38,047 nt of DNA. Origin: a virus. Positions 1 to 38,047 of this stretch are shown here, piece by piece. Numbering within the stretch: position 1 is the first letter of the stretch; every line of letters starts with the position of its first letter. Under the pieces are notes generated by a model. It saw only the letters and a list, made by a program, of their open reading frames with translations. It was not told where the DNA came from and ran no database searches. Both the position numbers and the translations under genes were made by a program. The stretch spans positions 1 to 38,047 of IMG/VR virus record IMGVR_UViG_3300025131_000153; one strand, 5' to 3'.

Positions 1-2
1 AT

Positions 3-182
3 CAGCGGGTAGTAGATATTCTGGTCCGGGCGATTGAGGATAATGTCCAATCGGTAGTGCACACATCGCAAAACGGTAAAATGTATGCGATTTTAACCGC
101 TTATGATGCTGCTCTGGGTGCTACGATTGACGATGTAGAAAAGACGTTGACGGAAACAAACGGAAAACCAGGCAGCGAATAA
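3..182 (+). CDS. 3' end of an unidentified gene (partial)
   Basis: An open frame enters from the left edge and runs 59 codons to a TAA stop at 180-182. It is followed after two bases by the ATG of the next gene, so it probably belongs to the late/lysis transcript. The visible C-terminus is hydrophilic (ends KPGSE) and has no motif I recognise. By position it lies downstream of the tail fibre in a permuted genome, so a small fibre-associated or pre-lysis protein is possible, but this is only inference from order. Confidence 0.55.
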   Translation, partial: QRVVDILVRAIEDNVQSVVHTSQNGKMYAILTAYDAALGATIDDVEKTLTETNGKPGSE

Positions 183-184
183 TT

Positions 185-460
185 ATGACTCATCAGTGCA
201 TTAAAAATCAAGAGTGTCTGGCGGACTTTGGTAATCTTCGCGAGCGAACTGCTGTCATAGAAAGTCTCTTGGAGCAAAATACGCGAGCCTTGAAACGAAT
301 GGGAGGGCAACTTGACAAATTAACCACAGATTCTGTTCGCAAGACGGCTTGGGGCCGGGGCGCGTTCTTTGGGGCGCGGGTAGTGGTCGTTGGACTGCTA
401 CTGTTGGCGGGCGCAGGGCTTGATAAAGCGACTAGTTTCATCTTTTCTGCGTTGAGTTAA
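185..460 (+). CDS. Small protein with N-terminal helix and C-terminal membrane segment
   Basis: 91 residues. The N-terminal half is charged and likely helical or coiled-coil (LRERTAVIESLLEQ, about residues 18-31). A basic stretch (RKTAWGRGAFFGAR) is followed by one hydrophobic membrane segment (VVVVGLLLLAGAG, about residues 66-78). This N-out-helix plus C-terminal anchor layout occurs in many small phage proteins beside lysis genes, some annotated as holin-like, but one transmembrane segment does not prove a holin. It starts 2 bp after the upstream stop and ends 4 bp before the next ATG, so it is part of a tight late operon. Confidence 0.6.
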   Translation: MTHQCIKNQECLADFGNLRERTAVIESLLEQNTRALKRMGGQLDKLTTDSVRKTAWGRGAFFGARVVVVGLLLLAGAGLDKATSFIFSALS

Positions 461-464
461 GCCG

Positions 465-818
465 ATGAGATACAGATTCTGGCACTGGTTAATTGGCATC
501 CTTGTGATGGCTTTCTTATTAGCCTCCTTCGCAAACCATTGTCCGGCGGCGGGTGTCTGCCGGGAAGTCGCTGAGCTAGTGGCCGACATCGAGGCGCGCG
601 AGACAGACGAGGTGCAGTTCCGCTTTCTCGACGCCGTCGAGCGCGCGGCCTTCGCGGCTCGCACACGCCTGAACAATGCTGGCGACGTGGAGGTGCTGAC
701 GGCGCGCAAGGCTGACCCCACGGCCACGGTGCTGGTCGCGATCATCCGCGACGGCTGCGTCACCAGTGTGCGATTCTTCAAGCCACGATTCTTTGAGTTG
801 CCCTACGACTCGACATGA
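465..818 (+). CDS. Hypothetical protein with signal peptide or N-terminal anchor
   Basis: 117 residues. It begins with a short basic N-region (MRYR) and a hydrophobic segment (WLIGILVMAFLLASFA), and a plausible signal-peptidase site before the Cys-containing segment CPAAGVC. The rest is Asp/Glu/Arg-rich (EARETDEVQF) without a motif I know. It is likely exported or membrane-anchored. It sits between two membrane proteins in the lysis region, which suggests a role in host lysis or envelope interaction, but nothing specific can be assigned. It ends 29 bp before the next start. Confidence 0.6.
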   Translation: MRYRFWHWLIGILVMAFLLASFANHCPAAGVCREVAELVADIEARETDEVQFRFLDAVERAAFAARTRLNNAGDVEVLTARKADPTATVLVAIIRDGCVTSVRFFKPRFFELPYDST

Positions 819-847
819 CCACCATCTGTAGAACTAGGAGAGACAAC

Positions 848-1018
848 ATGGAATTGCTAAGAGGGAAAAAAACCTATATCGTTGCCGGGCTAATGATAGC
901 CGTGGGCGTTGTCAACGCTTTGGCCGGTGATGCCGCTGGCTGGAACACCGTCTGGGAACAGGCGCAGATTGTCCTCACCGGCCTCGGCCTCGCTGGCCTG
1001 CGCGCAGGTGTGCGCTAG
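848..1018 (+). CDS. Small membrane protein, possible holin
   Basis: 56 residues, starting at the ATG at 848 because an AGGAGA ribosome site lies 8-12 bases upstream; an in-frame ATG at 815 has no such site. The sequence opens with a basic cap (MELLRGKKT) and a hydrophobic span (YIVAGLMIAVGVVNALAG). After a short Trp-containing loop comes a second weakly hydrophobic span (AQIVLTGLGLAGL). Two spans, small size and position directly before spanins and endolysin fit a small holin or pinholin-like protein. The family is not recognised with certainty. Confidence 0.6.
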   Translation: MELLRGKKTYIVAGLMIAVGVVNALAGDAAGWNTVWEQAQIVLTGLGLAGLRAGVR

Positions 1019-1020
1019 CA

Positions 1021-1233
1021 GTGTGGCTGACGCTGTTGGGCGGCGTACTGTCGCTTGGCCGCAGTCTCGCGCGCATCGCGCATGACCGCCAGCTCCTGGA
1101 AGCTGGCGCGGCCAGGGCGATTGCTCGACACGCTACGACTGGGTTGGCAGCGGTGGCCGCAGCTCAGGCTGCTCGCCGTGGCGTCCGCCATGACGCTGCC
1201 AGCGTGTGTGATGACCCCGACAACCGGGACTGA
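1021..1233 (+). CDS. Putative inner-membrane spanin (Rz-like)
   Basis: 70 residues with a GTG start two bases after the previous stop. A hydrophobic N-terminus (WLTLLGGVLSLG) is followed by a long Ala/Arg helix, and the protein ends in DDPDNRD. That ending resembles a widespread group of Rz-type proteins in phages of Proteobacteria. Its reading frame is overlapped in another frame by a Cys-lipobox protein (1082-1348), which is the classical Rz/Rz1 arrangement. It would span the periplasm and help fuse inner and outer membranes at lysis. The call rests on length, tail motif and overlap. Confidence 0.65.
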   Translation: MWLTLLGGVLSLGRSLARIAHDRQLLEAGAARAIARHATTGLAAVAAAQAARRGVRHDAASVCDDPDNRD

Positions 1234-1348
1234 CAGCGTGTGCCTGGCGTTCGCGCCGATCACCTTCTCGGCCAGTGCCGACAGCACTGAAACCGTGCGT
1301 CAGATTCGTGAGCACAACGCCGCTTGGCGAGCTATCTGCGATGACTGA
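1082..1348 (+). CDS. Putative outer-membrane spanin lipoprotein (Rz1-like)
   Basis: 88 residues from the ATG at 1082; a TTG at 1055 in the same frame is an alternative start. A hydrophobic segment ends in LPAC, a plausible lipobox with Cys42 as lipidated residue. The mature part carries CLAFAPITFSASADSTETV and REHNAAW, matching the 'C...PI.fS..D...T.rqI..hN..w...C' pattern of many o-spanins. The gene overlaps the Rz-like gene in a +1 frame and overlaps the endolysin start by 8 bp. It is expected to sit in the inner leaflet of the outer membrane and pair with the i-spanin. Confidence 0.7.
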   Translation: MTASSWKLARPGRLLDTLRLGWQRWPQLRLLAVASAMTLPACVMTPTTGTDSVCLAFAPITFSASADSTETVRQIREHNAAWRAICDD

Positions 1349-1763
1349 CGCTTTGAATAAAGAGAAGTTGGTATTCGACCTGATAGCCGACGAAGGTATG
1401 GTGCTGGAGCCGTATCAGGACAGCGTTGATAAGCTGACCATCGGCGTCGGAAGAAATCTAGACGACAGGGGCATCAGCAAATCCGAAGCGATGTTCATGC
1501 TGGCCAACGACATTGAGATCGTCGAGGCGGAACTAGACGCACGGCTTGGGTGGTGGCGCGGTCTCCCCGACGATGCCCAACGTGCGCTGGCAAACATGGC
1601 GTTCAATATGGGAGTGCCGTGTTTGTTGACGTTTTCCCTCGCTCTGGGACATCTTGTGAACAGAGAGTTTAAACAGGCTGCGGATGAGTTTCTACGGAGC
1701 CGCTGGGCCGAACAAGTCGGCAACCGGGCTATCCGTGTAACAGATTTAATAAGGAACGCGTGA
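1341..1763 (+). CDS. Endolysin, T4-type lysozyme (GH24 muramidase)
   Basis: 140 residues, starting at ATG 1341. The N-terminus contains the GH24 catalytic signature Glu-8aa-Asp-5aa-Thr: E18 in DEGMVLEPYQD, D27, and T33 in KLTIGVG. It would cleave the N-acetylmuramic acid to N-acetylglucosamine bond of peptidoglycan. There is no signal or SAR segment, so export should depend on a holin. The length is slightly short for the family but contains the core (ALANMAFNMG and the C-terminal NRAIRVTDLI helix). The start overlaps the o-spanin stop, and its own stop overlaps the next ATG, indicating translational coupling in the lysis cassette. Confidence 0.93.
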   Translation: MTDALNKEKLVFDLIADEGMVLEPYQDSVDKLTIGVGRNLDDRGISKSEAMFMLANDIEIVEAELDARLGWWRGLPDDAQRALANMAFNMGVPCLLTFSLALGHLVNREFKQAADEFLRSRWAEQVGNRAIRVTDLIRNA

Positions 1764-1858
1764 TGGACAAAATTAAGTCTCTCCCTTGGAAGACTTTTTG
1801 CGTCTACGCCGTGATTTTCGTGGCGGGGTATCTTTCGAACTCTTACGGTCTTTTTTAG
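1763..1858 (+). CDS. 31-residue single-span membrane peptide
   Basis: A 32-codon frame whose ATG overlaps the endolysin TGA (sequence TGATG), so it is very likely translated by coupling. The peptide has a basic N-terminus (MDKIKSLPWK) followed by one hydrophobic span (TFCVYAVIFVAGYL) and a short tail ending in GLF. It is the last gene of the rightward lysis transcript, just before the 1876-1909 hairpin. It could be a holin, antiholin or lysis regulator, but no family is recognisable at this length. Confidence 0.5.
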   Translation: MDKIKSLPWKTFCVYAVIFVAGYLSNSYGLF

Positions 1859-1875
1859 ACCAGTCTATCGCGTCG

Positions 1876-1909
1876 TACCCACCCCGATATTCTTTATTCG
1901 AGGTGGGTA
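1876..1909. terminator. Hairpin between convergent operons, likely bidirectional terminator
   Basis: Arms TACCCACCCCGA (1876-1887) and TCGAGGTGGGTA (1898-1909) pair over 12 positions with a single C/A mismatch, closing a 10-base AT-rich loop. It lies 18 bp after the last lysis gene and about 70 bp beyond the end of the leftward helicase gene, where late and early transcripts meet. There is no long T-run on either side, so efficiency is uncertain. Confidence 0.6.
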
Positions 1910-1979
1910 TCGTCCACCACCTGTTGCGGGTGTCCGGTGCTCTACTAAAGATATCTACCATGCCACGTCCTTATACCCC

Positions 1980-3335
1980 CTACGCGTTTTGTATAGCATC
2001 AATGATACTCGTCGCTAGGTTTTGCTTGCGTTGAAGAGCCCCTATAACCTTCTTATCTAGGGTCGTTCCGACCAAATCAATATATGTGACTGGATAGTGC
2101 TGGCCGTGACGATGGTTTCGCGCCTCAGCCTGAACCCGTGCGTCCATGTCATAGGTGTTCTCGTAGAAGATGGTGGTATGGCACGGCATGTCCTTCGTGC
2201 CGAGCAACGTGTGTCCGTACTTTCCAGCTGTCAGCTGAGCGATCATCACTTGGTTCGTGTAATTATTGAACCCGCGCTTTTCCATGGCCTGAACCTCTTT
2301 ACCTTGATTACCAGTCAGACAGACGCCGTTTGGGAATCTCTTGGCCAGTAGATCGATCGACTTTTTATAGAACGCAAAGATTATGACCTTGGAATCCAGC
2401 TCGTCAACTATCTCCTCAGCCAGATTGAGCTTAGGGTTCTTCTTCTCGGAGATGATGTCGTGGGTGTCCCCCTGTTCGTCTATCACGAATCCGCCAGCAA
2501 TCTGCTGTAGCTTCATCATTTGCGTGATAACCATCGGAGCCGTGACAGTTTCGTCGTTAACGTTAATAACAAGTTCATCCAGCATGGCCGAGTATTGCTT
2601 CTGTTGATCCCTGTATAGTACATAGTTCCGGGTCGTATTGAGTGTCTCTGGCAGATCGGTCCAGTCTTTCTTCCTAGCTCTGAAAGCGTTGCCATCAATG
2701 AGCGTAGATAATTCATCTTGGTTCTTGGCCCCTACTATCTGTTTTCCAAGGTAGCCGCCCATGACGCAGAAGTGATTACGAAAGGCGTACTGGTTTTGGC
2801 CCTTAAGCTCCCCTATACACCGGAACTGGCCCCAAATGTCGAGTGCCGACTTGGTGATCGGCGCACCCGAAAGTATCCTAACATAGGAAGCCATAGCCGC
2901 CAGCCCAATCATGCGTCTGGTGCGCTTGGCCCTAGGATTCTTGACGTGGATTGATTCATCCAAGACGAGATACACACGATTCATACCCAATAGGTACTCT
3001 AGGTACTCGCCCCCCTTACCAATCAAAGCTTCGTAGTTGATCAGGAAGATTTTTTTAGGTCCTTCTTGATGGCGGGTCCTAGGCCAAATAGTCGGGTCAA
3101 ACCCAACTTCCCATTTCTCGGCTTCCTCAGCCCACACCGCTTTCAGAGACTGTGGACACACGACGATCATCGTATCTACTTCGTCCATTTCCATTAGGTG
3201 GATGAACTCGTTGTAGGCTGTGCTGGTCTTGCCTAGCCCCATTTCCATAAAGTAGCCGAATCCACGCCGACCATTTGCCTTGTCCAATGCCGCACTCTGA
3301 ACGTCGTAAGGCTTGCCTTTTAGATACCACTTCAT
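1980..3335 (-). CDS. SNF2/DEAD-like superfamily 2 helicase
   Basis: 451 residues from the ATG at 3335, which overlaps the datZ TGA (ATGA). The frame is open further upstream, but that would overlap datZ more deeply. SF2 motifs are in order: Walker A MEMGLGKT (about 30-37), DExx box LVLDES (about 124-128, Ser instead of the usual Ala/His), motif III LSGAPI (155-160), and motif VI QAEARNHRHGQ near residue 410, the typical SNF2 form. It is a DNA-dependent ATPase probably used to translocate on duplex DNA in phage replication or recombination. It is the last gene of the leftward transcript. Such helicases are common in small phage replication modules. Confidence 0.9.
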   Translation of the reverse strand: MKWYLKGKPYDVQSAALDKANGRRGFGYFMEMGLGKTSTAYNEFIHLMEMDEVDTMIVVCPQSLKAVWAEEAEKWEVGFDPTIWPRTRHQEGPKKIFLINYEALIGKGGEYLEYLLGMNRVYLVLDESIHVKNPRAKRTRRMIGLAAMASYVRILSGAPITKSALDIWGQFRCIGELKGQNQYAFRNHFCVMGGYLGKQIVGAKNQDELSTLIDGNAFRARKKDWTDLPETLNTTRNYVLYRDQQKQYSAMLDELVINVNDETVTAPMVITQMMKLQQIAGGFVIDEQGDTHDIISEKKNPKLNLAEEIVDELDSKVIIFAFYKKSIDLLAKRFPNGVCLTGNQGKEVQAMEKRGFNNYTNQVMIAQLTAGKYGHTLLGTKDMPCHTTIFYENTYDMDARVQAEARNHRHGQHYPVTYIDLVGTTLDKKVIGALQRKQNLATSIIDAIQNA

Positions 3336-3892
3336 GATAGGCCAAATTCCGTTAGTAATCGGGTTCGGGTGGTGTTGCCAGTGTGCTTGCACAATTCCTC
3401 TAATAGAGCCTCGTCCATCTTACCAGCCGCCTCGTTCAATTTTATGGCTACTTGCCCCATCACTGGAAGAACGGTTTGGTTGCCCATATTGAGTTCATCC
3501 ACCAAGTACATCATCGCTTCGAATAAGTCCGCGATGTGGACTACTTCCTTAGCAAAGCCGGACACCCGGCAACAGGGATTGACAGTCATAATACTCCGCG
3601 CCATAGACCCCGGTGCTGATTCTATTTTTTCGTTGTTTGTAGTGGTTGCTTTCTTATAGGGGGTGGGTATGTCGCCGCTCACCATTTCTCCGAAGTCGTG
3701 CACCAATGCATACTGGGTCACCCATTGAACGTCGACGTCCTTCATACCTAGGAATTTAGCTATATAGGTGGCGTAGAGCGCGACATAGTATGAATGTTCA
3801 GCCACCGATTGCTGGCGGATGGTTCGTATGATGCCCCACCGTGGCACGTGCTGAAGTACCCTAGTCTGTGGTTGTAGTACGGTGCTTTCCAT
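3332..3892 (-). CDS. datZ: DatZ-like HD-domain dATP triphosphohydrolase
   Basis: 186 residues, with ribosome site AGGGG before ATG 3892. The HD/YfbR-type fold signature is clear: RW (18-19), then SVAEHS with His33, the catalytic HD pair H65-D66 followed by E69 and D74, and the later Asp in HIADLFEA (D122). DatZ enzymes of 2-aminoadenine phages have about this length and cleave dATP to deoxyadenosine and triphosphate, removing adenine from the nucleotide pool. E. coli YfbR 5'-nucleotidase shares these motifs, so the motif alone would permit YfbR-like activity. The purZ gene two genes upstream in the same operon makes DatZ the better call. Confidence 0.85.
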   Translation of the reverse strand: MESTVLQPQTRVLQHVPRWGIIRTIRQQSVAEHSYYVALYATYIAKFLGMKDVDVQWVTQYALVHDFGEMVSGDIPTPYKKATTTNNEKIESAPGSMARSIMTVNPCCRVSGFAKEVVHIADLFEAMMYLVDELNMGNQTVLPVMGQVAIKLNEAAGKMDEALLEELCKHTGNTTRTRLLTEFGLS

Positions 3893-3905
3893 TTCAATCC
3901 CCTAT

Positions 3906-4100
3906 CTAGAATGGGTATATAAGTAGGTTTCTATCCACTACCTCTTCTACGTTTTCATAAAACATCTTGCCTGTGGGTACGTGTTCCCACATCTTCGATA
4001 TAGTACGATTACCGTCCATCCATTGTCCGTGCTCTTCAAAGTCCTCAGGGTAGACCTCTATTTCGCGGGTGTACTCGCCTTTGATTTCGATTTTAGGCAT
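3906..4100 (-). CDS. 64-residue hypothetical protein between purZ and datZ
   Basis: The ATG at 4100 overlaps the purZ TAA by 8 bp, and the stop lies 13 bp before the datZ start, so it is co-expressed with both. The protein is acidic with beta-rich character: PKIEIKGEYTREIEVYPEDF, then a region with three aromatic or Trp positions (HGQWMDGNR, SKMWEHVPTGK), ending in LLIYPF. There is no Cys cluster, signal peptide or membrane span. I do not recognise a family. Its location suggests an accessory role in Z-nucleotide metabolism or simply filler in the operon; the sequence does not decide. Confidence 0.7.
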   Translation of the reverse strand: MPKIEIKGEYTREIEVYPEDFEEHGQWMDGNRTISKMWEHVPTGKMFYENVEEVVDRNLLIYPF

Positions 4101-5154
4101 CGTAGCTAATTTCCCCCCACGGCACGACCTCCACGTCCTCGACGTTAGGACCCCATCCGTGCAACATGTGTTGTGGCATCCCCAACATTGAGATGCTCAT
4201 CTTTTGTATCAATAGAGTCAACTTGGCGAGGGACACTTCATCCTGTACGTAGTTGCAGAAATTTAGGAAGTATACCGAGGGGCGATTGTCCAGCATCGCA
4301 TCGACCATCTGGTGGTTGCTCCACGTGAAAATCCGGCGCACTCGCTGGGTCACGGTGGTCAACTCCTCGTCCACGTCCAGATCGTTAAAGCTGATTTCGA
4401 CCTGATCGGGGTAGACATCGCCGGAATATCCTAGGCCCGGTATACTCCCCACCCGGATAGGATAGGTCCTATTGGCCATAGCCACTTGTCCTAGGAATGA
4501 TGGGTGTATATTGGCATCGTTCATCCCGGCACCCACGGTACAGTTCCTGGACGTGCAATATGGATAGAATGGGCTGTTGAGCGACAGACTGTACCCCTGC
4601 GGCACTTCCATTGACCCCCTTGCCCCCCTTTCCGACATCATAAGATTCAGATTGAGATTATTCACCATATGGCCAATATCATCATTATTCACGGCCAGCC
4701 TAGCCGTGCGGCGTACCTTGTTGGACAATGCTTGACCGACGCCCTTCCGGGTGCTTGAAATCTTGGTCGCCTGAGACTCGTCTTCCATCTCGGCATCGAT
4801 GTCCTCTTGGTGAATAATGCTGGCATTAGGGTGAATGGTTACTCGCCGCTCGTCCACCCCGCACGTTTTCATCTCCTTAAAGAGTAAATCAGGATTGATA
4901 ATAGAACCAGCATTTAGATAAATCTCGCAGTCATCCTGTATCACCCCGAACGTCGGCAGGTGAAAGCAACAAAAATCTTGCCTATCGTCCTTGAATTTGG
5001 TCCAGTGACCAGCATTAGCCGCCGCATTGGTGGTGGCGAAGTCCACTTGATTCTGGGGCTGGCTGGCGAGGTACGCCGCTAGTAGTCCTTTGCCGGTCGA
5101 TCCGAATTGCCCATCCACGAGGACGGAGCACTTACCTTTTGCTATGTACTTCAT
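4093..5154 (-). CDS. purZ: PurZ, N6-succino-2-amino-2'-deoxyadenylate synthase (2-aminoadenine pathway)
   Basis: 353 residues, an adenylosuccinate-synthetase homologue shorter than cellular PurA (about 430). The N-terminal GTP/ATP loop reads VDGQFGSTGKG (residues 13-23). In PurA the matching segment is GDEGKG, with a catalytic Asp; here Ser19 takes that place. This is the diagnostic change described for PurZ, which uses dGMP instead of IMP. The conserved His is kept in NAGHW (His50). The predicted reaction is dGMP + Asp + NTP giving succinylated 2-amino-dAMP, which host PurB converts to dZMP. The gene overlaps mazZ by 23 bp and is followed by the 64-residue gene and datZ. The same Ser argues strongly against this being a host-type PurA. 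Confidence 0.93.
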   Translation of the reverse strand: MKYIAKGKCSVLVDGQFGSTGKGLLAAYLASQPQNQVDFATTNAAANAGHWTKFKDDRQDFCCFHLPTFGVIQDDCEIYLNAGSIINPDLLFKEMKTCGVDERRVTIHPNASIIHQEDIDAEMEDESQATKISSTRKGVGQALSNKVRRTARLAVNNDDIGHMVNNLNLNLMMSERGARGSMEVPQGYSLSLNSPFYPYCTSRNCTVGAGMNDANIHPSFLGQVAMANRTYPIRVGSIPGLGYSGDVYPDQVEISFNDLDVDEELTTVTQRVRRIFTWSNHQMVDAMLDNRPSVYFLNFCNYVQDEVSLAKLTLLIQKMSISMLGMPQHMLHGWGPNVEDVEVVPWGEISYDA

Positions 5155-5431
5155 CTTTTTGCCTATCTGACCAAATCAAAAATATAGCACAGCAGATCGC
5201 GTGTGCCAAGTGATGTTTACCACTTTTAGGGTCGATCTTCTCCCCCAACTTCCACGACATAATGTGCCGCATCATCGCATCAAAGTATCGGTTCCAGTCC
5301 TTGCACTTCTGCCAGTTGTCCACCCCGTATTGTCGGGCTCCCTGATCGAAAATCTGGACCACTTCTATTAGTATTTCAAAAGGAAACAAGTGCCACCTCA
5401 ACTTTCCTTGATCGTCTTTCTTATGCTTCAT
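5132..5431 (-). CDS. mazZ: MazZ-like dGTP/dATP pyrophosphohydrolase (DUF5664-type)
   Basis: 99 residues. The pattern GARQYGVDNWQK (31-42), then NRYFDAMMRHI (47-57), DPKSGKHHLAHAICC (67-81) and a hydrophobic helix matches the DUF5664 / dATP-dGTP diphosphohydrolase family as I remember it. In several PurZ phages this family supplies dGMP by cutting PPi from dGTP. Here it directly precedes purZ with a 23-bp overlap, so product and user would be made together. The start at 5431 overlaps the nuclease stop (ATGA). A separate MazG-type gene at 9752-10060 could instead, or in addition, carry this activity. Confidence 0.75.
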   Translation of the reverse strand: MKHKKDDQGKLRWHLFPFEILIEVVQIFDQGARQYGVDNWQKCKDWNRYFDAMMRHIMSWKLGEKIDPKSGKHHLAHAICCAIFLIWSDRQKDEVHSKR

Positions 5432-5838
5432 CCTACCCCCTTCCTGTAATCATCCGACCAGTATAACACAGCCTTGACAATTTCGGCTATATCCCACGTC
5501 TTGCCCGTGTACTGAATCATCCAACAATTTTCCGGCGCAACGGCAATCTTGGTATCTGGATCAGCCCCTATGAACAGTTGGTGTACGGTGCCTTCCTTCT
5601 GATAGACTGCCCAGCCGCACGGCATACCCGCTTGTTGAATTCGCTTCATAGTCTCCCTCTGTATAGGACTTAGGTTCAACTTCTTCATCTTGCATTCCAC
5701 CATGACTGCTTCCATGGCGTGTAGCTTGATAAACAAATCCGGGGTCCCGGCTTGTTGCGGGTTGCCGATTTTACGCGCCCATCCTTTGACCCGTAATGCC
5801 TCTTTAACGATCCGCGCTTGTACCTTTAACTCATCCAT
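5428..5838 (-). CDS. VRR-NUC domain nuclease
   Basis: 136 residues from ATG 5838; a frame extension to 5871 runs into the polymerase gene and lacks a ribosome site. The PD-(D/E)xK core is visible: GTPDLFIK with Asp34, then VECKMKK with Glu48 and Lys50, followed by a helix SPIQRETMKRIQQAG that matches the VRR-NUC layout. Stand-alone VRR-NUC proteins in phages are thought to be structure-specific nucleases (Holliday-junction or branch processing). Position between DNA polymerase and mazZ, overlapping both by a few bases, suggests a replication or recombination role. The C-terminal WMIQYTGKTWD region has no known motif. Confidence 0.85.
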   Translation of the reverse strand: MDELKVQARIVKEALRVKGWARKIGNPQQAGTPDLFIKLHAMEAVMVECKMKKLNLSPIQRETMKRIQQAGMPCGWAVYQKEGTVHQLFIGADPDTKIAVAPENCWMIQYTGKTWDIAEIVKAVLYWSDDYRKGVG

Positions 5839-7630
5839 AGCTGGCCTCGCCCCAGTTCTTGCCCTCGCCAATGTCCACGTCCATCGGCACTAGTAATTCG
5901 ACGCCACAGCCGGGACCATAGTCCGTCATGATTTCCAATGCGTGTTCATAGATGTGTCGGTCCTTTTCCTTAAACTGGAAGTCGATCGCATCGTGCACCG
6001 ATAGAAGCATATGCACCGTATCGCCTTCTGACTCAAGGTACTCGTCTATCTCCACCATCGCGTTCTTGATGATGTCGGCGTTGCCGCATTGTAGCAGTCG
6101 ATTCACCGCCTTGTACGACATATCCTTGCCCCCGGTGAAGTCCAGTCGGGCTCTGCGCCCCAGCAAGCTGGTCACGTACCCTCGTCGCTTCATCACCTTG
6201 GCGGCGTGTTTCTGAAAAGGCTTTAGTTCTGGCATGTTGGCAAAGTATTGATCGTACATCGCCTCACCTACTATTCTCTCGACTCCCAACTCCTGGATTA
6301 GCTTGTCCTTGCCCATGCCGGTGATCAGGCCTTGATTCAGTCTCTTGCCTGACGTCCGATCAATGTTTGCCGCTTCCGCCACCGCTGTATGAGCGTCGAT
6401 AACTGGGTCAGAAAGATAACCACGTACGAGTACCGAACACCCTGCATAGTGGGCCAACAGCCGGGGCTCACATTGTGAGTAATCGACACTGGCCCACACC
6501 ATGCCCTTGTCAGGAACGAACACCGCCCGAAACAACTTTCCAAGCTCCTCGTTTCTTTTAGGCACTTGTTGCATATTGGGCCGTGAGGAACTAAGTCTTC
6601 CAGTGACAGTACCGTACTGATCTGACCTAGACTGATTGAACTCTGTATGAATTCTGCCATTGTACAAGTGTTGACCCATTGGCGTAATGAACGAATTAAG
6701 TAGGTTACCATATTTCCTCGCGGCCACAACCCTTCTCCCTAACTCGGTAGTTACTAACCAATCCTCAGCGAATGATGGGTTGCCCTTCTCAGTTTGTGGG
6801 TAGTCGATTATACCGGCGTCGTCAAATAGTTTCTTCATCTGCGTCGAGGACCTAAGGTTGATCCCCTCAGGTAGGACTTCCATGGCCTTGTCCAGTCGCT
6901 TCTTAATTTCAACGGTGACGTTAGCCAGTCGCTCCTCGTCCACCTTCACGCCCCGCACCATCATGCGATGAAGGGTACGGATACACCGGCACTCGATGTT
7001 GTGAATTTGCCTCAGGCCCTGATCGTCAAGGTCCTTTTGTTGCTGTTGCCACAGAGCCCATGTCGCGATTCCATCCCCCATGGCGTAATCAGTCCCTTGG
7101 GGGTCATCGCCGCTGAGTTTCCAAAAGACCCCCATCTGCTTCGATGACGGCTGGCCCCCGAATTTATCCGCTAGGTACTCATATAGGGGCTGGCCTCGCT
7201 TGGCCGTCACCTTGGCGTCGATGCAACAATTTTCCAGCGAGTATGATTTGCGATGCTCGTTGATCAGAGCGGCGTTGATCATCGTGTCTTCATAGGTACA
7301 GGTCGGAGTCGGCACTCCAGCACGGTGCATGAACTTTAGATCAAAGGCGAGATTGTGGCCGATTATGTGAGTTGGCTTCTTGGCCAGAGCATCACGCAGG
7401 TCCTGCTCAAATGGGTGCGTATCTATTTTCTTCAGGGTATCCTTGGACGGCGATCGGGCACCCAGGAAATTCCCGCCTTGATGACGTATTGGAATATAGT
7501 AGGTGTCCATTTCAGCGGGGCCAACGGTGATGACGTAGCCGACAATGTAGTTGGTCTTCCAGTCAAGGCCAGAAGTCTCGACGTCGAGCACTACATTGTC
7601 GGAGTCAACGATACGGTCAAGGACTTCCAT
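5831..7630 (-). CDS. dpoZ: Family A DNA polymerase with 3'-5' exonuclease (DpoZ-like)
   Basis: 599 residues. The exonuclease domain has D16/E18 (LDVETSG), D97 (HNLAFD) and Y182/D186 (YAMGD). The polymerase domain has the thumb/palm motif TGRLSSSRPNMQQVP (343-357), motif A DYSQCEPR (383-390) and motif C VHDA (545-548). No 5'-nuclease domain is present. The O-helix reads RTSGKRLNQGLITGMG (425-440): the Arg and Lys of family A are kept, but the positions equal to E. coli Phe762 and Tyr766 are Gln433 and Thr437. Motif C has Ala where Glu is usual. It is the likely replicative polymerase and probably copies with dZTP; polymerases linked to purZ have been named DpoZ. Confidence 0.93.
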   Translation of the reverse strand: MEVLDRIVDSDNVVLDVETSGLDWKTNYIVGYVITVGPAEMDTYYIPIRHQGGNFLGARSPSKDTLKKIDTHPFEQDLRDALAKKPTHIIGHNLAFDLKFMHRAGVPTPTCTYEDTMINAALINEHRKSYSLENCCIDAKVTAKRGQPLYEYLADKFGGQPSSKQMGVFWKLSGDDPQGTDYAMGDGIATWALWQQQQKDLDDQGLRQIHNIECRCIRTLHRMMVRGVKVDEERLANVTVEIKKRLDKAMEVLPEGINLRSSTQMKKLFDDAGIIDYPQTEKGNPSFAEDWLVTTELGRRVVAARKYGNLLNSFITPMGQHLYNGRIHTEFNQSRSDQYGTVTGRLSSSRPNMQQVPKRNEELGKLFRAVFVPDKGMVWASVDYSQCEPRLLAHYAGCSVLVRGYLSDPVIDAHTAVAEAANIDRTSGKRLNQGLITGMGKDKLIQELGVERIVGEAMYDQYFANMPELKPFQKHAAKVMKRRGYVTSLLGRRARLDFTGGKDMSYKAVNRLLQCGNADIIKNAMVEIDEYLESEGDTVHMLLSVHDAIDFQFKEKDRHIYEHALEIMTDYGPGCGVELLVPMDVDIGEGKNWGEASYG

Positions 7631-7878
7631 TAGAAGGCAATCTCATCATCCAGAGGCTCGGTGCTGGCCTTGAACCCGCTCGTTTTTCTCTCGTTATCGG
7701 GCGGGAAGGCCATGATCTTCATTTTCCCGTCCGTGGATGCTGGCATCGCATCGAGTATCATGTTGAAGCCAGTACCCGCCTTGTTCTCAAACATGACCCC
7801 CAGCTGGAGCCATTTGGTCTTCTCCTCACCACCTTGGGTGTAGGGGACTGGGGAGCACAAATTCCATCGCCTAGCCAT
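7630..7878 (-). CDS. Small protein, possibly single-strand-binding-like
   Basis: 82 residues. Its TAA stop overlaps the polymerase ATG (TAATG), so the two are translationally linked. The central part TKWLQLGVMFENKAGTGFNM followed by GKMKIMAF resembles a family of short phage and plasmid proteins describing a single beta-barrel-like core ('kW..vG..f.nk.G.Gf...ld..P..g....'). These are usually annotated hypothetical. The C-terminus is acidic (PLDDEIAF), as in many SSBs. A DNA-binding accessory role for the polymerase is plausible but unproven. Confidence 0.65.
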   Translation of the reverse strand: MARRWNLCSPVPYTQGGEEKTKWLQLGVMFENKAGTGFNMILDAMPASTDGKMKIMAFPPDNERKTSGFKASTEPLDDEIAF

Positions 7879-7881
7879 CTT

Positions 7882-8046
7882 TCATCTCCTCATCATCTCC
7901 TTCAATCTAGCCGGTATCACTACCTGCAAGTTACAGGAATGGCAGCACCTGCCTTCCTTCACGGGCTCGGCATTGTTGCCGCCGTCCCACCCGCTATAGG
8001 GGTCTTTTGGGATTTCTTTACTACAGATGACGCACTTCATTTTCAT
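7882..8046 (-). CDS. 54-residue putative zinc-binding protein
   Basis: A short frame starting at ATG 8046 (or the in-frame ATG at 8040) after the ribosome site AGGAGA. It carries CVIC near the N-terminus and CCHSC at residues 34-38, giving two Cys pairs able to bind one zinc, with SGWDGGNNAEPV between them and VVIPARLKEM after. Similar small four-Cys proteins of this pattern are frequent in phage replication regions and have no known function. It ends 3 bp before the next start. Confidence 0.7.
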   Translation of the reverse strand: MKMKCVICSKEIPKDPYSGWDGGNNAEPVKEGRCCHSCNLQVVIPARLKEMMRR

Positions 8047-8063
8047 TCTCCTATTTAGGGCTA

Positions 8064-8087
8064 CCCCCCGCCCTTTCGGGCGGGGGG
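8064..8087 (-). terminator. Perfect GC hairpin between genes (attenuator or RNA-stability element)
   Basis: Arms CCCCCCGCCC (8064-8073) and GGGCGGGGGG (8078-8087) pair perfectly over 10 bp around a TTTC loop. It lies 12 bp after the stop of the 279-residue gene and before the zinc-binding gene. No T-run follows on the minus strand, so it may cause partial termination or protect a processed 3' end, giving more of the upstream ssDNA-binding protein than of downstream genes. Confidence 0.6.
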
Positions 8088-8099
8088 CTCTAGGACTAC

Positions 8100-8939
8100 C
8101 TAGAACGCATCCTCTTCGGTTGAGTCGGACTCGTCTTTGTCCATCGTCTCTTCGTCTTTGATTGCAAAGCCCTTGGCGGAGAAGTGATCGTACATCTCCT
8201 TGTACTTGGGTGCGTCGGCTTCGCTGACGAGCATGGGCTCTGGCCCCTTTTTGCCCTTGACATTTACGCCTTGAAAGCTCCAGTTAAAGTAGCTCTCGTT
8301 GTTGGCGTTTTTGTCCTTCTTGCTCGACATGTCGAAATAGCGTGACCACGAGGGCAACCGATTGATCGCCAGCTTGGACACGAACTGTTGGCCCACCTTA
8401 AACGAAGACCGTTGGAGTGAAATGACGGCTGGGCTCAAATCCAGATGGTCCGGAAACATTGCGATAATGTTGATCATCCGGGTTGCGGCTGGGTAAGAGT
8501 TGCTATCATTCGGGTCCATCGACCCGAATTGATCAAGTCCGCCCCTCTGGACGGTCTTGCCGGTGTTCCAAATGACCTTCTTCCCGTTGTCGAGTTTCAC
8601 CTCGAAGTCCATATCGGGGCGGTCCCAGTGAACACCATCATCGGCACGGGCAAGTATCCCGCCGCCGTCTTTGCGCGGTCGCCACAAAAGGACGGACTGC
8701 GACACGTACACCGGCACCATTTGGATTGTGTCGCCCAACGTGGACTCCGCAACCGTGTGCCAGAACTCGCCAGCCCTTTCCCCATCGTCCACCACCTCAG
8801 GGCTCAGACCCTGCAGGAGTTTGATACGTGGAACGATAGTCAGGTCCGACACGTTCTCCGTGCCTTCCCCTGCGTGGCCCGTGAGATAATCGGGTATCGC
8901 GACCTCAGTCGATTTCTTTTTCGCTACTGCTTTTCCCAT
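8100..8939 (-). CDS. Putative ssDNA-binding protein with acidic C-terminal tail
   Basis: 279 residues, with ribosome site AGGAGA 10 bases before ATG 8939. The N-terminus is Lys-rich (MGKAVAKKKST). The body contains PRIKLLQGLSPEV, a GEFWHTVAESTLGD segment and Trp/Tyr-rich beta stretches. The tail is strongly acidic and ends in an aromatic residue (DESDSTEEDAF), the hallmark of SSB-type proteins such as T7 gp2.5 and bacterial SSB, where the tail contacts the polymerase and other partners. It lies within the replication operon, followed by a hairpin that could raise its mRNA level. A general phage protein family of this type is familiar, but its function is usually only predicted. Confidence 0.6.
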   Translation of the reverse strand: MGKAVAKKKSTEVAIPDYLTGHAGEGTENVSDLTIVPRIKLLQGLSPEVVDDGERAGEFWHTVAESTLGDTIQMVPVYVSQSVLLWRPRKDGGGILARADDGVHWDRPDMDFEVKLDNGKKVIWNTGKTVQRGGLDQFGSMDPNDSNSYPAATRMINIIAMFPDHLDLSPAVISLQRSSFKVGQQFVSKLAINRLPSWSRYFDMSSKKDKNANNESYFNWSFQGVNVKGKKGPEPMLVSEADAPKYKEMYDHFSAKGFAIKDEETMDKDESDSTEEDAF

Positions 8940-8951
8940 TGACTTGTTCTC

Positions 8952-9434
8952 CTATTTTTTAGTCATGGACGTGTTGTTGAAAATGTACATCTTGAAGTAG
9001 TCCTCAGGCATTTCGACCCCATCCTCCTCAAGTAGGGTCCGTGCTGTTGCCGACAGGGTGGACGCATTCACGGTATCGGTGATGATGTCCTCTAGTCCGT
9101 TCTGTCGGAGCCAATCGTATGCCGCCTCTTTCTCCCCACCAACGATGGAAGTCCTAGACGACTGGGACACCGTGAACCGAGTACCCTCCACGGTGATGCT
9201 GGAAATACCTTCTTCTTGAAACTTGGCGGGGACAATCTCTTCCTTGTACCGCTTATACAGGTCGTAGAACCGCTTTTTCACGTACTTGAGGTTCTCATAC
9301 AGTGACCGGATTTCGACTAGTGCGTTAAGGACGACGACCACATCCTCATTCAGGATGTTTTCGGCCTGATTTTCAAGACCGTTGGCCAGATCGTTAAATA
9401 ACTCATACGAGTCTTTGATTTGTTGGGTTGGCAT
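8952..9434 (-). CDS. Conserved phage protein of unknown function
   Basis: 160 residues. The N-terminal half is helical and charged (SLYENLKYVKKRFYDLYKRY), compatible with a coiled coil. The C-terminal half has the pattern GISSITVEGTRFTVSQSSRT, AAYDWLRQNGLEDII and TARTLLEEDGVEMPEDYFK, ending in NNTSMTKK. I recognise this general pattern from many phage replication or recombination modules, where it remains hypothetical. It lies directly upstream of the putative ssDNA-binding gene with a 12-bp gap, and its start is inside the end of the preceding gene, so it is a member of the replication operon. Confidence 0.75.
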   Translation of the reverse strand: MPTQQIKDSYELFNDLANGLENQAENILNEDVVVVLNALVEIRSLYENLKYVKKRFYDLYKRYKEEIVPAKFQEEGISSITVEGTRFTVSQSSRTSIVGGEKEAAYDWLRQNGLEDIITDTVNASTLSATARTLLEEDGVEMPEDYFKMYIFNNTSMTKK

Positions 9435-9762
9435 CTCTAGGTTCTCCTATCTGAACTTGGTAAAAACCCCTTAGTTTCTTGTCGTATTTAAGGAACGACA
9501 CGGGTAGCAGTCGCTCTTCCGACAGCCAGTACACCACTTGTGCAACGACACAGCTGTCTCCCATTGGGACGAAATGATCATTGTCGGGGTCTAGATCATC
9601 GAGCATATCGTCCAGAATTTGGTTGATCCTGTTGGTGTATATGTAAACGTCATCGGGGTAGAACCCGCGACTGAACAGCACCACTGGCACTCCGTAGTCC
9701 TCAAGCTGTGAAAGGTCGTGCTTGGAGCTTGGGGGCTGGAGCAGGAAGCATCTATTTGTCAT
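9403..9762 (-). CDS. Hypothetical protein, replication operon
   Basis: 119 residues from the ATG at 9762, preceded by GGAG at a 10-base spacing; a TTG one codon upstream is an alternative. It overlaps the MazG-type gene by 11 bp and the next gene by 32 bp. The sequence has FSRGFYPDDVYIYTNRINQ and a long acidic stretch (DDMLDDLDPDND), followed by VPMGDSCVVAQVVYWLSEERLLPV. No catalytic motif, Cys cluster or membrane span is visible. Position suggests early expression with nucleotide metabolism genes. I do not recognise a family. Confidence 0.7.
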   Translation of the reverse strand: MTNRCFLLQPPSSKHDLSQLEDYGVPVVLFSRGFYPDDVYIYTNRINQILDDMLDDLDPDNDHFVPMGDSCVVAQVVYWLSEERLLPVSFLKYDKKLRGFYQVQIGEPRDANPTNQRLV

Positions 9763-10060
9763 CAAGGTTTAGCTCCAGTTGGTCGCGTCTGAGAACGCTG
9801 GACAGGATGAGTGCGTAATTGGCCACGTCTGCCGCTTCCCTATGGACATCTTGGTGGCTTCCATTTTCGATCACGTCGATCAACTCTATCATTTCTTCCG
9901 ACATCATATCATAGGCTTGGTCCACAGTGATGTCTTCCCAGTGGCCTTTGCCCCGGTGGTAGAACAGCTTAGCCACCATCTCCATGATAAATCGCTCAAT
10001 GTCGAGTTTGAGATGATCGATTTCGGGCGGCAGGGTTATGTCGACTTGAAACGTGTGCAT
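9752..10060 (-). CDS. MazG-type NTP pyrophosphohydrolase
   Basis: 102 residues. The all-alpha NTP pyrophosphohydrolase signature is present: E55-E56-x-x-E59 in SEEMIELIDVIE, then E75-x-x-D78 in REAADVANY, the four-acid magnesium site of MazG/HisE/dUTPase-like enzymes. It would release PPi from a (d)NTP. The preceding HRGKGHWEDIT segment is typical of MazG-like phage proteins. In a Z-genome phage it could be a second MazZ (GTP/dGTP) or a house-cleaning or dUTP/ppGpp-type hydrolase; substrate cannot be read from sequence. It has its own strong promoter just upstream (10085-10114) and a TAGATAGGGG leader before ATG 10060. Confidence 0.85.
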   Translation of the reverse strand: MHTFQVDITLPPEIDHLKLDIERFIMEMVAKLFYHRGKGHWEDITVDQAYDMMSEEMIELIDVIENGSHQDVHREAADVANYALILSSVLRRDQLELNLDDK

Positions 10061-10084
10061 TCTAATCCCCTATCTAGGTGTACC

Positions 10085-10114
10085 ATAGTACCACGGGTAC
10101 TAGTCACTTGTCAA
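10085..10114 (-). promoter_or_regulatory. Sigma70-type promoter for the MazG-type gene
   Basis: Read on the minus strand: TTGACA (10114-10109), 18-base spacer, TACTAT (10090-10085), preceded by TGG as an extended -10 element. The -35 box matches consensus exactly. It overlaps the 3' end of the upstream gene and lies 25 bp before the MazG start, so it gives the nucleotide-metabolism/replication genes expression independent of the primase-helicase transcript. Confidence 0.7.
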
Positions 10115-10438
10115 TACGTCTTCACCTATAGTGACTGTGGCTCCGCGCCGGATTTGACCGCGTAAAACGTTGCCTAGTAGCATCCGCCGCTGTCCGTTGT
10201 TTAAGTGCTTCCATTTTTTGATGGCAACCATGTTGGTGTCAGCCACTGTCTGGAACTTCACCTCGTCCAGACGGCCCGTTTCCTCGTCCACAAGGTACTT
10301 GGCGAGAACATCAGATAGACTATCGCCACAGGTTCCTGATCGTCCGTACTTATCCATAAACTTCTTGGTCATAACATCTGGCATGTTGGCAACAAAACAC
10401 GCATCACCGGCATCTGTCAAGTCAGTCCATTTACTCAT
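10100..10438 (-). CDS. Hypothetical protein with LGNVLRG C-terminal motif (paralogue of 15374-15841)
   Basis: 112 residues; ATG 10438 overlaps the primase-helicase stop (TAATG). The C-terminus KHLNNGQRRMLLGNVLRG is nearly matched by DHLNFGMQRMNLGNVLRG in the 155-residue early protein at 15374-15841, so the two are paralogues sharing a C-terminal module of about 35 residues. The N-terminal part differs (TDAGDACFVANMPDVM). The shared module occurs in other phages as I remember, without known function; its basic, helical nature could suit nucleic-acid binding. Confidence 0.75.
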   Translation of the reverse strand: MSKWTDLTDAGDACFVANMPDVMTKKFMDKYGRSGTCGDSLSDVLAKYLVDEETGRLDEVKFQTVADTNMVAIKKWKHLNNGQRRMLLGNVLRGQIRRGATVTIGEDVLTSD

Positions 10439-12750
10439 TAGAAGTCCAGGTTCCTCTCGTCAAACATCACTGGCGGCTTGTAGTGGGCGGCGATTTCCTG
10501 CTCACCCGACGTGTGCCACGTCTTCATGTTGCGAATGCACCAGATTTTGGCTTGCTTGTCACCGATCCGCTTCGCCCCCATGTTGAGGAACCCTAGACGC
10601 TTGAGGGTTTGCGTGAGCCCAATAGGGTTGATACCCCGAAAGCCAGGGGCAGTGTTGATCGCCGCCGCGAGGTCAGTCGAGTTGACCAGATCACACTCCA
10701 TCGGCCACTCGGTGTTAGAAACACTCTCAAGGAGAAAGGCGTCCAAAGGCCTCGCCGTTTCATCAACCATATCCTCGAAATGCTTGGTCTTAGGCGGCGG
10801 AGCTTCGGGGCTGAAATCCGAGAGGTCGAATTCGGTGGCCCAGCGGTATATACCGGAAAGGTTATCTTTGGTCCATGTGAACAGCTTTTTGTAGTAGGCA
10901 GGTGATTCCGGCGTTGCGTCCGACATCCAGACCCAGAACCTGCGCGAGTCCTTGTTGAGGATGATGGCGTTGCTGTGGTTCGTGGTACAGAAGAAGTTTG
11001 CTGGGTTGTTCGATACATAGCTATCGGTCCTCATCTTTCGGATTGTGACACTATCCTCGCTCAACATCGGCTTCATGCGGTTGGCTATTTCCAACCTGCC
11101 GCCAGCCATCAGCTCCTCAATGAAGACCACCTCTGACTTGGACAGCCAATCGTTGTACTGCTCCTTGAGCTGGTCCGTGCCGACTTCCATCACGTGGTCG
11201 TTACCTATTATGCCACGGAACACTTGCTTTAGGTAGCTCTTACCTGTACCCTCTTTCTGGGACCCGATCACCACGGCGTGACGAATGCGACGTCCGGGAT
11301 TCGCTAGGACGTGCGCGATACAGGAAGCGAGGTGCTTGTACCCCTTCTTGTCCCCGTCAACCAAATACTTAAGGTGGTCGGTCCAAATTTTGACGTCCAC
11401 TTCGTCCTTGGATGGGAGAATGCGTCGCGGTTGCCACGTGTTGAAGATACGTCGTCCTTTGTACATCGACATTTGCTCTTCGACGCCGGGGACGAACTCG
11501 CAAGTGTCCACCATCCTGAGGTCTGTACTTTCAAGCAACAGCTTGGCGATGTTCTTGTTGGGGGCCAGCGACGCGTGGGCGTTCTTGATCGCGCTGGCTG
11601 TGAAGTGTAGGTCTTTGCCGGGGTGATAAAAGCTCTCTTCAAATGCGACATAGATGTACTCCTTGAGTAACTCGCTTATGTCGATCTTGGCGCGGTGTCC
11701 ACGTGCGAACCCCTTGTTGATGGCACCGTCGATCAGCGTGTCCAAGAAGTCATTAGACTTGTAGCGTTCAATCTCCGCCGCTCCGCGATCGGGTCCAGCG
11801 TCGGCGTCGTCTATGTAGGAACGGACCAGACGCTTGATTTCGCCACGTGCGTTGGACTCTGGCTCTCCGTGGAAGTTTATCCACGACGCGATGCCCTGCA
11901 TAATTGGGTGGTGGAACCCATCCTTGTCGTCGCCAATGCGGCCTAAGAACCTCATATAACGACGGTCGTCACTTTCGTCCTCGCTTGGCACCACCCATTC
12001 GCCAGACACATTCACCACCTCGTTTGTGCCTTTTAGAATGCCCGATCTTTGAGAGAGAGGGTCTTCCACCCCATCTAGAATAGGTGCCGCAGTATAGTGA
12101 GGTTGAATCGGGTTGAATAGTGCCGGGTCCACCAGCCTTCGTCCAAACACGCCGATGAACGACTCGTTGAACGTGTTAAAGTACCGCTTGAGGTCTTCGT
12201 CGCTGATCGGCACGTCTAGCACGAACGTCAGGTGACAGCTGATCGTGTAACCCTTGAATCCCGTACTGGACGAGTATCGCCAATGGCACGACACGTCTTG
12301 GAACACCGCAGGTAGCAGATCGATGACGTCACGAATCGTTGTTTCCGGGTCACCGGGGTTGAACTCGTGCCGCAGTATCTTGGATTTCTTGTTGGCTGGC
12401 AAACCATCGATATCCAAGGTCACCCATCGCCGCGATGCCGGTGCCACGGTGCCGTCGCCTGTCGTACGTAAAATACGTCGTACGTCGCAGGATAGGTCTG
12501 TCGTCTTTGTGGGATGACCGCGCACGATGAAGGAATACGGCTTGTGTTGTAATTTTTCGAGCATTTCGAAAAATTCATCAGCGTCGTCAAAACGAACCGT
12601 CTTGAAAGCAAAGTTCTTCGCCACGCGATGGCTGACGGTCTTACTCTTCTTGATCTGCTTGGTGCAGATCGCCTTTGGAACTGGTGTGAGGATGAGGAAC
12701 TCGTGTGGTACGGCGTCCTCTAAGGTTTCGGCTTCGATCGTTCTACCCAA
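10438..12750 (-). CDS. Primase-polymerase (AEP) fused to SF3/D5-like helicase
   Basis: 770 residues from a TTG start at 12750 with AGGGGG upstream. The N-terminal part looks like an archaeo-eukaryotic primase: the DxD pair D113/D115 in VTLDIDGLP and His173 in TISCHLTF, with SSTGFKG between. The C-terminal part is an SF3 helicase: Walker A GSQKEGTGKS (496-505), Walker B VVFIEE (541-546), and motif C in FFCTTNHSNAI followed by RRFWVW. Such fusions prime and unwind DNA at phage and plasmid origins. Cyanophage S-2L, another 2-aminoadenine phage, replicates with a PrimPol, so a Z-tolerant primase would fit. A promoter candidate lies at 12782-12810. Confidence 0.9.
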   Translation of the reverse strand: MGRTIEAETLEDAVPHEFLILTPVPKAICTKQIKKSKTVSHRVAKNFAFKTVRFDDADEFFEMLEKLQHKPYSFIVRGHPTKTTDLSCDVRRILRTTGDGTVAPASRRWVTLDIDGLPANKKSKILRHEFNPGDPETTIRDVIDLLPAVFQDVSCHWRYSSSTGFKGYTISCHLTFVLDVPISDEDLKRYFNTFNESFIGVFGRRLVDPALFNPIQPHYTAAPILDGVEDPLSQRSGILKGTNEVVNVSGEWVVPSEDESDDRRYMRFLGRIGDDKDGFHHPIMQGIASWINFHGEPESNARGEIKRLVRSYIDDADAGPDRGAAEIERYKSNDFLDTLIDGAINKGFARGHRAKIDISELLKEYIYVAFEESFYHPGKDLHFTASAIKNAHASLAPNKNIAKLLLESTDLRMVDTCEFVPGVEEQMSMYKGRRIFNTWQPRRILPSKDEVDVKIWTDHLKYLVDGDKKGYKHLASCIAHVLANPGRRIRHAVVIGSQKEGTGKSYLKQVFRGIIGNDHVMEVGTDQLKEQYNDWLSKSEVVFIEELMAGGRLEIANRMKPMLSEDSVTIRKMRTDSYVSNNPANFFCTTNHSNAIILNKDSRRFWVWMSDATPESPAYYKKLFTWTKDNLSGIYRWATEFDLSDFSPEAPPPKTKHFEDMVDETARPLDAFLLESVSNTEWPMECDLVNSTDLAAAINTAPGFRGINPIGLTQTLKRLGFLNMGAKRIGDKQAKIWCIRNMKTWHTSGEQEIAAHYKPPVMFDERNLDF

Positions 12751-12781
12751 TGTCGCCCCCTATCTATGGTGATAAGCTACC

Positions 12782-12810
12782 ACCGTACCACAGGGGACGA
12801 CAAAGCGCAA
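12782..12810 (-). promoter_or_regulatory. Probable promoter for the primase-helicase gene
   Basis: On the minus strand: TTGCGC, 17-base spacer, TACGGT, preceded by TGTGG. The GTGGTAC core around the -10 is shared with the promoters at 10085 and 34925. The -10 box is a weak match, but position directly before the leader (TAGATAGGGGG) of the primase-helicase supports it. Confidence 0.5.
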
Positions 12811-12821
12811 GGTGAGTTGGA

Positions 12822-13010
12822 TCAGGCGTCTTCGCGCTCCGACCACTCGATCCGCAGCCCGTTCGCGGCTGCGATCTGGCCAGCCTCTTTCCTACTGGAG
12901 CCAGCGCAGTCTATGAAGTCTCGCGTCTTGGGATCAAGGAAGCGAAAGCTCTGGTGGAGCCCGAAGTCTAAGCAGTGAAGGATGACCTTTCGGCCTGAGC
13001 GTTTCGTCAT
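12822..13010 (-). CDS. Small early protein, unknown function
   Basis: 62 residues from ATG 13010 with a clear AGGAG site. It contains TKRSGRKVILHCLDFG, a helix-rich centre and a terminal acidic stretch (RIEWSEREDA). The FLDPKTRDFIDCAGSSR segment suggests a compact beta-alpha fold, but no family is recognised. Its expression is set by the repeated promoter/leader block at 13008-13081. Small early phage proteins in such cassettes often modify host functions; that is only analogy. Confidence 0.7.
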   Translation of the reverse strand: MTKRSGRKVILHCLDFGLHQSFRFLDPKTRDFIDCAGSSRKEAGQIAAANGLRIEWSEREDA

Positions 13011-13081
13011 TTCACGTCTCCTATTTAGCGGCCAAGAGTGACCGTGAGCGAATTAAAGCACAGCGAGATCGGCCTGTCAAG
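13008..13081 (-). repeat. Promoter/leader cassette, copy 1
   Basis: About 74 bp nearly identical to 13292-13365. The block contains the promoter, a leader, the TAGATAGGAG-type ribosome site and the start codon. Both copies stand directly before different small genes, so it is a duplicated expression cassette. Confidence 0.85.
13052..13080 (-). promoter_or_regulatory. Strong sigma70 promoter (cassette copy 1)
   Basis: On the minus strand: TTGACA (13080-13075), 17-base spacer, TTTAAT (13057-13052) with TGC directly before it as an extended -10. It drives the 62-residue gene. It directly abuts the end of the upstream 70-residue gene. Confidence 0.8.
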
Positions 13082-13294
13082 TCAGCCTCGCCCGTGTGTG
13101 ATCGAGAGAAGGAAAGCGTGGTCGATGTCGGGGTAGAGGCGGAGCCAGTGCCGAAGGGCTCCTTTAGTCGAATCGATCTGCTTCTGAACGGGACGGCCCT
13201 TAAATTCGCCGTCGAAGGGCAGAGCGTGGAGCATTTCGAGTTTGGACTTTAACCTCTGAACGCGCTTAACGGCGTACGGTCTTGGGTGCGTCAT
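13082..13294 (-). CDS. Small basic early protein, unknown function
   Basis: 70 residues, starting at ATG 13294 with an AGGAG site 7 bases upstream. It is rich in Lys/Arg/His and helical: YAVKRVQRLKSKLEMLHAL, then VQKQIDSTKGALRHWLRLY and a hydrophobic end (HAFLLSITHGRG). The basic helices could suit DNA or RNA contact, but there is no known domain. It is driven by the cassette copy 2 promoter, and its stop touches the -35 box of the next promoter. Confidence 0.7.
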   Translation of the reverse strand: MTHPRPYAVKRVQRLKSKLEMLHALPFDGEFKGRPVQKQIDSTKGALRHWLRLYPDIDHAFLLSITHGRG

Positions 13295-13365
13295 TTCACG
13301 TCTCCTATCTAGCGGCCAAGATTGACCGGGCGCGGATTAAAGCACAGCGAGATCGGCCTGTCAAG
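13292..13365 (-). repeat. Promoter/leader cassette, copy 2
   Basis: Near-identical to 13008-13081, with differences at only a handful of positions visible by eye (for example in the spacer between leader and -10). It precedes the 70-residue gene, showing reuse of one regulatory block. Confidence 0.85.
13336..13364 (-). promoter_or_regulatory. Strong sigma70 promoter (cassette copy 2)
   Basis: On the minus strand: TTGACA (13364-13359), 17-base spacer, TTTAAT (13341-13336) with an extended TGC before the -10. This is the same architecture as copy 1, and it directly follows the end of the 52-residue gene. Confidence 0.8.
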
Positions 13366-13524
13366 TCAAGCTCCGACGTGCCGATTGAACCACCACCTTG
13401 GATCGTAGTCTTCGTCATCGGGGTCGCCCCCCATGTCACGAATGTGATCGGCGTAGCCTTCGTTGTAAGCCACTCTCATGTCGGCCTTCGAGTAGATGCC
13501 TAGCCAGTGTAAAAAGGTCTTCAT
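13366..13524 (-). CDS. 52-residue acidic early protein, unknown function
   Basis: Starts at ATG 13524, overlapping the TGA of the upstream gene (ATGA), with GAGGGG as ribosome site. The sequence is acidic and Trp-rich: MKTFLHWLGIYSKADMRVAY, then GGDPDDEDYDPRWW. No membrane span or Cys cluster. The stop is two bases from the cassette-2 -35 box. Codon structure and coupling support a real gene; function unknown. Confidence 0.65.
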   Translation of the reverse strand: MKTFLHWLGIYSKADMRVAYNEGYADHIRDMGGDPDDEDYDPRWWFNRHVGA

Positions 13525-13748
13525 GATCGCCCCTCTGACCCGCGCCCGGTGTAATACTCTAGCAGCCGGTCGATGTGGTCTAGATGCTCGTTAACAACGC
13601 CGGAACTACCCTCAAAATGATCCCGCAAAACAACTCGAATATCACTTTCGAGCGTTCGAGGATATGGTTGATGAAACGTCTTACTGCCGGGCCATTCCCC
13701 CGACTTATATTTCTCGTCAGTCATTTTTGTCTTAAAACTCGCCATCAT
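13521..13748 (-). CDS. Small early protein, unknown function
   Basis: 75 residues. Two consecutive ATGs exist (13748 and 13745); the second has the better spacing to AGGAG. The sequence has a Lys-rich start (FKTKMTDEKYKSGEWPG), a central acidic/His-containing helix (VVNEHLDHIDRLLEYY) and a polar end. No domain is recognised. Upstream lies the 13770-13808 hairpin/promoter. It is coupled to the 52-residue gene. Confidence 0.7.
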   Translation of the reverse strand: MMASFKTKMTDEKYKSGEWPGSKTFHQPYPRTLESDIRVVLRDHFEGSSGVVNEHLDHIDRLLEYYTGRGSEGRS

Positions 13749-13769
13749 CTCTCTCCTATCTGGTCAAAA

Positions 13770-13808
13770 CCGCCCCCCAAAAAAGCATGGGGGGCGGGCG
13801 GTTGTCAA
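13770..13808 (-). promoter_or_regulatory. Hairpin overlapping a promoter-like element
   Basis: CCGCCCCCC (13770-13778) pairs perfectly with GGGGGGCGG (13789-13797). Across it on the minus strand lies TTGACA (13808-13803), an 18-base spacer and TTTTTT (13784-13779) preceded by TGC. The same TTGACA/TGCTTTTTT layout occurs at 15909-15937 and 16601-16629. It may end the upstream transcript and start the next one. Confidence 0.5.
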
Positions 13809-13815
13809 TACGTAC

Positions 13816-14121
13816 TCACAGCGATCGGTGGTTGTCGTAGTAATCGTTCCGATTGCGGTCCTTGGCAGTCTGGTATCCTTTGCCGTCGCAACGGAAGCAG
13901 ATACCACCGGGACCGGTTGGGACGTCGTTCGTGACGCCGGTAATGAACTGCCCGGTTCCGGCGCAACGTCTGCAGAACTTCTCACCCGCCTTGTCATAGC
14001 AGGTGTTGCACTTGGTTCGCTTGCTGGTCTTGTAACAAGCGAACTCGTTGCCACAATCGCACGTCCGGGCACGAGAGCCCATGTTGTGCGGGTTCATCGC
14101 GTATGCTGGAGTAAAAGTCAT
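13816..14121 (-). CDS. Zinc-ribbon protein with DnaJ-like CxxCxGxG repeats
   Basis: 101 residues, AGGAG site before ATG 14121. Cys clusters occur as CDCG (about 22-25), CNTC (about 38-41), CRRCAGTG (about 50-57) and CFRCDGKG (about 75-82). The last two match the CxxCxGxG repeat of DnaJ zinc fingers, so one zinc site is likely formed by them and another by the N-terminal pair. It lacks a J-domain and would not be a DnaJ co-chaperone. It may be a nucleic-acid or protein-binding early factor. It follows the DUF2786-type gene by 9 bp. Confidence 0.8.
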   Translation of the reverse strand: MTFTPAYAMNPHNMGSRARTCDCGNEFACYKTSKRTKCNTCYDKAGEKFCRRCAGTGQFITGVTNDVPTGPGGICFRCDGKGYQTAKDRNRNDYYDNHRSL

Positions 14122-14130
14122 GTCGTTCTC

Positions 14131-14859
14131 CTATTTCAATGGTGGAGTGATCTGTGCAGCCTGTCCTGCGGCACGTCCAGCCATATTGCCCATTCTGGAC
14201 CCTCGGCTGGTGGTGCGCTTGGTTGAACCCCAACCCTCCTGCTTGCCGAAGTCTCTCAAGGCGACGTCCTTGGCGAGAACGAGTGCCGTGCCGGTGCAGC
14301 TTGCGTCGGCTACGTTGTCCTTGCGCAACCGTGCCGCCTCGACGCACCGATGGTAGATGGTGCTCGCGTAGGCGACGCCGTGTCCCTGCTTGAACTTCAT
14401 CGTATCCTTGGGAGCCCACGTTGTCCATTCGCCATGGTCGGCGGCAAAGGTAGACTTGGCGGCAAGCAGCTCGTGGGGGATCATGACGTTCCACGCCTTG
14501 TACAGGTTGTCGAACAGAACCTTCATCATGGCGACGTCATCGGGGAACCCCACAAAGGTGAAGTGGGTACCGTGCAGCCGGGAATTGACCAGTACCGTGC
14601 CGTCGAAGAGCTTGGCGACGCCAAAGGCCAGATTTTCAATCCAGTGGAGCTTCATCTTCTGGCCGTCCACCGTGTAGTCTTCCTTGATGATCTGGGATTT
14701 GTCGATGTCGCGCACTTCAACGTCGCTCATGGACAGCTGGTGCTTCTCCATCAGCTCGTTAGCCCGAAGGATGGCCAGCTCTGATTCATGCTGGTTGGAG
14801 GATTCGCCCAAGGCCATCAGCTTGCGAACCCGATCGATGACCTTCTCTTGTTCAGTCAT
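14131..14859 (-). CDS. DUF2786-domain protein
   Basis: 242 residues. The N-terminus VIDRVRKLMALGESSNQHE followed by ELAILRANELMEKHQLS is the DUF2786 pattern, a domain often found alone or with a second C-terminal domain (DUF7168-type) in phages and bacteria. The middle part (HWIENLAFGVAKLFDGTVL, FTFVGFPDDVAMM) fits that second domain. The tail is basic and Gly-rich (KRTTSRGSRMGNMAGR), possibly nucleic-acid-binding. Function is unknown in the family. Its start overlaps the stop of the membrane protein upstream by 8 bp. Confidence 0.85.
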   Translation of the reverse strand: MTEQEKVIDRVRKLMALGESSNQHESELAILRANELMEKHQLSMSDVEVRDIDKSQIIKEDYTVDGQKMKLHWIENLAFGVAKLFDGTVLVNSRLHGTHFTFVGFPDDVAMMKVLFDNLYKAWNVMIPHELLAAKSTFAADHGEWTTWAPKDTMKFKQGHGVAYASTIYHRCVEAARLRKDNVADASCTGTALVLAKDVALRDFGKQEGWGSTKRTTSRGSRMGNMAGRAAGQAAQITPPLK

Positions 14860-15040
14860 TGGTCAGTACCCCTATGGCGAAGGTGATTGCCGGTGTCAGC
14901 CAAGTGAATGCGACGAGGAGGGCAAAGCCTAGGTAGCCATTCAGCGGCCAGTCATCCTGCAGACCGTTCGTGAGGGTCCACATCGCGTTTAGCGGAAGAT
15001 ACGCTGTCGGTAGGAGGAAGATTGCGAGTAGGGTCTTCAT
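14852..15040 (-). CDS. Small early membrane protein, two spans
   Basis: 62 residues with ribosome site AGGAGA before ATG 15040. Two hydrophobic spans are visible: TLLAIFLLPTAYLPLNAMW and GYLGFALLVAFTWLTPAITF, separated by a short polar loop (NGLQDDWPLN). An early membrane protein could serve superinfection exclusion or host-membrane modification, but there is no family evidence. It overlaps the DUF2786-type gene and is preceded by a structured leader. Confidence 0.65.
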   Translation of the reverse strand: MKTLLAIFLLPTAYLPLNAMWTLTNGLQDDWPLNGYLGFALLVAFTWLTPAITFAIGVLTND

Positions 15041-15060
15041 GTCCGTTCTCCTATCTAGTA

Positions 15061-15108
15061 CCCGGTGTTGGGCAACCCGAAACCCCGGCGGTAACTCCGG
15101 GGACCGGG
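15061..15108 (-). other. Structured intergenic leader (multi-stem)
   Basis: CCCGGT (15061-15066) pairs with ACCGGG (15103-15108). Within this stem, CCCCGG (15083-15088) pairs with CCGGGG (15097-15102), and GGG/CCC around 15070-15078 can form a small hairpin. The intergenic stretch 15041-15131 holds no gene. It may be a terminator/attenuator or a processed leader for the two-span membrane protein. Confidence 0.45.
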
Positions 15109-15131
15109 CCTAGTGGCCGATGTGGGGGACG

Positions 15132-15314
15132 CTAGCTGACGTTAACAGTGATCTCGTCATCGATTAGGGACTGAACCTCGTCTTGATCAAGAACCTGACC
15201 AACGGCCACGACCACTGTATTCGTGGTCTTGATGACCTTCCAGACGTACCGGGGGTCTTGGGGGTCAGAACAGTCGGGGTTGAAGGTCTGGACTACTGTG
15301 ATCGTTGCGTTCAT
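15132..15314 (-). CDS. Small early protein, unknown function
   Basis: 60 residues, AGGAGA site before ATG 15314. It is beta-rich: MNATITVVQTFN, VWKVIKTTNTVVVAVGQVLD, ending in the acidic VQSLIDDEITVNVS. No Cys cluster pattern (one Cys), no membrane span. I do not recognise a family. It is bounded by hairpins on both sides (15061-15108 and 15335-15359), which suggests that its mRNA level is tuned separately. Confidence 0.65.
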   Translation of the reverse strand: MNATITVVQTFNPDCSDPQDPRYVWKVIKTTNTVVVAVGQVLDQDEVQSLIDDEITVNVS

Positions 15315-15334
15315 TGCTATTCTCCTATCTGGTC

Positions 15335-15359
15335 CGGCCCGGTCCTCAGGACCGGGCCG
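15335..15359 (-). terminator. Perfect 11-bp GC hairpin between early genes
   Basis: GGCCCGGTCC (15336-15345) pairs with GGACCGGGCC (15349-15358) around a TCA loop, extended by one more C-G pair. It stands between the stop of the 155-residue gene and the start of the 60-residue gene. No T-run follows on the minus strand, so partial termination or transcript stabilisation is likely rather than full termination. Confidence 0.6.
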
Positions 15360-15373
15360 ATGTTGGGGGGACG

Positions 15374-15841
15374 CTAGCTGACTTCGGCACCGCCGATGCT
15401 AACAGGCATTTCGTTGTTCTTGACCATGCCGCGCAGGACGTTGCCGAGGTTCATGCGCTGCATCCCAAAGTTGAGGTGGTCCCAACGGGAACCGTCGATG
15501 CCGTTCTCGTTGGCGACCTCGATCAGAGTGTCGTGGTCGGTGACTGCGGTCTTTAAGGCCTTGGCGAAGACGTCGCCGTTGTTGGCTTCCTTGCCGTACG
15601 CGGCCTTCTGGGCCTTGCTGATTACCGATCCGGCCTTGGTCGAGAGATCGGCCTTGAAGCCTTCCACTGCCCTCTTGATGGCACCATTAACGGACCGTGC
15701 GCCCTTCACTGCGGCTTCCTTAGCTGCGGGGTCCATGACCTCAACCCAAGCGCCCCAGTCGGAGTCCGGGTTCTCGATGAACATCTTCTTGGCGTGGGAA
15801 TTGACTGCTCCTACTAGCTCGTCTACGGTGAACTTCGACAT
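15374..15841 (-). CDS. Early protein with LGNVLRG C-terminal motif (paralogue of 10100-10438)
   Basis: 155 residues from ATG 15841, chosen because AGGAGA lies upstream; extending to 15937 would cross the promoter. The N-terminal part is helical (SKFTVDELVGAVNSHAKK) with many Ala/Lys. The C-terminus WDHLNFGMQRMNLGNVLRG is shared with the protein at 10100-10438. The presence of two copies, one early and one in the replication block, suggests a diverged pair with a common binding target. Family function unknown. Confidence 0.75.
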   Translation of the reverse strand: MSKFTVDELVGAVNSHAKKMFIENPDSDWGAWVEVMDPAAKEAAVKGARSVNGAIKRAVEGFKADLSTKAGSVISKAQKAAYGKEANNGDVFAKALKTAVTDHDTLIEVANENGIDGSRWDHLNFGMQRMNLGNVLRGMVKNNEMPVSIGGAEVS

Positions 15842-15908
15842 GTCTTGATCTCCTATCTGGGAAGCGGGGCTTGGCCCCGCCCGGTGGTAACAGCACCACC
15901 AGATCACC

Positions 15909-15937
15909 AAAAAAGCAGATCGCGAGGCTCTTGTCAA
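15909..15937 (-). promoter_or_regulatory. Promoter upstream of the 155-residue early gene
   Basis: On the minus strand: TTGACA (15937-15932), 17-base spacer, TTTTTT (15914-15909) preceded by TGC. The -35 is perfect, the -10 poor, but the TGCTTT context is repeated in the promoters at 13052, 13336 and 16601. Two GC hairpins (15864-15880 and around 15882-15900) lie in the transcribed leader. Confidence 0.6.
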
Positions 15938-15954
15938 TACCGCTTCTTTTTATG

Positions 15955-15976
15955 CGCGCGCGCACGTGCGCGCGCG
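15955..15976. repeat. 22-bp perfect palindrome, alternating purine/pyrimidine
   Basis: Centred on CACGTG, the arms consist only of CG/GC alternation, so the block is both a perfect palindrome and an uninterrupted purine/pyrimidine alternation, a sequence type prone to left-handed DNA. It sits at the edge of the gene-free region 15957-16359. Confidence 0.8.
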
Positions 15977-15984
15977 AGCGCTAA

Positions 15985-16251
15985 CCGTCGCAGAGGCGAG
16001 TGTCGTGGGGTATTCAGCAAGCACCAGCTCGGCGATGGTGCTTGCTGCGACGGGTGGTGCGACGGGTGGTGCGACGATCACCCGTCGCAAAAGGACGTTA
16101 GGACAGACGGGGGCGACGTGGTGGTGCGTCGGTTGCGACGGTTGACTCGGCCATCGACTAACGACGAGGATCGTCGACCGACCACCGATCGCCGGAGGAC
16201 CGTCGACCGGCTTTTTCGAGCTAGACCCGGATCAATCGTCGCACCGTCGCA
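15985..16251. other. Iteron-like region, candidate replication origin
   Basis: The octamer TGCGACGG (or CCGTCGCA) and its TGCGACGA variant occur repeatedly in non-coding DNA: 15985, 16046, 16058, 16070 (three direct copies at exact 12-bp period), 16082, 16134, 16236 and 16244. A palindromic pair TGCGACGGGT/ACCCGTCGCA spans 16058-16089. Two CGTCGACCG copies lie near 16172 and 16201. Clustered direct and inverted repeats with a large hairpin in a gene-free stretch resemble an iteron origin or a regulator-binding array. The whole stretch 15957-16359 holds no gene that I can support. Confidence 0.5.
16015..16047. repeat. 11-bp perfect inverted repeat inside the iteron region
   Basis: CAGCAAGCACC (16015-16025) and GGTGCTTGCTG (16037-16047) flank an 11-base spacer. 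Its right arm runs directly into the first TGCGACGG copy, so hairpin and direct repeats form one structure, possibly for strand opening or protein binding. Confidence 0.75.
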
Positions 16252-16308
16252 AGCAGAGGGTCGAGGGCCGGGGTACCCGTCGCGGTTGACGCATGGCGAA
16301 TACGTTTT

Positions 16309-16336
16309 CCCCCCGGCGTGGGCGCGCGCCGGGGGG
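16309..16336 (-). terminator. GC hairpin after the first early gene
   Basis: CCCCCCGGCG (16309-16318) pairs with CGCCGGGGGG (16327-16336) around an 8-base loop. A second perfect palindrome CCTCTCGCGAGAGG lies at 16341-16354. Both follow the stop of the 57-residue gene on the minus strand, so they probably end or attenuate that transcript before the iteron region. Confidence 0.6.
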
Positions 16337-16359
16337 CTGGCCTCTCGCGAGAGGGGTTC

Positions 16360-16533
16360 TTACTTGTCGTAGTCGCTCATCTCCGCCAGACCGAACTCTT
16401 GCTCTATCAGCGCGAGGATACGCGCTGCTATCGTTTCCGCGTCCTTCTCGTTGGGTGCCGTATTCCGCACCGCTATGGTCTGCAGACTCAGAAGGTGTTG
16501 CGTGTCGGAGATCATAACGCGAACCTGTGACAT
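16360..16533 (-). CDS. 57-residue early protein, unknown function
   Basis: Starts at ATG 16533 with AGGAGCG upstream; the frame is open much further upstream, but that part is low-complexity repeat DNA without a ribosome site. The protein has MSQVRVMISDTQHLLSLQ, then a helical acidic part ending in SDYDK. No motif or span is seen. It is the first gene of the leftward early transcript and isolated between two gene-free, repeat-rich blocks, so it may be a regulator or an anti-host protein; no direct evidence. Confidence 0.6.
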   Translation of the reverse strand: MSQVRVMISDTQHLLSLQTIAVRNTAPNEKDAETIAARILALIEQEFGLAEMSDYDK

Positions 16534-16600
16534 CTCTTCGCTCCTATCCGGCGGCGGGATCGCCGCTCCTATCCGGGCGGCGGGATCGCCGCCCATGAGA

Positions 16601-16629
16601 AAAAAAGCACAGCGCGTGCGCGAGCGCAA
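16601..16629 (-). promoter_or_regulatory. Promoter-like element before the first early gene
   Basis: On the minus strand: TTGCGC, 17-base spacer, TTTTTT preceded by TGTGC, the same -10 context as the cassette promoters. Downstream, a block of about 26 bp containing GCTCCTATCCGG is tandemly duplicated (16540-16590), duplicating the ribosome-site leader. Confidence 0.45.
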
Positions 16630-16800
16630 GATCGCGCGTGCGTCCATGCTCGCTCGCTCGCTCGCGCGTGCGCTCGTGTGCGCTCGCTCGCGCTCATGCG
16701 CTCGCCCATGCTCGCGCGTCGTGCGCCCATGTTCGCGCGTCGTGTGCGTACGTGCGTGTTCGCGCGTCGTGCGCCCATACTCGTGCGCGCGTACGCGTGA
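16615..16800. repeat. Low-complexity tandem repeats, Z-DNA-prone
   Basis: The stretch is built from GCTC/GCGT alternations and a unit of 21 bp beginning GCCCATG (16704, 16725) and again GCCCATA (16773), with CGCGCGTCGTG repeated. All reading frames are open on both strands for long distances, which reflects base composition rather than coding. It separates early and late promoters; together with 16534-16614 and 16801-16935 this stretch holds no gene. Confidence 0.75.
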
Positions 16801-16813
16801 GAATATACACCCC

Positions 16814-16838
16814 CAAAGAGCGCGTTTCGCGCTCTTTG
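16814..16838. terminator. Perfect 11-bp hairpin in the early leader
   Basis: CAAAGAGCGCG (16814-16824) pairs with CGCGCTCTTTG (16828-16838) around TTT. It lies about 25 bp downstream of the leftward promoter at 16861-16890, so on that transcript it would be a leader attenuator or a stabilising 5' stem-loop. Confidence 0.6.
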
Positions 16839-16860
16839 TTAATGGGACCCGGAACGCTAG

Positions 16861-16890
16861 CATATAGTCTCTGGATTTTAATATTGTCAA
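16861..16890 (-). promoter_or_regulatory. Main leftward early promoter candidate
   Basis: On the minus strand: TTGACA (16890-16885), spacer of 17-18 bases rich in A/T, then CTATAT or TATATG (16867-16861). Its -35 faces the -35 of the rightward promoter at 16901: the two form an inverted repeat TGTCAAT-8 bp-ATTGACA. Confidence 0.65.
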
Positions 16891-16900
16891 TGAATGTCTA

Positions 16901-16929
16901 TTGACACTCCATCTTTCCCCATGTTTTTC
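16901..16929 (+). promoter_or_regulatory. Rightward late promoter candidate
   Basis: TTGACA (16901-16906), 17-base spacer, TTTTTC (16924-16929) directly after ATG. The -35 is perfect and the -10 poor. If used, transcription would start close to the terS ATG at 16936, giving a nearly leaderless mRNA. The weak -10 may need an activator, as expected for a late promoter. Confidence 0.45.
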
Positions 16930-16935
16930 TTTCAT

Positions 16936-17433
16936 ATGACTCTTACCACGGAACGCCAAACGTATCTCCTTCGCCTCAGGCGACAAGGAAAGTCTCTCAC
17001 GGAGATAGCAAATATGCTTGATATTTCTACCTCTTCTGTTAGTTCTTCGTTGAAGGGCGCGTATTCCAAGTTACATATGGAACACGAAGCGATCGAGGCC
17101 CGTGATTTGGAACTTGCCAGATTGGATGAGGTTCAATCATCCTTCTATGAAACGGCAATTGAGGGGGACCCCAAGGCGGCAGAGGTGGTTTTCAAGTCGA
17201 TGGACCGCCGCGCCAAACTCCTAGGACTCGACGCTCCTGAGAAAAAACAGATTGAGACAGCATTTACGATTGGCTGGCTGGAAGATGACCACACTACAAT
17301 CGATGGAGAATCTACACCCGTTAGTAGCGAGGTCGGCGGGGATACTGAGCCTAGCGGTAGTTCGCAGGAAGATACAAAAAAGCGAATTGCTGAGGGTGCG
17401 GCAAAGGCTGTCGCAAGCAATTTTGATGATTGA
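16936..17433 (+). CDS. terS: Terminase small subunit
   Basis: 165 residues from ATG 16936; an upstream ATG (16894) lies inside the promoter. The N-terminus TYLLRLRRQGKSLTEIANML followed by DISTSSVSSSL is a helix-turn-helix of the sigma-region/Xre-like kind seen in small terminases. A helical middle (EARDLELARLDEV, DPKAAEVVFKSMDRRAKLLG) is typical of the oligomerisation region, and the tail is acidic and Ser-rich. Position right before terL supports the call. No ribosome site precedes the start, consistent with a leaderless message. It recognises the packaging site. Confidence 0.85.
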   Translation: MTLTTERQTYLLRLRRQGKSLTEIANMLDISTSSVSSSLKGAYSKLHMEHEAIEARDLELARLDEVQSSFYETAIEGDPKAAEVVFKSMDRRAKLLGLDAPEKKQIETAFTIGWLEDDHTTIDGESTPVSSEVGGDTEPSGSSQEDTKKRIAEGAAKAVASNFDD

Positions 17434-17466
17434 CAATCTACTAAAAGAGCTGTAAGGAGCACTACA

Positions 17467-17613
17467 ATGGCGAAGAAAGCAGTTAAGGCGAAGAAAGCAG
17501 TTAAGGCGAAGAAAGCCCAGACCGAGACTCCTAAGGAGGCGGTGGTCGTGAAGCCCGAACTCACGGTAGGTTCCGGGGTACGTCGACTAGGCGGGAAACT
17601 AGTCACAGGGTAA
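17467..17613 (+). CDS. 48-residue Lys/Ala-rich basic protein
   Basis: ATG 17467 with a good AAGGAG site. The N-terminus consists of the repeat KAKKAV (MAKKAVKAKKAVKAKKAQ), encoded by a nearly perfect 18-bp direct DNA repeat, followed by VVVKPELTVGSGVRRLGGK. Such histone-H1-like basic tails occur in small phage proteins and may bind DNA. It lies between the two terminase genes. The repeat suggests slippage-prone length variation. No family recognised. Confidence 0.65.
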   Translation: MAKKAVKAKKAVKAKKAQTETPKEAVVVKPELTVGSGVRRLGGKLVTG

Positions 17614-17628
17614 TGCGAACGGTCCTAA

Positions 17629-18954
17629 ATGAAAAAGATAACTATACCTTATAGACCAAGACCAATCCAGAAGGACCTACATACCAATATGGCAAGGTTC
17701 TCAGTGGTGGTCTGTCATCGCAGGTTCGGTAAGACAGTGATGGCCGTAAATAAGCTGGTCAAGGACCTGATCAACGCTAAACAAAAAGGACTAGCACGCG
17801 CCCGCGCCGTGTATGTGGCCCCCTTATTTAGGCAAGCCAAGCAGATTGCATGGGACTACGCCAAATTCTACTGTGAGAAATTACCAGGGTATAAAGCTAA
17901 TGAATCTGAGCTTAGAATTGACTTTTTGGACGATTGCCGCTTGTTTCTTATCGGAGCTGATAACCCTGATTCTATTCGGGGTATTTATGCAGATTCCGTT
18001 GTACTAGACGAGTATGCGCAGATGAACCCCAAGATGTGGTCGGAAGTCCTACGTCCCGCGCTGACGGATCGCAAGGGCTCGGCCATGTTCATCGGGACCC
18101 CCAAGGGGAAAAACGTCTTCCACGACCTGTATAAGCATGGGCTGGACCCTGATAATGTGGACTGGACCAGCCATTTGTTCAAGGCCAGCGAAACTGGATA
18201 CGTGGATGAGGGGGAACTTCTAGCCGCCAAGAGCGACATGACGGATGAAGAGTATGCACAGGAGTATGAGTGTTCGTGGGAAGCCGCAATCAAAGGGGCC
18301 TATTATGGCAAGCTCATGGAAATCGTCGCCAACGAGAAACGGATTAGGTCCGTCCCGTGGGAATCTACTCTCGAAGTGCACACCGCTTGGGACCTTGGCA
18401 TCGATGATTCCACGGCTATTTGGTTTTATCAAACGGCTGATAGGGAAATTAGGCTTATAAATTTCTACGAATCTAGCGGCGTGGGGTTGGATCACTACGT
18501 CAAATATTTAAAGCAACAGCATTATGTATACGGGAATCATTTCCTACCCCATGATGTAAAGGTCAAGGAATTGAGTACTGGACGGTCCCGTTTGGAAATG
18601 TTGCGGGGGCTAGGTATTAATGCGAGAGTAGTGCAGAAAATTCCTGTAGACGACGGCATCAACGCCGCTCGATCGCTCCTGCCCCGGTGCTACTTCGACG
18701 CCAAGAAGTGTGAGAAGGGGATTGAGGCTATGCGCCAGTACAAGACCGACTGGGACGACAAGACGCAGACCTTTAGACAACGCCCCAAGCACGATTGGAC
18801 CAGCCATGCGGCGGACGCCTTTAGGTATCTGGCAGTGTCCTTTAGAGACACGGGCAGTGGTCGTCGCCCTACCCGCACTATTTCTGAATACGATGTATTC
18901 GATCCCTACGAAAAAGGACCCCGGCAGACCATAGCGGAGGGGACGAATTGGTAA
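17629..18954 (+). CDS. terL: Terminase large subunit (packaging ATPase/nuclease)
   Basis: 441 residues. The ATPase part has a Walker A-like VVCHRRFGKT (27-36), Walker B VVLDE (124-128) and coupling motif GTPKG (156-160). The nuclease part has WDLGIDDS with Asp255/Asp259-260 and the late acidic site in HDWTSHAADAFRYL (about 407-420). It cuts the concatemer and pumps DNA through the portal. Length is at the low end of the family (usually 450-600) but all motifs are there. It overlaps the following GNAT gene by 7 bp. Confidence 0.95.
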   Translation: MKKITIPYRPRPIQKDLHTNMARFSVVVCHRRFGKTVMAVNKLVKDLINAKQKGLARARAVYVAPLFRQAKQIAWDYAKFYCEKLPGYKANESELRIDFLDDCRLFLIGADNPDSIRGIYADSVVLDEYAQMNPKMWSEVLRPALTDRKGSAMFIGTPKGKNVFHDLYKHGLDPDNVDWTSHLFKASETGYVDEGELLAAKSDMTDEEYAQEYECSWEAAIKGAYYGKLMEIVANEKRIRSVPWESTLEVHTAWDLGIDDSTAIWFYQTADREIRLINFYESSGVGLDHYVKYLKQQHYVYGNHFLPHDVKVKELSTGRSRLEMLRGLGINARVVQKIPVDDGINAARSLLPRCYFDAKKCEKGIEAMRQYKTDWDDKTQTFRQRPKHDWTSHAADAFRYLAVSFRDTGSGRRPTRTISEYDVFDPYEKGPRQTIAEGTNW

Positions 18955-19403
18955 TTCGGGCCATGGTGCCCGGAGACGAATCCGCTCTGATCGATATGGG
19001 CCACAGGATGTGGGAAGAATCGGACAGATTCAACCGCCACCCCCTGAATATTGATAAGCTCAAGCAGTTGGCCAATTGGGTACATACAGTCCCTATGGTG
19101 GAGTGTTTTGTGGCTGAGAAGGACGGCACCATTATAGCAATATGGGTGGGGGCCATAAATCCCTTATGGTACTCCGATGACACCACTGTAACAGACATAG
19201 TGTTCTACGTCGATAAGCAACACCGTGGGGGTTCGTCGGCATGGAGATTGATGATCGCCGCAGGCACTTGGGCGAAGGCTATGGGGGCCACGGAAATTAG
19301 TATTGGGCTCAGTTCCGGGATTGACACTGAGAAGGTCACGTGTTTTTTTGAAAAAATGGGATACTCGCATGGTGCGAGTGTCATGACAAAGGAGATGGGT
19401 TAA
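18948..19403 (+). CDS. GNAT-family N-acetyltransferase
   Basis: 151 residues from a TTG start at 18948: GGAGGGG lies 5 bases upstream and the extra residues VIRAMVPGDE form the first GNAT strand. The core shows strand 4 (VTDIVFYVDKQHRGG) with the acetyl-CoA loop QHRGGSSAWRL, and the end of strand 5 with FFEKMGY. It would transfer an acetyl group from acetyl-CoA to an unknown amine. GNAT proteins next to terminase or portal genes are seen in other podoviruses, so it may modify a virion or a host protein. Confidence 0.88.
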   Translation: MVIRAMVPGDESALIDMGHRMWEESDRFNRHPLNIDKLKQLANWVHTVPMVECFVAEKDGTIIAIWVGAINPLWYSDDTTVTDIVFYVDKQHRGGSSAWRLMIAAGTWAKAMGATEISIGLSSGIDTEKVTCFFEKMGYSHGASVMTKEMG

Positions 19404-19612
19404 TGTGTTTTGGCGGTTCATCACCAGCACCACCACCACCTCCTCCTCCTCCTCCCCCAACGACCAACGATGCAGAGGTCAAGGCGGCGGCTGAGGCTGA
19501 GAGGAAGCGACGTGTCGCGGCAGCGGGGCGTAGCTCGACCATCTTGACTGGAGGCGCAGGAGTAGTTGAGAGTCAATCAACCAAGAAAAAGACTCTGGGC
19601 GGCGGAAGCTAA
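19403..19612 (+). CDS. Small Pro-rich virion-region protein
   Basis: 69 residues; ATG overlaps the GNAT stop (TAATG). MCFGGSSPAPP is followed by ten Pro, then an Ala/Lys/Arg-rich helix (KAAAEAERKRRVAAAGRS) and a tail SQSTKKKTLGGGS. Proteins beginning MCFGG and ending KTLLG-like are a recurrent small family beside the portal in T7-like and marine podoviruses; function unknown, possibly structural or assembly. Confidence 0.75.
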   Translation: MCFGGSSPAPPPPPPPPPPTTNDAEVKAAAEAERKRRVAAAGRSSTILTGGAGVVESQSTKKKTLGGGS

Positions 19613-19620
19613 GACGTCTA

Positions 19621-19764
19621 ATGTCTTTGAAAAAGGGGACCTCTCGGAAGGCTGTACGCCGTAACGTACGAACTCTGCTAACCGAGGGGTTCTCCCAGAA
19701 GCAAGCGACTGCTATAGCTCTACGTAAGGCGAGGAAAGCACGTGGCACTAAAAAGACGGGGTGA
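19621..19764 (+). CDS. 47-residue basic protein (DUF6496-like)
   Basis: Starts at ATG 19621, ends 3 bp before the portal gene. The sequence MSLKKGTSRKAVRRNV followed by GFSQKQATAIALRKARKAR matches a short phage/bacterial family that I recall as DUF6496, with the pattern 'LKKG.S...v..N...l...G..qkQA.AIAl.kA'. It is highly basic and helical. No function is known. Confidence 0.75.
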   Translation: MSLKKGTSRKAVRRNVRTLLTEGFSQKQATAIALRKARKARGTKKTG

Positions 19765-19767
19765 ATT

Positions 19768-21411
19768 ATGCCATTAGACCCTAAAGAAGCTTCAGCGAGA
19801 TTTAGGTCCCTCAAATCGATGAGGGACAACTGGGAGAATCACTGGCAGGAAGTTTCGGAGCTAGTGTTGCCCCGAAGGTCCGACTTTGTGGGTCCGCGAG
19901 AATCCGGCGACAAGCGGGGGTTAAAAGCCGTTGATTCCACGGGCATTATCGCCAACGAACTTCTAGCGGCGGGACTACAGGGGATGCTGACCAATCCGGC
20001 GTCGATGTGGTTCACGCTCAAGGTCGATGACGAGTTGATGGGGCAAGAGGGGGTCAAGGCGTGGCTAGAGGCTGTGGAGAAGGTCATCTTCAACGAGTTT
20101 AACGCTTCCCCGTCCGGTTTCACGTCCCATATGCACGAACTTTACCTTGACCTCACGGCGTTTGGGACGTCGGTCATGTTCATCAGTGAAAACGAGGAAG
20201 AGGAGCTTGTATTCTCGACCCGTCACCTCAAGGAGTGCTACCTTGCGGAAGATGCGTGGGGCAAGATCGACACCGTGTACCGGAAGTTCGACTATACGGT
20301 ACGCCAGATCATGCAACGCTGGCCCAAGAATCCGGGTAGGGAAGTCCAGAAACTGTGGGACAAGAAAAAGTATGACGAGAAACTAGAGGTCATGCATTGT
20401 GTCTATCCCCGCCGGGACCGTGACCCGAAGATGAAGACCCCAGAGCATATGCCCATCGCGTCATGCTACATGTTGTTCAAGTTCGAACACACGCTGGCCG
20501 AGGGCGGATTTGAAGAAATGCCATATGTCGCCCCGCGCTGGATCAAAGCCGCAGGAGAAACATATGGTCGCGGACCGGGGATGAATACCCTCCCCGATGT
20601 GAAAATGTTGCAGCAGATGGCGAAAACCATCATCAAGGCCGCGCAGAAAGTTGTCGATCCCCCGCTCCAAGCAGAAGATGATAGCGTACTGGGTCCCGTT
20701 CGCACGGTCCCCGGTGGTCTTAATTTCCGGCGTCCCGGATCAGACCCTATTGCCCCCCTAATCACTGGCGCGAGAATTGATATCGGGTTGGATATGACGA
20801 GGGATTTGCGGGAACGTATACGCGAGGGGTTCTTTATCGATCAGCTACAATTGAACCAAGGCCCTCAGATGACGGCCACGGAAGTATTGCAACGCACGGA
20901 AGAAAAGTTAAGATTGCTGGGACCGGTGCTTGGTAGACTCCAATCAGAAATGCTCAGCCCATTGATCAACAGGGTATTCGGTATCCTATCTCGATTGAAC
21001 AAACTCCCCCCTCCCCCGGAGTCGATCGAAGGTGTCGAATATTCTGTTGAATATGTATCCCCACTTGCCAGAGCGCAAAGGCAGGTCGAGGCCAATAGTC
21101 TGTTGAGAGTGTTCGAAATCGGTGGTCCAGTGTTACAAATCGACCCCGAAGCGGCGAGAGTGGTAAACGGTGCAGACATCCTCCGTTGGTTGGCCAATTT
21201 GTTTGGCGTTCCGTCCTCGCTCGTCAAGACCGAAGAAGAACTTGAGCAAATACTGGAAGCTGAACGACAAGCCCTGCAACAAGCCCAGCAGATGGCCATG
21301 TTAGAACAAATGGCTGGTGCCGCTGATAAAGCAGGTGGCGCGATACAGAAAGCTGGCCCAGCAGTGGAGAAATTAATTGGCGGCGGACAAACAGAAGAAA
21401 CTACAAACTAA
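19768..21411 (+). CDS. Portal protein (T7-type head-tail connector)
   Basis: 547 residues. The N-terminus RFRSLKSMRDNWENHWQEVS followed by LVLPRR and the patterns STGIIANELLAAGLQGMLTN and WFTLKVDD are typical of the Head-tail_con family that includes T7 gp8. The middle holds GMNTLPDVKMLQQM and the C-terminus is Gln/Ala-rich (RQALQQAQQMAM). Twelve copies would form the ring through which DNA passes. It follows the terminase as in BPP-1-like and T7-like phages. Confidence 0.93.
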   Translation: MPLDPKEASARFRSLKSMRDNWENHWQEVSELVLPRRSDFVGPRESGDKRGLKAVDSTGIIANELLAAGLQGMLTNPASMWFTLKVDDELMGQEGVKAWLEAVEKVIFNEFNASPSGFTSHMHELYLDLTAFGTSVMFISENEEEELVFSTRHLKECYLAEDAWGKIDTVYRKFDYTVRQIMQRWPKNPGREVQKLWDKKKYDEKLEVMHCVYPRRDRDPKMKTPEHMPIASCYMLFKFEHTLAEGGFEEMPYVAPRWIKAAGETYGRGPGMNTLPDVKMLQQMAKTIIKAAQKVVDPPLQAEDDSVLGPVRTVPGGLNFRRPGSDPIAPLITGARIDIGLDMTRDLRERIREGFFIDQLQLNQGPQMTATEVLQRTEEKLRLLGPVLGRLQSEMLSPLINRVFGILSRLNKLPPPPESIEGVEYSVEYVSPLARAQRQVEANSLLRVFEIGGPVLQIDPEAARVVNGADILRWLANLFGVPSSLVKTEEELEQILEAERQALQQAQQMAMLEQMAGAADKAGGAIQKAGPAVEKLIGGGQTEETTN

Positions 21412-21634
21412 GACCGATTACGAAATAACGTTCGGCACACCCGAAGGGAAAAGGGTTCTAAACGATATACTTAAGAATACCCATTGTTTAGAACCGTCTT
21501 TTGATGCCGACCCGTATGTAACGGCCTTCAATGAGGGGGCAAGGAATGAGGCACTACGTATCCTCACCATCCTCCAGTATAAACCCCAACATTTTGTGCG
21601 GATAGTAGCACAGGAGGAAGAAGAAGATGGCTGA
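21377..21634 (+). CDS. Bbp19-like small virion-region protein
   Basis: 85 residues from a TTG start (21377), with GGAG seven bases upstream and no better ATG. YEITFGTPEGKRVLNDILKN and DPYVTAFNEGARNEALRIL match the Bbp19-like pattern (TPEG.rVL.dl ... dp..tAfneG.Rn..l.ll) found between portal and scaffold in BPP-1-like podoviruses. It overlaps the portal gene by 35 bp and the scaffold by 8. The role is unknown; a head-assembly factor is likely from its location. Confidence 0.8.
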   Translation: MAADKQKKLQTKTDYEITFGTPEGKRVLNDILKNTHCLEPSFDADPYVTAFNEGARNEALRILTILQYKPQHFVRIVAQEEEEDG

Positions 21635-22445
21635 AGAAGAAGTAGTAGTCGAAGAAGCCCCGGCAGTCGTTCAAGTTGACACAGGTGACGATTGGAAACA
21701 GGCTCTCCCCGAAGATATCCGGGATGACGCCAACTTTTCGAAGTACACGTCGATGGAAAGTTTCGCCAAAGGGCATTTGAATGCTGTGTCCATGTTGGGC
21801 AAGGAGGTCGAACTCAAGTTGCCGGATAACGACGACGAGCGAAACGACTTCTATAACAAGCTTGGTCGACCCGAAGAGCCAGCGGGGTATGAATTCAAAG
21901 CCCAAGAGGGCGTCCCGGAAGAGTTGGCTACCTACGTTGAGGGTCGGATTGAGGATTTCCGCCAAGCCGCTCATAAGATGGGGTTGTCCTCTTCCCAAGC
22001 CTCTGCACTCCACGACTGGTATATGGAGGGCAATAAGGAAAGTTCCATGGCTATTGGCGAAACAGTTGCCGCCACTAGAAAGGAGGGCTGGGATTCTCTT
22101 CAAAAGGAGTGGGGTGAGGGGTATGACCGCCACATGACCGCCGCGAAGAATGCCCTTGCCGAATTTGGTGACGAGGGGTTGGTCACATATCTTGAGGAGA
22201 CAGGATTGGGCGATCACCCCGGTTTGATCAAGGCGTTTGCAAACGCGGGGTTGGCCATTAAGGGCGACACGGTGTTGGAGGACGGCGACAGCGGGGACAC
22301 CCCAGCCGCACTCGATGGGCAAATCAAGGAAATCATGGCGAGGAACGAGTACTGGGACGCTGACAGCCCCGAAAGACCTGCTCTGGTTCGCAAGGTTTCT
22401 GATCTTATGAAGAGGATGCACCCGAACCAGCACCCTCAGGCTTGA
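21627..22445 (+). CDS. Capsid scaffolding protein
   Basis: 272 residues with ribosome site AGGAGG. Strongly acidic at the N-terminus (AEEEVVVEEAP) and helix-rich, with NFSKYTSMESFAKGHLNAVS, then KLGRPEEPAGYEF, the pattern of many phage scaffolds. A short basic C-terminal helix (RKVSDLMKRMHPNQHP) could bind the capsid protein, as in P22. Location directly before the major capsid gene is standard. Its stop overlaps the promoter at 22442-22469. Confidence 0.85.
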   Translation: MAEEEVVVEEAPAVVQVDTGDDWKQALPEDIRDDANFSKYTSMESFAKGHLNAVSMLGKEVELKLPDNDDERNDFYNKLGRPEEPAGYEFKAQEGVPEELATYVEGRIEDFRQAAHKMGLSSSQASALHDWYMEGNKESSMAIGETVAATRKEGWDSLQKEWGEGYDRHMTAAKNALAEFGDEGLVTYLEETGLGDHPGLIKAFANAGLAIKGDTVLEDGDSGDTPAALDGQIKEIMARNEYWDADSPERPALVRKVSDLMKRMHPNQHPQA

Positions 22446-22469
22446 CAGCCTGACCTCTTCTAGTATATA
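22442..22469 (+). promoter_or_regulatory. Strong promoter for the major capsid gene, with structured leader
   Basis: TTGACA (22442-22447), 16-base spacer, TATATA (22464-22469). The 158-bp gap 22446-22603 before the capsid start has no gene; it contains small hairpins CGGG-GTT-CCCG and CGGG-ACTT-CCCG. A promoter here would raise capsid output above the rest of the operon. Confidence 0.75.
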
Positions 22470-22603
22470 CTTTTCGTGATAGGCGTTATTCTAGATACCG
22501 GGGTTCCCGCCTAGGTAGCGTAGCACCAATCGAGAGGCCGGGACTTCCCGATACCCTCAAAGAGCGGTTCACCCTGAACCTAACTTTTAACGAGGTGTAG
22601 GCT

Positions 22604-23485
22604 ATGAGCCTTCAAATCACTACCGCATTCGTGGAGCAGTACTCTGCCAATGTACAACACCTCGCTCAGCAGAAGGGTTCCCGTCTGCGTTCAGCCGTCA
22701 TGACAGAAACAGTCGTCGGTAAGAATGCTTTCTTTGAACAGATCGGAGCTACGTCTGCGCGAGTGAGAACTTCGCGTCACTCCGACACCCCCCGTGTGGA
22801 TACCCCACATGCGAGGCGTCGGCTTTCCCTTGTCGATTACGACTGGGCGGACCTCATTGATAATGAGGATCGCGTCCGAATGTTGATCGATCCAACCTCA
22901 CCCTATTCGCAAGCCGCCGCGAATGCTATGGGTCGTGCTATGGATGATGCTATCATCGATGCCGCCGATGGCACCGCGAACACTGGCGTTGCTGGTGCAA
23001 CCTCCACGAGCCTTCCTGCCGCGCAGGTAGTTAACGTTCAAGTTGGTATCGACCCTGCTGCTGATACTGGCCTCAACGTCGGCAAATTGCGCGGTGCTAA
23101 GGAAATCCTCGACCAAGCTGAAATCGAAGACGAAGATCGTTTCATCGCTCTCAATGCCAAACAGCTTAAAAACCTGTTGGCCGAGACTGAAATTACGTCG
23201 TCCGATTACAACATCGTCAAGGCTCTTGTTCACGGCGAGGTCGATACGTTCCTCGGATTTTCGTTTATCCGTACGCAACGTATTGAAAACGACGACAACT
23301 CCGATAATAAGGTGTTGTTCTGGAACAAGAAGGGCATCATGCTGGGTATTGGTTCAAATCCGACCGCGAAGATTTCTGAGCGGGACGACAAGAACTACGC
23401 TACCCAGGTCTTCTACTCAATGTCCATTGGTGCTACCCGCATGGAAGAAGCCCGTGTCGGGTACATCGAATGTGACCCTAGCTAA
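22604..23485 (+). CDS. Major capsid protein
   Basis: 293 residues with GAGGTG upstream of ATG 22604. ITTAFVEQYSANVQHLAQQK at the start, then RHSDTPRVDTPHARRRL and DYDWADLIDNEDRVRML match the capsid family of BPP-1/phiKMV-distant podoviruses with an HK97-type fold, as I remember it. The end contains ARVGYIECDPS, typical of these proteins. It is the highest-expressed gene predicted here, given its own promoter and a downstream hairpin. Confidence 0.88.
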   Translation: MSLQITTAFVEQYSANVQHLAQQKGSRLRSAVMTETVVGKNAFFEQIGATSARVRTSRHSDTPRVDTPHARRRLSLVDYDWADLIDNEDRVRMLIDPTSPYSQAAANAMGRAMDDAIIDAADGTANTGVAGATSTSLPAAQVVNVQVGIDPAADTGLNVGKLRGAKEILDQAEIEDEDRFIALNAKQLKNLLAETEITSSDYNIVKALVHGEVDTFLGFSFIRTQRIENDDNSDNKVLFWNKKGIMLGIGSNPTAKISERDDKNYATQVFYSMSIGATRMEEARVGYIECDPS

Positions 23486-23499
23486 GGAGGGCTGAACAA

Positions 23500-24012
23500 A
23501 TGGCGGTCGTAAACCTTAAAGGGTCGCTCGTGATGACGGACTTGGACGCTACCCCAAGCGTGATGGCTGATGCCGCTCACGCCCATGGTCGCGTTCGGAC
23601 ATGGATTGACACGGTTGAAGCAGGTGCAGCTGATACCACGTCTTCAACGTATTTGTTGGCTCGCTTGCCTTCGAATGCGGTAATCTTGCCCACGTCCACA
23701 CTTTACTGGGACGACCTTACCACCACCGGTTCCCCGACTTTGGACCTCGGTGTATTCAACCTTTCCGGAAAATCGGACTTTACCGATGACCCGGATGCGT
23801 TGTCGAACGGACATGATTGCACGTCTGCTGGTAGCGGAGCCGCTATCACGCAAGGTGCAAGCATTTCTACATACGGCATTCCGCTTTGGGACCAGATTAG
23901 CGGTGTTACTTCTGATCCTGCAACGGACGTCGATATCAAGGTCAAGCTTGTGGACGCTGCCATCGTCGGCGGCGGAACTATCACTCTGGTGATGTACTAC
24001 ACGGTTGACTAA
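23500..24012 (+). CDS. Putative capsid decoration or head-stabilising protein
   Basis: 170 residues with strong AAGGAGGG upstream. Beta-rich sequence: VVNLKGSLVMTDLDATP, SSTYLLARLPSNAVILPTST, TLDLGVFNLSG and GGGTITLVMYYTVD. Small beta proteins right after the capsid gene often decorate the capsid. It shares the capsid transcript and is followed by a strong hairpin (24020-24047), suggesting a high copy number like the capsid itself. Confidence 0.75.
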   Translation: MAVVNLKGSLVMTDLDATPSVMADAAHAHGRVRTWIDTVEAGAADTTSSTYLLARLPSNAVILPTSTLYWDDLTTTGSPTLDLGVFNLSGKSDFTDDPDALSNGHDCTSAGSGAAITQGASISTYGIPLWDQISGVTSDPATDVDIKVKLVDAAIVGGGTITLVMYYTVD

Positions 24013-24019
24013 ACAGGTC

Positions 24020-24047
24020 GGGGGGGTGTCTTTCGGGGCACCCCCCC
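24020..24047 (+). terminator. Perfect 9-bp GC hairpin after the capsid/decoration pair
   Basis: GGGGGGGTG (24020-24028) pairs with CACCCCCCC (24039-24047) around a 10-base loop, followed by TTCCTATATT. The T content behind it is low, so part of the transcripts should read through to the tail genes. It explains how capsid and decoration genes can be over-expressed relative to the downstream genes. Confidence 0.75.
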
Positions 24048-24068
24048 TTCCTATATTAGAGGAGTACT

Positions 24069-25211
24069 ATGGAACATCCCACAGGGAAGAATCCAAAAAA
24101 AGTAATCCTCGTTGGTCTTGGACCCTCCAAATCAGAATACATGAATATAATGGGGTCCTCCAGCCACGCCATAGAGCACGACGAGGTTTGGGGAGTGAAC
24201 GGTGCGGGTGCAGTCATTAAAGTGGACTGCTCTTTTGCTATGGACGACTATCTTACGTGCGTGAACCGCACACCGAATTTCGCCAAGTGGTTCGAAGAGG
24301 CAGAGGAGCCGTTTTTCACCTCAATGCCCCGCAACCCGAAGGCACTAGAGTACCCATTGGCCGAAGTACTAGATATGCCGGGGGCTCGTCCTTACTTCAA
24401 TGGTTCCGTCAGTTATGTCGCGGCCTATGCCGCTCTGATTGGCGTCGAGGAATTGACCATCTTCGGGTGTGACTATCTGTATGGGGGGATAGGTCAGATG
24501 CCACCCCGTCAAACGGAAACCGTCGCTCGATACTATGCATGTATGTCATTCTGGTTGGGCTTCTGCTCAGCTAGAGGAATGAATGCGGTGATATGCCCCT
24601 CCAGCCCGCTACTCGACGCTGACCTATTGGTATTGGAGCAATTTTACGGGTATGTGATCAAGCCACATTATGAATCCAATCCCCCCACCCATCTAGGCGG
24701 GTCGTTCGCCAGATGCCATATCGACCAAGGTGCACTTGATTTCGTGGCCGAAAAATTCGACGTCAAGACTATGGTGGACGTGGGTTGTGGAACTGGTGAT
24801 ATGGTGATCGCAGCCAAGGAACGTGGTATACAGGCAGTCGGGATCGATGGGGATGTTCACGCCCAACGCAGGGTCAAGGTGTATATTCATGACTACACCA
24901 CTGCCCCGCTCCAAGTGCAGGACTCAGACCTAGGCTGGAGCGTCGAGTTTCTTGAGCATGTGAAAGAGGAGTATATGCCGAACTACATGGAGACGTTCAA
25001 GAGCTGTAAACGTCTCGTCATAACGGCGGCTCCCCCCGGCACACCGGGGCATCACCACGTAAATCTTCAAGATCAGGCATACTGGGTCGAGAAGTTTAAG
25101 GAGTATGGTTTCACATTGGATGAAGCTACCACCACTGCCGTCAGAGAAGTGTCTACCATGGGACGAGACTTCATGCGGGACACCGGCATGGTTTTTGAAA
25201 GGGCCGCGTAA
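24069..25211 (+). CDS. Fusion: MptE/DUF115-like Rossmann domain plus SAM-dependent methyltransferase
   Basis: 380 residues, GAGGAG site before ATG. Residues about 10-200 look like a Rossmann-type domain of the DUF115/MptE kind: KKVILVGLGPSKSEY, DEVWGVNGAG, FAMDDY and GSVSYVAAYAALIGVEELTI with GCDYL. Residues about 225-375 are a class I methyltransferase: MVDVGCGTGDMV as SAM loop, AVGIDGD after it, then WSVEFLEHVKEEY and GTPGHHHVNLQ. The target is not known; location in the head/tail operon suggests modification of a virion part or a surface-sugar process. The fusion is unusual and the N-terminal call is tentative. Confidence 0.7.
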   Translation: MEHPTGKNPKKVILVGLGPSKSEYMNIMGSSSHAIEHDEVWGVNGAGAVIKVDCSFAMDDYLTCVNRTPNFAKWFEEAEEPFFTSMPRNPKALEYPLAEVLDMPGARPYFNGSVSYVAAYAALIGVEELTIFGCDYLYGGIGQMPPRQTETVARYYACMSFWLGFCSARGMNAVICPSSPLLDADLLVLEQFYGYVIKPHYESNPPTHLGGSFARCHIDQGALDFVAEKFDVKTMVDVGCGTGDMVIAAKERGIQAVGIDGDVHAQRRVKVYIHDYTTAPLQVQDSDLGWSVEFLEHVKEEYMPNYMETFKSCKRLVITAAPPGTPGHHHVNLQDQAYWVEKFKEYGFTLDEATTTAVREVSTMGRDFMRDTGMVFERAA

Positions 25212-25795
25212 TGACATCAGAGGTTAGCATTTGCAATTTAGCTCTCACGAAGATTGGTGAGGAGCAAATATTGTCTCTTACGGAGGACACCAAAGCTGGT
25301 AGGCTCTGCAATCTCCATTATGCCCACATGCGTGACACCGTTCTTAGGTCCCATTATTGGAATTTTGCGATTAAAAGAGTGGCTCTCGCGGCTTCCACCA
25401 CCGCCCCCGTATATGAGTATACCACGGCATTCCCACTACCCTCCGATTTCATACGTATCTTGGATACGAACTTACTGCGTGGCGCGGACTGGAAAATCGA
25501 AGCTAATGAACTAGTCACAGACGACGATGCCGTGTCGATTCGGTATGTGGCCAGAATCACTGATACTAACCAGTTTGACCCCCTGTTTGTTGAGGCCCTC
25601 GCCGCCAGAATTGGTGCTGAATTGGCGCAACCTCTGGCCGATAGCGTCACTCTCACTGATGCTATGTTCCAGTTATTCGAGAGGAAAATTCGAGAGGCGA
25701 GGGGGGCCGATGCTCAGGAGGGTGAACCTGATGGTATGGATGCGGACATTTGGTTAGATTCCCGATTAGCGTATACGAGTCCATTTAATGCCTAG
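25211..25795 (+). CDS. Tail tubular protein A-like (T7 gp11-type adaptor)
   Basis: 194 residues; ATG overlaps the previous stop (TAATG). SEVSICNLALTKIGEEQILS, then LCNLHYAHMRDTVLRSHYW followed by NFAIKRV matches the gp11/tail tubular A family, the ring that joins portal and nozzle. FPLPSDFIRILD and ALAARIGAELAQPL are also typical. Overlap of 8 bp with the nozzle gene shows coupling. It fits gene order portal-capsid-gp11-gp12. Confidence 0.9.
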   Translation: MTSEVSICNLALTKIGEEQILSLTEDTKAGRLCNLHYAHMRDTVLRSHYWNFAIKRVALAASTTAPVYEYTTAFPLPSDFIRILDTNLLRGADWKIEANELVTDDDAVSIRYVARITDTNQFDPLFVEALAARIGAELAQPLADSVTLTDAMFQLFERKIREARGADAQEGEPDGMDADIWLDSRLAYTSPFNA

Positions 25796-28289
25796 AGTTA
25801 CCTATACTCAAACCAACTTTTCGGGGGGGCAACTCTCTCCCCGCTTGGCTGGGAGGGTTGATATTGCCAAGTACGAGAATTCTCTTAAGACTTTAGAGAA
25901 TATGTATATAGTACCACAGGGCGGGGCTGTTCGTCGTGGTGGTTCAAAATATATAGCCTCAGGAAAAACCAACACCAAAAAGGTGCGATTGGTTAATTTT
26001 GAATTTTCCACTTCCCAGGCGTATATATTAGAATTTGGTGATTTATATGTTCGGGTGTATAAGGATCGGGGGGTCATTGAAACAGGTTCTCCCTCTGCCC
26101 CCGTCGAAGTGGCCACTACATACACCGAGGCCGAACTGTTTGAGTTAACGTTTATTCAGTCAGCCGATGTCTTGTATATTGCCCATAAAGACCACGTTCC
26201 AGCAACTCTATCTCGTACGTCTCATACTGCATGGGCATTGGCCGATTACGCTCTGATTTCTGGGCCTTTGCAAGATGTGAACGTTACGGCCACAACTCTC
26301 AGAGCATCGGGCACGTCTGGTTCTGTTAATATCACGGCATCTTCCACCACCGGAATTAATGACAATACAGGGTGGCAGTCCACTGATGTGGGTAGAATTG
26401 TCGAAATCGACACTGGGTCCACCAAAGGACACGCAGTGATAACTTCTATTACCAGTACCACCATTGCGGTAGCTACCACTCAAACAGGTCGAGATTTCGG
26501 TAATACATCGGGGTATACTGCTTGGGCCTTAGGTCATTTCGCGGTGAATAATTACCCACAGGCTGTGTCATTCTATGAACAACGGTTGGTCTGGGCTGGC
26601 CCCCCTGATTTTCCACAGCTTATGGCATTCAGTCTGTCTGGTGATTTTCCGAACCATTTGGCTGGTTCCGAAGCCTCAGATGCTCTAGTGTATACTATTG
26701 CAACGGACCAAGTGAACGCGATCTTGTGGTTGAACGCTGGACCCTCGTTGATCGTCGGGACGGCTGGTGCTGAATTCATTGTGGCGGCATCGTCGGCGGC
26801 TGAGGCCCTAACTCCTACCAATGTTCGTGTCACGAGACAAACTCAATTTGGGAGTGGGAAACTCCCTGCAATTCGTATATCTAATGTCGTGCTGTTTATT
26901 CAAAGAGCGTTGCGTAAAGTCCGAGAGTTCGTATTTAAATTTGAGTCCGACACCTTCGTTGCCCCAGATTTGAATTTGTTGTCCGATGATATCACCCAAT
27001 CTGGTATCGTGGACTGGGCTTATCAACAAGAGCCAGACTCTATCGTCTGGGTTGTTCTAGGCGATGGAACATTACTCAGTCTTACGTACCAACGCGATCA
27101 GGAAGTAGTAGCGTGGACGAAACATATTATGGGTGGGGTGTCTGATACTTCAAGTACCCAACCTATAGTAGAATCCGTAGCCGTCATCCCCGCCACAGCA
27201 GATGATAATGCTGGTATTGATGAAGTCTGGGTGTCGGTCCTCCGCTGGGTGAATGGCGCACAGGCACGTCACGTAGAAGTGATAACCCCCGGTCTTGAAG
27301 ATACCCAAGGACAGGAATTAGCATTCTTCCTAGATAGTGGTCTATCCCTTAATGCCCCTCTGACCATCACAGGAGTCACCCAAGCAAATCCTGTCGTAGT
27401 TACCTCAGCTTCTCATGGAATGTCGGATGGGGGGTTGGTGGACCTCCGTGACATCAGTGGTACCACGGAACTTAATAACAAACGGTTTAGAGTGATTGAG
27501 TCTGCGGCCAATACTTTCGAATTGATGGCTGTTGGGGGTGTCGCTGTGACGGCTGCTTCTAATGCCAACCCTGGAAATATCCAAGCTATCGCCCATGGAT
27601 TCTCCACCGGGGACGAAATCGGGTGTGTCAATTTTGGCGGGGCCACTGGGTACAATGGTAATGGGTATACTATCACGAAAGTGGATGCCGATAACTTCAC
27701 GGTTGGAGTCGATGCGGCTGCTTTTGGTACTTGGACTACTGGCGGTACTGTTCATCTTCTACGCGACGGCTCGGCGGATACAGCGTACGTCACTGGTGGA
27801 ACGGCGAGAGTTGCAACTACGGCTATTTCGGGTCTTACCCACCTAGAAGGCGAATCTGTGACCATATTGGGGGACGGGGCAGTACAACCAGCTAAAACGG
27901 TGTCTAGTGGGGCGATTACTCTTGACACTGCGGCTAGTATTGTTCACGCAGGTTTATCGTACACCTCCAAATTGGTGACCCTGAATATTGAAGCGGGAGC
28001 CCCGAAAGGTTCCACCGCGCAGTCTAAGACCAAACGTATTCACGAGGTTTCGGTGCGTATGTTACGTTCAATAGGGCTACAAATAGGTACCGAAGGTGGT
28101 ACACTGGACGTAGTACCATTTCGTGGGAGCGATGATTTGATGAACTCCCCACCCGCATTGTTCACTGGGGACAAACAGGTGCCATACAACAAAGGATACG
28201 AAACCCAAGGAAACATCGAAATTCAACAGACGCAACCATTACCGATGCATATCATCTCATTGGTTGCCCACATCAAGACGAATGATTAG
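25788..28289 (+). CDS. Tail tubular protein B-like (T7 gp12-type nozzle)
   Basis: 833 residues. NFSGGQLSPRLAGRVDIAKY, then LENMYIVPQGGAVRRGGSKY, is the canonical start of gp12-like nozzle proteins. Several beta repeats follow, including two similar segments (TITGVTQANPVVVTSASHG and VTAASNANPGNIQAIAHG) of a GVT/HG-type module. It would form the distal tail tube. The N-terminus is highly conserved between podoviruses; the inner beta modules are more variable. Confidence 0.92.
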   Translation: MPRVTYTQTNFSGGQLSPRLAGRVDIAKYENSLKTLENMYIVPQGGAVRRGGSKYIASGKTNTKKVRLVNFEFSTSQAYILEFGDLYVRVYKDRGVIETGSPSAPVEVATTYTEAELFELTFIQSADVLYIAHKDHVPATLSRTSHTAWALADYALISGPLQDVNVTATTLRASGTSGSVNITASSTTGINDNTGWQSTDVGRIVEIDTGSTKGHAVITSITSTTIAVATTQTGRDFGNTSGYTAWALGHFAVNNYPQAVSFYEQRLVWAGPPDFPQLMAFSLSGDFPNHLAGSEASDALVYTIATDQVNAILWLNAGPSLIVGTAGAEFIVAASSAAEALTPTNVRVTRQTQFGSGKLPAIRISNVVLFIQRALRKVREFVFKFESDTFVAPDLNLLSDDITQSGIVDWAYQQEPDSIVWVVLGDGTLLSLTYQRDQEVVAWTKHIMGGVSDTSSTQPIVESVAVIPATADDNAGIDEVWVSVLRWVNGAQARHVEVITPGLEDTQGQELAFFLDSGLSLNAPLTITGVTQANPVVVTSASHGMSDGGLVDLRDISGTTELNNKRFRVIESAANTFELMAVGGVAVTAASNANPGNIQAIAHGFSTGDEIGCVNFGGATGYNGNGYTITKVDADNFTVGVDAAAFGTWTTGGTVHLLRDGSADTAYVTGGTARVATTAISGLTHLEGESVTILGDGAVQPAKTVSSGAITLDTAASIVHAGLSYTSKLVTLNIEAGAPKGSTAQSKTKRIHEVSVRMLRSIGLQIGTEGGTLDVVPFRGSDDLMNSPPALFTGDKQVPYNKGYETQGNIEIQQTQPLPMHIISLVAHIKTND

Positions 28290-28296
28290 GTGAATC

Positions 28297-28785
28297 ATGT
28301 GTTCAGGGGCAGAAATAGCAGTCATCGCCCAAGTCGCCTCAGCCGCCGCCGGAGCGGTGGGGGCTATTCAACAGGGACAGGCAGCGAAGAAATCCGCTGA
28401 ATTCAACGCCGCCGTCGCACGAAATCAGGCGATTGCCGAGCGTCAGAAGGCCCAATTTGATGCGGACCGGGACCGAGAAGCCACCCAACGTCTGCTCAGT
28501 CTACAGAACGCTCAGTTTGGGGCGAGTGGGGTGGCGGCGGCGGGGACCCCATTATTGGTCCTGTCAGACCAAGCCGCACAGGCAGAATTGGACGCACAGG
28601 CCATCATCTATGGTGGCGCGGTTCGTTCCCAAGGATTTGAAAATGAGGCCCGGCTACAAACTATCAGGGGTAAATCCGCCGCCACCGGGTCCCTGTTCTC
28701 TGCTGGTGGTTCGTTATTAACAGGATTAGGGGGAGCGGCGTCTGGTGCAAGTAAATTGCCCCCGAAGTCGTTCTTGCACATCTAA
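28297..28785 (+). CDS. Internal virion protein (gp14-like ejection protein)
   Basis: 162 residues, AGGTGA ribosome site. Ala/Gly-rich N-terminal hydrophobic helix (IAVIAQVASAAAGAVGAI), then Gln/Ala-rich helix (QGQAAKKSAEFNAAVARNQA) and RDREATQRLLSLQNAQFGAS, followed by GTPLLVLSDQAAQAELDAQA. This matches T7 gp14-like internal proteins, which form a pore in the outer membrane after ejection. Its stop overlaps the next ATG (TAATG). Confidence 0.85.
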   Translation: MCSGAEIAVIAQVASAAAGAVGAIQQGQAAKKSAEFNAAVARNQAIAERQKAQFDADRDREATQRLLSLQNAQFGASGVAAAGTPLLVLSDQAAQAELDAQAIIYGGAVRSQGFENEARLQTIRGKSAATGSLFSAGGSLLTGLGGAASGASKLPPKSFLHI

Positions 28786-30341
28786 TGGCAAAAATTCCTT
28801 TCCAATTAAGACGTAAGTCTATTCCAGGTGCGGAGTACCAGCCTCGTGCGACGGCAGACGATTTTGGCGCAGCTATCGGCAGAACCTCACAGAGGTTCGC
28901 TGGGCAAGTTAGCAAATTCGCATCAGACTTCGTTGATAAAAAGTTCCAAGAAGAATCTGATATTTACGTGTCCAGAGTGCAGTCCGAAGCACGAAAAAAG
29001 TTCACCCGTCGCGCCATAGAACTACGCAAGGAAGTAGGTGAGGATATCACAGGCACTCTGGCCTTTGAGTATGAAGCCTATCGTCACACCACCCTCCTGG
29101 ATGCCCCTAATGATGATGCCGCTCGTCGTGCAAATATAGCTCTGGATGCTATTAGTGGGACGCTCACATCTAATTCCATAATCGGGGACGAAATCGCCCG
29201 TGACAAGCGAGTAGAGTTCCAGTCGTTGCAGTCGCACCGGGACAACCTGACCACGGTGTATGACGATTTCGGCCAACTGCCTATCGTCATGGCGACGGAA
29301 GCTGCACAGATCAGCAGCCTTAGGCTGGACCCCCAGACCAAGATAGAGTTGACCATAGAACGCCGCATGGAATTGGGGCGAGAGGCTCTGACTGGGCTGG
29401 TGGATCGGGACAGGGCAGGCGCGGAGCAGGTACTACGTATATTGAATGACCCCACCCACTCCGAATTAGCAAACCTGATGGGCAACCCTGAGGAAGGCAT
29501 AGCCCTAGAGGACCTACTCGACGTCAAGCACCGCCAGAAGCTAGAGAAGTACGTTGACACGACGATCGAGTCCCATGATGCTGAAGCACGGGCGGTACGG
29601 TTGGACAAGGAAAATCAAAGGATTCTTGCCCAGCGCAAAATTAGGAATGACCTATACGTTCTATTTGAGAAGGGTACTCTCACCAACGAGCTTATTGCGG
29701 CTTCCGGCGCGGATGCGGATACGAAAAACCATATGCGAAATCTATTGATTATGCGGGAGGAGGGGCGGGAAGATCCGGGACCGGCGCAAGCGGAACGGTA
29801 TAATGCATGGGTTGCTCTGGTGGATGTTATTGAGGGCACCCCCACGGAAAATATCCAAAGAATAGATACATTGATTGATTGGCACGTGGCTGCCCGTCTA
29901 ATTACTCCTAATCAGGCGGTCCAACTGTCCCAGAGACTGAACCAGCCCGTCATCAAGGCCCGTAATCTCCTCGAAAAGACCCTCCATAACCTTATCACCA
30001 AGACCAACAACCTCACAGGTCTGCGAGACCCCGTGGGTGATGCCCTATACGAAGCGGCAATAGCTGACATCAACGATGCTGTTGAGGAAGCCACAAAAGA
30101 TTACCGCGAATTTGAAGGGCACGACTTTGGACGCCGTGCCAGTGTATATGACTTGTTCGACCCCCGCACGGAGGCAGGTAAAAAGTTGCGGAGTCGCCTA
30201 TATACGAATTATGTACGATCCCCGGCCCAAATTACGGAAGACATTGCAAGGGCAAGTGGGGTGGGGTGGGACCTTGACCCCAAGATGGAGAATCAAGCCA
30301 TTATTGATTCTATCCTTGAGGCTGTTGGTAGTAATGAGTAA
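28785..30341 (+). CDS. Internal virion protein (gp15-like position)
   Basis: 518 residues, almost wholly alpha-helical and charged: FVDKKFQEESDIYVSRVQSE, LELR-type heptads, KIELTIERRMELGREAL and similar. Position between gp14-like and the very large gp16-like gene indicates the second ejection protein, which in T7 forms part of the periplasmic DNA tunnel. No enzymatic motif is seen. It overlaps the next gene by 8 bp. Confidence 0.8.
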   Translation: MAKIPFQLRRKSIPGAEYQPRATADDFGAAIGRTSQRFAGQVSKFASDFVDKKFQEESDIYVSRVQSEARKKFTRRAIELRKEVGEDITGTLAFEYEAYRHTTLLDAPNDDAARRANIALDAISGTLTSNSIIGDEIARDKRVEFQSLQSHRDNLTTVYDDFGQLPIVMATEAAQISSLRLDPQTKIELTIERRMELGREALTGLVDRDRAGAEQVLRILNDPTHSELANLMGNPEEGIALEDLLDVKHRQKLEKYVDTTIESHDAEARAVRLDKENQRILAQRKIRNDLYVLFEKGTLTNELIAASGADADTKNHMRNLLIMREEGREDPGPAQAERYNAWVALVDVIEGTPTENIQRIDTLIDWHVAARLITPNQAVQLSQRLNQPVIKARNLLEKTLHNLITKTNNLTGLRDPVGDALYEAAIADINDAVEEATKDYREFEGHDFGRRASVYDLFDPRTEAGKKLRSRLYTNYVRSPAQITEDIARASGVGWDLDPKMENQAIIDSILEAVGSNE

Positions 30342-33300
30342 TCTTCTACAGACTCTTCAAGAACAAGGCCACGACCCCAAACGCATAGAGAGCATTGTGG
30401 GCGGGGTTCGCGCTGCTCTCGCCAAGAAGGGTATGTCCAACTACGAAATTGACCAGAAGTTGGGGATCGCGCCGTTTGACACGTCCGATTTTCAAGAGTT
30501 CCTGGTAAACGCCGCACGGGATAAGTTCGGTGAGGATGGTGGTGGTTTCGCTCGTGGGGTATTCTCCCTAGACGATTTCTTCTCAGCTGGCTTCGAGCAG
30601 TCCACTCTATCCATGGTCTTTGATCGCCCCTCTCAGGAGTCGGACGACGCTCTGATGCTTGAAGATAAATCACTGGCCCAAGACACAGCCGCCTCATTGG
30701 GTACTCTTGTTGGTGACCTTCCGGCTATGGTAGGTGGGTTCATTATTGGTGGTGGTGCTGGTGCAGGAACTGGCCCCGGAGCCCTAATCACCGGGACGGC
30801 AGGTGCGTTTGCTTTGCCGGAAGTCCTACGTACTGTGATGATGGACGCCTACGAGAATGGAACCATCACCTCTTTTGCCCAGTTCTGGGACCTGCTGGTT
30901 GAGACTAGCATCCATGGGGCCAAGGGGTATATAACGGGTGCCGCGACTGGTACGGCGGGGTGGGCCGTAAAGCCTTTGGCCAGCGTCCTACCGGGGTCCG
31001 TTTTACCGGCCACGGCGAAACTGTCCGCTGAGGTGGCCGCATTTACCACGGTGGGTGCAGGTCTGGAAGGTAGGGTGCCAGAGCCCCGCGAGTTCCTGCT
31101 GGGTGCGACTACCATTCTGGGCCTGCGAGCTGGTACCAAATCCGCTGGATTCATCGCTAAGAAGAGCAGGGACATCTACCGTAAGGTAGGCAAGCGTCCT
31201 ATAGATATGCAACAGGATATACTCATCGAGCCCACTATTAGGGAAGATTTGGCATCCGAGAACATCGAAACTCCTAGAGCCTACATGGACCCAGACCAAA
31301 TTGGGAGAGTAATACCTCTGACCAAATTGGTACGCGGTGAAGATGGCAAGCCATTAACATTTGAAACTATGGAAGCGGCTACGGAATTTGTTGAAAATCG
31401 CCAAGAATATATGACTCTCTATAGCCAAGGGTCATCCCGCAGGGAGCCCATAGGGGATAGATTCGATATCATTGAAACCGAAGGTATCATCCGGGTAACT
31501 AGAAACGCAACCAAGGATGAGCTAGATGCCGCCGGGGGTAAACCTCCGGGACTTCCCGCGCCCCCCGCGCCGAAGCAGTTGCCCAGTCCAGTCGAGAGGA
31601 CTCGCAGGGAATTCCTACAGGGTAGTGCGGCGGCGGCGGCAGTCCTCTCGACTGGCGGGAAAGTTCCATTATCTCAAGTAGTGATGGGGTCCGCTACCTC
31701 TAACAAAAGCACTCTAGTCTTTGAAGGCGGTCGAGGGGGCGTGGCAGTGTTGTTCCCCGAAAAGGCTGGCCTAGACATGTTCGGGAGTGACGGCATCGGG
31801 GTGCAATTGAAGGGGGTTAAAGATTTTGCAGAGGCGAAAGAGATCACTGAGAGATTGCCGGGTTCCGAGGAACCCTCTCATTTAGTTGTTTATAGGGCAG
31901 AGGCCAAAGAGATTGAATTTATTGATATCTCCGAAAAATCCGAGATAGAGATTGACCTGATTGTAGAAAAGGCTGAGGCCGAGGGAGTGCTACTGGACAC
32001 GGACTTCTTTGGCGCACACACGAGCCTTAAGGATATGTTTGAATTTGAGAAGAATTTCACAGGCGGGGATATGCAGCTCGCGGGTGAGAGAGTAGAATCG
32101 ATTACCAATGGAAAATTCAGACTCAACCCGATTACTAACGAAATGGAGGCTACAGAAACGGGTAAGAAGATTTTCAAACAACTAGCCGATCGTCTTGAGA
32201 GAGTGGCTAAAGAGAGAGAAGTCGAGGCCGTTCGCCAGTTGCCCGGTCCAGAGAGTCATGGCGCGGGGGGTAAACCTCCCCCGCCTCCCCCGCCGAAGCA
32301 GTTGCCCAGTCCAGAGAGTCCCAGCGATCGGATTGGAAAAAGAATTTCAGTTGGCGAGACTGAGGCCAAACAGCCTAGGAGTTTACACGACTTATATGAA
32401 AGCATCTTTGACGACCTGCATCCCTTAGCGCGGACTGTAAAAACTATTAAGGAAGCGGGTAGTATCAGTGAACTCGCCGCCCATGAGGACCCACTCATTT
32501 TGGCGCGGAACCTTAGGGGCGTGTCGGGCGTCGGTGACTCATTCCTTGAGTTCGGAGCCCTAGAGTACGCAGGGAAATCCAAGGTAGGCGAGTCCTTCCG
32601 GGAAATCGTGCGCCCCATCGATCAGGCTGGTAGGCTCCAGCCATTTAGAGAGTATATGATCGCCGTCCGTGTCTTAGAACTTGAAAAGCGCGGTATTGAA
32701 ACGGGTATCGACCCTAAGGACGCCAAAGCTACGGTGGAGGCTGGAAAGAAAGAGTTTGCTGACCACTTCAAGCGGTTACGTATTTTCCAAACCACAGTGT
32801 TGGCGTATTTAAAGGATTCGGGGGTCATCAGCGAGAAATCATTCAAGCACATCGAAGAGGCCAACAAGGACTTCGTACCTCTCAATCGCGTGATGGACCC
32901 CAATTCTACGGCGGGGGAGGGGCTACGCACATGGACGCCGATTAAGAGGATTACGGGTTCGAAGCGTACGATAGTGGACCCGATTGAGAGTATCATGAGG
33001 AATGTCTATGTCCTCACTACTCTGGCTGAGAGAAACAGGACTATGAACGCGCTGGTTGACCTTCATGAGAGGGCTCCGCACCTCAAGCTCATACGCAAGA
33101 AAAAAGCGACCTCCACTGTGACCAAGGTGGAGTCTAAGGAATTACAGAAACTTTTGGAACCTTACCTAGGATCGGGCAAAAAGGTTAAAGATCAATTGTC
33201 TGAGGCCGATATATCAGTATTTCGGAGCAAGGTGTTTCTAAATGATAAGGACGTTATTCGCTTTAAAGATGGCAAGGCTGAGGTGTACGAAGTTAACCCT

Positions 33301-34935
33301 GATCTTGCTAGAGCTTTGGCGGCGATGGACCGTGGGGAATTGGACGCGGTTGTAAAAATACTGGCTCTTCCGGCATCCCTGCTCCGGACTGGTGCTATCC
33401 TGACTGATACGTTCATGGCCCTTAACTTCATGCGGGATACGGTATCCGCCTTCCTTTACTCCAAGGACGGATTCATTCCGGTCATTGATACGTTCGTGGG
33501 CATGGCTCACATACTGGGTAGAAGCAAGGCTTACCAAGAGTGGGTAGCGTTTGGTGGACAGTTTGCCCACCTACAGGCGATAGACAGAAGTTACCACCAA
33601 AAAGGACTAAAGGAAATCCTAACCAGTCTGCCAGCCCGTAACGTGGTCCGCAACCCGCTGGAAATTCTTCGTGCTATGTCGGGGCTGGTCGAGCAAGGAA
33701 CTCGCGTCAAGGTGTTTGAGCGTCGAGCACGTAAGGCGCAGAAAAAAGAGGGTAAACCTCGTATTGAGGCCTTGACCGAGGCGGCGTTCGAAGCTAGGGA
33801 CGTGACGCTGGATTTCCAGAAGTTTGGTGCCAAGACCCGATCACTCAATGCTATGTCCGCTTTCTTAAATCCGTTCCTACAGGGGCAGGACAAGCTCGTA
33901 AGGGCGTTCAAAGATCGTCCCGTGGCGATGACTGCTAGGGTTTTTGCTGGGATAGTCTTGCCGTCAGTCATGCTTCATTTGGCCCAGCGTGACGAGAAAT
34001 GGTATAAGGAGCTTGCCCAGTGGGAGCGGGACTTGCACTGGAACTTCAAAGTCGATGATGTGATATGGAAAATCCCAAAACCCTTTGAGATTGGTTTGAT
34101 TTTTGGCACGGGTGCTGAAAACTTCGTTGAGTGGATGATCGATGGCGACGACAAAACCGCCAGGAGATTCCTAAATACTCTTGCTAAATCAGTGGTGCCA
34201 AATCTAATTCCACAAGCATTAATGGTTTCGCGAGAGGTGTGGGCCAATAAGAGTGTCTTCCTAGATAGACCTATCATCCCCCGCGACAGAGAAGGTTTGT
34301 TGTCAGAACTACAACATGGCCTCTATACTTCTGAGACAGCCAAGCTTATTGGGAGAGCGATAGGCGCGGTACCATTGGTTGGTCCCACGGATAAAATAGC
34401 CAGTGGTGCGGTGGTCGAGCACATCATTAGGGGGTGGACTGGCGGACTGGGAAAATACGCTCTGGACCTGATAGATGGGGCTCTCGTTGCCAGTGGTGCA
34501 GTCCCGGACAATATCGAACCGACGCCCTCCGTCTTGTCCAGAATTCCTTTTATTAAGGCTTTCGTCGTGCGTCACCCGTCGCTAAACACCTCGACCATTG
34601 AGCGGTTTTATGAGGCGTACGCAAGGCAAGAGTCCATCATGAAGTCGTACAAAAAGCTTGTGGCAGAGGGGCGTGGACAGGAAGCCCAGGAGTTGTTCAT
34701 TGATACGGCACAGTCGGGGGGAATCTATCGCCTGGCCAAACAGCGCGAGGCGATGGCCAATATGTCCAAGATGATTCGGCGTATGTATAGGCTCAAAAAG
34801 ATGGAGGGGATGGACGACAAACAGTTGGCCCAGTGGAAACGGGAAAATATTGACGCCTTGTACATAAGAATGAACCAAATCGCTGCTACTGGCCTCGCGG
34901 TGGCCGACGCATTCGAGGAGTCTATTGCTAAGTAG
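30334..34935 (+). CDS. Very large internal virion/ejection protein (gp16-like position, LPD38-type C-terminus)
   Basis: 1533 residues from ATG 30334; the frame is open upstream, but that part overlaps the preceding gene. A Gly-rich hydrophobic stretch (GGFIIGGGAGAGTG) lies at about residue 130-145. Near-identical Pro-rich linkers GGKPP...PKQLPSP at about 401-421 and 645-662 flank a module of about 220 residues, which starts with RRxFL-type RREFLQGSAAAAAVLS (424-439). The C-terminal third (RDTVSAFLYSKDGFIPVIDT, IPKPFEIGLIFG) resembles domain LPD38 of large phage polyvalent proteins. No lysozyme motif is found. Expected role: ejected with DNA, forming the cell-envelope conduit. Confidence 0.75.
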   Translation: MSNLLQTLQEQGHDPKRIESIVGGVRAALAKKGMSNYEIDQKLGIAPFDTSDFQEFLVNAARDKFGEDGGGFARGVFSLDDFFSAGFEQSTLSMVFDRPSQESDDALMLEDKSLAQDTAASLGTLVGDLPAMVGGFIIGGGAGAGTGPGALITGTAGAFALPEVLRTVMMDAYENGTITSFAQFWDLLVETSIHGAKGYITGAATGTAGWAVKPLASVLPGSVLPATAKLSAEVAAFTTVGAGLEGRVPEPREFLLGATTILGLRAGTKSAGFIAKKSRDIYRKVGKRPIDMQQDILIEPTIREDLASENIETPRAYMDPDQIGRVIPLTKLVRGEDGKPLTFETMEAATEFVENRQEYMTLYSQGSSRREPIGDRFDIIETEGIIRVTRNATKDELDAAGGKPPGLPAPPAPKQLPSPVERTRREFLQGSAAAAAVLSTGGKVPLSQVVMGSATSNKSTLVFEGGRGGVAVLFPEKAGLDMFGSDGIGVQLKGVKDFAEAKEITERLPGSEEPSHLVVYRAEAKEIEFIDISEKSEIEIDLIVEKAEAEGVLLDTDFFGAHTSLKDMFEFEKNFTGGDMQLAGERVESITNGKFRLNPITNEMEATETGKKIFKQLADRLERVAKEREVEAVRQLPGPESHGAGGKPPPPPPPKQLPSPESPSDRIGKRISVGETEAKQPRSLHDLYESIFDDLHPLARTVKTIKEAGSISELAAHEDPLILARNLRGVSGVGDSFLEFGALEYAGKSKVGESFREIVRPIDQAGRLQPFREYMIAVRVLELEKRGIETGIDPKDAKATVEAGKKEFADHFKRLRIFQTTVLAYLKDSGVISEKSFKHIEEANKDFVPLNRVMDPNSTAGEGLRTWTPIKRITGSKRTIVDPIESIMRNVYVLTTLAERNRTMNALVDLHERAPHLKLIRKKKATSTVTKVESKELQKLLEPYLGSGKKVKDQLSEADISVFRSKVFLNDKDVIRFKDGKAEVYEVNPDLARALAAMDRGELDAVVKILALPASLLRTGAILTDTFMALNFMRDTVSAFLYSKDGFIPVIDTFVGMAHILGRSKAYQEWVAFGGQFAHLQAIDRSYHQKGLKEILTSLPARNVVRNPLEILRAMSGLVEQGTRVKVFERRARKAQKKEGKPRIEALTEAAFEARDVTLDFQKFGAKTRSLNAMSAFLNPFLQGQDKLVRAFKDRPVAMTARVFAGIVLPSVMLHLAQRDEKWYKELAQWERDLHWNFKVDDVIWKIPKPFEIGLIFGTGAENFVEWMIDGDDKTARRFLNTLAKSVVPNLIPQALMVSREVWANKSVFLDRPIIPRDREGLLSELQHGLYTSETAKLIGRAIGAVPLVGPTDKIASGAVVEHIIRGWTGGLGKYALDLIDGALVASGAVPDNIEPTPSVLSRIPFIKAFVVRHPSLNTSTIERFYEAYARQESIMKSYKKLVAEGRGQEAQELFIDTAQSGGIYRLAKQREAMANMSKMIRRMYRLKKMEGMDDKQLAQWKRENIDALYIRMNQIAATGLAVADAFEESIAK

Positions 34936-34954
34936 ACCCTCAATGTGGTACAAT
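34925..34954 (+). promoter_or_regulatory. Extended -10 promoter for the tail fibre
   Basis: TTGCTA (34925-34930), 18-base spacer, TACAAT (34949-34954) preceded by TGG as extended -10. Only 39 bp separate the genes. The GTGGTAC context matches the promoters at 10085 and 12782. Confidence 0.6.
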
Positions 34955-34974
34955 GCACTTAGGAGTACCAAAGA

Positions 34975-37900
34975 ATGACCTTATCGGGAACTACAACGGA
35001 AGTTAGCTATGCTGGGGATGGCGCGGTAACGGTGTTCACCGTGACTTTTCCATTTTTGGGTACCGGCTCCACATCAGAATTAGAGGTCGTTGAACGAATC
35101 ATAGCGACTGGTGCCGAGACTACCCAGACCTATTCTACAGATTACACGGTCACTGGGGGGTCTGGTTCCACGGGTACTGTGACGGCGGCTACGGCTCCAG
35201 CGTCTGCAGTCGAGTGGCACATTCGGCGGATCACCACCAGAACTCAGGGTACTGATTACGTCGAAAATGATGAGTTCCCCGCTAACAGTCATGAGGATGC
35301 CCTAGATCGTCTGACGATGATTGCACAGGAAACCATCCGCGACTTGGGTGATTCATTCCAGTATCCGGACAGCTACACGGGCGGTGCTTCCACCATCATG
35401 CCAGAGCCCGTGGCCAATAGCTATCTACTCTGGAACGCGGATGCGGACGCTCTGACGACATCCACCACGTCGGCGGCACAATTCCTTGGCAGCAATGGCA
35501 CAGTATCTCTTCCGTTTTACTCTTTCTCAGATGACCCAGATTCGGGCGTATACCGGATTGGGGCCAATAATGTTGGCATCGGAGTAGCTGCGACAAAGAT
35601 ACTGGACGTTGCAACAGCTGGGTTGTCCATCACTGGCACGACAACAAGTTCCGGTATTCTGTCCATCGACGACACAACCGAAACGTCGTCGGGCACCACC
35701 GGGTCCATCCACACAGATGGCGGCGTTGGAATCGCCAAGAAGCTGCACGTCATTGGAACGACCACGCATGGCGGGAATGTTGTCAGCGACACCGACAGCA
35801 CAGATGATCTTGGAACTACCGGGGTTCGCTGGGCCAATCTGTTCGTCGATGACATCACGGCCACGGCGGCGATCACTGCCGGCGGTGTTATCACTGGTGC
35901 CACGCTTGAGGCGACAGGCGACACCAGCGCATCCGATAATGCTGCGATAGGCTACACCGCTTCCGAAGGTTTAATTCTCACAGGGCAGGGAAGTTCTTAT
36001 GACATAACACTGAAGAACGATGCTGACGGCACTATTTTTGGTGTTCCCACGGGAGAAACGAGCATTCTTTTCCCAGATAATGCAAAGGCAGAATTTGGTA
36101 CAGGTCGTGATTTACAAATTTATCATTCCGGCAGTCATAGTTATATTAATGACAGTGGCGTAGGTAATTTATATCTTGCTGGTGATAACTTAGCGTTAAC
36201 GTCCGCTGGTACATCCGAAAGTTATCTACAAGCTGTTAAAGACGGCGCTGTCACTCTTTACTACGATAATACCGCTGCACTTGCTACTGCGTCTGCTGCT
36301 GTAAATGTTACAGGTGATCTAACCGCAACGCTTACAATCCAACCCGGTGGTGATACTTCTACTGGAGACAGTGCTGCAATCGGCTATACCGCTGCTGAAG
36401 GGCTCATCCTAACCGGCCAAGGCAGCACCTCAGATATTACAGTAAAGAACGATGCTGATGGTACTGTCTTCACAGTTCCCACTGGTACAGACGATATTAA
36501 GTTTCCTGATGATGCAAAAGCCATATTCGGCGCGGATGATGACCTGTCTATTTATTCTAGCGGTTCTAGCGGCGTTATTACGGCCCCTACTAATTTGAGA
36601 TTGTATACGGCAGATTGGGGTGTATCGAACGCTGGTGCATCTGAATCAATGATAAGTGCCGTGCAAAATGGCGCTGTCACTCTTTACTACGACAATACCG
36701 TTGCACTTGCTACTGCGTCTGCTGCTGTAAATGTTACAGGTGATCTAACCGCAACGCTTACAATCCAACCCGGTGGTGATACTTCTGCCGGAGATGCTGC
36801 TGCGATAGGCTACACCGCCGGTGAAGGGCTCATCCTAACCGGCCAAGGCTCGACCTCAGATATCACAGTAAAGAATGATGCTGATGGTACGGTATTTACA
36901 GTCCCAACAGGGACAGATGATATTCTGTTCCCTGACACCGCAAAGGCAATGTGGGGTGATAGTAGTGATTTACAAATTTACCATGATGGTAATGGTTTTA
37001 TTGCGAGCAACATCGGTCTTTATTTACGATCTACTTCGATGTATGTACAAAATGCTGATGGTTCAGAAACCTCTGCTCGATTTTTAATGGATAATGCGGC
37101 TGAGCTTTATTATGACAACAGTAAAAAGTTTGAAACAACCGCTGCCGGAGTCACTATAACCGGCGAAGCTATCGCGACCGGATTCACCGGCACCTTAGAC
37201 GGCATACTTGGTTCCGGTGCGGCAGCGGCTGCTTCAGTGACAACGCTTACCACCAGCGGCATCGTTTCGGTCGACGACACCACCGACAGCACCAGCGGCA
37301 CCACAGGCAGCATCCATACTGATGGTGGGGTTGGTGTGGCGAAGGATGTGTTCATCGGTGGGGAGGTTGGAATTGGTGCAGCTCCCGGAGCTCCAAAATT
37401 GAATATAGCCTCTTCTGCGCTTGGTGTTGCTGCACAATTCACTGATGGCGTTAACTACGGATTAAACATCACAGGCATTTCTGGCGGTGTAGATTATGTA
37501 ATGAATGGGACACAGAGCTTTAGAGTTTCCCAAGTTAGTGGCGGGACACCTTTACTGATTGATACTAGTGGAAATCTAATTACCGACGGCCTTCTTTCCG
37601 TTGACGACACCACCGACAGCACCAGCGGCACGACAGGCAGTATCCATACGGATGGCGGGCTAGGTGTAGAGAAAGATATCTATTGTAAGGCCACAATTAT
37701 ATCAGCGGAACAATTGGTTCTTGGTATCCCCGGTAGCCGCCACGGCTTTGTTGCTTCGGGCAATCATATGTATTTCAATATCGACAGTGACAATAACTCA
37801 GCCTCTGGAGATACTTTTGCATGGGGTAAAGATAGGCTTCAGGACACCGGAGGCACAACGCTAATGACATTGGACGATGTTGGCGACCTAGTGGTGTCTG

Positions 37901-38047
37901 GCGCAATTTCCGTTGACGATACCACCGACAGCACTAGCGGCACCAGCGGCTCAATTCAAACTGACGGTGGTATTGGTGCAGCAAAAGACATTGTTACCGG
38001 CGGCACGTTTAAGGCTCTTGGTTCAGTTGACGTAGGGGACTCTGCCT
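34975..38047 (+). CDS. Tail fibre protein (partial at right edge)
   Basis: At least 1024 codons with no stop before the window end; AGGAG precedes ATG 34975. The N-terminus (TTTEVSYAGDGAVTVFTVTF, DYTVTGGSGSTGTV, END-EFPANSHEDALDRL) is of the T7 gp17 type that fixes fibres to the tail. The shaft contains four copies of DDTTDSTSGTTGSIHTDGG-like units (35662, 37267, 37597, 37909) and a 426-bp-period duplication (36241 and 36667) with DADGTVFTVPTGTDDI and DLQIYH motifs. The receptor-binding end lies outside the window. Confidence 0.9.
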   Translation, partial: MTLSGTTTEVSYAGDGAVTVFTVTFPFLGTGSTSELEVVERIIATGAETTQTYSTDYTVTGGSGSTGTVTAATAPASAVEWHIRRITTRTQGTDYVENDEFPANSHEDALDRLTMIAQETIRDLGDSFQYPDSYTGGASTIMPEPVANSYLLWNADADALTTSTTSAAQFLGSNGTVSLPFYSFSDDPDSGVYRIGANNVGIGVAATKILDVATAGLSITGTTTSSGILSIDDTTETSSGTTGSIHTDGGVGIAKKLHVIGTTTHGGNVVSDTDSTDDLGTTGVRWANLFVDDITATAAITAGGVITGATLEATGDTSASDNAAIGYTASEGLILTGQGSSYDITLKNDADGTIFGVPTGETSILFPDNAKAEFGTGRDLQIYHSGSHSYINDSGVGNLYLAGDNLALTSAGTSESYLQAVKDGAVTLYYDNTAALATASAAVNVTGDLTATLTIQPGGDTSTGDSAAIGYTAAEGLILTGQGSTSDITVKNDADGTVFTVPTGTDDIKFPDDAKAIFGADDDLSIYSSGSSGVITAPTNLRLYTADWGVSNAGASESMISAVQNGAVTLYYDNTVALATASAAVNVTGDLTATLTIQPGGDTSAGDAAAIGYTAGEGLILTGQGSTSDITVKNDADGTVFTVPTGTDDILFPDTAKAMWGDSSDLQIYHDGNGFIASNIGLYLRSTSMYVQNADGSETSARFLMDNAAELYYDNSKKFETTAAGVTITGEAIATGFTGTLDGILGSGAAAAASVTTLTTSGIVSVDDTTDSTSGTTGSIHTDGGVGVAKDVFIGGEVGIGAAPGAPKLNIASSALGVAAQFTDGVNYGLNITGISGGVDYVMNGTQSFRVSQVSGGTPLLIDTSGNLITDGLLSVDDTTDSTSGTTGSIHTDGGLGVEKDIYCKATIISAEQLVLGIPGSRHGFVASGNHMYFNIDSDNNSASGDTFAWGKDRLQDTGGTTLMTLDDVGDLVVSGAISVDDTTDSTSGTSGSIQTDGGIGAAKDIVTGGTFKALGSVDVGDSA

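Follow-up and report, generated by a model that had tools for sequence, protein, structure and literature searches.

A predicted Z-genome phage with a rearranged purZ cluster and a DNA polymerase without DpoZ hallmarks

Replacement of adenine by 2-aminoadenine (Z) is a known means for phages to evade bacterial defences. To our knowledge, the Z-phage polymerase DpoZ has been described in only two clades, whose means of telling Z from A is still a puzzle. Earlier work reportedly failed to obtain a phiVC8 DpoZ ternary complex, and S-2L is said to rely on a non-selective PrimPol, such that its Z content is set by the nucleotide pool. Among the described systems, phiVC8 and Alteromonas phage ZP6 carry PurZ, MazZ-2, DatZ and DpoZ-2, whereas Wayne/Ghobes-like phages carry PurZ0 with DutZ, DmtZ and DpoZ-1. 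The gene order purZ - mazZ - datZ was found in ten phages (PMC8342488), as a habit rather than a definition. In E. coli, expression of the S-2L triad was toxic, and Z took the place of about 12% of the adenine in plasmid DNA and 4% in the chromosome (PMC8342488). Because this replacement was only partial, an earlier claim that PurZ, DatZ and MazZ are sufficient is overstated.

We analysed a 38,047-nucleotide viral DNA (IMG/VR record IMGVR_UViG_3300025131_000153; hereafter the window). As a preliminary description had indicated, intact reading frames for purZ, datZ and a DUF5664 protein form one overlapping minus-strand operon beside a family A polymerase. The relevant features are the following.

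1980..3392 (-), SNF2-type helicase, the final operon gene, conserved 3' of datZ throughout the clade
3332..3892 (-), DatZ-type HD dATP triphosphohydrolase, 186 aa, by PHROG and PDB matches and active-site residues
3906..4100 (-), protein of unknown function, 64 aa, occupying the usual mazZ place
4093..5154 (-), PurZ-type synthetase, 353 aa, intact, Ser19 at the catalytic Asp site
5132..5431 (-), stand-alone DUF5664 protein (dATP/dGTP diphosphohydrolase family), 99 aa, in the same place in relatives L025-L029
5428..5871 (-), VRR-NUC-like nuclease, 147 aa (PHROG endonuclease, 1.6e-10; Pfam VRR_NUC, 8e-4, under its cut-off)
5831..7630 (-), DNA polymerase of family A, 599 aa, carrying a 3'-5' exonuclease (family match 2.2e-64)
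8100..8939 (-), Pam3 gp34-like replication-module protein (PF23977, 7.7e-37), its place upstream of the polymerase conserved
9752..10060 (-), MazZ-2 homologue (MazG-like dGTP pyrophosphohydrolase), 102 aa, by homology and acidic residues, displaced upstream
10438..12750 (-), primase/helicase protein, homologue of OH p22, which is annotated as primase-polymerase in OH
17629..18954 (+), terminase large subunit, HTVC010P-like (45-50% identity)
19768..21411 (+), portal or head-tail connector, Pelagibacter-phage-like (50% identity)
22604..23485 (+), major capsid protein, HTVC010P-like (55-58% identity)

By their coordinates, purZ and the DUF5664 gene overlap by 23 bp, the DUF5664 and nuclease genes by 4 bp, and the nuclease and polymerase genes by 41 bp. 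A frameshift or chimera within the cluster is unlikely because another IMG/VR contig, L003 (5741 bp), matches window positions 117-5857 with 100% identity.

Alignment of the synthetase places Ser19, within the motif DGQFGSTGKG, where PurA carries its catalytic Asp (Asp13). This substitution had been remarked upon previously. The protein matches PurZ models and structures, namely NCBIfam NF038379 (PurZ; E 8.5e-68), the PHROG ‘2-aminooxy adenylosuccinate synthetase’ (1.3e-56) and phiVC8 PurZ, the top PDB match (1.6e-41). The NF038379 score of 228.7 bits lies below the 300-bit cut-off, a naming threshold that marks no biological trait. Ser is found in every PurZ-clade row of the alignment, in contrast to Asp in 8/8 PurA rows, and the PurZ-type motifs FLNF.NY, ELTTVT and PIRVG are all present. 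The GH(W)T motif contains an inserted Trp (Trp51), as in L025-L029 and in no other aligned row. A scan with the single protein matched only the identical contig, and relatives were reached by alignment scans. In a quick tree that included eight PurA rows, with PurA references taken from MAGs, the protein falls within a 42-row clade (SH-aLRT 99) inside the PurZ side (96); PurA rows stand apart (99) and PurZ0 occupies its own branch. The tree comparison proposed in the preliminary description thus groups this protein with phage PurZ. Judged by residue and tree placement, the synthetase is of the PurZ type and not PurA or PurZ0.

The HD hydrolase matches the PHROG ‘dATP triphosphohydrolase’ (3.7e-25) and, as its top PDB match, S-2L DatZ (1.7e-11), in agreement with its initial reading as DatZ-type. 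Fourteen of 15 checked positions, taken from PMC8065100, are conserved, including the HD metal ligands and equivalents of R19, W20, I22, P79 and K81; Ile22 keeps out the 2-amino group (PMC8065100). At the equivalent of Lys116, a phosphate contact strictly conserved across the published set (PMC8065100), the window has His and L032 has Ser, whereas the other rows checked have Lys. The protein is likely a DatZ-type enzyme in which loss of K116 would affect one contact.

The ‘MazZ-type’ label, however, had been given to the wrong gene. The protein encoded at 5132-5431 belongs to the DUF5664 family (dGTP_diPhyd_N, PF18909; 1.2e-32, 112.2 bits against a gathering score of 27 bits), which is separate from MazZ and occurs in 874 phage records. 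Its closest relatives, among them those of Erwinia MIF8 (51%) and Roseobacter CRP-821 (47%), come from phages not known as Z phages. Its activity would be expected to favour dATP, like that of the Wayne enzyme. The DUF5664 domain of the DUF5664-DUF550 fusions of SH-Ab 15497 and PMBT28 is ∼33-34% identical to that of the window, which is free-standing and lacks DUF550. A free-standing DUF5664 gene should therefore not be taken for MazZ. The MazZ-2 homologue lies outside the interval first described, 4.6 kb upstream of purZ, and is likewise upstream in L025, L026, L028 and L029. Its best phage relative is OH p33 (38% identity), and its link to phiVC8 MazZ-2 was made via OH and ZP6 intermediates. 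E56, E59, E75 and D78 are invariant across 25 relatives, and the predicted structure is all-alpha; top matches in a fold search are MazG-like, none at E < 0.001. In relative L045, PurZ and MazZ-2 are fused as one protein.

Across the clade, the order polymerase-purZ-mazZ2-datZ-SNF2 recurs, with DatZ in 65/85 loci and MazZ-2 in 65/85; DatZ went undetected in about ten members. The window has no mazZ-2 between purZ and datZ. Homologues of the 64 aa protein found at this place occur in L025-L027, L029 and L066, with weak ones in L045, L057 and L058.

Ochrobactrum phage vB_OspP_OH (MT028492) resembles the window in PurZ (41% identity), polymerase (34.5%), MazZ-2, helicase and primase families, similar gene order, and membership of the same PurZ and polymerase clades. 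In contrast, OH has mazZ-2 in the interval from purZ to datZ and yielded no DUF5664 gene; its polymerase carries Met/Ser in place of the window's Gln/Thr, and its capsid appeared unrelated in a capsid search. The OH paper (PMC7139368), searched for digestion and modification terms, holds no such test of OH DNA. The phages phiVC8 and ZP6 share the PurZ, MazZ-2 and DatZ families with the window, but PurZ identity is ∼35% and their mazZ-2 is not displaced. Wayne/Ghobes-like PurZ0 phages also have a Ser-type synthetase, and some have a free DUF5664 gene; their motif, however, is GSEAKG, no window protein matches the Vulture DutZ/DmtZ profile, and they branch apart in both the PurZ and polymerase trees.

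HTVC010P-type Pelagibacter phages share capsid (55-58%), portal (50%) and terminase (45-46%) identity with the window, but in Skadi-4, the one such phage checked, PurZ, family A polymerase and other Z genes were undetected, and its GC content is 31.5% compared with 52.6%. ZP6, a podovirus, likewise has HTVC010P-like mcp, TerL and portal (PMC8515928). Five IMG/VR contigs group with the window, all sharing HTVC010P-like capsids, displaced mazZ-2, stand-alone DUF5664 and Trp in the PurZ GHT motif. Megablast of the whole window against phages gave no match. The source phage is uncultured and probably marine. Of the former label ‘T7/BPP-1-like podovirus’, podovirus stands on the virion genes, T7-like applies loosely (tail-tubular-type proteins), and BPP-1 falls away, being absent from the best matches.

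Very probably, the operon supplies dZTP and clears dATP during infection, so that replication of the genome places 2-aminoadenine opposite T. MazZ-2, possibly assisted by DUF5664, would convert dGTP to dGMP, which PurZ would join with Asp to give succino-dZMP; host PurB and kinases would complete dZTP. DatZ, again perhaps with DUF5664, would destroy dATP, and the adjacent polymerase with its proofreading domain would copy the genome from the resulting pool. We infer these reactions, 2-aminoadenine in virion DNA and resistance to restriction from the genes and their homology, from active-site residues and phylogeny, and from the conserved neighbourhood; together these lines support the PurZ/DatZ-based pathway as originally proposed. 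That interpretation is supported for the core pathway, and needs mending for the MazZ naming, sufficiency and the T7/BPP-1 label; it had leaned on neighbourhood for the polymerase, never naming DpoZ, and the enzyme cannot be assigned to DpoZ.

Points counted for a Z genome were Ser19 with the PurZ motifs, the tree, DatZ at 14/15, the MazZ-2 acidic residues, the L045 fusion, the recurrent neighbourhood and the identical contig. Counted against it were the NF038379 score, DatZ K116 to His, a polymerase without DpoZ marks, and no clade isolate found with measured Z.

From its sequence, the window polymerase cannot be classed as DpoZ of either known clade. It scores 331.6 bits against a DpoZ cut-off of 500, and Q433 and T437 occupy the O-helix positions of E. 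coli F762 and Y766. Where DpoZ of phiVC8 and ZP6 has Phe459, Leu455, Gly548 and insertions 2 and 3, the window has Thr437 at the Tyr position, Gln433, and neither insertion; Gly at the G548 position occurs nowhere in its clade. Insertion 1 is present, and is also found in non-Z phages. Taken alone, the sequence matches Klenow more closely than phiVC8 DpoZ, and a fold search matches the two about equally. In the polymerase tree, the window falls in a third, well-supported clade, in which both known DpoZ marks are missing and Thr or Ser mostly stands for the O-helix Tyr. A single group of DpoZ-2 and the third clade is not rejected by the AU test (p 0.52), so that an origin independent of DpoZ-2 is not established.

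These features leave a substantial chance, if somewhat short of even, that the pathway works while the polymerase is blind to Z versus A. This sub-case of the Z-genome explanation differs in the polymerase step: Z content would be set entirely by the pool through DatZ, DUF5664 and MazZ-2, and replacement might be incomplete. The missing DpoZ signatures fit, Klenow itself does not discriminate (PMC8342488), and DUF5664, as an extra dATP/dGTP hydrolase, would compensate. Conversely, the O-helix Tyr is altered in most PurZ carriers of the clade but in 1/81 sampled PurZ-free polymerases (80/81 retain it), and the E883 position is mostly Ser/Ala in Z groups compared with Glu in 21/21 non-Z rows. 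A search of 23 PurZ-free records, which may be fragments, found no PurZ. The PurZ/non-Tyr association offers only about two informative independent pairs, too few changes for significance (sign test p 0.5). Tentatively, these polymerases might form a third Z-phage lineage that selects Z over A by its own route, with Thr/Ser replacing Y766, Gln/Met replacing F762 and Ser/Ala replacing E883, instead of Tyr-to-Phe plus an O-helix insertion.

Merely partial or transient Z use, in which the enzymes scavenge nucleotides and poison the DNA of the host while virion DNA stays mostly A, is improbable. The partial, toxic replacement by the S-2L triad in E. coli (PMC8342488) and the clade members without detected DatZ would suit it; nonetheless, the window has PurZ, DatZ and MazZ-2 beside its own polymerase, like phages known to carry Z. 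An ordinary PurA or nucleotide-salvage cluster using IMP, with an incidental Ser, recalls the annotation of OH, the closest isolate, as plain nucleotide salvage (PMC7139368), but is very hard to reconcile with the PurZ tree, the clade-wide Ser where PurA has Asp, and DatZ beside PurZ.

By inference from sequence, then, the phage would be a Z-genome phage with a nearly complete Z gene set, a rearranged cluster and a polymerase without DpoZ hallmarks. It links further podoviruses, HTVC010P-like and apparently marine, with the Z system. Its clade is large and, apart from OH, uncultured. If the third lineage did gain selectivity by such a route, one active-site position would have been altered in three separate lineages of Z-phage polymerases. 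Clade polymerases beside PurZ naturally carry Tyr (as in L057), Thr, Ser or Asn at the O-helix Tyr site, and these contrasts at one residue make the discrimination question testable through residue swaps.

The genes that the preliminary description assigned to a 2-aminoadenine (Z) cluster, encoding a PurZ-type synthetase, a DatZ-type HD hydrolase and a DUF5664 protein, proved to be intact and real, and a 5,741-base IMG/VR contig is a 100% match to the window across 5,741 bases of the cluster. The family A polymerase reported nearby is also borne out, and is located directly upstream together with a VRR-NUC-like nuclease. The left third of this IMG/VR virus record (38,047 bases) is chiefly a minus-strand replication operon, the right half is a virion module on the plus strand, and the sequence stops within a repeat-rich tail-fibre ORF. 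A DNA-level match to the first 25 kb was not found among known phages. Two features of the virion side are:

18948-19403: acetyltransferase-like gene, with the terminase on one side and the portal on the other (PHROG 1249, 1.8e-25)
34975-38047: tail-fibre-like ORF, cut off by the end of the contig, that contains repeated blocks (for example, VDDTTDSTSGTTGSIHTDGG and GLILTGQGSTSDITVKNDADGT)

Tree placement upheld the assignment of the synthetase, which groups with PurZ, apart from PurA and from the Wayne/Ghobes-like PurZ0. In a quick-method tree, the window protein forms a clade with that of Ochrobactrum phage vB_OspP_OH (OH) and 40 other rows (SH-aLRT 99), located beside PurZ of phiVC8, S-2L and SH-Ab 15497 (98). 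It carries GSTGKG, with Ser19 where all eight aligned PurA rows (E. coli and MAGs) have Asp, the loop ELTTVT..VRR and, like phiVC8 PurZ, FLNFCNY; its score is below the NCBIfam naming cut-off (228.7 versus 300 bits). In the window protein, and in its counterparts from the five IMG/VR contigs that group with the window (L025-L029), an inserted Trp separates His from Thr in the GHT motif; this stretch contacts the triphosphate in S-2L PurZ.

Related proteins occur elsewhere. MAG contigs labelled Clostridia, Bacilli and Mycoplasma (L109-L125) encode a tight group of PurZ-like proteins, with GSCGKG in those aligned; searches near these genes found no DatZ, MazZ or DpoZ-type polymerase. Ser-type (GSEGKG) PurA homologues reside on conjugative rhizobial plasmids (L142:7995-9035 and L143:2443-4056; Sinorhizobium medicae pMl5 and Agrobacterium rubi pW2_73_2), and their branch point is near the base of PurZ/PurZ0. 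Five large phage contigs (L037, L054, L056, L067 and L075; 83-287 kb) have clade-type PurZ, with neither DatZ nor MazZ in the stretch examined; a polymerase, of the ordinary Phe/Tyr type, was seen only in L037 and L056.

The DUF5664 protein had been called MazZ-type, a reading that is ruled out because DUF5664 and MazZ are separate families. DUF5664 occurs in 874 phage records, and the closest relatives of the window's protein are from phages without known Z status. Since the Wayne DUF5664 on its own and the DUF5664-DUF550 fusion of SH-Ab 15497 both hydrolyze dATP and dGTP (PMC12884076), DUF5664 can nonetheless contribute to the pathway. The window also encodes a candidate for MazZ itself:

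9752-10060: MazZ-2 homologue, 102 aa, with a weak MazG match in Pfam

This protein is 38% identical to OH p33, whose gene has purZ on one side and datZ on the other, and is linked through p33 to the MazZ-2 proteins of Alteromonas phage ZP6 and phiVC8, which p33 matches. The same four acidic residues occur in each of 25 relatives, the predicted structure is all-helical (mean pLDDT 91.5), and the family profile retrieves MazG-like chains, with AF_0060 at the top (4e-12). The MazZ-2 domain is tied to the pathway because it is fused to PurZ in L045:9983-11425, an ORF of ~481 aa.

The usual order in PurZ-clade loci is polymerase, (nuclease), purZ, mazZ-2, datZ and SNF2 helicase, with DatZ and MazZ-2 each found in 65 of 85 loci. 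In the window, L025, L026, L028 and L029, mazZ-2 is displaced upstream to the primase/gp34 interval and a free DUF5664 gene is located ahead of purZ; L027 has the DUF5664 part, and its locus stops short of the mazZ-2 place. Two other loci (L051 and L060) have DUF5664 plus a downstream mazZ-2. The usual mazZ place is occupied by a 64 aa protein in the window, L025-L027, L029 and L066.

DatZ was checked at 15 positions taken from PMC8065100, of which 14 are kept in the window, among them Ile22 and Trp20, the residues that keep out 2-amino purines and ribose (PMC8065100); the Lys116 equivalent is His. Ten loci (L069, L081, L083, L084, L088, L089, L092, L093, L096 and L100) have PurZ, MazZ-2 and SNF2 helicase with no DatZ detected at the usual place, reflecting either gene loss or a diverged replacement.

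The polymerase retains equivalents of catalytic Asp705, Asp882, Arg754 and Lys758, as well as the exonuclease acidic residues. In a careful tree it belongs to a third clade (bootstrap 99, SH-aLRT 100), distinct from both DpoZ-1 and DpoZ-2 and from the non-Z phage polymerases sampled. In a published tree, the polymerases of PurZ phages fall into a single DpoZ-2 group (PMC12884076); separation of the third clade from the DpoZ-2 rows used here is well supported, and a common clade of the two is not rejected by the data. The DpoZ marks tested (Phe at the O-helix Tyr, Leu455, Gly548 and insertions 2 and 3) are all absent from the window polymerase, and insertion 1 is present, but in non-Z phages as well. 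Gln433 and Thr437 correspond to E. coli F762 and Y766.

When E. coli and one contig represented twice are each counted a single time, Tyr occupies the O-helix site in 80 of 81 polymerases lacking PurZ nearby (absence being scored within contigs that are possibly partial) and in 10 of 78 with PurZ; the remainder of this second set divides into Thr, Ser or Asn (51) and Phe (17). These rows cannot be treated as independent, and several of the contigs are nearly identical. On the tree, ~5 changes of the O-helix Tyr and ~4 of PurZ presence are needed, with only ~2 informative independent pairs. Early branches of the third clade keep Tyr despite PurZ, and two contigs without PurZ (L146, 66 kb; L150, 41 kb) have third-clade polymerases on long branches, one with Tyr and the other with Asn. 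At the position of E. coli E883, all 21 non-Z rows have Glu, and Ser or Ala predominates in the Z groups.

The window and L025-L029 have a common capsid (72-79% identity). A capsid search of the other 25 records matched only Skadi-4, an HTVC010P-type Pelagibacter phage (56%), and, weakly, the L045 record. HTVC010P-type phages are the nearest isolates to the virion genes, a kinship that points to a marine source. GC content is 52.6%, versus 31.5% for Skadi-4, and thus the host is probably not Pelagibacter. There is precedent for an HTVC010P-like virion alongside a Z cluster: mcp, TerL and portal are common to HTVC010P and ZP6, and the latter is known to carry a Z cluster (PMC8515928). The difference here is the combination with an OH-type replication module.

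The Z-genome system itself is of a known kind. Judged by the open-licence literature as far as searched, the new features are a third polymerase clade in which Thr or Ser replaces the O-helix Tyr, the upstream shift of mazZ-2 together with a free-standing DUF5664 gene, and the Trp inserted in PurZ. In the proposed pathway, MazZ-2, perhaps with DUF5664, would convert dGTP to dGMP, PurZ would yield succino-dZMP, and host PurB and kinases would carry this to dZTP, while DatZ, perhaps with DUF5664, would remove dATP. The polymerase would copy from the resulting pool, and this pool alone may set Z content with a non-selective enzyme, as in S-2L. We give even chances to selection of Z by the polymerase itself. 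Thr in place of a large aromatic O-helix residue beside the nascent base pair could loosen the active site, the equivalent change in Bacillus polymerase, Y714S, being a laboratory mutant (3hpo), or could adapt the site to Z:T, the stronger pair. It is quite probable that the virion DNA of this phage contains Z.
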